IMG/VR virus record: IMGVR_UViG_3300027733_000100
Coordinates: 1 to 39,891 of that record
DNA: 39,891 nt
Direction: 5' to 3' (one strand)
Source of the DNA: a virus
Position 1 is the stretch's first letter. Each line of letters begins with the position of its first letter. Below the pieces are notes generated by a model. It ran no database searches. It saw only the letters and a program-made list of their open reading frames with translations, and was not told the origin of the DNA. This document shows positions 1-39,891 of the stretch, piece after piece. The position numbers and the translations under genes were made by a program.

Positions 1-1700
1 AATTTTATTGGTTCAAATGCTGGGAGTTCTGCTTCTGGTATTACCAATTCAAATTTTATTGGTAAGGATGCTGGTAAGGAGGCAACGGATATTACTAATT
101 CAAATTTATTTGGTAGTGATGCTGGTGGTGGTGCAAGTGAGTCAAGTTATTCAAATTTTATGGGGTATGGTGCTGGTAATGGTGCTAGGAATATAGGGGG
201 GTCATCTTTTATTGGTTCTGCTGCTGGTGATGGTGCTAGAAACACATCAGCTTCAAATTTTATTGGTACTAGTGCTGGTGAATCATCAACTGGTATAACT
301 TTCTCAAATTTTATTGGTTACAATGCGGGTTTGGGTGTTCTTTTTTCAGATGTAACCGTAAATAGTGATTTAAATTTTATTGGTAACCAAGCTGGTTATC
401 AAGCGTCAGCTATAACAGGTACAACACTTATTGGTGCTTCAGCTGGTCAATTATCTAGTAATATACAATATGGTAATATAATTGGCTATGAAGCTGGTAG
501 TGGTACAACTAATACTAAATTTTTTAATTTCATTGGTTATCAAGCTGGTAGTGGTGCTACGGGTAATGATTATTCTGACTATATTGGTTACAGGGCTGGT
601 CTTAATAATTATTTGTCATATGGTAGTGTTTTAGTTGGTACTGATGCTGGTTCTAGGTCTACTGGTTTAACATATGGTGTTGTTATAGGTTTTAACGGTC
701 TTTTGAGTGCGGCAACAGCAAATAATGCGGCTAATGTTATTGCAATTGGAACAAATGCTGCGACAAATCCTTATTTTCCAGCAACTGGTTCGACAAATGC
801 AGGTACAATTGCTAATTCAACCTTTATAGGTAATTTAGCGGGGGCATTTGTTTCGGGTAATTCGCAAAATACGGTCGTTATTGGTACTGAAGCCGCTCGT
901 GCATCTAGTAGGTTATCGAGTAGTGTTGTTATTGGGACATCAGCGTATAAAACTAATAAGGGTCAAGCAACTAGTGCGGTTATTATTGGTAATCAAGCTG
1001 GTTTTCAATCTAGACAATATACTGCTGATACAGCTAGCACATTTGCAAATACAGTAGTTATTGGTTTTCAAGCTGGCAAAGATTTGTCAGGTACTTCAAC
1101 AAATTCTGTTTTTATTGGTAATAGTGCTGGTTTAAATACAAATGGTGCTTCTGCGTCAGTGTACATTGGTTCTAATGCGGGTATTAATGGTGTTACGTTA
1201 AGTAGCTCTGTCGGTATTGGATTGTCGGCAGGTGCTAGAAATTATACACCTTCATCCTCAATTTATATTGGTAATGCTGCTGGTGCTGATTCATCAATTA
1301 GTGGTTTTGTAACTTCAAACGTTATTTTTATTGGTAGTTCTGCTGGTAATGGTGCAACAACTGCGTTAAATTCTGTTTTTGTTGGTAATAATGCTGGGCT
1401 GGACGCTTCGGGGTCATCAACTTCAATAATTGTTGGTCAAAGTGCTGGTATTAGCTCGACAGGTGTTACAACATCAATAATCATGGGTTCTGAATCAGGT
1501 AGGTCAATTGTTGGCGGACCATCGGATTTAGTGGCTATTGGTTATAGAGCTGGCTATTTTATGACTGGTGGTAGCCAATCAATATTGTTAGGATATCAAA
1601 CGGGTTGGCGTGGTAACTTAGGTTCAAATAATATTATCGTAGGTACAAATATAGGTTTGTCTGGAACACCATCAAATCGAATTAATATTGGTGGTGTTAT
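1..1700 (+). repeat. FIG/AG repeat array at the left edge
   Basis: About 31 in-frame repeats with core ATT-GGT-nnn-nnn-GCT-GGT coding IG-xx-AG, often preceded by TCAAATTTT (SNF). Early copies (1-330) are more alike at DNA level than later ones, which hints at more recent expansion at the 5' side. The array continues beyond the left edge. Confidence 0.85.
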
Positions 1701-2670
1701 TTTTGGTTCAAATACATATGCAACAACAACTGGTAATCCATCAACAGGTGCAACAGCGACAGGTATGATTGGTATTGGTGTAGAAACACCTACTGCTAGA
1801 TTAACACTTCCAGCCGCAACTGCAACTCAAGCTTCATTAAGGCTCATTACTGGTTCAACAGCGCCGACATCACCAAACGATGGTGATATATGGATTCAAA
1901 ATAATGATTTAAGAATTAGATTGAGTGGGGTTACAAAAATTGTTCAAGTTGACCCGTTTACTGCTAGTTCATCTACATTTTCTGGTGGAACGGTAAATGG
2001 TGCAACAATATTTACTAGTGGATTAACTGCAAATACGTTAAACGTGACTGGTAATGCTAGATTAGCTGGCCTGACAGCAAATACATTAACAGTAACTGGT
2101 AATACAATTGTATCTGGGTTAACAGCAACAACAATATCAGCAACAACCTATTTTAATTTACCAACATATATAAGCGCAACAACATTGTCAGGTAATGTGT
2201 TGAGTGTTACTTCAGGTGGTAGTACAGCACTTACATATACAATAAATGCTGTAACTGGTGGTACATATAATTCTGCAACAGGTACAATCACTCTTTCAGG
2301 TACAGGTTCTGTAAATGGAAATACCATCACAGGAATTACATCAGCAAGTAGTAATGTGTCATTTGGTGCTATTATTGGAACGGCATATACTTTACAGCTT
2401 TCAGCGGCTAATAATAATACCATTATTGAAATGACTAGTTCTACGGCTAATGTTGTATCCATACCACCTAGTGCTACAACCAATTTTAGCACTGGTGTTC
2501 AAATTGGTATTGTTCAAAATGGTACTGGTCAAACATCTATCAGTGGTGGTACTGGTGTAACTATATTAAGCTCTGGAGGTGCATTAAAGTTGAGAAGCCA
2601 GTATAGTTTTGCAACATTAATAAAGAAGTCTGGGGACGTTTGGTATTTATCGGGTGATATATCGGTATAA
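1..2670 (+). CDS. Giant tail fibre with FIG/AG repeats (5' partial)
   Basis: The reading frame is open from the first base, so the gene begins outside the window; 889 residues are visible. About the first 560 are a run of roughly 31 short repeats of the form [NV]-x-IG-xx-AG (NFIGSNAG, NFIGKDAG, SFIGSAAG and so on), spaced about 14-24 residues. This pattern suggests a beta-solenoid or trimeric fibre shaft. Next come a 'GIGVETPTARL' module, a short 'NDGDIWIQNN' segment, two to three 16-residue LTANT repeats, a VTGGTY module, and a non-repetitive C-terminal domain with 'GTGQTSISGGTGVTI', which may be a tip. The later modules recur in the fibre genes starting at 7982, 26849 and 32411. I infer a long tail fibre; the N-terminal attachment domain is not visible. 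An internal ATG at 160 is not the true start, because the repeats continue upstream of it. Confidence 0.8.
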   Translation, partial: NFIGSNAGSSASGITNSNFIGKDAGKEATDITNSNLFGSDAGGGASESSYSNFMGYGAGNGARNIGGSSFIGSAAGDGARNTSASNFIGTSAGESSTGITFSNFIGYNAGLGVLFSDVTVNSDLNFIGNQAGYQASAITGTTLIGASAGQLSSNIQYGNIIGYEAGSGTTNTKFFNFIGYQAGSGATGNDYSDYIGYRAGLNNYLSYGSVLVGTDAGSRSTGLTYGVVIGFNGLLSAATANNAANVIAIGTNAATNPYFPATGSTNAGTIANSTFIGNLAGAFVSGNSQNTVVIGTEAARASSRLSSSVVIGTSAYKTNKGQATSAVIIGNQAGFQSRQYTADTASTFANTVVIGFQAGKDLSGTSTNSVFIGNSAGLNTNGASASVYIGSNAGINGVTLSSSVGIGLSAGARNYTPSSSIYIGNAAGADSSISGFVTSNVIFIGSSAGNGATTALNSVFVGNNAGLDASGSSTSIIVGQSAGISSTGVTTSIIMGSESGRSIVGGPSDLVAIGYRAGYFMTGGSQSILLGYQTGWRGNLGSNNIIVGTNIGLSGTPSNRINIGGVIFGSNTYATTTGNPSTGATATGMIGIGVETPTARLTLPAATATQASLRLITGSTAPTSPNDGDIWIQNNDLRIRLSGVTKIVQVDPFTASSSTFSGGTVNGATIFTSGLTANTLNVTGNARLAGLTANTLTVTGNTIVSGLTATTISATTYFNLPTYISATTLSGNVLSVTSGGSTALTYTINAVTGGTYNSATGTITLSGTGSVNGNTITGITSASSNVSFGAIIGTAYTLQLSAANNNTIIEMTSSTANVVSIPPSATTNFSTGVQIGIVQNGTGQTSISGGTGVTILSSGGALKLRSQYSFATLIKKSGDVWYLSGDISV

Positions 2671-2748
2671 ATAATTAATATATAATTAATATATTAATTA
2701 TTATATTATTGTACTTATAATATAACAATTTTTTAAAAAAAATTTAAA

Positions 2749-5700
2749 ATGAAAAAGTTTTTAACAATTCTTTTATTTATTCCATTATTTGCTAGCGCTA
2801 GAAAATTTTACGTTAGTTCAGCGGGTAGTGATAGTTACACAACAACACAAGCGCAAAATCCATTAACGCCTTGGCAAACATTATCTAAAGTACAAAGCAA
2901 TGTTGCTAATGGTGATTCTGTATTGTTTGCAAAAGATTCTAAATTCTCGGGAACATTAACATTATCAAATAAATCTAACATTTATTTTGGTGTGTATGGA
3001 ACAGGAGCCGACCCATTATTCTGGGGGACAAACTCTACAGTAAGTGTTTTAATTACATTGAATGGTTGTACAAACCTAACTTTCTATGGTTGGAAGATTA
3101 GCGATACAACAATATCAGCTACTGATAGATATATTCAAGCTAAGATACAAAATGTATTTGCTACGTATCAAGGATGTACAGGAATAGTTATTAGGAAGTG
3201 TACGATGGACAGAACTGGTTATGGCGTGTATTTTCCACCAGGCAATAATAATAACACCGTGGATTCTTGTGATATTGGAAATTTAAGGATGATTAGAAAC
3301 ACACCAACATCTGTTAATCCAGATGACGATTATGGTGGGGTGCCTGTTCAACTATCTAGTTCAAATAATATTGTTACTAACAACTACTTTCACGATTGTT
3401 ATGCCGCTAGTTATGATTATACATTTGATGGTGGTGGTGTAGAATTTTTTGAAGAGGGTTCTGTTATTGAAAATAACGTGATTGCTTACAATACATTTTA
3501 TGACTGTAATGGTATTTTTGAATTTGGTAGCAATAATGATGGTGTTGCTAATAATTTAATTCAAAATAATAAAATATATTACAACAAGATTATTAATAAC
3601 AACACAGTAGTTTATATTAGTAATAGTGGACAGTATAAAACTGCGGTAAGAAACTTACAATTTTATAATAATGTAATGTTACAAACCGTTCCTAATACAA
3701 ATCCAGGGGGTAGTAGCGGTATTATGTTTTCTATGTCAACATCAGAGGCTACAGCTGGGATTATAATCCTTAAAAATAATATAATTCAGGTATCTAATGG
3801 TTTATCATTAACAAGAAATGGACAGTTAAATGGTGCTAACTTAAGTCACACTAACAACATATATAAATTATCTAATGGTAGTGTTACTAATTTCACATTA
3901 GACGGTACTGAGATTTCCACATCTGGAATTATTTGGACAAATACAACAAACTCTAACCCTTTAAATTGGGATTATACATTAACAAGTACATCACCAGCCA
4001 TAAATTCTGGAGTTAATGTAGGTCTTACAAGCGATTTTGTTGGTAATAGTGTTGGTGCTATACCTTCGATGGGTATATACCAATACGGTGGTTCGGTTAC
4101 TCCAACACCATGTACTTTTACATATGGTAGTTGGACAACATGTTCTAACGGAACACAAACAAGACCATATACACCTACACCGACAGGTTGTATTGGGGTT
4201 CCACCAACTGATAGTATTCAAAGAAGTTGTACAACACCGATAGTACCGTGCACTTTCACATACGGAACTTGGACAACATGTAGTAATGGAATACAAACAA
4301 GACCGTTTACGAGTTCCCCAACTAATTGTACGGGAGTTCCTCCAGCAGACAGTTTAACAAGAACATGTGCATCCCCAACAACAAGAGGTAGAAAATTTTA
4401 TTTTAGTTCAATTGGTAATGATTCGTATAGTGTTACACAAGCACAGAATCCATTGACCCCTTGGAAAACACTAGCAAAATTAAATACTTTAAGTAGTATT
4501 GCAACTGCTGGTGATACATTTGCTTTTAAAAGAGGTGAAATATTTGCTAATGGTACCGAGTTCAGCACAGTAGCTTCTGTAAAATGGTATGGTGGTGGAT
4601 ATGAAGGATTAAGCTTCCCTTCAGGTACTGCTACTAATCCAATTGTATTCACATATTATGGTGATATTAATTTAGAAAGCCCAAACTTACTATATCCTTA
4701 TCCAAGTTCAGTTAGGTCAAACGAAAAAGGTGTATTGGCGTTTGCTAATGTAAGTTACATTGTGATAGACGGTATACAGTTTAATGATACAAGATTCCCT
4801 GTCAATGACAAACGTTCGGGTGCTTTTACAACGCTAGGACTTTGGTTTGGGGATAGTGGATACTGTAGTGGAAGTGATGGTTGTAAATGTAGTAACATCA
4901 CGGTAAAAAACTGTAACTTTAGTAATACAGCATATGGTATTGTTGCCTTTGTTAGAGATTTTAAGATTGAAAATAATACATTTAGTAATTTTAAATCTAC
5001 AGGTTGGATAACAGATACTGCAAGTCAAGCTGATATAGGTGCTGACCCAATGTTATTATCGGGAAGTAAATATAGAATAACAAATAATAGAATTACAGGT
5101 TCGTGGGCTTATGCCAATCCTTTTAATTCATCTAGTTCAGGTTTATTAGGTGGAGCTGTTGAAACTATTAATAATTTTGATAGTTCATTCATTGCCTATA
5201 ATACATTCATTGATTGTAGCGGTGGTATGGAGTTTGGCACAAATTTACCAGGCGGTATACAAGGCCCAGATGACGATACAATTTGCTATAATAAATTTAT
5301 CAATTGTAGCAACATTGCGTATGTTAATACTACAGGAACATATGCAACACAGGTTAAAAATTTACATTTTTGGAATAACTTTTTTGTAGAAGGTTCTATG
5401 TCACGTTTTAGTGGTAACAATGCTGGTGGTGATGCTATGGGTGATGGTCAAACATATGCAAACACAGGATTCATTTATTGGCCACCATACCCTATTAATA
5501 AATCAACTCGTTATCCATCATCAGAAAACTTCCAAAACGCTTGGAGGCCGATAGCGTCAGGTGACCATAGTGTTCAAGCAGCAGATACTGTATTTGATAT
5601 TCGTAATAATGTATTTTGGATTAATAATGGGTTTTATGCTAAATACACACAATCTGAAAGACCTAAAGCGTTTTATAGAAATAATATCTATCACTTAGTT

Positions 5701-6588
5701 AGTGGTTATCAGGGAGCGGTTGGTTCATTTACACCTACGTCTTTAGGGCCTAATACCACATTAGCGATAGGCGAAAGAATTATCAATGGTAAATTAATTG
5801 TTGATAGTTCTAGCATATACCCACAAAATTGGGATATGCACATTGCTAGTGATACGTCTTATGCCATAAATAATGGTACAAATGTAGGTCTTAATAGAGA
5901 TTTTGAAGGAAATATTGTTGGTGCAACACCTTCAATAGGAATATATCAGTATAATTCAGTTGCTCCAACACCTTGTATTTTTACATACGGAACTTGGACA
6001 ACGTGTAATAATGGGGTTCAAACAAGACCATATGTAACATCTCCAACTGGATGTGTGGGATTTCCGCCAACTGATAGTATTCAAAGAAGTTGTACATCAC
6101 CAATAGTACCTTGTAATTTTACATATGGAATTTGGACAACATGTGCTAATGGAACTCAAACAAGAACATATACATCCACACCAGTAGGTTGTACAGGGGT
6201 TCCTCCTGCGGATAGTGTTCAAAGAGCATGTGTTTCTCCAACACCATGTGTATTTACTTATAGTCAATGGAGTACATGTATTAATGGTTTACAATCTAGA
6301 ACATATACTAGTGAACCTATAGGTTGCATTGGTCTTCCGTCAACGGATAGTTTAAGTAGGTCTTGTTCTTCAGTTAATATTAGAAGGTTTTTTTATAATT
6401 CAGATAGAAGGTCAATATATATAAATTCTAACACGTCTGGAACTATGGTGATTAAAAATATATTAGGGGTTACAGTTAAAACTTCTAGTTATTCGTCTGG
6501 TGGTGATTGGGTTAGTGTGAGAAACTTAACTTCAGGTAGTTATGTTGCTATTACATATAATCAATCAATATTATTTGTAAAACAATAG
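2749..6588 (+). CDS. Secreted two-beta-helix protein with TSP1-like repeats and T9SS-like C-terminal domain
   Basis: This protein has 1279 residues. Residues 1-18 form a classical signal peptide (KK, a hydrophobic core, then a possible ASA cleavage site). Residues 19-450 and about 545-1070 are two related right-handed beta-helix (pectate-lyase-like) domains; each opens with K-F-Y-x-S-S and 'TQAQNPLTPW', so one arose by duplication. Cysteine-containing thrombospondin-1-like repeats (FTYGxWTTC ... QTRPY ... GVPP ... C) follow: two after the first helix and three after the second. The last 70 residues resemble a type A T9SS sorting domain (MVIKNILGVTVKT, LTSGSYVAI, ending FVKQ), although the usual YPNP motif is missing. 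Known T9SS cargo is exported through the outer membrane and usually anchored or released there. I infer a host-surface or secreted enzyme or adhesin. No catalytic residues could be assigned. The leader is A-rich. Confidence 0.75.
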   Translation: MKKFLTILLFIPLFASARKFYVSSAGSDSYTTTQAQNPLTPWQTLSKVQSNVANGDSVLFAKDSKFSGTLTLSNKSNIYFGVYGTGADPLFWGTNSTVSVLITLNGCTNLTFYGWKISDTTISATDRYIQAKIQNVFATYQGCTGIVIRKCTMDRTGYGVYFPPGNNNNTVDSCDIGNLRMIRNTPTSVNPDDDYGGVPVQLSSSNNIVTNNYFHDCYAASYDYTFDGGGVEFFEEGSVIENNVIAYNTFYDCNGIFEFGSNNDGVANNLIQNNKIYYNKIINNNTVVYISNSGQYKTAVRNLQFYNNVMLQTVPNTNPGGSSGIMFSMSTSEATAGIIILKNNIIQVSNGLSLTRNGQLNGANLSHTNNIYKLSNGSVTNFTLDGTEISTSGIIWTNTTNSNPLNWDYTLTSTSPAINSGVNVGLTSDFVGNSVGAIPSMGIYQYGGSVTPTPCTFTYGSWTTCSNGTQTRPYTPTPTGCIGVPPTDSIQRSCTTPIVPCTFTYGTWTTCSNGIQTRPFTSSPTNCTGVPPADSLTRTCASPTTRGRKFYFSSIGNDSYSVTQAQNPLTPWKTLAKLNTLSSIATAGDTFAFKRGEIFANGTEFSTVASVKWYGGGYEGLSFPSGTATNPIVFTYYGDINLESPNLLYPYPSSVRSNEKGVLAFANVSYIVIDGIQFNDTRFPVNDKRSGAFTTLGLWFGDSGYCSGSDGCKCSNITVKNCNFSNTAYGIVAFVRDFKIENNTFSNFKSTGWITDTASQADIGADPMLLSGSKYRITNNRITGSWAYANPFNSSSSGLLGGAVETINNFDSSFIAYNTFIDCSGGMEFGTNLPGGIQGPDDDTICYNKFINCSNIAYVNTTGTYATQVKNLHFWNNFFVEGSMSRFSGNNAGGDAMGDGQTYANTGFIYWPPYPINKSTRYPSSENFQNAWRPIASGDHSVQAADTVFDIRNNVFWINNGFYAKYTQSERPKAFYRNNIYHLVSGYQGAVGSFTPTSLGPNTTLAIGERIINGKLIVDSSSIYPQNWDMHIASDTSYAINNGTNVGLNRDFEGNIVGATPSIGIYQYNSVAPTPCIFTYGTWTTCNNGVQTRPYVTSPTGCVGFPPTDSIQRSCTSPIVPCNFTYGIWTTCANGTQTRTYTSTPVGCTGVPPADSVQRACVSPTPCVFTYSQWSTCINGLQSRTYTSEPIGCIGLPSTDSLSRSCSSVNIRRFFYNSDRRSIYINSNTSGTMVIKNILGVTVKTSSYSSGGDWVSVRNLTSGSYVAITYNQSILFVKQ

Positions 6589-6607
6589 TGTTTTAGTTTA
6601 TTATAAG

Positions 6608-6669
6608 AATACCCAAATATTTTATTTGTCAAAACAATTTTGGTGAATATTTATATTTGGGTATTTTTT
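6608..6669 (+). terminator. Long-stem terminator hairpin
   Basis: AATACCCAAATAT (6608-6620) pairs perfectly over 13 bases with ATATTTGGGTATT (6653-6665). The loop of about 32 bases can itself fold through CAAAA/TTTTG. The 3' arm runs into six T's (6664-6669). It lies 20 bases after the stop of the secreted protein and fits an intrinsic terminator. The 3' arm also contains TATATTTG (6652-6659), a match to the Bacteroidota -7 consensus, so a promoter role is possible. Confidence 0.7.
6646..6654 (+). promoter_or_regulatory. AATATTTAT box upstream of collagen-like fibre gene
   Basis: Exact copy of the nine-base box found upstream of several transcription-unit starts here. It lies 41 bases before the ATG at 6696, further than most copies, and overlaps the terminator loop and 3' arm. 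A promoter role is inferred only from recurrence and position. Confidence 0.35.
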
Positions 6670-6695
6670 ATTAATATAGTATCTAATCAACAAAT

Positions 6696-7955
6696 ATGTC
6701 AAATAATTTAATATTAAGGACTCAAACAAGTCCATACGGTGACGAAACAAAGGGTAGTGTCTTAAGTCAAGCCGAACTTGACAATAATTTTATATTTCTA
6801 AAAGGTTTAGATATAGATAACGTCAATTTAAACGGAACAACACTACAATTAAATAGACTTAATGGTGATACATTGTCTATTAACTTAGATGATTTTAGAG
6901 GTCCTGCGGGTCCCGAAGGTGAAGCTGGTGCTACAGGTCCTGCTGGTGCTGCTGGTCCTGCTGGTGCTGCTGGAGCTGATGGTGCTGGTTCTGTTACAGC
7001 TGCAACATATTCTAGTGTTACAGGTATTTTAACGTTGGATAATACCAATGGTTCATCTATTAATGTTGATGGGTTCATAACGGGTGGTTCGGCTGATAGT
7101 ACATTAGGTACACTAACTTTAAATAATAGTGATGGTTCATCAATCATAATAAATGGTTTTTCTACTGGTAGTACACCCACTTACACAAATTCTACACCCA
7201 CAACAGCAGGGTTGGGTGGGATACCGCAATCGACTACATTTTTAAACCAAACAATGCAACAGATGTTTGATGCGTTATTATACCCATATCAAGTACCAGC
7301 ATTTACATCATTCGCTAGAACTAACTTAACAACAGTTTATGAAGTTGGGCAACCAATTTCAATTGGTTCTCAAACATTTACTTGGGCCACATCAAATTCA
7401 ACAAATGTAAGTGCGAACACGATAACTATAGAGCAGTTATCACCAAGTACAACAACATTGGTTAGTGGTTCGGCAAATGACGGAACGCAACCTGTAACAT
7501 TATCAATTAATATTTCAAGTTCAACGGCTACTGTTACAGCACTTGATTTGTATAAAATCACAGCAACTAATAGTCAAGGTACAACATTTACAAGAAATAT
7601 AACAGCTTTTTGGAGAAATAGGTGGTATTATGGCAAGTCACCTAATACTAGCATAACTGCAGCACAAGCAAGTGGTCTTACTAATACTGCTTTGGTTGCT
7701 AATGTTACAAATAATTATATTACTTGGCCGTCAACAGCAAGCCCTGAATATGGTTATTTAGTTATACCACAAAGTTTATCACAACCAACTAATTTAAAAG
7801 ATTCTACAGCTGGTTGTAGTGGTATAGGTAATATACCGTACTCTGTAGTTGGAACATTATCATTTGGTAATATATATGGTATATCAACAACATATAATGT
7901 ATACAGAACGACAAACGCTTTTGCAGGTTCATTAAATGCGTGGTTGTGCTCTTAA
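6696..7955 (+). CDS. Collagen-like tail fibre protein
   Basis: The protein has 419 residues. The N-terminal segment (LILRTQTSPYGDETKGS, then LSQAELDNNFIFLKG at about 23-37) matches a type of N-terminus common in tail-associated proteins of T4-like phages, with the 'AELDNNF' signature, and probably anchors the protein to the baseplate or tail. Residues 69-98 are ten uninterrupted Gly-X-Y triplets (GPA GPE GEA GAT and so on), which predict a short collagen-type trimeric helix. Two 'LTLxNxxGSSI' beta modules follow, then a C-terminal region with 'FTWATSNSTNVSANTI' and 'FWRNRWYYGKSP', a combination I associate with phage virion proteins but cannot assign to a named family. The protein ends NAWLCS. 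The gene follows a terminator and probably starts a new transcript with the next genes. Confidence 0.75.
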   Translation: MSNNLILRTQTSPYGDETKGSVLSQAELDNNFIFLKGLDIDNVNLNGTTLQLNRLNGDTLSINLDDFRGPAGPEGEAGATGPAGAAGPAGAAGADGAGSVTAATYSSVTGILTLDNTNGSSINVDGFITGGSADSTLGTLTLNNSDGSSIIINGFSTGSTPTYTNSTPTTAGLGGIPQSTTFLNQTMQQMFDALLYPYQVPAFTSFARTNLTTVYEVGQPISIGSQTFTWATSNSTNVSANTITIEQLSPSTTTLVSGSANDGTQPVTLSINISSSTATVTALDLYKITATNSQGTTFTRNITAFWRNRWYYGKSPNTSITAAQASGLTNTALVANVTNNYITWPSTASPEYGYLVIPQSLSQPTNLKDSTAGCSGIGNIPYSVVGTLSFGNIYGISTTYNVYRTTNAFAGSLNAWLCS

Positions 7956-7981
7956 AAAATAAAAAATAAAAAAAGAAATAT

Positions 7982-10900
7982 ATGGCAACTATAGATGGCG
8001 GAGTACGCATAACTGGATTTATATCACCAACAGATACCCAAGATACTTATGCGGTTATTGACCCAGTTTATGGTGTTGATAGTTTAAGAAATGTTAATGA
8101 TATTACTGCTAGGAATGAAATACCTTCTGAAAGAAGAAGAGCGGGAATGATTGTTGGTGTTAAAAATGGCGCATTTAATGATTATTACGTATTAAATAGT
8201 GGTAACACAACATGGAGTCAAATACAAATGGTTACAGGATTAACTTGGGACCTTGGGAGTTATGATTTGACATTAAACACATTTGGTGGTGGGATAACAA
8301 AAAATCTTAGCTCGTTGGCTTCAGACGTGACCGTTACAGGTGGTACTTATAATTCTTTAAACGGTATTGTTACGTTTTCATCAAGCACAACAAATACCCG
8401 TACTGGTTTATTTTATGCTGGTAACTGGAACGCATCTTCTGCATACACAGCTAGTACTGTTGTTACATATACTGTTAATAATTTAGATTACTACTCAATC
8501 GCAAATGTTAGTGCAAACCCAACACCACCTAGTGGGGATACAGCTAATTGGAGGCCAATTAGTTCTCGTGGTGTATTTATTGTTACTGGATTTACTGCAG
8601 GTTATACAAACATATATACAACAGCTGCAACATATAATCAAACAGGTGCTTCAATTGCGCTAGATTTTACTGACCCAAGTAAAAATTTAAGTATTACAGG
8701 TATAACAACACTGTATGGTAAAGATGATTCAATAAAATCAGATAGGCGTGTTGACTTAAACCAAAAAACATTAAATTTTAGTTCATCAACAGCGCCAAAC
8801 AGTTTAACAATTAGTACTGGTGGTACAGTTGGTATTGGTGTTTTATCGGCTAGTACAAAATTACATATTTCGGCAGCTACTGACCCAATTAGAATTGAGG
8901 GTATAGGAGGTTCTTCTGATTCAAATGTTTTAACAATTGACAATGTTGGTGTGGTACATTCAATTTCTGTTGCTTCACTTACTTCAACAGTCGCTTCAAG
9001 CATTAATACCTTATATACTAGTGACGGTGCTTTAAACGGTAATAGGGTTGTTGATTTAAATCAAAAAACATTAAACTTTAGTTCTTCGACAATACCAAAT
9101 GCTTTAACGGTTAGTACTGGTGGAACTGTTGGTATTGGTGTTTTATCGGGAACCAATACACTACATGTAACCGCAACAACAAACCCAGTTAGATTTCAAG
9201 GATTAGCGGGTATATCAGCTGATACGTATCTTACGAGTGTTGATACAAATGGTGTATTACGTGCATTTTCTGCTACAACTGGTAGGATACCATTTTTTAG
9301 TTCTAATCAAATTACAACTAACGCTGATTTTACATATTCACAAGGTGCTTCGGGTACGGGTACTTTATTTTTACCTTCTTCATTCCCAGCGATAAATTTT
9401 GGTACTTCTAGGGCTGTTATTTACTCTCCAGCTGCCCCATTAGGACTATATTTTGAAACGTCATATAATGCAGGTGGTGGTGGTCTTAGTAATCAATATC
9501 CAGACCCTTCCAAAATGTTTGTATTTAGAAATAAACCATATAACAACGATTTGGTAATGTCGCATCTTGATAGACCAAATTCTAAGTTTTTAAATAGTAA
9601 CGGTGTTCTTACATTTTCCGCACCAGTTGCCGCTTTTGGTGGGCAGGTGGTTATAAATGAAACTAGTACTGTTGGACCGCCAAACCCAATAAGGAGTTTT
9701 TGGGGTACAGCTGGTTCCGCTCTTAATATTAAAAGCGCTGTATATACTGAGGCAAATAGTACTGCTACACCAGCAACACGTAGTGAGATAGTGGCTAATA
9801 GTTTTAATATTCCAACATTTAGTGCTAATACAACATTAATTACAAGCACCCAAAATTATACAACATTATCAAGTTATTTGATGTATTATTCAGCTGCTAC
9901 TACTGGTGGTACTGTTCTATCAATAACAATAAACGATTCTTTACTTAGTAATTTTTATAATGCTAGTTTGTTTGCATTACCTAGTTTGAGCACATCAAGT
10001 GCTGGAACCGCATCGTCATTAGGGGAAATATTAAGCGCAACTAGTACAGGATATAGGGGCGTTTCGTATTCGCAAATTGTTGCTCAAACAGGTTTAACCG
10101 ACCCTGGGTTTTTTACAGGTATAACAACAGGTTCTACAACATATTATACTGGTGTTACATCTGGTGTTACGTATAGTGCTTTAAGTAACGTATACATTGC
10201 TGGTGCACCAATAAAGGGGTCTAATGTATCAGGTGATACATATGCGTTAAAGGTTCAAACAGGTACAACATATTTTGGTGGTGATGTAACATTGTCTAGT
10301 ATTTCTAGTGCTGCTACTGCTACTCAGGTATTAACAAGAGAATCTAACGGAAATGTTTCATTTAAAAACATTAATGATATAGGTGGTGGTAATCTTACTG
10401 CAGATACTTTTGTAACAGGGTTTACGTTATCATCAAATACAATAACCTTAACTCAAAATAGAACAGACGGATATTCAGCATTTACAATAAGCCTATCTGC
10501 GTATACAGGTTCGTCGTCTGCTTCAGGTGCTTATCTTCCATTAAGTGGTGGAACAGTAAGTGGTGGTACGGTATTTACTAGTGGTTTAACTGCAAATACA
10601 TTAACATTATCTGGTATTTCTAGTGGTACTACAGCTCCTCAGTTATTAACAAGAGAATCTAACGGAAGTGTTTCGTTTAAGAGCATTACTGATATAACTG
10701 GTGGTAATGTTCTTGGTAATATTGGTGCAACACTTTATTGGTACGATGAAAATAATACACCACCTGCTGTTATTCCAGTAGCTACAGGTACTGGTTCTAT
10801 AGCTTTTGGTAATGGAGCTAAAGCTTTAGCTAGCAGTATGTTTGTATTTGGTTTAAGCGCTGGTACATCAGCCACTAACGCTAGTGGTTCAACATTTATT

Positions 10901-12730
10901 GGTGATAGAAGTGGTTTTGGTGCAACTTTTGCCGATAATTCTTTATTTATCGGTGACCAAGCTGGTTATCAATCCAGTAACGCTAATAATTCAACATTTA
11001 TTGGTGTTGGTGCTGGTTCTAATGCTAGTAGCGCTAGTAATTCAACATTTATTGGTACACAAAGTGGATTAGGTGGTACTAGCGCAAATAACTCAATAAT
11101 GATTGGTAGTCAGGCGGGTTATGGTGCAACATCTGCTAATAATTCTCAATTTTTTGGCGTTAGCGCTGGTAAAGGTGCTACTGGTGCAACTTATTCATTC
11201 TTTGCTGGTTCTGGTGCTGGTTGGAGTGCTAGCTCTGTTACTAGTTCGGCTTTTATAGGTAAAAATGCTGGTAGTGGTGCAACTAACGCTAGCTACTCAC
11301 TATTTATTGGTGAGGACGCTGGTAAAAATGCAACAAGTGCTAGTGGTTCAACATTTATTGGTCGAAGTGCTGGTGATAATTCCACCAATTTAACGGGTAA
11401 ATCAGAATATAGTATTGCTATTGGGTATGAGGCTCTTAAATCATCCTCAAATAACGATAAGGGTGTATATATAGGATACCAAGCAGGTCAAAGCTCGGTA
11501 AATTCAACATCATCTGTAATCATAGGTAATGGAACAGCTAGGGGTATTACGGGTAGTACAAGCCTAAATGGGGTGTATATTGGTACTAGTGCTGGTGAAT
11601 TAGCTCATACTTCTAGTGGTTCTGTTTTTATTGGTACTAATGCTGGTGTCGGAGCAAATGGTTCTAGTACCGCAGTTATGATTGGAAGTAATGCTGGTAA
11701 TGCTGGTGATATCGCCCCAAATGCAGTTATGATTGGTGCTGATGCTGGTAAGAATTCAACAGGTGCTGACAGGGGTATTTTTATTGGTAGTAATTCTGGT
11801 GAAGGTGTAACAGGTACAACTAATGGTATTTTTATTGGAAATTTAGCTGGGTCTGGTGTTGGTACTAGTGATAACATGATAGCAATTGGTGTTAATGCGG
11901 GGTTGAATGTAAAAACAGCCGCATCCACAATAATTATTGGCCCTAGTGCTGGTAGCGGAACAACATCTAACTCAAGTATCATAATAGGTAGTAAAGCTGC
12001 TTCTAGTGGTGGATTTGGTAACAATAATATTATTATTGGTACTAATATAACATTAAGTTCGGGTACAGTAAATTCGTTTAATATAGGTGGTGTTTTATTT
12101 GGGACTGGATGTAATTCAAACGATGTTTCAAGTTCAATATTTACCGCAATTACTGGTAGTGCTGTAAGTATTGGCATTAATAAACCAAATTCTAGTGCGA
12201 TATTAGATTTAACATCAACATCTAAAGGTTTTTTACCACCAAGAGTAGGTAGTGGAGATTTGCCAAGTAGTCCAGCAAAAGGACTTATTGTTCATTCAGA
12301 TGCCTCTGGAAGTACTCCTACAAGGAGATATGCTGGTCTCCAGTTGTATGATGGTACTATGTGGAGAACAATAAACCCTTATAAAAGATATGTTGCGGCG
12401 GTTGATATAGATTCTGGAAATAATATGACTGCTGGTTATCCTATTGTTTTAGAAAATGAACTTAACACAACAATTGGTGTAGTTTACGATAGGAGTGTAA
12501 AAGTAATAACAATTAGCGCATCTACTGGTACACCATTTACTACTGATAAAACGGCAATTTTTGCTACATGTGGTGTATCTAAGGGTGGGGGTGATATAAC
12601 AGTAGCTACTTATGGTTTTATGTTTACCAATTTTGTAGATTCAAGTAAAATACAAGTAGCTAAGGCAACCTCAGATAGGGTATTTGGCGATACCTATTAT
12701 ACTGTGATAGAAATAAGAGTTTATGATTAA
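7982..12730 (+). CDS. Giant modular tail fibre with FIG/AG repeats
   Basis: This 1582-residue protein is complete. Residues 1-75 (VRITGFISPTDTQDTYAVID, then ERRRAGMIVGV and YYVLN) look like a conserved attachment domain. Residues about 140-200 (GNWNASSAYTASTVVTY ... YYS ... P ... W) resemble a chitin-binding type 3/CBM5-12-like fold. Two 'VDLNQKTLNFSS ... VGIGV' modules follow. At about 630-680 lies a 'SITINDSLLSNFYN' segment that matches repeats in the sheath protein. A 'DTFVTGFTLSSN' module comes next, then about 24 FIG/AG repeats (10840-12110), which end in a 'NIGGVLFG' unit as in the fibre at the left edge. The C-terminus starts with 'STSKGFLPPR' and ends in a non-repetitive domain of about 150 residues, probably the tip. 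I infer a long receptor-binding fibre. The start follows an A-rich leader. Confidence 0.82.
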   Translation: MATIDGGVRITGFISPTDTQDTYAVIDPVYGVDSLRNVNDITARNEIPSERRRAGMIVGVKNGAFNDYYVLNSGNTTWSQIQMVTGLTWDLGSYDLTLNTFGGGITKNLSSLASDVTVTGGTYNSLNGIVTFSSSTTNTRTGLFYAGNWNASSAYTASTVVTYTVNNLDYYSIANVSANPTPPSGDTANWRPISSRGVFIVTGFTAGYTNIYTTAATYNQTGASIALDFTDPSKNLSITGITTLYGKDDSIKSDRRVDLNQKTLNFSSSTAPNSLTISTGGTVGIGVLSASTKLHISAATDPIRIEGIGGSSDSNVLTIDNVGVVHSISVASLTSTVASSINTLYTSDGALNGNRVVDLNQKTLNFSSSTIPNALTVSTGGTVGIGVLSGTNTLHVTATTNPVRFQGLAGISADTYLTSVDTNGVLRAFSATTGRIPFFSSNQITTNADFTYSQGASGTGTLFLPSSFPAINFGTSRAVIYSPAAPLGLYFETSYNAGGGGLSNQYPDPSKMFVFRNKPYNNDLVMSHLDRPNSKFLNSNGVLTFSAPVAAFGGQVVINETSTVGPPNPIRSFWGTAGSALNIKSAVYTEANSTATPATRSEIVANSFNIPTFSANTTLITSTQNYTTLSSYLMYYSAATTGGTVLSITINDSLLSNFYNASLFALPSLSTSSAGTASSLGEILSATSTGYRGVSYSQIVAQTGLTDPGFFTGITTGSTTYYTGVTSGVTYSALSNVYIAGAPIKGSNVSGDTYALKVQTGTTYFGGDVTLSSISSAATATQVLTRESNGNVSFKNINDIGGGNLTADTFVTGFTLSSNTITLTQNRTDGYSAFTISLSAYTGSSSASGAYLPLSGGTVSGGTVFTSGLTANTLTLSGISSGTTAPQLLTRESNGSVSFKSITDITGGNVLGNIGATLYWYDENNTPPAVIPVATGTGSIAFGNGAKALASSMFVFGLSAGTSATNASGSTFIGDRSGFGATFADNSLFIGDQAGYQSSNANNSTFIGVGAGSNASSASNSTFIGTQSGLGGTSANNSIMIGSQAGYGATSANNSQFFGVSAGKGATGATYSFFAGSGAGWSASSVTSSAFIGKNAGSGATNASYSLFIGEDAGKNATSASGSTFIGRSAGDNSTNLTGKSEYSIAIGYEALKSSSNNDKGVYIGYQAGQSSVNSTSSVIIGNGTARGITGSTSLNGVYIGTSAGELAHTSSGSVFIGTNAGVGANGSSTAVMIGSNAGNAGDIAPNAVMIGADAGKNSTGADRGIFIGSNSGEGVTGTTNGIFIGNLAGSGVGTSDNMIAIGVNAGLNVKTAASTIIIGPSAGSGTTSNSSIIIGSKAASSGGFGNNNIIIGTNITLSSGTVNSFNIGGVLFGTGCNSNDVSSSIFTAITGSAVSIGINKPNSSAILDLTSTSKGFLPPRVGSGDLPSSPAKGLIVHSDASGSTPTRRYAGLQLYDGTMWRTINPYKRYVAAVDIDSGNNMTAGYPIVLENELNTTIGVVYDRSVKVITISASTGTPFTTDKTAIFATCGVSKGGGDITVATYGFMFTNFVDSSKIQVAKATSDRVFGDTYYTVIEIRVYD
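10840..12110 (+). repeat. FIG/AG repeat array inside fibre gene
   Basis: About 24 imperfect in-frame repeats of the type F-I-G-x-x-A-G separated by 8-14 residues rich in Ser, Thr, Asn and Ala (for example FIGDQAG, FIGVGAG, MIGSNAG). The DNA is degenerate (variants of attggtnnnnnngctggt), so the repetition is old at protein level. The same unit fills most of bases 1-1700. Confidence 0.85.
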
Positions 12731-12744
12731 TATTAAAATAATAT

Positions 12745-13116
12745 ATGGAATTTTTTATAAATAAAGGCGCAACATTACCTATCCTAAAGCTTGAGCTAAT
12801 TCAAGATGGTAGAAATGATTTCAGAAGATTTTTTGAACAAATTCAAAATGCAACAATATATTTTAGTATGTCTGATGTAACAACAGGCGTTAAAAGAATC
12901 GGTAGAAAAATTGCTGGTACCCAACTTGTAATACCTGTTGATTGTGTTGGTGAGGAATATTATCTAGTTTATCAATTTTCTGAAAGGGATACTGAAAAGG
13001 CTGGAAGATATGTTGGTACTTTTACGATAGAATTTTTAGATGGTAGTGGAACGTTGGTTGTTCCAATTAGAGAAGAATTATTTATAAATGTCTTAGAAGG
13101 GAGCATAAAAAAATAA
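12745..13116 (+). CDS. Small beta-rich virion protein, BppU-N-like
   Basis: This protein has 123 residues. Alternating hydrophobic residues suggest a beta sandwich: 'ATIYFSMSD', 'GTQLVIPVD', 'EEYYLVYQFSERDTEKAGRY', 'GTFTIEFLDGSGTLVVP'. The order (membrane-free N-terminus, a 'FSM.D' strand, a 'G.Y.g.f.i...dG....P' hairpin) recalls the N-terminal Ig-like domain of phage baseplate upper proteins (BppU) and similar small structural proteins, but I cannot confirm the family. It sits 14 bases after the giant fibre gene and 3 bases before the leucine-rich-repeat gene, so it is co-transcribed. It could be a baseplate connector or a fibre-binding protein. Confidence 0.6.
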   Translation: MEFFINKGATLPILKLELIQDGRNDFRRFFEQIQNATIYFSMSDVTTGVKRIGRKIAGTQLVIPVDCVGEEYYLVYQFSERDTEKAGRYVGTFTIEFLDGSGTLVVPIREELFINVLEGSIKK

Positions 13117-13119
13117 AAT

Positions 13120-14094
13120 ATGAAATTATTTTATATTGGTTTAACAGCCTCATCATATAAAACATCTGCATCTACGGAAGGACAATTAAAATTTGTTTTT
13201 AATTCAACAGGTAATTCGTTAAACTTTTTTGTTCAGGGCTCCTCTAATTTCACAATGACAGTAAATTGGGGTGATGGCTCTCAAAATACATATTTAAGTT
13301 CTGATAACTATACACCATCACACACATATTCAATTAACGGTAACTATACCGCATCAACAGCTATTAACAACCCAATATTAATTAACAATTTGGACATATC
13401 TTCAGGGTATGGTAATAATAGATTAAGGGATATAATAGGTTTAGAGAATTTAAGTGGTTTAACGTATTTAAATTTAAGTGGTAACTTAATCAATAACTTT
13501 GATAGTAGAATTTCAACATTACCTAGTTCGGTTCAAACGTTGGATTTATCGTATAATAGTGTAACAGCATTTACACCGACTAGTTTACCACAAGGGCTGA
13601 CTGATTTATATTTAAATAATAATTTATTGACAGGGTTCACCCCAACAGTTCCTTTTCCTTTGGGTATTTCAAATCTTTATTTGAATAATAATTTAATCAC
13701 AAATTATGACCCATCATTACCAATACCAAGTATTCAAACATTAAATTTAAGCTATAATTCAATAACTAATTTTACACCGTATCAACCATTACCTAGCAGA
13801 TTGCAGGTGTTAGATTTAAGTTATAATTCAATATCAACATTTAATCCATGGTCGTTAGGTAATCCATTCCCTAATTTTATTTCGTATATATATTTGAACG
13901 ATAATTCGTTGCCTAATAGTGGTATAACTAACACATTAATTAAATTGAGTGCAACTACGTATTGGCAAAATCCAAATACAATAACATTATTTAATCAAAC
14001 TGGTAATGGTTGTTTATCTGCCAATACATTAGGATATAGCGCATATACAAGTCTGGTTTCAAGTGGATGGACTATAGATGTAACTAATTGTTAA
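13120..14094 (+). CDS. PKD-like plus leucine-rich-repeat protein
   Basis: This protein has 324 residues. Residues about 25-85 contain a PKD-type signature (VNWGDGSQ ... SHTYSINGNYT). Residues about 105-260 hold seven leucine-rich repeats of 22-26 residues with cores such as LTYLNLSGNLINNF, VQTLDLSYNSVTAF, LTDLYLNNNLLTGF and LQVLDLSYNSISTF. The 40-residue C-terminal cap ends in VTNC. Leucine-rich repeats generally bind proteins; PKD domains are common in Bacteroidota surface proteins. The N-terminus (MKLFYIGLTASS) is only weakly hydrophobic, so I do not call a signal peptide. I infer a virion-associated or exported binding protein. Both domains are typical of host cell-surface proteins and suggest acquisition from a bacterium. 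Confidence 0.75.
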   Translation: MKLFYIGLTASSYKTSASTEGQLKFVFNSTGNSLNFFVQGSSNFTMTVNWGDGSQNTYLSSDNYTPSHTYSINGNYTASTAINNPILINNLDISSGYGNNRLRDIIGLENLSGLTYLNLSGNLINNFDSRISTLPSSVQTLDLSYNSVTAFTPTSLPQGLTDLYLNNNLLTGFTPTVPFPLGISNLYLNNNLITNYDPSLPIPSIQTLNLSYNSITNFTPYQPLPSRLQVLDLSYNSISTFNPWSLGNPFPNFISYIYLNDNSLPNSGITNTLIKLSATTYWQNPNTITLFNQTGNGCLSANTLGYSAYTSLVSSGWTIDVTNC

Positions 14095-14119
14095 ATAAAA
14101 AATTAAAAAAATAAAAAAA

Positions 14120-16756
14120 ATGAAAAAAGTATTACTAGTATTAACGTTAAGTTTATTAACGATTTTTGGTTTTAGTCAAACAGCGCCAACGGTTACAACT
14201 AATGCGATAAGTCGTATTGAGGCACTTAGAGCAGAAAGTGGTGGTAATGTAACAAGTGATGGGGGTTCTCCAGTAACAAAAAGAGGTGTTGTTTGGAGTA
14301 CTTCTCCAAATCCAAAATTAAGCCCTTATGTTAAATACTATAGACTAGGTTATCCTTCTACAGGTACTGGTCCTTATGTTAATCATTTTGTTGCCGTTAT
14401 ACCACCGAATTATCCAGATGGTGGTGGTGGAATTATGCCATTATTACCATCAACAACTTATTATATCAGAGCGTTTGCTATAAATGCTGTTGATACTTCG
14501 TATGGTAATGAACTTACATTTACAACACTTGCTGCTGGCCCAAATAAAAAATACTATTTTAGTACTTCAGGTAACGATGATAATGATGGTTTATCACCAA
14601 GTACACCTAAAAAAACGTTGATTGCTCTTCAAAATATGACATCAAGTCCAAATGTTACTTTCTTGCCTGGTGATTCAATACTGTTTAAAAGAGGTGACAT
14701 GTTTGCAAACGGATATGATGGTACCCTTGGTTATTTTAATTTTGTGAGTTTTTCATATATTGATAGGCCGTATGACGATTTTACCGCACCTAGTGGAACA
14801 CCTGAAAAACCGATTGTGTTTTCAAGTTATGGTGACAAGTCTTTGCCATTACCTAATTTTGTTTTTCCAACGGCTGAATCCCCATATAAAGATGGTCCCA
14901 CTCACTGGGTTGCACAATTTGGTGGTGTTAGCAATATAATAATAGATGGGTTACAATTTAATGATACCCGTTTTCCTGTTGCCGATAAACAAAATCCTGC
15001 GTATAGTTACGGTGGAATGTTAATGGGTGAATACCAAGACACTAAAGTTAATGGTACCGATACAATTTGGGGCACTAACAGAGATTATGGTGATAGAAAA
15101 GGTAGTGTATTTAATTTTACAGTTCAAAACTGTTATTTTAGTAATATGTCATTCGGTATTGGTTCAGTAAGTGCTTTTAATAGTAAGATTACTAAAAATG
15201 TATTCACCAACTTTAAAAGTACGGTTGATACGTTTGGGATTAATGATGTATTAGCTGGCGCAATAGAAGCTTTAAATGGTAAAAATCTGGAAATTAGTTA
15301 TAATTATTTTAAAGGTGCTTGGGCCAAATCAGGTAGAAATTCATCAACACAAGGAATGGGTGGTATAACTTTAGACGTGTTTAATTTACAAAATTCAAAA
15401 ATAGTATATAATAAAGTAATCGACTGTAGTAGTTTTATTGAAGCAGGAAGCATAGACAATGATGATATTACTTCAGGTATGAATAACGATACAATTGCAT
15501 TTAACTTAATAATAAATTCGTTGGATGTTATTAGTTTACATTTACCTTGTGGTGATGTTTTTGCCGCAGCGCAATATAATATAAGAATTTGGAATAATAT
15601 AGTTGTAGAAAACGACAAAAGTAGATTTTCAGGTAATGGATTTGGTGGTGATGTGTATGGTGATGGCCAAGATTTTAAATGGTGGTTTTGGGGTGCGAAT
15701 TTTTTAACAACTGGAAATATTGACCCGACAGGTACCTTTACATCAGGTTCAAACCAAATAACATCCTTATCAAGAATGGATGGTATTCAAGTGGGGTCAA
15801 CAGTGTACGGACCTGAAAAAGCGGTCCCACCATATTTTGCTGGTGGGGATAGAGATTATGCAACAGTAACATCTTTAGGTGTAAATTCAATAACACTAGA
15901 CAAAGCGCCGCAAAGAACAGGAGTTGATGTAGAATTTTTGGCTTTCCCGCCATTATCTACCAAGGGTATTAGGTGGAGTCAACCAAACAATCCATCGTCA
16001 AGTGGTTACTATGGTGGTTTTGATAACAATGCAGATAATGATAGATTGTTTGCGTTCTTTTCAGGTCCAGCATGTTATGGTAATGATTACGATACACTTA
16101 TCGACATGAGAAATAATATTATTTGGGGTACGACTGGACTACAATTAATTTATCCTGATAGTAGAGTCACAAATTCTAATGGAACAAGAATAAAAAGAAA
16201 AAACAATATCTATTATGTGAATGGTGGGTTTTCACATACATTCCCTACAGGACAAGGAACAAGTTTTAATAATGTTTCTAGACTCGGAGATGGCGCAAGT
16301 TTAAATTCAGGAGAAGTGCTTTATACTGGTTCACAACAAATATTTAAAAATACAACGTCACCAAATCCTGAAAATTGGGATTTTACTTTGGTGCCTGGGA
16401 GTTATGGTATTGGTAATGGTTCATTGATTAGTGGAATTAATAAAGATTTTGCTGGTGCACCTTTAACTAGTACGATGGATATTGGATTATACAAATATTC
16501 AGCAACACCAAATGTTGTATTGGTATCATCAACAAACACAACATGTAAAACTAGAAATGATGGGACAATAACTTTAAGTGGTTCTGGTGGAACAGCGCCT
16601 TATACGTATAAAGTTGGTACTTCAGCATTTACAACAACAACAAGCTATACAGGGTTAAAAGCTGGAACGTATGTATGTACTATTAAAGATTCAAAAGGAT
16701 TGGTTTCATCAATTAATGTTACAATTAAGGGTAGCAGCGTTGTTGTTTGCCCATAA
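14120..16756 (+). CDS. Secreted FnIII-like/beta-helix/SprB-repeat protein
   Basis: This protein has 878 residues. Residues 1-20 form a signal peptide of the Flavobacteriia style, ending GFSQ before TAPTV. Residues about 21-137 are a fibronectin-III-like domain (SGGNVTSDGGSPVTKRGVVW ... TTYYIRAFAINAVDTSYGN). Residues about 140-790 form a right-handed beta-helix, with an inserted beta module at about 530-610 ('GTFTSGSNQIT'). The helix is paralogous to the second helix of the protein at 2749: both have 'DG[LI]QFNDTRFPV.DK' and 'SRFSGN..GGD..GDGQ'. Residues about 795-872 are a SprB-type repeat (C-x3-NDGTITLSGSGGTAPYTYK ... GLKAGTYVCTIKDSKG). SprB is the gliding adhesin of Flavobacterium. No T9SS-like C-terminal domain follows; the protein ends VVVCP. 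I infer export to the periplasm or surface. Confidence 0.75.
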   Translation: MKKVLLVLTLSLLTIFGFSQTAPTVTTNAISRIEALRAESGGNVTSDGGSPVTKRGVVWSTSPNPKLSPYVKYYRLGYPSTGTGPYVNHFVAVIPPNYPDGGGGIMPLLPSTTYYIRAFAINAVDTSYGNELTFTTLAAGPNKKYYFSTSGNDDNDGLSPSTPKKTLIALQNMTSSPNVTFLPGDSILFKRGDMFANGYDGTLGYFNFVSFSYIDRPYDDFTAPSGTPEKPIVFSSYGDKSLPLPNFVFPTAESPYKDGPTHWVAQFGGVSNIIIDGLQFNDTRFPVADKQNPAYSYGGMLMGEYQDTKVNGTDTIWGTNRDYGDRKGSVFNFTVQNCYFSNMSFGIGSVSAFNSKITKNVFTNFKSTVDTFGINDVLAGAIEALNGKNLEISYNYFKGAWAKSGRNSSTQGMGGITLDVFNLQNSKIVYNKVIDCSSFIEAGSIDNDDITSGMNNDTIAFNLIINSLDVISLHLPCGDVFAAAQYNIRIWNNIVVENDKSRFSGNGFGGDVYGDGQDFKWWFWGANFLTTGNIDPTGTFTSGSNQITSLSRMDGIQVGSTVYGPEKAVPPYFAGGDRDYATVTSLGVNSITLDKAPQRTGVDVEFLAFPPLSTKGIRWSQPNNPSSSGYYGGFDNNADNDRLFAFFSGPACYGNDYDTLIDMRNNIIWGTTGLQLIYPDSRVTNSNGTRIKRKNNIYYVNGGFSHTFPTGQGTSFNNVSRLGDGASLNSGEVLYTGSQQIFKNTTSPNPENWDFTLVPGSYGIGNGSLISGINKDFAGAPLTSTMDIGLYKYSATPNVVLVSSTNTTCKTRNDGTITLSGSGGTAPYTYKVGTSAFTTTTSYTGLKAGTYVCTIKDSKGLVSSINVTIKGSSVVVCP

Positions 16757-16759
16757 TAA

Positions 16760-16768
16760 TATATTTAT
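16760..16768 (+). promoter_or_regulatory. TATATTTAT box before ardC-like gene
   Basis: One mismatch from the recurrent AATATTTAT box, placed 17 bases before the ATG at 16786, the same spacing as several exact copies. It may mark the start of the ardC-like transcript. Confidence 0.3.
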
Positions 16769-16785
16769 TATTAAAGAAATAAAAA

Positions 16786-18027
16786 ATGATAGATTTAATA
16801 AAAAAAATGCTTGATGAAGCATTGATACTTAAGGCTGATAAAGATAAAAATATGCTGGTTGTTCAATCAAATGAGGTTGACGCAAAAAAAGCATCACAAG
16901 AAACATTTAGAAATAAAGAAACACTTAAAGCTTCTGGTTTTAAATGGGGCCCAAGTGCTAATTATCCCGCACCAGTTTGGGTGACAGATATGGATAATTT
17001 TGAAAACGCTAAAAAAGTTTTGTCTGATATTAATAAGTCAGGTGAATTTATTGATAAACTTGAAAACTTAGAAGAATTTGTTTCTAATTCAGAAGATTTT
17101 AAAGGTAAGGGAAATCTTATGGATAAAATCAACATGTATGTTCAAGATTTAGCAAATGCCACCGATGAAAAAGCAATGACCGCTGAGATTAAAAGATATC
17201 TTACATTTTTTGCTGGGTTTAGAGGTCATAGTTTTTATAACACATTACTTATATGGATTCAAAAACCAGACGCAAAAAAAGTTGCTGGTTTTAGACAATG
17301 GGAAAAGAAATTTAGAAGGGTTAAAAAAGGTGCAAAAGGAATTATGATATTTGCACCTGTTATGTCAAAAACAGCAAAAGATGATACCCAAGTTAATGAT
17401 ACACAATTAGATAACGAAGTTAAAAAGGGTATGCCAGTTAGGTTTATGCCTGTATACGTATTTGATATTTCTGATACAGAGGCAATTGACGAAAGAGGTG
17501 ATGTTCCTGAAACACCAAAATGGTTTCAAGATAGTGAACCAACCGAAAGAACAAAAGAATTATATAAATACTTATCAGAAATTCTTGATGTTATGGGGGT
17601 TAAATTAACTAAGGGTGATGCAAAAGCTGGTGAGAAAGGTTATTCCGCTGGTAATCATATTAATATGTCATCTGAAGTTGAGGGTGCTGGTGAAGTGTCA
17701 ACACTTATACATGAATTAGCACACGAATTAATGCATTGGAAAAAATCATCAATATACTATCAAGGTGATGAGGTTAAATATGATAGTGCAATTAAAGAAT
17801 TACAAGCAGAAAGTGTTGCATATATTGTAATGAAACATTATGGATTGCCAGTTACTCATCAAACAACATACCTAGCGTTATGGAAAGCTAATAAAGAAAA
17901 AATTTTAGCAAACATAAAAGTTATTTCTGATGTTGCTAAATTTATCATCGATGAAATTGATAAAGTTGCCGCACAAAATTCATCCGAAAAAAATGATGTT
18001 GACGAGGGATTTGATTTGTATCTTTAA
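16786..18027 (+). CDS. ArdC-like ssDNA-binding and zinc-metallopeptidase protein
   Basis: This protein has 413 residues. Residues 1-95 form a small N-terminal domain with 'LKASGFKWGP...APVW'. Residues about 125-195 match the ArdC N-terminal ssDNA-binding domain (GHSFYNTLLIWIQKPDAKKV, AGFRQWEKKFRRVKKGAKGI, MIFAP). Residues about 215-395 are a zincin domain: HELAH at 309-313 supplies two zinc ligands and the catalytic Glu, and Glu342 in LQAES is the likely third ligand. In plasmids, ArdC protects incoming DNA from restriction; phage and plasmid relatives are often found near replication genes. Here it directly precedes DNA polymerase. I infer a role in DNA protection or early host takeover. The gene is followed 19 bases later by a strong terminator. 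Confidence 0.8.
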   Translation: MIDLIKKMLDEALILKADKDKNMLVVQSNEVDAKKASQETFRNKETLKASGFKWGPSANYPAPVWVTDMDNFENAKKVLSDINKSGEFIDKLENLEEFVSNSEDFKGKGNLMDKINMYVQDLANATDEKAMTAEIKRYLTFFAGFRGHSFYNTLLIWIQKPDAKKVAGFRQWEKKFRRVKKGAKGIMIFAPVMSKTAKDDTQVNDTQLDNEVKKGMPVRFMPVYVFDISDTEAIDERGDVPETPKWFQDSEPTERTKELYKYLSEILDVMGVKLTKGDAKAGEKGYSAGNHINMSSEVEGAGEVSTLIHELAHELMHWKKSSIYYQGDEVKYDSAIKELQAESVAYIVMKHYGLPVTHQTTYLALWKANKEKILANIKVISDVAKFIIDEIDKVAAQNSSEKNDVDEGFDLYL

Positions 18028-18046
18028 AAAATATTTCGTATATTTG
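18015..18046 (+). promoter_or_regulatory. Second TTTG-N20-TATATTTG element ahead of the terminator
   Basis: TTTG at 18015-18018, 20 bases, then TATATTTG at 18039-18046, the same arrangement as the polymerase promoter 74 bases downstream. It overlaps the end of the ardC-like gene, and its predicted start would fall inside the terminator hairpin, so it may be chance or a control element. Confidence 0.35.
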
Positions 18047-18077
18047 TTGAGCCCTACATAAGGGCTCAAATTTTTTT
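18047..18077 (+). terminator. Intrinsic terminator after ardC-like gene
   Basis: Perfect 9-base stem TTGAGCCCT (18047-18055) and AGGGCTCAA (18061-18069) with loop ACATA, followed by A and seven T's. It ends the transcript of the ardC-like gene and separates it from the polymerase gene. Confidence 0.88.
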
Positions 18078-18088
18078 ATCCCAAATAA

Positions 18089-18120
18089 TTTGTTTTGGTG
18101 TAATATCCTTTGTATATTTG
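18089..18120 (+). promoter_or_regulatory. Bacteroidota-type promoter for DNA polymerase
   Basis: TTTG at 18089-18092, 20 bases, then TATATTTG at 18113-18120. This fits the known Bacteroidota sigma-ABfr consensus (TTTG, about 20 bases, TAnnTTTG) exactly. The -7 box ends 15 bases before the ATG at 18136, which gives a very short leader. It lies just downstream of a terminator, as expected for a fresh start. The host polymerase could read it, which fits early expression. Confidence 0.65.
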
Positions 18121-18135
18121 TAAAAATATTTTATA

Positions 18136-21100
18136 ATGAGTGATAATAAAAAGAAGGTAGACCCTGAAGTTATTGAGAATTTTTTACATGGTAGTAACCC
18201 TAAAAAATACGTTGTAAGTATCGAAGCTAGTTACAATCAGCCATTTGTACACCTTATTATAAACGACCCTGATGAGGGTAAAAAAATAGAGAAACATAAG
18301 TTCCAACCGTTTTTATGGTTTAAACATGATGTTACGGAAATAATGTATGAGGGCAAGAGAAGTAAAATTATCGCGGCTAGAGAAAAGCACAATATCAAGA
18401 TAAAAGCCCTTAGAACACACCACGATAATGGTGATGTACCCCAAAGATTAGAAAACGGATATAAATACATTGCTCAATGTAAGGGGTCTTATAATAATTT
18501 AATACAATTTTTTAAGGAGGGTGGTATTGATGTTTTTGATAAAAAATATTCAAAACTATTTTTCATGTTCTCACCTGTTGAACAATTTATGATTCAATCA
18601 GGTATTAGGTTGTTTAAGGGTATGGAAGATTATAATGACCTACATCGTTTTCAATTTGACTTGGAGACAGAGGGGTTGTTGGGTTCTAAAAATGCAATAT
18701 TCCAAATAGGAATGAAAGACAATAGGGGTTTTGAATACGTGTTAGAAACAACTGGTGATACACATAAAGAAAGAAGAGATTCAGAAAGAAAAAATTTAAA
18801 AACTTTTTTTAAAGTTATTAATCATCTTAAACCCGACATCATTAGTGGTTATAACTCAGAGTCTTTTGACTGGAAATTTATTATTGATACCTGCAAAAGA
18901 TTGTATATATCGGCAAATGATATTGCGATAACGCTGGACGGGGAAACCCCACTGAAAAGAAAACCTGCAATGCTTAAGCTAGGTAATGAGCAAGAGACTT
19001 TTGAACAAACGTACATGTGGGGTTATAATATCATCGATATTGCTCACTCTGTTCGTAGAGCACAGGCTATTAATTCAGATATTAAAAGTTGGGGGTTAAA
19101 GTACATCACAAAATATTCTGATGTTGCAAAACCAAATCGGGTATACGTCGCTGGTGATAAAATACATTCAACATGGTCTGACAAAGAAAGCAAATACGCA
19201 TTAAACGATACCAACGGAGATTATTACAAGATATCAGATAGAATGCCGTTAAAAGAAGGGTATGAAGAGGTTGGTGGTGATTATATTGTTAAGAGATATC
19301 TATTAGATGACCTTTGGGAAACGGAGCAGATTGATAATATATTTAATCAGGCCGCATTTTTGATTTCTAAACTGTTACCAACAACATATAGTAGAAGTTC
19401 TACTATGGGTACCGCTAGTCAGTGGAAATTAATCATGGCCGCTTGGTCATATGAAAATGAATTGGCAATTCCAGAGACTGAACCAAAAAGAGAATTTACT
19501 GGTGGTCTTTCTAGGTTGCTTGAAGTGGGTTATGCTAGGAATGTTGTTAAACTTGATTATGCTGCTCTTTATCCTAAAACAGAGATAACATGGGGTATTT
19601 TTCCAGATTTAGATATTAGTGGTGTTATGGAAGGGTTGTTAACATACATTGTTGATACCCGTGATAAGTTTAAATTTCTTACGTCAGAAGAAAAAGATAT
19701 TGTTAAAGGGCTTCGAAAACTTATTGAAAACACTCTCGGTGATGGTTTGGAAAACCATACAAAAGAAATCAAAAAACACAAAGCTTTGGCTGGTCTTTAT
19801 GACAAAAAACAATTGCCGTTAAAGATATTAGCTAACTCTTGGTTCGGTGCTTATGGTGCCCCGTATATTTTTAACTGGGGTGATACAAACTGTGCAGAAG
19901 AAACTACTTGTCGTGGTCGTCAGTATCTTAGATTGATGGTTAGGCATTTTAGTGAGAAATATGGTTTTAAAGCGCTTGTTGGTGATACGGATGGTTTCAA
20001 CTTTTCGTTCCCTGATAATATTAATGATATTAAATATTTAGCTAGGGGCTCACATTGGAAAACAGAAAAAAATGCTGGTGTTGAATTAGTTGGGTTAGAG
20101 GCAGTGTTGGCCGAGTTTAATGAAAATTATATGATTGGTAGGATGGGTTTAGATATTGATGATATTTGTAATTCAACGATTAACTTTTCTAGAAAGAACT
20201 ACGCAAATGATATAGGTGGTAAAATTAAGTTTGTTGGTAACTCTATCAAGTCTAAAAAGATGCCTGTATATATCGAAGATTTTTTAGATAAGGCGATTAG
20301 GTTATTGCTTGATGGTAAGGGTAAGGAATTCATCACCCATTATCATGACTATGTAGATAAGATTTATAACTTCAACATACCGCTAGTTAAAATTGCATCT
20401 AAATCAAAAGTTAAATGTTCTATTTCTGAATATAAGGCTAAAGCGAATAAGAAAAATAAAGCTGGCAATCCAATGCCTAAACAGGCGCACATGGAATTGG
20501 CACTTAAACATGATTTAAATGTTAATCTTGGTGATACAATTTATTATGTTAATACAGGTAAGGGTAAAACGCAGGGTGATATAAAGACTTTGAATAAGTC
20601 TAAGATGACAAAAAAAGAATTGGAAACGTATTTTAATGCTAATGGTCATTACCCTAAGTTTGAAACGGAAATACAAATCAATTGTCAATTAATTGACACA
20701 TTAGTTGTTGATTCAAACCTAGAAATGATTAAAGAGATTGAAACACTTAAAAAGTTATTGGTAGGTGTTGCTGATGAAGATAAAATAAACGAAATCAATT
20801 CACAAATTGAACAGATTGAATCTGGATTGTTAACTGATGATTATAATGTTGCAAAATATTTGGAATCATTTAATAAAAAAGTTAAACCACTATTAGTTTG
20901 TTTTCATTCTGATATTAGAGATAGGATATTATTGACAATTAAAAAGGATAAGAAAACTAAACTTGAAAAGTTAACAGATAAAAATATATTCACGGAAGAG
21001 CAATGTACGCTTGTATCAGGTATGCCAAATAAACCAACAGACCAAGATACCTACGAAGAACTTATGACAATGGAAGATAAAGAAATAAGATTCTGGGATT

Positions 21101-21828
21101 CTGTTAATAAAGTACCAAATAATATGGATGAAAATGATTGGTACGCAACTAGAGATGACTATCGTCAAAGAATGATTATTGAAAGAGAAAATGGTATTAA
21201 GTTTGAATTAGATAGATTAGATAGTATCTTTAAACAAATGGAAATTAATGAATTAGATGATGTTTCCGAAAAGTTAATTCTACCAAAAGAGATATTAATC
21301 ATCGCAACGGTTAATGAGGGTGGATATTTTATTTCTAGAAAATGGGGTGCTCAATTATACCATGTTAATGAAATGTTTAAATATGAGAATGAGGCGATTG
21401 AAAGAAGTTATTGGTATAAAAACACCAACAAACATTCTGATAATAGATACGAATTATGGTTGGAATACAAATCGGAGCAATCGATAGAAATAGGTTTGGG
21501 TGGCGAACAATTGTCTAGTGAAGATATCCTTTCATTAAAAGAAAATATAGCACCGATTGAAACACAGTTAAAATTAAAACCCGTTAAACAAAAGAAAGAA
21601 ACTGAAGAGGATGATGATGGTGACGAAGAAGACGAAGAAGACGATACCGAAGAATTAGATGTTACAGATGAATTTATTCCAGAACTTGAAAGGATTCATT
21701 TTGAAATCGAAACGAAAAGTTTTACACCTGATACCGAGCCAGCTGCTGAGGTTGATTATGTTAAAGTGCTGATGGAAAGCCTAAAAACAGAAAGAGATGA
21801 AATAGAAGATGATGAATGGAACTTTTAA
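18136..21828 (+). CDS. Family B DNA polymerase with 3'-5' exonuclease
   Basis: This 1230-residue protein is the replicative polymerase. Exonuclease motifs are complete: Exo I FDLETEG (D175, E177), Exo II SGYNSESFD (N240, D245) and Exo III YLLDD (Y388, D392). Polymerase motifs are complete: motif A LDYAALYP (D474), motif B KILANSWFGAYG (K563, N567) and motif C VGDTDG (D617, D619). All are in the usual order. Compared with T4 gp43 (898 residues) it has a C-terminal region of several hundred extra residues. That region includes a predicted coiled-coil stretch at about 890-940 and a very acidic segment near residues 1150-1180, possibly for binding clamp or other replisome partners. It has its own promoter and ends at a hairpin shared with the opposing operon. 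No intein is seen. Confidence 0.95.
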   Translation: MSDNKKKVDPEVIENFLHGSNPKKYVVSIEASYNQPFVHLIINDPDEGKKIEKHKFQPFLWFKHDVTEIMYEGKRSKIIAAREKHNIKIKALRTHHDNGDVPQRLENGYKYIAQCKGSYNNLIQFFKEGGIDVFDKKYSKLFFMFSPVEQFMIQSGIRLFKGMEDYNDLHRFQFDLETEGLLGSKNAIFQIGMKDNRGFEYVLETTGDTHKERRDSERKNLKTFFKVINHLKPDIISGYNSESFDWKFIIDTCKRLYISANDIAITLDGETPLKRKPAMLKLGNEQETFEQTYMWGYNIIDIAHSVRRAQAINSDIKSWGLKYITKYSDVAKPNRVYVAGDKIHSTWSDKESKYALNDTNGDYYKISDRMPLKEGYEEVGGDYIVKRYLLDDLWETEQIDNIFNQAAFLISKLLPTTYSRSSTMGTASQWKLIMAAWSYENELAIPETEPKREFTGGLSRLLEVGYARNVVKLDYAALYPKTEITWGIFPDLDISGVMEGLLTYIVDTRDKFKFLTSEEKDIVKGLRKLIENTLGDGLENHTKEIKKHKALAGLYDKKQLPLKILANSWFGAYGAPYIFNWGDTNCAEETTCRGRQYLRLMVRHFSEKYGFKALVGDTDGFNFSFPDNINDIKYLARGSHWKTEKNAGVELVGLEAVLAEFNENYMIGRMGLDIDDICNSTINFSRKNYANDIGGKIKFVGNSIKSKKMPVYIEDFLDKAIRLLLDGKGKEFITHYHDYVDKIYNFNIPLVKIASKSKVKCSISEYKAKANKKNKAGNPMPKQAHMELALKHDLNVNLGDTIYYVNTGKGKTQGDIKTLNKSKMTKKELETYFNANGHYPKFETEIQINCQLIDTLVVDSNLEMIKEIETLKKLLVGVADEDKINEINSQIEQIESGLLTDDYNVAKYLESFNKKVKPLLVCFHSDIRDRILLTIKKDKKTKLEKLTDKNIFTEEQCTLVSGMPNKPTDQDTYEELMTMEDKEIRFWDSVNKVPNNMDENDWYATRDDYRQRMIIERENGIKFELDRLDSIFKQMEINELDDVSEKLILPKEILIIATVNEGGYFISRKWGAQLYHVNEMFKYENEAIERSYWYKNTNKHSDNRYELWLEYKSEQSIEIGLGGEQLSSEDILSLKENIAPIETQLKLKPVKQKKETEEDDDGDEEDEEDDTEELDVTDEFIPELERIHFEIETKSFTPDTEPAAEVDYVKVLMESLKTERDEIEDDEWNF

Positions 21829-21833
21829 TAAAA

Positions 21834-21856
21834 AATGGGAGGCATTGCCTCCCATT
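21834..21856. terminator. Bidirectional terminator between convergent genes
   Basis: AATGGGAGGC pairs with GCCTCCCATT over 10 bases around an ATT loop. On the minus strand it is followed by a T-run (TTTTTTATT counting the stem end); on the plus strand by a weaker AATATTTT. It lies in the 34-base gap between the stop codons of the polymerase and the neck protein genes. Confidence 0.88.
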
Positions 21857-21862
21857 AATATT

Positions 21863-23011
21863 TTAATACACCCAGAAACCTAGTGGTCTATATTTTAATT
21901 GTTTATTTAAAAACTCTGACTCATTTGCAGCTCTTTCAAGTTGTTTTGTAGATGAAAGTCTATCAAGTCTTGCGTCCAGCCTTTCTAAAACAGCCTTTCT
22001 TTCGTCGTTACCTTCACTAATAAGTGTTTCATAGTCCATTGTTCTTTCTGCCTCTGGTGGACCTACAATACCGCCAAACTTACCTCTTACTCTACCTAGC
22101 GCTCTCTTTGCTTCAGCAATAAATAATTGTCTGATAAGAGTTTTAGTTGGTTCGTTAAATGTTGAATAATCTAATTTTGAAAGTGGTACTTCGTTTGGTA
22201 ATTTAATGATATCTGGATTGTCTCTTCTGCATTCGTCTACGTTTGCGCCATCTGTATCATAATAGTGATACCATACTTGACAACCAGATAAGTTAATTGA
22301 GTTTCCGACACCACCAATACCTTGACCAAATGATAGTCTTGAGCCAGGTGTACTTAGGAGATGTAATAATTTTGTACCATTAGGGCCAGCGGTTATTTTA
22401 TATACTAATTCGCTTCTTACAATTCTATTTTTAAGATTCATATCCGAAGCTGTTAATAATATATCAAAAGCTGGGGATATATAGTATCCGCTTCTACCGC
22501 CACCAGTACCTGTACCAGCTGTGCCGTATCCTCCACCCATTTGTGCAAAACCACCACCAAAACCGTAGTCAATACCACCATAGTTTGCTAATAGTGCTTG
22601 GCTAATGGCTGTTGGTGTTAACCAAAGAACTTCGTTTATTTCTCTGTTTGCAGGAATTTGATATACTTGTCTACCTTCTTCAAGTTCAACATAATCCTTT
22701 TTTAATTCCCATGGACCAGCTGCTTGTAGTCCAACTTGTTTTGAGTACGCGTATGTATATTGTGTTACAAAATCAAATGACCTAACGCTAAGAGCAAATG
22801 CCATATCGATTGTATCGATGTTTTTACCAAGTATTGATAACCATTGATGTTCTACGAGCCATTCTTGAACATATTGGGCATAATCCTCTACGGCTATGTC
22901 CAATAAGGTACACAGTTGGTCGTCTGTCATTTCTATTTGACGAATAGGTGCGCCAACTGAATGTCTAAATTGTGTGAATAATCTTTCACGGTCTTCTGAG
23001 CTAACTGACAT
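21863..23011 (-). CDS. Probable neck protein, T4 gp13-like
   Basis: This protein has 382 residues. The N-terminus (FRHSVGAPIRQIEMTDDQ, then LLDIAVEDYAQYVQEW) follows the pattern seen in gp13-type neck proteins of T4-like phages (G-x-P-x-x-x-I-x-[VM]-x-x-x-Q-x-x-x-x-[IL]-x-x-A). A glycine-rich segment at about 152-178 (GFGGGFAQMGGGYGTAGTG) is probably a flexible loop. Residues 285-320 contain 'LIRQLFIAEAKRALGRVRGKFGG', and the C-terminus is a helical, charged segment ending GFWVY. T4 gp13 is about 309 residues, so this is longer. In T4, gp13 with gp14 seals the filled head before tail joining. It is transcribed leftward, last gene after the SNF2-type helicase and glutaredoxin. Other portal-adjacent proteins remain possible. 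Confidence 0.6.
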   Translation of the reverse strand: MSVSSEDRERLFTQFRHSVGAPIRQIEMTDDQLCTLLDIAVEDYAQYVQEWLVEHQWLSILGKNIDTIDMAFALSVRSFDFVTQYTYAYSKQVGLQAAGPWELKKDYVELEEGRQVYQIPANREINEVLWLTPTAISQALLANYGGIDYGFGGGFAQMGGGYGTAGTGTGGGRSGYYISPAFDILLTASDMNLKNRIVRSELVYKITAGPNGTKLLHLLSTPGSRLSFGQGIGGVGNSINLSGCQVWYHYYDTDGANVDECRRDNPDIIKLPNEVPLSKLDYSTFNEPTKTLIRQLFIAEAKRALGRVRGKFGGIVGPPEAERTMDYETLISEGNDERKAVLERLDARLDRLSSTKQLERAANESEFLNKQLKYRPLGFWVY

Positions 23012-23015
23012 ATTT

Positions 23016-23045
23016 GTTATTTTCTTATAAATATTTGAAAATAAC
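23016..23045 (-). promoter_or_regulatory. Hairpin in the leader of the gp13-like gene
   Basis: A perfect 9-base inverted repeat (GTTATTTTC / GAAAATAAC) with a 12-base loop sits four bases before the start codon. No T-run follows, so it is not a terminator. The loop holds the AATATTTAT box. In RNA it could hinder initiation; in DNA it could be a binding site. Confidence 0.4.
23027..23035 (-). promoter_or_regulatory. AATATTTAT box before gp13-like gene
   Basis: Exact copy of the recurrent box on the coding strand, 15 bases before the ATG at 23011. It would allow separate transcription of the neck gene from the two upstream genes. Confidence 0.45.
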
Positions 23046-23048
23046 GAA

Positions 23049-23312
23049 TTAAACTAAAAACTTCTTAGTTAAATCGGCAGCTTCTCGAATTGACCTGAAA
23101 CTAGTATGTGGGATAAGAATTTGTGGACCAATTTTAACCATTGGTACATCATCACATTTTGCTACTTCATATAGCTTATTAAATTCAGGTTCGTTTTCTG
23201 GTTTGTTAACATCAACCTCAACAAATTCAACACCTTCATTTATAAAAATTTCTTTTAGTTCTGCACAATATGGGCAGTTTTCAACAGTATATAATCTAAC
23301 CATTGTCTTCAT
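23049..23312 (-). CDS. Glutaredoxin
   Basis: This protein has 87 residues with a thioredoxin fold: the first strand MVRLYTVENCPYC carries the dithiol active site C13-P14-Y15-C16, and VPMVKIG near residue 56 holds the cis-proline that binds glutathione or a partner thiol. It is the usual length for phage and bacterial glutaredoxins. Phage glutaredoxins typically reduce ribonucleotide reductase. The start overlaps the end of the helicase gene by 17 bases (or by 8 if the ATG three codons later is used), so the two are translationally coupled. No ribonucleotide reductase is in this window. Confidence 0.9.
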   Translation of the reverse strand: MKTMVRLYTVENCPYCAELKEIFINEGVEFVEVDVNKPENEPEFNKLYEVAKCDDVPMVKIGPQILIPHTSFRSIREAADLTKKFLV

Positions 23313-25143
23313 CGATTAATTTATTTGTCATTATTTCAATTATTTCTTCTTCAGATAATTGATTATCACCTATGATTGTAGATATGATATCTTTTTTTGT
23401 TCTAAGTGTTTCCCACATTCTAGTTGATATTGTATCTTCAAATAATTGATAGTAAACATTTACGTTATTATTTTGTCCAATTCTATATGCTCTGTCTTCG
23501 GCTTGTTCGTTGCTGCCTGGCACCCAATCAAATGAATTAAAGACAACAAAATTAGCTTTTGTTAATGTGATACCAACACCAGCCGATTTTATATTACCAA
23601 TAAATACTTTAATTTTATCATTGTTTTGAAAATCATCAACCGAACGTTGTTTTTGTTTATCATTCATGGGCCCATTATGTGTTACGCATAATTTACCAAA
23701 ATGTTCAGCCAGTTCATTTAGTTCGTCGGTAAAACTAGTAAATATAATAACTTTTTTACCTGTTTCTAATATGTTTTCAACCATCTCGATAGTTTGTGGG
23801 ATGGCTTCAATAGCAATAAACTTTCTTAAAAGAATTAGTTCAACCAAATCTCTTTGTATTGAACCTTTTTTCTTTTCAGCTTTTCTTTTATCTAAATAAT
23901 CTTCCCAAAGTCTATCGTACTCGTCCCAACCTTTATCGGATAATTGATGGTACATAGGTGTAATAACTTTATCTGGCATATCTAACACATTCTCTTTCAA
24001 TCTTCTAAGTATTAAATTTTTTGTTTTTGCTGCTAATTCGTCTAGGTTTGATGCTCCGTCTGTTAACCATATTTGTTTTCTTTGTCCGTTTTTTAATGTT
24101 CTAAAGAATTTTCTTGCATCGCAATATCTGGTTGCAAAATATTGCCAATTATCCGCTATTGGTGATTTAATTATCTTTAATAAGTTAAAGAAGTCCATTG
24201 GTCTATTGGCCACAGGTGTTCCTGTTAATAACCAAACTCTTTCAATATTATGGTTAACAACCAAGTCGACCATTATTTCACCACGAATGCTTTTATTGTT
24301 TTTTAAGTAATGTGCTTCATCTACAATAACAAGGTCAAACTTTGCATTTACTATGTGTCTATTATATTCTAATACTGGGTCGGTATCTTTTTTCTTTTTA
24401 CCGTCACCTAGTGTATGAAAGTTTTTAAGGATGTCATAATTAATGATAGTAAATTTTGCGTTTTGCCATTTTCTACCCTCAACGATAGCGACGTCGTCAC
24501 AAAATACATTTATTTCTCGTTTCCAATTTATTTTAACAGCTGAGGGGCAAACAACAAGTATGTTTTTAGCACCGCTTTCTAGCGCTGCAATGATTGATTG
24601 TATTGACTTGCCCAATCCCATATCGTCAGCTAGGATACTACCGTTTCTAGATAATAAAAATTTTATACCTTCTTCTTGATGTTTGTATAATTGTTTTCCT
24701 GTTTTCTTTAAAACGTCATTATATTTATCAAAATTTACATCTATATCTATTTTTTCATAATATGGGTCGTCTAAAACTTGTGTTTTTGGTAACCAATACA
24801 TTTTTGATTCTGTTTGGTTTCTTTTTAGCTTACCATATATGTGAAATGTTTTTTCGTTTTCTGCTAAAATATATTCAATCAATACTCTTTCAGGTAAAAA
24901 AGATAGTTCTTCTTTTTTTTGTAGTTCTTCACCTAAGAAAGGTGTGATATTTACAACTTTATTTATCGGTATAGGTTCCTTTTGATGGTTGTCAATAATG
25001 TATTTTATTTGCGTTTCCGTTAATGTAATTTTTTTATTTTTTAAATATTCCTTTTTCATTTTGCGAATATACGGATTTATACCAGAATATTCTTCCAATA
25101 AGTTAAGTGCTGAATGACCCTTGATATCGTCTAAATTAATCAA
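23296..25143 (-). CDS. SNF2-family DNA helicase/translocase
   Basis: This 615-residue protein is a superfamily 2 ATPase. Motif I is DMGLGKS (174-180), motif II DEAH (275-278), motif III LTGTP (306-310), motif V GVGITLT (522-528) and motif VI QAEDRAYRIGQ (547-557). The SNF2 subtype is clear from DMGLGKS, the 'LTGTPVANRPMDFFNLL' segment and the 'DRAYRIGQ' ending. The two-lobe core resembles SMARCAL1/ZRANB3-type annealing helicases, which remodel forks, and may fill the niche that UvsW has in T4. The start codon is TTG, since no ATG precedes residue 29. The N-terminal 30 residues and an AATATTTAT box 17 bases upstream support the TTG. It opens the leftward three-gene operon. Confidence 0.9.
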   Translation of the reverse strand: MINLDDIKGHSALNLLEEYSGINPYIRKMKKEYLKNKKITLTETQIKYIIDNHQKEPIPINKVVNITPFLGEELQKKEELSFLPERVLIEYILAENEKTFHIYGKLKRNQTESKMYWLPKTQVLDDPYYEKIDIDVNFDKYNDVLKKTGKQLYKHQEEGIKFLLSRNGSILADDMGLGKSIQSIIAALESGAKNILVVCPSAVKINWKREINVFCDDVAIVEGRKWQNAKFTIINYDILKNFHTLGDGKKKKDTDPVLEYNRHIVNAKFDLVIVDEAHYLKNNKSIRGEIMVDLVVNHNIERVWLLTGTPVANRPMDFFNLLKIIKSPIADNWQYFATRYCDARKFFRTLKNGQRKQIWLTDGASNLDELAAKTKNLILRRLKENVLDMPDKVITPMYHQLSDKGWDEYDRLWEDYLDKRKAEKKKGSIQRDLVELILLRKFIAIEAIPQTIEMVENILETGKKVIIFTSFTDELNELAEHFGKLCVTHNGPMNDKQKQRSVDDFQNNDKIKVFIGNIKSAGVGITLTKANFVVFNSFDWVPGSNEQAEDRAYRIGQNNNVNVYYQLFEDTISTRMWETLRTKKDIISTIIGDNQLSEEEIIEIMTNKLIDEDNG

Positions 25144-25160
25144 TTTGACTGTATTTTAAT

Positions 25161-25169
25161 ATAAATATT
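25161..25169 (-). promoter_or_regulatory. AATATTTAT box before helicase gene
   Basis: Exact copy on the minus strand, 17 bases before the TTG start at 25143. With the copy at 25233 it forms a divergent pair in the 109-base gap between opposite operons. Confidence 0.5.
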
Positions 25170-25232
25170 ATATTACTAATATAATAAAATATCAAATAAA
25201 ATCAAGTACTTAAGAATATTTAACCTAATCTA

Positions 25233-25241
25233 AATATTTAT
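25233..25241 (+). promoter_or_regulatory. AATATTTAT box before structural operon
   Basis: Exact copy 11 bases before the ATG at 25253. It is followed by GAATA, giving TATGAATA, one mismatch from the T4 late promoter TATAAATA. It is the likely start of the long rightward structural transcript. Confidence 0.5.
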
Positions 25242-25252
25242 GAATAAAAGAT

Positions 25253-25774
25253 ATGGTAAACTCTAAAATAACACCAATAACGCGAATAAACAAGTTTTTT
25301 TCTGGTGAAGATTTTGAACTAGAAGTTAGTATGAGTAGAGAAGCTATTGAAGGTGATGGTAATTTTACCGTTATTCTTTATAGAGTTGATAGAGAGATGA
25401 CTCAGTATGATGATTTGTATACCGAAGCAACCAAAGATGGTATTAGATTTTTACCACCAATTGAGCTTAAGGTAATACCAATAATGGCGGAACCAGAAAA
25501 TAGAACCTATAACCCAAATGGTTCGGCTAGATATTTACTAGATGGACCATTAACATTCGGTATTTATGATGCTCAGCTTACCGAACAAAAAATTGATATT
25601 CTTTATGGTGATTATATCGGATATCCAGTAACTGAAACAAGTATAATATATTTTAGTGTATCAAATGATGGAAAAAAGAATTTTGATAACGCGCATACAA
25701 TAATGGGGTGGAAGGGTGCATTTAGAACAATTCTTTGTGCACCTGTGGATTCTTCAGAGTTTCGCGCTTTGTAA
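25253..25774 (+). CDS. Small virion protein, possibly head-tail connector
   Basis: This protein has 173 residues and I do not recognise it firmly. It is mostly beta: 'FELEVSMSREAIEGDGNFTVILYRVD', 'PIELKVIPIMAEPENRTYNPNG', 'LTFGIYDAQLTEQKIDILYGDYIGYPV', 'TSIIYFSVSND'. The 'ILYGDYIGY...IYFSVSND' hairpin resembles head-tail connector or neck proteins that form small beta barrels. Position supports this: it follows the divergent region next to a gp13-like gene and precedes the gp15-like gene by 25 bases, and in T4 genes 13, 14 and 15 are adjacent. It could therefore fill the gp14 role, although T4 gp14 is larger (256 residues). Confidence 0.55.
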   Translation: MVNSKITPITRINKFFSGEDFELEVSMSREAIEGDGNFTVILYRVDREMTQYDDLYTEATKDGIRFLPPIELKVIPIMAEPENRTYNPNGSARYLLDGPLTFGIYDAQLTEQKIDILYGDYIGYPVTETSIIYFSVSNDGKKNFDNAHTIMGWKGAFRTILCAPVDSSEFRAL

Positions 25775-25799
25775 TAAAAATTAAATTAAAAATAAAAAA

Positions 25800-26852
25800 A
25801 TGGCAGTTCCAAAAGGCTTTAGAAATAACATAAATATTAATCCAGGTAAGATTGGCCCAGAAAGAAGACAAGAAATTCTTGACGATATTGCAGACCACGG
25901 TACTTTTTTACCAAGAGGTGTTTCTGAAGAAGATATGGATGAAACATTTGTTGATTTTGTTAAAAATGAATTAGGTATTACTGTTGATGATGGAAAGGTG
26001 CCTGTATTATTTTTAACAATACAAAGATGGTCTGAATTTACAAAAACATGGCAATTTAGTGATAAGTATAACGATATACAATTACCTTTTATTACAATTG
26101 TTAGAAAACCAGATGCTCAAGTAGGTCAAAACCAAGCAGGTAATTACAATATTCCAGGAAATAGAACCTACACATACATGAAAGTTCCAACTTGGGATGG
26201 AGCTAGAAAGGGTGTTGATGTATATAAGGTACCGCAACCGACATCTGTTGATATTAGTTACGAGATTAGGATTTTTACAAATAGAATGAAGGATTTAAAT
26301 AAATTAAATTCGTTGGTTCAAAGAACATTTCAATCTAGACAAGCATACATTAATGTTAAAGGGCATCCAATGCCCGTTCATTTAGAGGGTATTAGTGACG
26401 AGAGTGATATTGATGATTTTGAAAATGCAAGATTTTATGTTCAATTATTTGATATGACATTACTTGGATATATTTTAGACGAAAATGATTTTGAGGTTAT
26501 CCCAACTATTAATAGGGTGTATACACTAATTGAGTTGGATGAAAATAAAACATTTCATAATGTTATATTTGACCCTATTGTAAAGGGGAATACCGCGACG
26601 TATACGTTTGTATTTAAACCAAGGTCTGAACCTAGGTTTTCATTTAATGCGCAATATGCTATTAGTTTTAACCAACTAATAAATGTTGAGGATATTAGCA
26701 GGATTGTAATATCAGTTAATGGTGTTGGTGTGTTTGATGGATTGACATTAACGTCACCAATAGCAATAAGTGCCAATAGCACTGTTAGTATAAGAGTATA
26801 TAAATCAAATTTAGCAACAGGTAAATTTCAATTAATCGGTAATACAATATGA
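25800..26852 (+). CDS. Tail completion/sheath terminator protein, T4 gp15-like
   Basis: This protein has 350 residues. The central part follows the gp15 plan: 'VPVLFLTIQRWSEFTKTW' then 'QLPFITIVRKPD', 'RTYTYMKVPTWDG', 'VDISYEIRIFTNRMKDLNKL', 'LVQRTFQSRQAYINVKG' and 'FYVQLFDMTLLGYIL'. T4 gp15 has the same order, with an 'IYELSIFTR' strand, a helix, an interface loop and a '...EWSLTFEVNGWMYP' strand. gp15 caps the tail tube and sheath and joins them to the neck. T4 gp15 is 272 residues; the extra about 80 C-terminal residues here form a beta domain (TATYTFVFKPRSEPRFSF ... NSTVSIRVYKS). The stop overlaps the next start (ATGA). Confidence 0.72.
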   Translation: MAVPKGFRNNININPGKIGPERRQEILDDIADHGTFLPRGVSEEDMDETFVDFVKNELGITVDDGKVPVLFLTIQRWSEFTKTWQFSDKYNDIQLPFITIVRKPDAQVGQNQAGNYNIPGNRTYTYMKVPTWDGARKGVDVYKVPQPTSVDISYEIRIFTNRMKDLNKLNSLVQRTFQSRQAYINVKGHPMPVHLEGISDESDIDDFENARFYVQLFDMTLLGYILDENDFEVIPTINRVYTLIELDENKTFHNVIFDPIVKGNTATYTFVFKPRSEPRFSFNAQYAISFNQLINVEDISRIVISVNGVGVFDGLTLTSPIAISANSTVSIRVYKSNLATGKFQLIGNTI

Positions 26853-29788
26853 GCTGTATAAATAACTTTGGGGATATTAATGAAACATTTATAATTGAGC
26901 CGTTGGTGCTTGATGATACCTTTGTGACTGGGTTTACCTTGTCATCAAACAATATTACCCTAACACAAAATAGAATTGACCAATATTCAGCTTTTACTAT
27001 AACATTATCAGGACTTACTGGTTCATCATTAAATGTGTATGTGACTGGTGGTACATATAATAATACTACAGGTACTGCAACATTTGTTAATTCAACAGGC
27101 GGTACATTTCAAGTTACAGGTTTTACAACAGGTTCAACATCAACAGCGTCTGGTAACTATTTACCGTTAAGTGGTGGTACTGTTACTGGTAATACAATAT
27201 TCCAAAGTGGTTTGACAGCTAGTACGATATCAGCAACAACAATAAGTGGTGATACGTTTTATGGGGATGGCTCTAAATTAACGGGAATAATCGCTAGTGC
27301 TCAATTTACAGGTGGTACTGTTAATGGTGCAACAGTATTTACTAGTGGATTAACTGCAAATACAATATCGGCAACAACATATCAAAATTTACCTAACACG
27401 TTGTATACGGGTAATGGTGTTTTAAGTGGTAATAGAATAGTTGATTTAAGTGGAAAAACATTAAATTTTAGTTCAGTAACAAATCCTGACACGCTTGTTA
27501 TGAGTGGTGGTAATGTCGGTATAGGGACAACAACGCCAACAGCTAAATTAGAAGTTGATTATGGTATTGGTGCAGGTCCAGGAGTATCAATCATAGGCGG
27601 AGCTAGCACATTTGAAAATGTTGCGTTAAGATTATGGGATAAAGGTAGCGCACCTCTAAATAGAAATGTATTAGAATTTGGTCATTCAAATGTAAATGTG
27701 GCGTATACGCCTGGGGCTCGTGTACTTTCTACAAATCCTAGTGGATTAACCACTACAGGTGCTAAATTGATATTAGAAACAACAAGTAGTTCAGCAAGTA
27801 CATGGAATACTAATCTATTAGTATTAAGTAACGATAGTAAAATAGGTATTGGAACAGATACACCTACTTATAAATTAGATGTATTTGGGAATGGTAGATT
27901 TACTAATGAATTATATGTTGACACAAATTTATATATAAATAATTATTTTCAAATAGATACCACATCTACAAGTATCCCAAGTGGATATGTAGGTATATGG
28001 AGAAGAAAGATAAATGGTGCATCTACATATTTCATGGAAGATGAACAAGGTGGTGCTAAAGATAAATGGGCATTTATATCAAGATTTAGTTATGGGCAAA
28101 CTAGAGAATGGAATCAAACTAATTCATCTATAGTTGACATTAATTATGGGTGGCAAACCCCTAATGATATTAACTTTGAAGCAGCAACATTACTAATAGA
28201 CCCAGTAATTAATATTACAGGACAAACAGGTACTAAAGTCAGGGGTATATATTATAATCCAACTCTTTCTGCACTAACGGGTACAACACATATTGCATTT
28301 GAAAATAAAACAGGTGATATAATATTTGGTAATCTATCAGGTAGTACTACAAGAATGGTTGTTGCTGATAGTACAGGTAAACTAAGTACGCAAGTTATTT
28401 CTAATGCGGTTACTTTTACTGGTGGAACAGTAAGTGGTCCAACAGTATTCCAAAGCGGGTTAACAGCAAATACAATATCAGCAACAACGTATGAAAATTT
28501 ACCTAAAGATGTATTTGTAACTGGTGGTACATATAGCGCTGCTGCTAGTACACTTATATTTACAAATAACACAGGCGGTACATTTAATGTTAGTGGTATT
28601 ACTTCTAGTACTACATTTACTGGTGGTACAGTTAGTGGTGCAACAAATTTCTTAAGTGGGCTAACGGCAAATACAATATCTGCAACTACATATCAAAATT
28701 TACCTGTAACTGCCGACACTTTTGTCACAGGGTTTACATTATCGTCAAATACAATAACACTTACACAAAATAGAGCCGACCAATACTCAGCGTTTACAAT
28801 TAGTTTATCGGCGTATACAGGTAGTTCATCTGCATCAGGTGCTTATCTTCCATTAAGTGGTGGTACGGTAACAGGTAATACGGTATTTACTGGTGGTTTA
28901 ACAGCAAATACATTAAATGTAACTGGTAATACAAATTTAAGTAATATAACTGCAAATACATTAACCGTAACTGGCAGTACTAGATTAGCTGCTATAACCG
29001 CAAATACATTAAATGTAACTGGCAGTACTAGATTAGCCGCTGTAACTGCTGATACGTTAACTGTAACTGGAAATACTAGATTAGCTGGTTTAACAGCAAA
29101 TACATTAACTATAACTGGTAATACACTTTTAGCTGGTTTAACAGCAAATACATTAACTATAACTGGTAATACACTTTTAGCTGGTTTAACAGCAAGTACA
29201 ATATCTGCAACTACATATCAAAATTTACCTGTAACTGCCGACACTTTTGTCACAGGGTTTACATTATCGTCAAATACAATAACACTAACACAGAATAGAA
29301 CAGGACAGTATTCTGCATTTACAATAAGCCTGTCTGCATATACTGGTAGCTCAACATCTGTAAGTGGGGCATTTTTACCATTAAGTGGTGGTACTGTAAG
29401 TGGTGCAACATCATTTATTAGTGGTTTAACAGCAAATACGGTATCAGCAACAACATATCAAAATTTACCTAACACGTTGTATACGGGTAATGGTGTTTTA
29501 AATAGTAATAGGATAGTTGATTTAAGTGGAAGGACATTAAATTTTAGTTCATCTACGTCAGCAAATAATCTTGTACTAAGTGGTGGTAGTGTGGGTATTG
29601 GAACAGCAACACCTTCTGCTTCAGCCTTGTTTGAAATTTCTTCAACAACCAAAGGGTTTTTAGGTCCAAGAATGACTGAAGCACAAAGATTGGCAATAAC
29701 TGCAACAGCTGGTTTAATTGTTTATCAAACCGATGCCGATGAGGGTTATTTTTTATATAAATCATTTGGTTGGGTTCAAATAATGTAA
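26849..29788 (+). CDS. Mosaic tail fibre protein
   Basis: This 979-residue protein is built almost wholly from modules. In order: 'DTFVTGFTLSSNNITLTQNR'; 'VTGGTYNNTTG'; 'YLPLSGGTVTGNT'; 'LYTGNGVLSGNRIVDLSGKT' with 'VGIGTTTPTAKLEV' (residues 180-240); a unique region (about 290-460) with 'GTDTPTYKLDVFG' and 'YVGIWRRKINGASTYFMEDE'; more VTGF modules; six 16-residue LTANT repeats (28895-29182); a second 'NTLYTGNGVL' unit; and a C-terminal 'STTKGFLGPRMTEAQRLAI' plus 'TAGLIVYQTD ... FGWVQIM', a tail common in Bacteroidota phage and surface proteins. I infer a trimeric fibre. The gene overlaps the gp15-like gene by four bases. Perfect direct repeats within it make it prone to in-frame recombination. 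Confidence 0.8.
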   Translation: MSCINNFGDINETFIIEPLVLDDTFVTGFTLSSNNITLTQNRIDQYSAFTITLSGLTGSSLNVYVTGGTYNNTTGTATFVNSTGGTFQVTGFTTGSTSTASGNYLPLSGGTVTGNTIFQSGLTASTISATTISGDTFYGDGSKLTGIIASAQFTGGTVNGATVFTSGLTANTISATTYQNLPNTLYTGNGVLSGNRIVDLSGKTLNFSSVTNPDTLVMSGGNVGIGTTTPTAKLEVDYGIGAGPGVSIIGGASTFENVALRLWDKGSAPLNRNVLEFGHSNVNVAYTPGARVLSTNPSGLTTTGAKLILETTSSSASTWNTNLLVLSNDSKIGIGTDTPTYKLDVFGNGRFTNELYVDTNLYINNYFQIDTTSTSIPSGYVGIWRRKINGASTYFMEDEQGGAKDKWAFISRFSYGQTREWNQTNSSIVDINYGWQTPNDINFEAATLLIDPVINITGQTGTKVRGIYYNPTLSALTGTTHIAFENKTGDIIFGNLSGSTTRMVVADSTGKLSTQVISNAVTFTGGTVSGPTVFQSGLTANTISATTYENLPKDVFVTGGTYSAAASTLIFTNNTGGTFNVSGITSSTTFTGGTVSGATNFLSGLTANTISATTYQNLPVTADTFVTGFTLSSNTITLTQNRADQYSAFTISLSAYTGSSSASGAYLPLSGGTVTGNTVFTGGLTANTLNVTGNTNLSNITANTLTVTGSTRLAAITANTLNVTGSTRLAAVTADTLTVTGNTRLAGLTANTLTITGNTLLAGLTANTLTITGNTLLAGLTASTISATTYQNLPVTADTFVTGFTLSSNTITLTQNRTGQYSAFTISLSAYTGSSTSVSGAFLPLSGGTVSGATSFISGLTANTVSATTYQNLPNTLYTGNGVLNSNRIVDLSGRTLNFSSSTSANNLVLSGGSVGIGTATPSASALFEISSTTKGFLGPRMTEAQRLAITATAGLIVYQTDADEGYFLYKSFGWVQIM
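27371..27424 (+). repeat. 54-base direct repeat, copy 1
   Basis: Identical to bases 29447-29500, about 2.08 kb away in the same gene, coding an 'ATTYQNLPNTLYTGNGVL' stretch. Confidence 0.85.
28672..28761 (+). repeat. 90-base direct repeat, copy 1
   Basis: Identical to bases 29197-29286, 525 bases (175 codons) away, in the same frame. It codes the end of an 'ATTYQNLP' unit and the start of a 'DTFVTGFTLSSN' module. Recombination would delete 525 bases in frame. Confidence 0.88.
28895..29182 (+). repeat. 48-base tandem repeats (16-residue LTANT units)
   Basis: Six consecutive 48-base units code x-[LIV]-T-A-[ND]-T-L-[NT]-[VI]-T-G-[NS]-T-x-L-[AS]. The last two units (29087 and 29135) are identical in their 48 bases; earlier ones vary. 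The even length keeps the frame, so gain or loss of copies would change only shaft length. Confidence 0.9.
29197..29286 (+). repeat. 90-base direct repeat, copy 2
   Basis: Second copy of the repeat at 28672-28761. The 48-base tandem array lies between the two copies. Confidence 0.88.
29447..29500 (+). repeat. 54-base direct repeat, copy 2
   Basis: Second copy of the repeat at 27371-27424. The sequences diverge right after it (AGTGG versus AATAG), so the match is a local identity within longer homologous modules. Confidence 0.85.
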
Positions 29789-29791
29789 TAT

Positions 29792-30964
29792 ATGGGCGTT
29801 AATATACTAGGAAATACTATTATAAAAGGAAATGCAATATTTGGACCAAATCCAAACACTATCCCAGGTCTTGCCGACCCATCATTTAACATCGGTGATG
29901 GGTTTAATGCCTTAGTGCATTCGGTATCAGTTCAGACAGATAATAAAATTCTTGTTGTTGGTAATTTTACAACATACAGTGGTATATCAGCAAATGGTAT
30001 TATTAGATTAAATTCAGATGGTAGTAAAGATTCATCATTTAATACAGGTGCTGGGTTTGATGGCCTTGTTCTAAGTTTAAGTTTACAAACAGATGGAAAA
30101 ATATTGGTTGGTGGTGCTTTTTCAACATACAGTGGTATATCAGCAAATGGATTAATCAGATTGAATTCAGATGGTAGTAAAGATTCATCATTTAATATAG
30201 GTACTGGATTTAGTAAAGATATTATTGGTGTACAAATTTGGGATATTAAAATTCAGTCTGATAATAAAATACTAGTATGTGGTGCTTTTTCAACATTTAG
30301 TGGTATATCAGCAAATAATATTATTAGATTAAATTCTGACGGTAGCAAGGATAATTCGTTTGTTTATGGTACTGGGTTCAATACAAACTTTCTTTTCGCT
30401 TTAGCAATTCAAAGTGACGGAAAAATATTGGCTGGTGGTACTTTTACAACATACAGTGGTATATCAGCAAATCGTATTATTAGGTTAAATTCTGATGGTA
30501 CCAAAGATTCATCATTTAATATAGGTGCTGGGTTTGATAGTACTGTTCAAGGTTTGAGTTTGCAAACTGATGGAAAAATATTGGTTGGTGGTACTTTTTC
30601 AACATACAGTGGTATATCAGCAAATGGTATTATTAGATTAAATTCAGATGGTAGCAAAGATAATTTATTCGTTTATGGTACTGGGTTTGCTAATAGCAAT
30701 TCATTGTTTCGTAATATAATAGATGGTAGTGGAAAAATAATTTTTATGGGTTCGTATACACTATATAATGGAGGCACATCAAACCGTATAATTAGATTAA
30801 ATTCTGATGGTAGTAAAGATAATTCATTTATTACTGGTGTTGGATTTAATGATTCGACTCGCTCAGGTACAATTCAATCAGATGGAAAAATACTAGTTTG
30901 TGGAAATTTTACAACTTATGATGGTGTAACTGCTAATTGTTTAATTAGGCTTAATGGAAACTAA
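29792..30964 (+). CDS. Delta-60 repeat protein, predicted seven-bladed propeller
   Basis: This protein has 390 residues. After a 35-residue N-terminus it has seven repeats of about 50 residues, each with a core such as 'TDGKILVGGAFSTYSGISAN' followed by 'IIRLNSDGSKDSSFN'. This is the delta-60 family (named from a Deltaproteobacterial repeat), which forms beta-propellers. The seven 'KIL-x-x-G' cores are KILVVGNF, KILVGGAF, KILVCGAF, KILAGGTF, KILVGGTF, KIIFMGSY and KILVCGNF. Seven blades would close a ring. The repeats are highly similar at DNA level. It lies within the fibre operon, three bases after the mosaic fibre gene. I infer a fibre tip or receptor-binding head; it has no signal peptide. 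Confidence 0.82.
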   Translation: MGVNILGNTIIKGNAIFGPNPNTIPGLADPSFNIGDGFNALVHSVSVQTDNKILVVGNFTTYSGISANGIIRLNSDGSKDSSFNTGAGFDGLVLSLSLQTDGKILVGGAFSTYSGISANGLIRLNSDGSKDSSFNIGTGFSKDIIGVQIWDIKIQSDNKILVCGAFSTFSGISANNIIRLNSDGSKDNSFVYGTGFNTNFLFALAIQSDGKILAGGTFTTYSGISANRIIRLNSDGTKDSSFNIGAGFDSTVQGLSLQTDGKILVGGTFSTYSGISANGIIRLNSDGSKDNLFVYGTGFANSNSLFRNIIDGSGKIIFMGSYTLYNGGTSNRIIRLNSDGSKDNSFITGVGFNDSTRSGTIQSDGKILVCGNFTTYDGVTANCLIRLNGN

Positions 30965-30975
30965 TAATAAACTCT

Positions 30976-30984
30976 AATATTTAT
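30976..30984 (+). promoter_or_regulatory. AATATTTAT box with overlapping TATAAATA
   Basis: Exact copy of the recurrent box, 18 bases before the ATG at 31003. It overlaps TATAAATA (30982-30989), an exact match to the T4 late promoter core on the coding strand. It is the best candidate for an internal late promoter in the fibre operon. Confidence 0.5.
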
Positions 30985-31002
30985 AAATAACAAATATATT
31001 AA

Positions 31003-31938
31003 ATGGCAGTAAATAACGGAGCATTCTATAGTCAAACACAAGGGTTAAAGCTATCAACAAATAGCACAAACAGGGTTATTGTTTCAACAGCTGGTACAAC
31101 GACGTTTACTGGTATTACAAGCGGCTCAACACTTATTGATGTTAGAGGTACTAGTGGTCAATTGATGTCGGTAACGGATACATTAACTGGTTCGTTATTA
31201 ACAGTAAATAATAATATTGGTAATTCAATATTTCAAGTAAATTCAAATAGTTCTATTATTGGTGGTTCCGCAAATACCAATACGTTTGTTATTAGTGGTA
31301 CAAATGTTGGTATTGGAACAAGAACACCAGAATCAAAATTACAAGTTAGTGGACTTACAACCATAACAGGTCAATGGAATACAAGTAGTACTGTAAATGG
31401 ATTACACTTTTCATTTGGACATCCAGTTACTGGTCCAAATATTGGGCAAATATATTCAATTCAAAATGGTTCAACTTGGAGGCGTTTAGATGTAGAAGGC
31501 GACCCTTTAGTATTAAATGCACAGAGTGGTGGTAATGTTGGTATTGGAACAGTATCACCATCAAATAAATTACATGTATTTGCAGCAACCGACCCAATTA
31601 AAGTAGAAGGGGTACAAACAGGTACCGACACTGAATTATTAACAATAGATGGAAGTGGTGTTATACATAAAGTATCATCATCTTCAGTTGGTGGTGCATT
31701 TTTAAGAAACGAGACAAATTCAGGTGCGACAGATACAATAACAATAAATCAATCAATTTTTAATCCTTCTGACTTAACGGTATTAAGTACAAGTGTATTT
31801 ATAGTTGATACTAACGCCGACTACTATATATTGGGTGATTTATATAATTATGGTGATATTGTTGTTGACGGAACTTTAAAGGTTGGTGGGGTTATTTATA
31901 ATAGAGGTACTATAACAGGTTCAGGAATAATAGAATAA
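31003..31938 (+). CDS. Tail fibre protein with VGIGT modules
   Basis: This protein has 311 residues. The N-terminus starts MAVNN, like two of the later fibre genes. A beta-rich shaft follows, with 'NVGIGTRTPESKLQVSG' and 'NVGIGTVSPSNKLHVFAATD', and then 'PIKVEGVQTGTDTELLTIDG ... IHKVSSSS', which parallels a stretch in the giant fibre at about residues 295-330. The C-terminal about 80 residues ('DTITINQSIFNPSDLTVL', 'YYILGDLYNYGDIVVDGTLK') form a new domain, probably another beta-helix-like tip with 'GDLYNYGDIVV' and 'GGVIYNRGTI' rungs. I infer a structural fibre. Confidence 0.72.
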   Translation: MAVNNGAFYSQTQGLKLSTNSTNRVIVSTAGTTTFTGITSGSTLIDVRGTSGQLMSVTDTLTGSLLTVNNNIGNSIFQVNSNSSIIGGSANTNTFVISGTNVGIGTRTPESKLQVSGLTTITGQWNTSSTVNGLHFSFGHPVTGPNIGQIYSIQNGSTWRRLDVEGDPLVLNAQSGGNVGIGTVSPSNKLHVFAATDPIKVEGVQTGTDTELLTIDGSGVIHKVSSSSVGGAFLRNETNSGATDTITINQSIFNPSDLTVLSTSVFIVDTNADYYILGDLYNYGDIVVDGTLKVGGVIYNRGTITGSGIIE

Positions 31939-31956
31939 AAACAAAAATTAAAATAT

Positions 31957-32403
31957 ATGCCAAGTTACATAGAATTAGATAAAAACGCAAGTGTCCCAGC
32001 TTCATCAGATGTAAGCAAATTAATACTTTCATTAAACTCATTAGGTCAATTGGTGGTAACCAATAGTACTGGAAATTCTTCGTTTCCAACATTTACAACA
32101 GCGTCACCAACCTATCCAGATATTGATTTATCTAGTGGTAATTACACTATATCGGGTGGAGGTGTTTATGAAATTATTACCGCATCGGGTGGTAATGAAT
32201 TGTTTTTTCCAAACCCAACAACTTTAACGGGTCAAACAATTACGGTCATAAATAGTGATGGTAGTAACAGTATTACTATAAATAATAATGGTTTTCAACC
32301 ATATGATAAAGGTAGTAACTCACAAATTACTTCAATTGGTTCAACAGACCAATATCAATTTGTTGCAATAAAAGATAAATGGAGAGGTGGTAAATTCTCA
32401 TAA
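31957..32403 (+). CDS. Small fibre-tip-like protein
   Basis: This protein has 148 residues. The first part (MPSYIELDKNASVPASSDVS, then LGQLVVTNSTG) looks like an attachment segment. The rest ('YTISGGGVYEIITASG', 'ELFFPNPTTLTGQTITVINS', 'GSNSITINNNGFQPYDKGSN', 'YQFVAIKDKWRGGKF') is the layout of a small beta-sandwich that often ends phage fibres; a related 'Q.I.......G...I' sequence ends the fibre at the left edge and the one at 32411. I infer a fibre accessory or short fibre. It lies 18 bases after the previous gene and 7 before the next. Confidence 0.65.
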   Translation: MPSYIELDKNASVPASSDVSKLILSLNSLGQLVVTNSTGNSSFPTFTTASPTYPDIDLSSGNYTISGGGVYEIITASGGNELFFPNPTTLTGQTITVINSDGSNSITINNNGFQPYDKGSNSQITSIGSTDQYQFVAIKDKWRGGKFS

Positions 32404-32410
32404 TTAATAT

Positions 32411-33532
32411 ATGAAGACAATAATAACATTAGATAGGGCTAATCAGCCATATGGGTATCCGCAGTTAAACGCTAGTGGTAATTTTGACAATATAATTGTT
32501 AGTGGTCTGACAGCAAATACGTTATCTGCAACAACATATCTTAACTTACCAGTTACAACTGATACGTTTGTTACGGGGTTTACGTTATCTAGTAATACAA
32601 TAACTTTAAGGCAAAATATAACAGGACAGTATTCTGCATTTACAATAAGCCTGTCCGCATATACGGGTAGTTCATCTACGTCGGGAGCGTATCTCCCATT
32701 AAGTGGGGGTACGGTAACGGGAAATACAATATTCCAATCGGGATTAACCGCAAACACATTAAATGTTACAGGTAATACTTTATTATCAGGATTAACGGCA
32801 AATACAATAAGTGCAACAACGTATCTTAATTTACCTACTTATATTAGTGCAACTACACTATCAGGTAATGTATTGAGTGTTACATCAAATAGTAGTGCGG
32901 CAGTTACTTACACCATTAGTGCTGTTACAGGTGGTTCTTATTTAAACGGAACGCTTACGCTTAGTGGTAGTGGTGGTGTTAACGGAATACAAATTACAGG
33001 TTTTAGTACAAATACAGCAACATCTTTTACAGGTGGTACAGTTAGTGGTGCAACATCATTTATTAGTGGGTTAACAGCAAATACAATATCAGCAACAACA
33101 TATCAAAATGTTAATGCTGTTACAGGTGGAACATATTCTAACGGAACAATCACATTAAGTGGAACGGGAAATGTTAATGGAAACACAATAACAGGTTTTA
33201 GTACTGGTAGTGGTGGATTAACATGGCAATTTGCAACGTCTCCAATAACAGCATCAACTAATAATGGATATATAACAACAGGCACAACATTAATTAATTT
33301 GCCAGTATCCGCAAGCTTGGGTAGTGTTATTGAAGTTGTTTCAGCGTCAGATAGTTTATTTACAATAACACAAAACGTAAATCAATTTATAAGATTTGGT
33401 ATTATAACGACAACACAAACATCAGGTACATTAGTTTCACAAAATAATGGTGATTCTATTAGATTAGTTTGTACTAGTGCAAATACGGTATTTACTGTGG
33501 TATCTGCGGTAGGTACGATAACATTAAATTAA
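32411..33532 (+). CDS. Modular tail fibre protein
   Basis: This protein has 373 residues. Modules in order: a short N-terminus 'IITLDRANQPYGYPQLNASG'; a 'GLTANTLSATTYLNLP' unit; a 'DTFVTGFTLSSNTITLRQN' module; 'YLPLSGGTVTGNTIFQSG' with two LTANT units; a 'YISATTLSGNVLSVTS' unit shared with the fibre at the left edge; two 'VTGG-x-Y' modules; and a C-terminal domain of about 100 residues ('GYITTGTTLINLPVSASLGS', 'FTITQNVNQFIRFG'), related to the small fibre-tip-like protein just upstream. I infer a fibre with a tip of the same fold as the left-edge fibre. Confidence 0.75.
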   Translation: MKTIITLDRANQPYGYPQLNASGNFDNIIVSGLTANTLSATTYLNLPVTTDTFVTGFTLSSNTITLRQNITGQYSAFTISLSAYTGSSSTSGAYLPLSGGTVTGNTIFQSGLTANTLNVTGNTLLSGLTANTISATTYLNLPTYISATTLSGNVLSVTSNSSAAVTYTISAVTGGSYLNGTLTLSGSGGVNGIQITGFSTNTATSFTGGTVSGATSFISGLTANTISATTYQNVNAVTGGTYSNGTITLSGTGNVNGNTITGFSTGSGGLTWQFATSPITASTNNGYITTGTTLINLPVSASLGSVIEVVSASDSLFTITQNVNQFIRFGIITTTQTSGTLVSQNNGDSIRLVCTSANTVFTVVSAVGTITLN

Positions 33533-33539
33533 TTGTTTT

Positions 33540-34532
33540 ATGGCAGTAAATAATAGTATAAATGAAGTTTCAAACGTTCAAATATTTACGTCCGTAGGTT
33601 CTAATACTTGGATAAAACCCGTTGGGGTTAAATTCGTGTATGTTGAATGTATTGGTGGCGGAGGTGGCGGAGGTGGCGGAGGTTCAGCATCTGGAGCAAC
33701 ATATAGAATGGGTGGTGGTGGCGGTGGAGGGGCTTCTTTTGTTTCAAAACTTTACTTAGCCTCGGAGTTATCGTTATCAGAACCAATTACAGTTGCCTCG
33801 GGTGGGACTGGTGGTGCGGGTGGTGCTGGTAATGCCTCTAACGTAGGTGTTATTGGTTCTACAGGTGGTAATTCAATATTTAGTTCAGGTTTAACAATAT
33901 TAACAGCCTATGGAGGTGGTTCTGGTGCTGGGGGTAGAGTTACGGCAGTTTCTAATTCAGGTGGTGGTGGAGGTGGTACTGTTAGTGTTGGTGCTGCTGG
34001 TGCTGGTGCCGCTGTTGCAGGTGGTAATCCAGCAGGAGCAAGTACAACCACTTTAGCTTTTGGTGGCACTGGTGGCGCTGGAACAATTGCTGCTCCGTCG
34101 GGTGGTGCTGCTCAATATGGTGGTGCTGGGGGTGGTGGAACTTCGACGACTGGTATTAATTTTTCAGGCGGATGTTCATTATATGGTGGTGGCGGAGGCG
34201 GTGCTGGTGGAGGTGCAAATAGCGTACCGACTGTTTATGACGCAAAACCAGGCGGAAGTTCAGGTACTTATACTGGTATTACGGGTGGTGCTTTTGGAAC
34301 AAGTGGTATATCACCAACTTCGGGTGGAACAGGTACAAATAAAGGTAATGGTTCTGGCGATGGAGGTGGAGGTGGCGGTGGAACCGCAACTTTAAATACA
34401 GCAGGTACTAATGGTGGTGTTGGTGGTGCGCCTGGTGGCGGTGGTGGAGGTGGTGGGGGCGGTACACGTGCTAGCAGTGGTGGCACTGGCGGTGCTGGTG
34501 GTCGCGGTGAAATAAGGGTTTATTCGTGGTAA
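33540..34532 (+). CDS. Glycine-rich adhesin-like fibre protein, copy 1
   Basis: This protein has 330 residues. The N-terminus (MAVNNSINEVSNVQIFTSVG, then NTWIKPVGVKFVYVECIGGG) is the opening of the phage glycine-rich domain family, where a beta strand leads to long Gly runs. The middle is a chain of poly-Gly segments separated by variable Ser, Thr and Ala stretches. It ends 'GGTGGAGGRGEIRVYSW'. In T-even phages a glycine-rich adhesin (gp38) sits at the fibre tip with layered polyglycine helices, and the variable loops between them set host range; the same role is inferred here. The gene is the first of three tandem paralogues. Confidence 0.78.
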   Translation: MAVNNSINEVSNVQIFTSVGSNTWIKPVGVKFVYVECIGGGGGGGGGGSASGATYRMGGGGGGGASFVSKLYLASELSLSEPITVASGGTGGAGGAGNASNVGVIGSTGGNSIFSSGLTILTAYGGGSGAGGRVTAVSNSGGGGGGTVSVGAAGAGAAVAGGNPAGASTTTLAFGGTGGAGTIAAPSGGAAQYGGAGGGGTSTTGINFSGGCSLYGGGGGGAGGGANSVPTVYDAKPGGSSGTYTGITGGAFGTSGISPTSGGTGTNKGNGSGDGGGGGGGTATLNTAGTNGGVGGAPGGGGGGGGGGTRASSGGTGGAGGRGEIRVYSW

Positions 34533-34545
34533 TAATAAATTAAAA

Positions 34546-35532
34546 ATGGCAATAAATAATAGTATAAATTCTGCAAGAAACATACAGGTGTTTACAACTG
34601 TTGGTAGTTCGACATGGATAAAACCGACTGGTGCAAAATTCGTATATGTTGTGTGTATTGGTGCTGGTGGAGGTGGTGGTGGTGCTTCATACTCTTTAGG
34701 AACAGCACCTAAATGGGGTGGTGCTGGTGGTGGTGGTGGTGCTTTTGCTTATAAAGTATTTAGTGCAAGTGATTTAGCTAACACGGTGCCTATTGTTGTA
34801 GGTGCTGGTGGTACTGGTGGTACCAGTGGACTTTCAGGGTCAACAACATCTGGTGGAATTGGTGGTAGTTCTTTTTTTGGTACAGGTGCAACAACATATT
34901 TGGTTAGTTATGGTGGTGGTGGTGGTGCTAGAGGTGGTATTGATATAGGTGCTGGTGGTGGTGGTGGTGGTGGTACTGGTGGGGCTGGTAGTGTTGGTGA
35001 TTCATTGGTTGCTATTGGAGGGCAACCAGGTTATGCCGCAGTAAGCCCTGTAGTGGCTCAAACTTGTATTGGTGGTACGGGGGCAAGTGGTGGTAGTAAC
35101 CCAACTAATGGAGGTTTAACTGAATATGGTGGTGGAGGTGGTTGTGGTCATGATGGTAGTCTTACACCAGCAATTGGTCCTGGAGGTTCATCATTATTTG
35201 GTGGTGGCGGTGGTGGTGCTGGTGGAACCTCAAATTATCTTGGTACTATACTTGTAAATTCAACCTCAGGCGGTACTAGTCGTTCTTATGTTGTTGGTGG
35301 TGGTGCTTCAGGCGGTACAAATGGTGCATCACCAACATCAGGTGGTACAGGTACTTCATATGGTGTTGGTGGTGGTGGTGGTGGTGGAACAATAACACCA
35401 AACACAATAGGTGGTAATGGTGGTGTAGGCGGTGCAGGCGGTGGAGGTGGTGGAGGTGGTTGTGGTGCGGATATTGGTGCTGGTAATGGTGGTGCTGGTG
35501 GTCGTGGTGAAGTAAGAGTGTATACTTTTTAA
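34546..35532 (+). CDS. Glycine-rich adhesin-like fibre protein, copy 2
   Basis: This protein has 328 residues, with the same plan as its neighbours: MAINNSINSARNIQVFTTVG, then 'STWIKPTGAKFVYVVCIGAG', long Gly runs, and the ending 'GGAGGRGEVRVYTF'. Near residues 195-210 lies 'YGGGGGCGHDGSL', with cysteine and histidine not found at this place in the first copy. The 5' 120 bases are very close to those of copy 3, so copies 2 and 3 are the more recent duplication. I infer a receptor-binding tip variant. Confidence 0.76.
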   Translation: MAINNSINSARNIQVFTTVGSSTWIKPTGAKFVYVVCIGAGGGGGGASYSLGTAPKWGGAGGGGGAFAYKVFSASDLANTVPIVVGAGGTGGTSGLSGSTTSGGIGGSSFFGTGATTYLVSYGGGGGARGGIDIGAGGGGGGGTGGAGSVGDSLVAIGGQPGYAAVSPVVAQTCIGGTGASGGSNPTNGGLTEYGGGGGCGHDGSLTPAIGPGGSSLFGGGGGGAGGTSNYLGTILVNSTSGGTSRSYVVGGGASGGTNGASPTSGGTGTSYGVGGGGGGGTITPNTIGGNGGVGGAGGGGGGGGCGADIGAGNGGAGGRGEVRVYTF

Positions 35533-35544
35533 AAAAAAATAATT

Positions 35545-36555
35545 ATGGCAATAAATAATAATATAAACGAAGTACCAGATTTACAGGTGTTTACAACTGT
35601 TGGTAATTCGACTTGGGTAAAACCGACAGGTGCAAAATTCGTATATGTTGTATGTATTGGTGCTGGGGGTGGAGGTGGTAGTGGCGCAAAAGCAAACAAC
35701 GGTAATAATAGAACGGGTGGGACTGGTGGTGGTGGTGGCGCATATGCTGAAAAATTTTATTTAGCAAGTACGTTGTCTAGTACAGAACCAATATTTGTTG
35801 GTTCTGGCGGTATTGGTGGGGCTAGTGTAACTATTTCTGGTATTGGAAGAGGTGGTGGTAATGGTGAAAACTCTTTTTTTAGTTCTGGAGCAACACAATT
35901 AATTGGTTATGCTGGTGGTGGTGGTATTGGTGGTTTGTCAGCAACGACAGCTCAGGTTGGTGGTGGTGGTGGTGGTAATGGTGGTGCTGGTTTAAGTGGT
36001 ATTACTACAACTGCAACATACGGTGGTGGGGTACCTGGAGTAGCATCTTTAATAGCTATAGGTGGTCAAGGAGCGTCTGGACTAGGTTCTAGTACAGCTG
36101 GTTTAGGTAGTGGAAACGCTGAATATGGTGGTGGCTCTGGCGGTTCTAGAGGTGTTACTAACCTTATCCCTAAAGATGGGGGTAGTTCGATATTTGGTGC
36201 TGGTGGCGGTGGTGTTGGTGGTAGTACTGGTAGTGGTAATGTTGGTGTTGCTCCGACTTCTGGTGGCACTTCGGGGTCATATATTTCAGGTGGTGGTTCT
36301 GCACCTGGGGCTAATAGTTCAACAGCGCCAACATCTGGTAGTACAGGTGCTAGCGGAAATTCCATAAAATGTGGTAATGGTGGTGGTGGTGGTGGGGGTG
36401 CTGCGGCTGCTTCTGGTAATATTAACGGTGAAGCAGGAGGAAATGGTGGTGCATGTGGTGGTGGAGGTGGTGGTGGTGGTAATGCTACCAACACTGGAAA
36501 TAGTGGTGCTGGTGGTACTGGTGGTCGTGGTGAAGTAAGGGTTTATACATGGTAA
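35545..36555 (+). CDS. Glycine-rich adhesin-like fibre protein, copy 3
   Basis: This protein has 336 residues: MAINNNINEVPDLQVFTTVG, then 'STWVKPTGAKFVYVVCIGAG', poly-Gly blocks with intervening loops, and the ending 'GGTGGRGEVRVYTW'. The loops between Gly blocks (such as 'AKANNGNNRTG' and 'ATYGGGVPGVASLIAIGGQ') differ from those of the other two copies, while both ends are conserved. This is the pattern expected for related adhesins under diversifying selection. It lies 12 bases after copy 2. Confidence 0.76.
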   Translation: MAINNNINEVPDLQVFTTVGNSTWVKPTGAKFVYVVCIGAGGGGGSGAKANNGNNRTGGTGGGGGAYAEKFYLASTLSSTEPIFVGSGGIGGASVTISGIGRGGGNGENSFFSSGATQLIGYAGGGGIGGLSATTAQVGGGGGGNGGAGLSGITTTATYGGGVPGVASLIAIGGQGASGLGSSTAGLGSGNAEYGGGSGGSRGVTNLIPKDGGSSIFGAGGGGVGGSTGSGNVGVAPTSGGTSGSYISGGGSAPGANSSTAPTSGSTGASGNSIKCGNGGGGGGGAAAASGNINGEAGGNGGACGGGGGGGGNATNTGNSGAGGTGGRGEVRVYTW

Positions 36556-36579
36556 TAATAAATTATAAAAAATAATAAA

Positions 36580-37161
36580 ATGAATATAGTATATGCTTTT
36601 GAAATACTTAATTATGTTGAATCGATAGATTCTGAAAATAATGTTACATATATATCAAGAATTGATTGGAGGTATCGTGGTACAAATGAAAATAATATAA
36701 CATCATATGAAGATGGTACAAATTATTATACTGAAGAATCTTTATACACGTCAATAATACAAGATGATTTGATTAATATGGTTATTAGTTCTAATGATAT
36801 TGGTAATTTTCAGAATAAAATTAATATTAAAATATATAATATTGTTTATCCAAGAACATATAGATGGTTTATATACAGTCTTAATACTATCCCTAATTTT
36901 GAGGGGTATGAAAATTTTGTTACAGGTGTAAGCTGGAGATATAATGCAACATCTGATTCTGGTTTAACAGCAAATATTGAAGGTCAATCAAGTTTTAATA
37001 ATTTAAATGGACAGTATATTAATTATAGTAGTTTAAATGAAAATACCGTTATAAGTTGGATTGAGGGTACAGAAAACGTAAGTTTATTACAAGAAAAATT
37101 AGATAATATAATTAACCAAAAAATATCCCCACAAATAGTTAATTTACCATTACCTTGGTAA
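36580..37161 (+). CDS. Small two-repeat virion-associated protein
   Basis: This protein has 193 residues. It holds two copies of one domain. First half: 'VTYISRIDWRYRGTNENNIT ... IIQDDLINMVISSND ... NFQNKINIKIYNIVYPRTYRW'. Second half: 'FVTGVSWRYNATSDSGLTAN ... VISWIEGTENVSLLQEKLDN ... INQKISPQIVNLPLPW'. Single-copy versions with a '.V.W.y..t' start, a 'vi.Wi' helix and a 'LPW' end occur in tail-fibre regions of T4-like phages of marine bacteria; their function is unknown. It is the last gene of the fibre operon. Confidence 0.65.
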   Translation: MNIVYAFEILNYVESIDSENNVTYISRIDWRYRGTNENNITSYEDGTNYYTEESLYTSIIQDDLINMVISSNDIGNFQNKINIKIYNIVYPRTYRWFIYSLNTIPNFEGYENFVTGVSWRYNATSDSGLTANIEGQSSFNNLNGQYINYSSLNENTVISWIEGTENVSLLQEKLDNIINQKISPQIVNLPLPW

Positions 37162-37231
37162 TATTTGGTTAAAAAATATGTTATTTTATTTTTATATTTT
37201 TTCATAAAAAAACCTAGAATGGTAATTTTCA

Positions 37232-37240
37232 AATATTTAT
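37232..37240 (+). promoter_or_regulatory. AATATTTAT box, first copy upstream of tail sheath
   Basis: Exact copy 84 bases before the sheath ATG, in the 163-base gap that otherwise holds only AT-rich sequence. A second copy follows 30 bases later. Confidence 0.45.
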
Positions 37241-37270
37241 CCTTATATATTTAATTTTCGGTTTTTCTTG

Positions 37271-37279
37271 AATATTTAT
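37271..37279 (+). promoter_or_regulatory. AATATTTAT box, second copy upstream of tail sheath
   Basis: Exact copy 45 bases before the sheath ATG. Two boxes ahead of a highly expressed protein would fit a strong promoter. The leader between box and gene is A-rich, the usual Bacteroidota type of translation start. Confidence 0.45.
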
Positions 37280-37324
37280 TTAGTAACAAGAAATAATTTT
37301 TAAAAAAAGTAAAAAAAAAATAAC

Positions 37325-39891
37325 ATGGCAGAAAAAGTATTCGTTAGTCCAGGTGTCTACACCTCAGAAAAAGACTTAACATTTGTAACACGTCAAGTAG
37401 GTGTTACGACATTGGGTTTGGTGGGTGAAACAACCAAAGGACCAGCATTTCAACCTATTTTCGTAAGTAACTACGGCGAGTTTCAATCGTTTTTCGGTGG
37501 TTTAAATAATACATTGGTAAACGGTCCAGACGGAAACGGCGCACCTTTGTATGAATTACCATATATCGCAAAATCATATCTATCACAATCAAACCAATTA
37601 TTTGTAACAAGAATTCTTGGTTTTTCTGGTTATGATGCAGGTAAAGCTTGGGGTATAACGATGGATGCTGCTTTGGATAATTCAACAATAACAGCAACAA
37701 CAAGCTCGTATAATCCTAGTATTGTATATACTGCAACAAACTCTAACGTATTAATAGGTACAACTATTAGTGACCCATTATTAAGTTATTTAGTTAACAA
37801 TGGTAGTGTTAGTTTAGCTTTGTTACCAACATTAACAAATGGTCAAATATTATCGTTGAGTGTTTCGCTAGAAAAAGTTGGTGGTTTATTTACAGGTGCT
37901 AGCAGTCAATTGTTGGTTGTTAACGCTGGTTCAACACCAAATGTGTTAGACCCAACAACTACAGGTGCAACACTAACAAATGTAAGTATCCTCCCATTTG
38001 CATCATTTACAGCAGACGCCTCAAATAATTTGGTAACAGTAACTATAAATGATACTCTATTATCAAGCCTTTATAACAACGGTAATTTTAGTCTTAGTAC
38101 ATTGCCTAGTCTAACAATAAGTCAATCTGATGTTATTTCTAATTCATTTATAAATGTTGGTGGTTCAAATTATAGTGGTGCTGGTGCAGTTTATACACTT
38201 ATTTCTGCTGGTACAACAACAATGACTTTAAGTGCTGCTAGTGTTGCTTTAATTAGTAGCGCAAATACAAATCCATTTATTGTTTATACATCAACAACTG
38301 GTGGTGTTCTTTCTGCTGTTCAAATCAACGAGCCAAATACAAATGCTGGTTATAATAACTCAAATTTTAGTTTAACTGGGTTATCTAGCTTGGCAGTTGG
38401 TGCGACTGGTTCAATAGCTAGAAACTATGTAAACGTAGGTACTAGTTTTACTGGTAATGAATCTAACTACGTTGTAATTGCCACTGGCTTAACGCAAAGT
38501 GGTATTAATACAACAACAACTGCGGCTACAACTAGTGGTAGTTTTGTACCATTTATAAATTATACAGCAACAACTGGTAATACATTAATTACCGCAACTA
38601 TTGCAGACCCATTAACTAATAGTTTATACCAAGCTGGTAATATTAGTCTTAGCGGATTACCCGCAACAGCAACTGGTACAACTAGTACAATACCTTTATC
38701 ATTTATTTATAACGGTTCAATTTTTACTGGTGCTAGTTCAACATATACTGTATCACAAACAGGTATTACACCATACTATTTCAATGCATCTAGTACTGGT
38801 GTTTCAACAACAGCAAACTATAACCCATTAATTAGATATACAGCAACAACTAGTGGTTCATTAACAAATACTGTAATTTCAGACCCATTAACAAGTGCAT
38901 TTTATGGCGCTTCTTTATTTAGTTTAGCTTCATTACCTGGGTTAAATTCTGGTGTTAGAGGTGTAATTCCTTTTGTTATGACAGGTTCTGGTGCGGTTTA
39001 TACTGGTGCTTCTTCAAGTTATATTATTGTAAGTAAAGTAACTGTTCCAGCAGCAATTAATACAACAACTACTGGTGCTACAGGTGGTGTTGCCACCCCT
39101 ATAAATGCTAATCCGTTAATTACTTATCAAACAAACCCAATAACAAACAGCACAAGTTATGTTATTAATAACAATGTTCTTAATGCAATGTATGTTGCTA
39201 ATAACTTTAGTTTAGCCACATTGTTTAGTGGTGCACCAGTTGGTACATCGTTTAGTGTACCTCTTAGTTTTGTACAAAGCGGTTCATCTTATGTTGGTGC
39301 TTCTGCGGTATTCTCTGCAGCAACTTCTGGTGTAACACCACAAAGTTTAAATCAAAGTTCGGTAGGTTTTAGCGGAGCAACACCACTTATTAGTTCATTT
39401 ATACGATTTACTGCCGCTACAACATCTAGCACTGTAAATGTTACTTATTTAACAACTAGTGAACCATATAATACAATGGAAACCGCTGGAATATTGCAAG
39501 GTAATTATTTTGGTTTAAAAAATTCACCTGGAACTGGTGTTGGATTACTATATAGTGTACAAGGTGTTCCTAGTTCTTATACCGCAATAAATGCAACAAC
39601 TTATGTTGGTGTTTATGGTGTTGCAATTATTTTAAGTACAGGTTCAACATCAACACCAAATATTTATACTGGTTTGACAAGTGGGTATATTCAATATTAT
39701 ACTGGTGCTTCAAACACTAGACTTATCTCAGGTACAACATCTGGATTTACAATACAGTATAGTGGCGCTCAAACAGCAGCATACATATCAGGCCAAGCCT
39801 CAGGTGTTACAACATTCTATTCTGGTTCTGGTATTAACTATAAAACAGGTACAACTATTGGTAATGTATTCTACTTCTCTGGTGACCCATT
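37325..39891 (+). CDS. Tail sheath protein with repeat insertion (3' partial)
   Basis: The frame is open to the right edge (855 codons seen). Residues 1-120 match the start of contractile-tail sheath proteins (T4 gp18): 'VFVSPGVYTSEKDLTFVTRQ', then 'GLVGETTKGPAFQPIFVSNY', 'EFQSFFGG', 'YIAKSYLSQSNQLFVTRILG'. From residue 133 the normal sheath sequence is replaced by about seven repeats of 92-96 residues rich in Ser, Thr, Asn and Gly, followed by short 'YTGxxSG' motifs at about 775-855. T4 gp18 is 659 residues, so this protein is much larger already and its conserved C-terminal core has not yet begun. In T4 gp18 a surface domain is inserted at a similar place, so the repeats probably project from the tail. 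It lies 163 bases after the fibre operon. Confidence 0.88.
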   Translation, partial: MAEKVFVSPGVYTSEKDLTFVTRQVGVTTLGLVGETTKGPAFQPIFVSNYGEFQSFFGGLNNTLVNGPDGNGAPLYELPYIAKSYLSQSNQLFVTRILGFSGYDAGKAWGITMDAALDNSTITATTSSYNPSIVYTATNSNVLIGTTISDPLLSYLVNNGSVSLALLPTLTNGQILSLSVSLEKVGGLFTGASSQLLVVNAGSTPNVLDPTTTGATLTNVSILPFASFTADASNNLVTVTINDTLLSSLYNNGNFSLSTLPSLTISQSDVISNSFINVGGSNYSGAGAVYTLISAGTTTMTLSAASVALISSANTNPFIVYTSTTGGVLSAVQINEPNTNAGYNNSNFSLTGLSSLAVGATGSIARNYVNVGTSFTGNESNYVVIATGLTQSGINTTTTAATTSGSFVPFINYTATTGNTLITATIADPLTNSLYQAGNISLSGLPATATGTTSTIPLSFIYNGSIFTGASSTYTVSQTGITPYYFNASSTGVSTTANYNPLIRYTATTSGSLTNTVISDPLTSAFYGASLFSLASLPGLNSGVRGVIPFVMTGSGAVYTGASSSYIIVSKVTVPAAINTTTTGATGGVATPINANPLITYQTNPITNSTSYVINNNVLNAMYVANNFSLATLFSGAPVGTSFSVPLSFVQSGSSYVGASAVFSAATSGVTPQSLNQSSVGFSGATPLISSFIRFTAATTSSTVNVTYLTTSEPYNTMETAGILQGNYFGLKNSPGTGVGLLYSVQGVPSSYTAINATTYVGVYGVAIILSTGSTSTPNIYTGLTSGYIQYYTGASNTRLISGTTSGFTIQYSGAQTAAYISGQASGVTTFYSGSGINYKTGTTIGNVFYFSGDP
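37721..39680 (+). repeat. Seven repeats of about 276 bases inside the sheath gene
   Basis: Units start near 37721, 37997, 38276, 38552, 38828, 39116 and 39398 (spacing 276-288 bases, 92-96 residues). The consensus is about [FL]I-x-YTATT ... I-[SAN]-DPL ... Y-xx-[AG]-x-[FI]-SL-xx-LP ... F-TGASS-x-Y. The seventh unit is more diverged. The DNA is degenerate, so the array is not a recent expansion. Confidence 0.85.

Follow-up and report, generated by a model that had tools for sequence, protein, structure and literature searches.

A phage beta-helix protein with a predicted signal peptide and a divergent C-terminal domain apparently related to T9SS type A sorting signals

Does a phage use the secretion machinery of its host to place a protein outside the infected cell? 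The question is raised by one gene of the window, i.e., the whole stretch of 39,891 nucleotides that was analysed (IMG/VR virus record IMGVR_UViG_3300027733_000100). A sequence-only reading had claimed for this gene a Sec signal peptide, two beta-helix domains, five TSP1-like repeats and a C-terminal domain resembling the T9SS type A sorting signal but missing its YPNP motif, and had suggested that the protein is sent through the T9SS of the host. The features concerned are as follows.

2749..6588, + strand: coding sequence of P0001, a modular beta-helix protein of 1279 aa, predicted to be exported (ORF call)
2749..2799, + strand: Sec-type signal peptide spanning residues 1-17, with cleavage likely ahead of R18 (simple rule)
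2797..4089, + strand: beta-helix domain A (alignment, AlphaFold2, Foldseek)
4111..4368, + strand: cysteine repeats 1 and 2 (repeat pattern)
4387..5955, + strand: beta-helix domain B, a paralogue of A (sequence alignment)
5974..6366, + strand: cysteine repeats 3, 4 and 5 (repeat pattern)
6358..6585, + strand: predicted C-terminal beta sandwich (CTD), apparently related to the T9SS type A sorting domain (profile and AlphaFold2)
6598..6680, + strand: strong hairpin and T run, which may terminate transcription of the gene (folding against shuffles)
14120..16756, + strand: second exported relative with signal peptide, B-type beta-helix and SprB repeat (Pfam PF13573, 4.1e-8)

The gene, its family and export of the protein

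Searched whole, P0001 matched no Pfam family (Pfam, E up to 1) and no PHROG, and matched choice_anch_Q below its cut-off (22.3 of 25 bits); tblastn against INPHARED found nothing for P0001 (E 1e-3) or for protein P0004 (E 0.1). Three other IMG/VR contigs (L001, L003, L005) encode a protein identical over all 1279 residues. The hairpin downstream of the gene (-23.5 kcal/mol, z -5.38) was equalled in stability by none of 200 shuffles, and was absent from the list of a simple terminator scan; a promoter scan (35 sites against 24.2 expected) was set aside.

A moron, i.e., a chance-acquired host gene that does nothing for the phage, is suggested by a cellular homologue that is 61% identical in domain A and lies among housekeeping genes on a contig of a Chitinophagaceae MAG (L043). 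However, the beta-helix family of the gene is found on 21 further IMG/VR contigs, 17 of which carry a version that is not nearly identical to that of the window, its modules have been repeatedly recombined among relatives, and dN/dS in domain A is 0.10-0.23 in nine of ten pairs (the remaining pair being saturated), which together make a chance passenger hardly credible.

The first 17 residues of P0001 form a Sec-type signal, MKKFLTILLFIPLFASA, under a simple purpose-made rule (not SignalP). The same rule marked 20/20 family entries and 0/21 other window ORFs, which bears out the claimed signal peptide. Two of the 20 entries are the window's own genes and one is cellular; near-identical copies of window genes were left out, as was the truncated gene of L008, and two of the entries (L069 and L070) nearly duplicate each other, while the 21 ORFs are those taken as genes, leaving out nested and opposite ORFs and the cut ORF 1-2670. 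The MKK start and the following ARKFYVS stretch recur in relatives of P0001. In the second exported relative, which the sequence-only reading had overlooked, the SprB repeat is at the C-terminus, and no match to the T9SS CTD was found there. Export of P0001 out of the cytoplasm, as predicted from its N-terminus, is well supported.

The five repeats are each 40 aa long with four cysteines (residues 455-494, 501-540, 1076-1115, 1122-1161 and 1167-1206). Pfam TSP1 was not matched anywhere in P0001 at E up to 1; the repeats as such were confirmed, therefore, but "TSP1-like" describes a resemblance only.

These features also bear on whether P0001 is a virion tailspike or fibre, in which case its hydrophobic start would be incidental and the gene would sit among fibre genes as one of them. 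There are fibre-like or minor-tail matches within the window, and the beta-helix is like that of the HK620 tailspike and of viral right-handed beta-helix proteins. Such a role is nevertheless improbable given the signal peptide in every family entry, the cellular one included, and the 33 cysteines of P0001 against 0-2 in five fibre-like proteins of the window; moreover, inspection by eye of the unannotated flanks in L002, L006, L007, L015, L020 and L021 revealed no fibre-like neighbour.

The beta-helix domains and a glycan link

Both of the beta-helix domains that had been claimed are present, and they are paralogous (hhalign 99.9%, E 3.9e-34). An AlphaFold2 model of domain A with repeats 1-2 (pLDDT 81.2, pTM 0.74) was matched by Foldseek to GH136, PL6, PL9 and tailspikes, with GH136 lacto-N-biosidase as the best fold match (6kqs, 5gqc; E 5.7e-8, TM 0.42/0.37). 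The best PDB sequence-profile match of domain A is likewise GH136 6kqs (E 7.1e-5, over the first 79 positions); T-cell-receptor chains returned by that search were taken as chance. For domain B, the sole match in the PDB sequence search was a designed PPR protein (0.038), which was rejected; the lacto-N-biosidase model was matched by one of six domain B sequences, and the window's own domain B matched only a parallel beta-helix repeat model, below cut-off.

The beta-helix fold of GH136 is shared by the predicted model, as compared by Foldseek, for domain A only. The catalytic pair of the GH136 enzyme ErLnb136 is given as D568/D575 (PMC7335108), beyond the reach of the significant domain A alignment, which covers the N-terminal 79 positions. 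D200/D207 of domain A, suggested by their spacing as a GH136-like pair, were dropped because the ErLnb136 pair is D568/D575 and a weak second alignment fell elsewhere. The helix, as modelled, comes closest to enzymes that act on glycans, which favours a glycan target, and the best reading is that P0001 would be a glycan-acting or glycan-binding protein.

The C-terminal domain and the T9SS type A sorting domain

Taken alone, the last 76 residues of P0001 match the T9SS type A model TIGR04183 with E 0.0087 and 16.0 bits, under the cut-off of 23, and they are also under the cut-off of PF18962, so the proposed HMM search gave a match but one that stayed below both cut-offs. The TIGR04183 match went unreported when whole P0001 or the whole record was searched, and over whole records at E up to 1 there was none in the window, its identical copies or L007; among control genomes a match was found in 13/14 at the lax E up to 1 and in 3/14 at E 0.01. 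TIGR04183 was matched by all six distinct phage CTDs, namely by 5/5 when E up to 10 was allowed (the best reaching 1e-5) and by the sixth, from L055, at 17.6 bits (E 5.3e-5), with L006 the only relative over cut-off (24.3 bits); PF18962 misses L007. Below cut-off, Pfam also gave CBM_35 (0.0041) and TcfC (0.02) for the L006 CTD, and DUF6383 (0.01) for that of L002. TIGR04131, the T9SS type B cargo model (accession per PMC12618676), had no match in P0001 (NCBIfam, E up to 10) or in P0006 and P0008 (E up to 0.1).

A profile of the phage CTDs aligned to a profile of 39 cellular CTDs at 95.3% with a score of 41.3 (hhalign), against at most 6.7% and a score of at most 17.0 in 200 column-shuffled controls; the match spans columns 14-65 of 76, the last strand lying outside. 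Searching a draft genome of Chitinophagaceae with the phage profile at E 0.01 gave a single match (E 0.0035), a YPNP-bearing CTD ending a 2371-aa open frame, where at least 42 CTDs are present. Against PDB sequences the profile found six matches, none of them a T9SS protein.

Domain A has 12 near full-length cellular matches, eight of them with complete ends. All eight finish in a TIGR04183 match, seven over cut-off, and TIGR04183 proteins over cut-off were found in 24/25 sampled Chitinophagaceae genomes. Among these eight homologues are two pairs of near-identical sequences, from two genomes, and three of the 11 fetched regions (L100-L102) were left out, as they match the start of domain A only and had no local-search match. 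A further 31 cellular CTDs were selected for a PNP pattern within their last 115 residues, which fixes their PNP count by construction, and as top-scoring TIGR04183 matches they are biased towards the consensus; they derive from the 30 loci L103-L132, of which L104 and L120 were dropped (no such ORF) and two gave two rows, with L071 added. An origin of the phage CTD in the subgroup of the eight homologues was considered, and descent from that subgroup is not claimed as the model of their CTDs reached 11.5 bits at best and 27.3% by hhalign.

AlphaFold2 predicts the window CTD as a seven-stranded beta sandwich (pLDDT 93.2; strands 8-14, 19-24, 28-34, 39-45, 50-53, 60-66 and 69-75). This is a T9SS-like fold, and the different fold that the sequence-only reading had named as counter-evidence was not found. 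The T9SS-bound CTDs 8glj, 8gl6, 8glk and 8gl8 compare to the model with Z 7.2-7.7 over 65-70 residues, but ordinary Ig-like domains also reach Z 7-8, a range labelled possibly generic, and Foldseek gave nothing at E 0.001, with DUF3244 ranked first; because the Ig-like fold is common, structure comparison alone is unspecific.

The missing YPNP was borne out more widely, PNP being found in 0/6 phage CTDs against 8/8 cellular homologues. The nearly invariant lysine of the last strand, in phage CTDs the residue before the last Phe, is likewise present in 0/6 (Leu in the window, Thr in the other five), in 1/8 cellular homologues and in 25/31 other cellular CTDs. The Lb3b4 pattern with its Gly is found in 6/6, 8/8 and 27/31, respectively; this motif is reported as essential in RgpB (PMC11285876). 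CTD dN/dS is 0.13-0.61 in 14/15 pairs (the other being saturated), and 0.23 in the least diverged pair. In common with T9SS type A sorting domains (TIGR04183/PF18962), the phage CTDs have their C-terminal position, seven predicted strands, Lb3b4 and profile similarity; they differ in being shorter, as aligned, both within an early hairpin and at the C-terminus. The claimed resemblance thus holds as a partial match, in TIGR04183, hhalign and AlphaFold2, and divergent descent of the phage CTD from T9SS type A sorting domains is well supported by profile and predicted fold.

Whether the domain would still work as a sorting signal is a separate matter. P0001 could be exported by Sec and be a T9SS client no more, its CTD being an Ig-like domain that has decayed or been repurposed, with the protein acting in the periplasm or freed at lysis. 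The missing PNP and lysine are as such a reading would have them, as are the weak single-sequence scores and the signal peptides kept by CTD-less relatives. However, both fold and Lb3b4 pattern have been conserved, dN/dS is below 1, the conserved motifs of CTDs are described as specifying fold and not translocon contact, with the lysine a possible exception (PMC10994853), and the cellular homologues, which are probable cargo, are also without the lysine in 7/8 cases. We consider this loss unlikely. The proposed passage of P0001 through the host T9SS is likely, judged from the signal peptide and the descent of the CTD; what it cannot be is a property of the whole family, since the CTD is missing from 12/18 complete phage genes.

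Proposed role and known systems

The virus is a large phage with a putative Bacteroidota host. Two host clues were tried and gave no host: the DNA polymerase (22 phage records, best identity 24-25%, Salinibacter phages first) and the helicase (1507 records, many hosts). During infection, the phage would make a preprotein that the host Sec system exports to the periplasm, a step strongly supported by the signal peptide. The CTD, as a shortened T9SS type A descendant, would then likely guide P0001 via the SprA-PorV translocon of the host, to end probably on the cell surface or in the medium. The passenger is predicted to consist of right-handed beta-helix domains, one or two of them, linked by cysteine-rich repeats that act as spacers, and may bind or cut glycans on the surface or in the matrix of the host. 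We favour, as probable, this combination of Sec export, T9SS passage and a glycan-acting passenger in one explanation. The roles that had been put forward, i.e., depolymerising polysaccharide, masking receptors or altering gliding, are conjectural; the likeliest benefit would be that surface polysaccharide is cleared or changed ahead of lysis, letting progeny disperse instead of being trapped on the dying cell, followed by superinfection exclusion through the same glycan act.

More broadly, large Bacteroidota phages may have evolved a pared-down working T9SS signal, without PNP or lysine, that puts interchangeable beta-helix proteins with an action on glycans onto infected cells or around them, a proposal that we make tentatively. 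If true, large tailed Bacteroidota phages would control host secretion via an outer-membrane machine of the host, and the phage variant of the signal would reveal what the T9SS tag can do without.

Phage-encoded T9SS cargo has already been proposed, and the window protein looks like an unusual variant of it. In the 76 kb Cryophage, genes of a Bacteroidetes phage carry T9SS type A sorting domains on an endoglucanase, a GH39 protein and a PA14 protein, and its authors suggest a hijack of the host T9SS, perhaps for superinfection exclusion (PMC7468147). As far as the description in the consulted parts of that paper goes, the window family is set apart by its modular beta-helix passengers and its shorter CTD without PNP or lysine. 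The crAss-BACON cluster 2 proteins are likewise proteins with T9SS sorting domains, encoded near head genes in Bacteroidetes phages, in this case of the gut, but according to the consulted parts of PMC6949934 they carry BACON repeats in place of a beta-helix and come with no developed mechanism. Flavobacterium phage vB_FspM_immuto_3-5A, also a large phage, encodes a protein (QQO91933.1) that, like P0001, has a signal-like start and a type A CTD; unlike in P0001, that CTD is canonical (45.4 bits) with C-terminal lysines, and the passenger is a cohesin (PF00963, 6.4e-9). As immuto is a cultured phage, with Flavobacterium sp. LMO8 as its host, its canonical cargo gene makes phage-encoded T9SS cargo testable in the laboratory. 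If the reading of P0001 is true, then together with an immuto-like cohesin-T9SS family it would make rewriting of the host secretome through the T9SS a widespread phage strategy.

Gene setting and predicted export

The gene content of the window fits a large tailed phage: its 39,891 bases encode a DNA polymerase and a helicase, with one match to a head-tail adaptor and several to tail-fibre or minor-tail proteins. The family gene recurs at 100% identity over 1279 residues in three further IMG/VR contigs (60,257, 120,190 and 168,871 bases). It begins at the first start codon past a stop, with an MKK start seen again in relatives, and just 3' of it is a strong hairpin accompanied by a T run, so the gene may end its own transcript. 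The two beta-helix domains proposed in the sequence-only reading are both present in the product, P0001, and are paralogous to each other:

2749-6588, + strand: family gene (P0001)
2797-4089, + strand: beta-helix domain A, then two 40-residue four-cysteine repeats
4387-5955, + strand: beta-helix domain B, paralogue of A, then three 40-residue four-cysteine repeats

The Sec signal peptide claimed in that reading held up under a simple rule of our own (positive net charge plus a hydrophobic core; not SignalP), which flagged 20/20 family entries, drawn from 17 other phage loci, both window genes and one cellular contig, versus 0/21 other window ORFs. P0001 contains 33 cysteines, the window's second exported gene 7 and five fibre-like window proteins 0 to 2. 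Export of P0001 from the cytoplasm is very likely on these features. The second exported gene (14120-16756, + strand) encodes a signal peptide, a beta-helix and a SprB repeat (PF13573, 4.1e-8), and a search of its product for a T9SS signal found none. Signal-peptide-like starts were also seen by eye near family members on other phage contigs (L056 820-4677 and 8928-9443; L060 2255-4729 and 8997-9491; L004 5066-6025), and these phages seem to export several proteins.

Among the fibre genes lies a leucine-rich-repeat protein (13120-14094; LRR_4, 8.2e-18), and by eye a similar one sits immediately 5' of the family gene in phage contig L019 (330-1226). Fibre-like proteins at 1-2670 and 7982-12730 carry many FIG-x-x-AG type repeats, with no Pfam family above cut-off, and an ArdC-like antirestriction protein is encoded near the fibre genes (16786-18027; PF08401, 9.6e-10; phrog_7245, 7.9e-17). 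The protein at 37325-39889, whose start we take to resemble a contractile tail sheath, had no PHROGs or Pfam match.

Passenger modules and cellular relatives

Modules combine freely among the relatives, as judged from their predicted domains. Domains A and B occur with the C-terminal domain (CTD) in the window and L002, A alone with the CTD in L006, L015 and L055, and B alone with it in L007. A and B together, or B alone, precede a SprB-like end in L004, L069, L019, L067 and the window's second gene (a Pfam SprB match in the last three, by eye only in L004 and L069), and A is found without the CTD in L020, L021 and L056-L060. Counting near-identical copies once, 6/18 complete phage genes of the family carry the CTD. 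Its identity is out of step with that of domain A (window-L006: A 87%, CTD 37%; L006-L015: A 68%, CTD 77%), which suggests that family members have recombined their modules. Nei-Gojobori dN/dS was 0.10-0.23 in 9/10 pairs for domain A and 0.13-0.61 for the CTD (the 14/15 pairs not saturated, mostly with high dS; 0.23 in the least diverged pair, L006-L015).

An AlphaFold model of domain A and its first two repeats (pLDDT 81.2) ranked GH136 lacto-N-biosidases first in Foldseek (E 5.7e-8, TM 0.42/0.37), with polysaccharide lyases (RbmB, PL6 and PL9 among them) and phage tailspikes next; a viral Foldseek library returned right-handed beta-helix proteins of uncultured phages. A 13-sequence domain A profile matched GH136 6kqs in the PDB over its first 79 positions (E 7.1e-5), and also three T-cell-receptor chains at 0.07-0.14. 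The L019 protein matched the lacto-N-biosidase model at 4.1e-12 over 85/1498 profile positions; 1/6 domain B sequences matched this model on its own. Given these GH136- and lyase-like fold and profile matches, the passenger likely binds or cuts glycans; no active site was found in it.

Scanning genome contigs with domain A gave one locus, L043, in a Chitinophagaceae MAG (61% identity), which is cellular since pterin-binding, FKBP, DUF1599 and MauE genes adjoin it. Across 195 Chitinophagaceae genomes, 30 had a domain A match at E 1e-5, and near full-length matches fell at 12 places in seven genomes. Eight of these places have a complete C-terminus, the other four being cut by contig ends, and a TIGR04183 match stands at the end of each of the eight; the passenger therefore belongs to a lineage that is probably T9SS-secreted in cells. 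TIGR04183 proteins above cut-off occur in 24/25 sampled Chitinophagaceae genomes.

The divergent C-terminal domain

Pairwise identity among the six distinct phage CTDs is 37-77%. In single scans (E up to 10) TIGR04183 was matched by 5/5 (best 1e-5, window 0.0087) and any other family by at most two of the five; the sixth, L055, gave E 5.3e-5 (17.6 bits). PF18962 matched 4/5, all below cut-off. Whole-record TIGR04183 searches scored L006 at 24.3 bits (above cut-off), L002 at 21.5 and L015 at 19.8, with no match in the window, its copies or L007 at E up to 1; among control genomes 13/14 matched at the lax limit of E 1 and three of 14 at 0.01. A low score alone is weak counter-evidence, because L096, a cellular homologue whose YPNP motif is clear, reaches just 15.6 bits, no better than the window. 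Against 39 cellular CTDs, the phage CTDs scored 41.3 (95.3%) in profile-profile comparison; the match spans columns 14-65, and none of 200 shuffled controls exceeded 17.0. In the L043 genome the phage profile found only one CTD of at least 42, a YPNP-type terminal domain. It also weakly matched, on the contig of L021, a 486-aa frame distinct from the family gene (G012, 24784-24873; E 0.0052, 13.9 bits).

Type A CTDs are described as seven-stranded sandwiches whose conserved motifs set the fold rather than translocon contacts, with a possible exception in a functionally important, nearly invariant lysine near the end (PMC10994853). A conserved lysine is placed in strand seven, and the glycine of motif Lb3b4 is reported as essential for function in RgpB (PMC11285876). 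AlphaFold2 predicts a seven-stranded sandwich for the phage CTD, the T9SS-like outcome of the structure check suggested earlier. The model aligns with translocon-bound FspA, RemA, NucA and RemZ CTDs at Z 7.2-7.7 (65-70 residues, 9-21% identity), with DUF3244 at Z 9.6 and with unrelated Ig-like domains at Z 7-8, and is thus compatible with T9SS CTDs, not specific to them; Foldseek gave no match below E 0.001. The Lb3b4 pattern is present in 6/6 phage CTDs, PNP in 0/6 (the sequence-only reading had remarked that the window's domain lacks YPNP) and the lysine in 0/6. Only 1/8 cellular domain A homologues has the lysine, yet 7/8 exceed the TIGR04183 cut-off, so its loss is common to the phage CTDs and probable cargo.

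Of the T9SS-like sorting domain originally described, the likeness stands in TIGR04183 matches, predicted fold and Lb3b4, while the window falls below cut-off and lacks PNP and the lysine. By sequence we file the phage CTD as a divergent relative of type A, not as a member. Descent from T9SS type A domains is very likely, and secretion of P0001 by the host T9SS is moderately likely.

Predicted T9SS cargo encoded by other phages

Three canonical CTD queries were run by tblastn against INPHARED; two found the cultured Flavobacterium phage vB_FspM_immuto_3-5A (immuto) and one found nothing. The gene concerned is:

L133 5521-6252 (MW353176.1 12691-13422): QQO91933.1, 243 aa

Its product joins a cohesin domain (6.4e-9) to a full type A CTD (45.4 bits) behind a signal-like start, and is annotated as a cohesin domain-containing protein with T9SS unmentioned. 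Relatives occur at 27 IMG/VR loci (L140-L166; several near copies, 28-99% identity), and the 26 of these loci with complete ends each show, by eye, a PVP- or PNP-type CTD start and last-strand lysines; the CTD was above cut-off in 10/10 tested IMG/VR records. By these predicted domains, QQO91933.1 and its relatives make up another phage-encoded family of T9SS cargo, which combines a canonical CTD with a cohesin-like passenger. As this family is present in cultured Flavobacterium phages, immuto is a better test system for such cargo than the window phage. An uncultured phage record of 634,780 bases (LR745206.1) has TIGR04183 matches above cut-off at 298450-298647 and 397551-397733 (42.1 and 24.5 bits).

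Three T9SS type A sorting-domain genes are described in Cryophage, with hijack of the host system proposed (PMC7468147), and proteins with T9SS sorting domains in crAss-BACON cluster 2 phages (PMC6949934); the available portions of these two papers contain no secretion test of phage T9SS cargo. With these precedents phage-encoded T9SS cargo is already known as an idea, and the variation here lies in a CTD that has diverged and in the beta-helix family.
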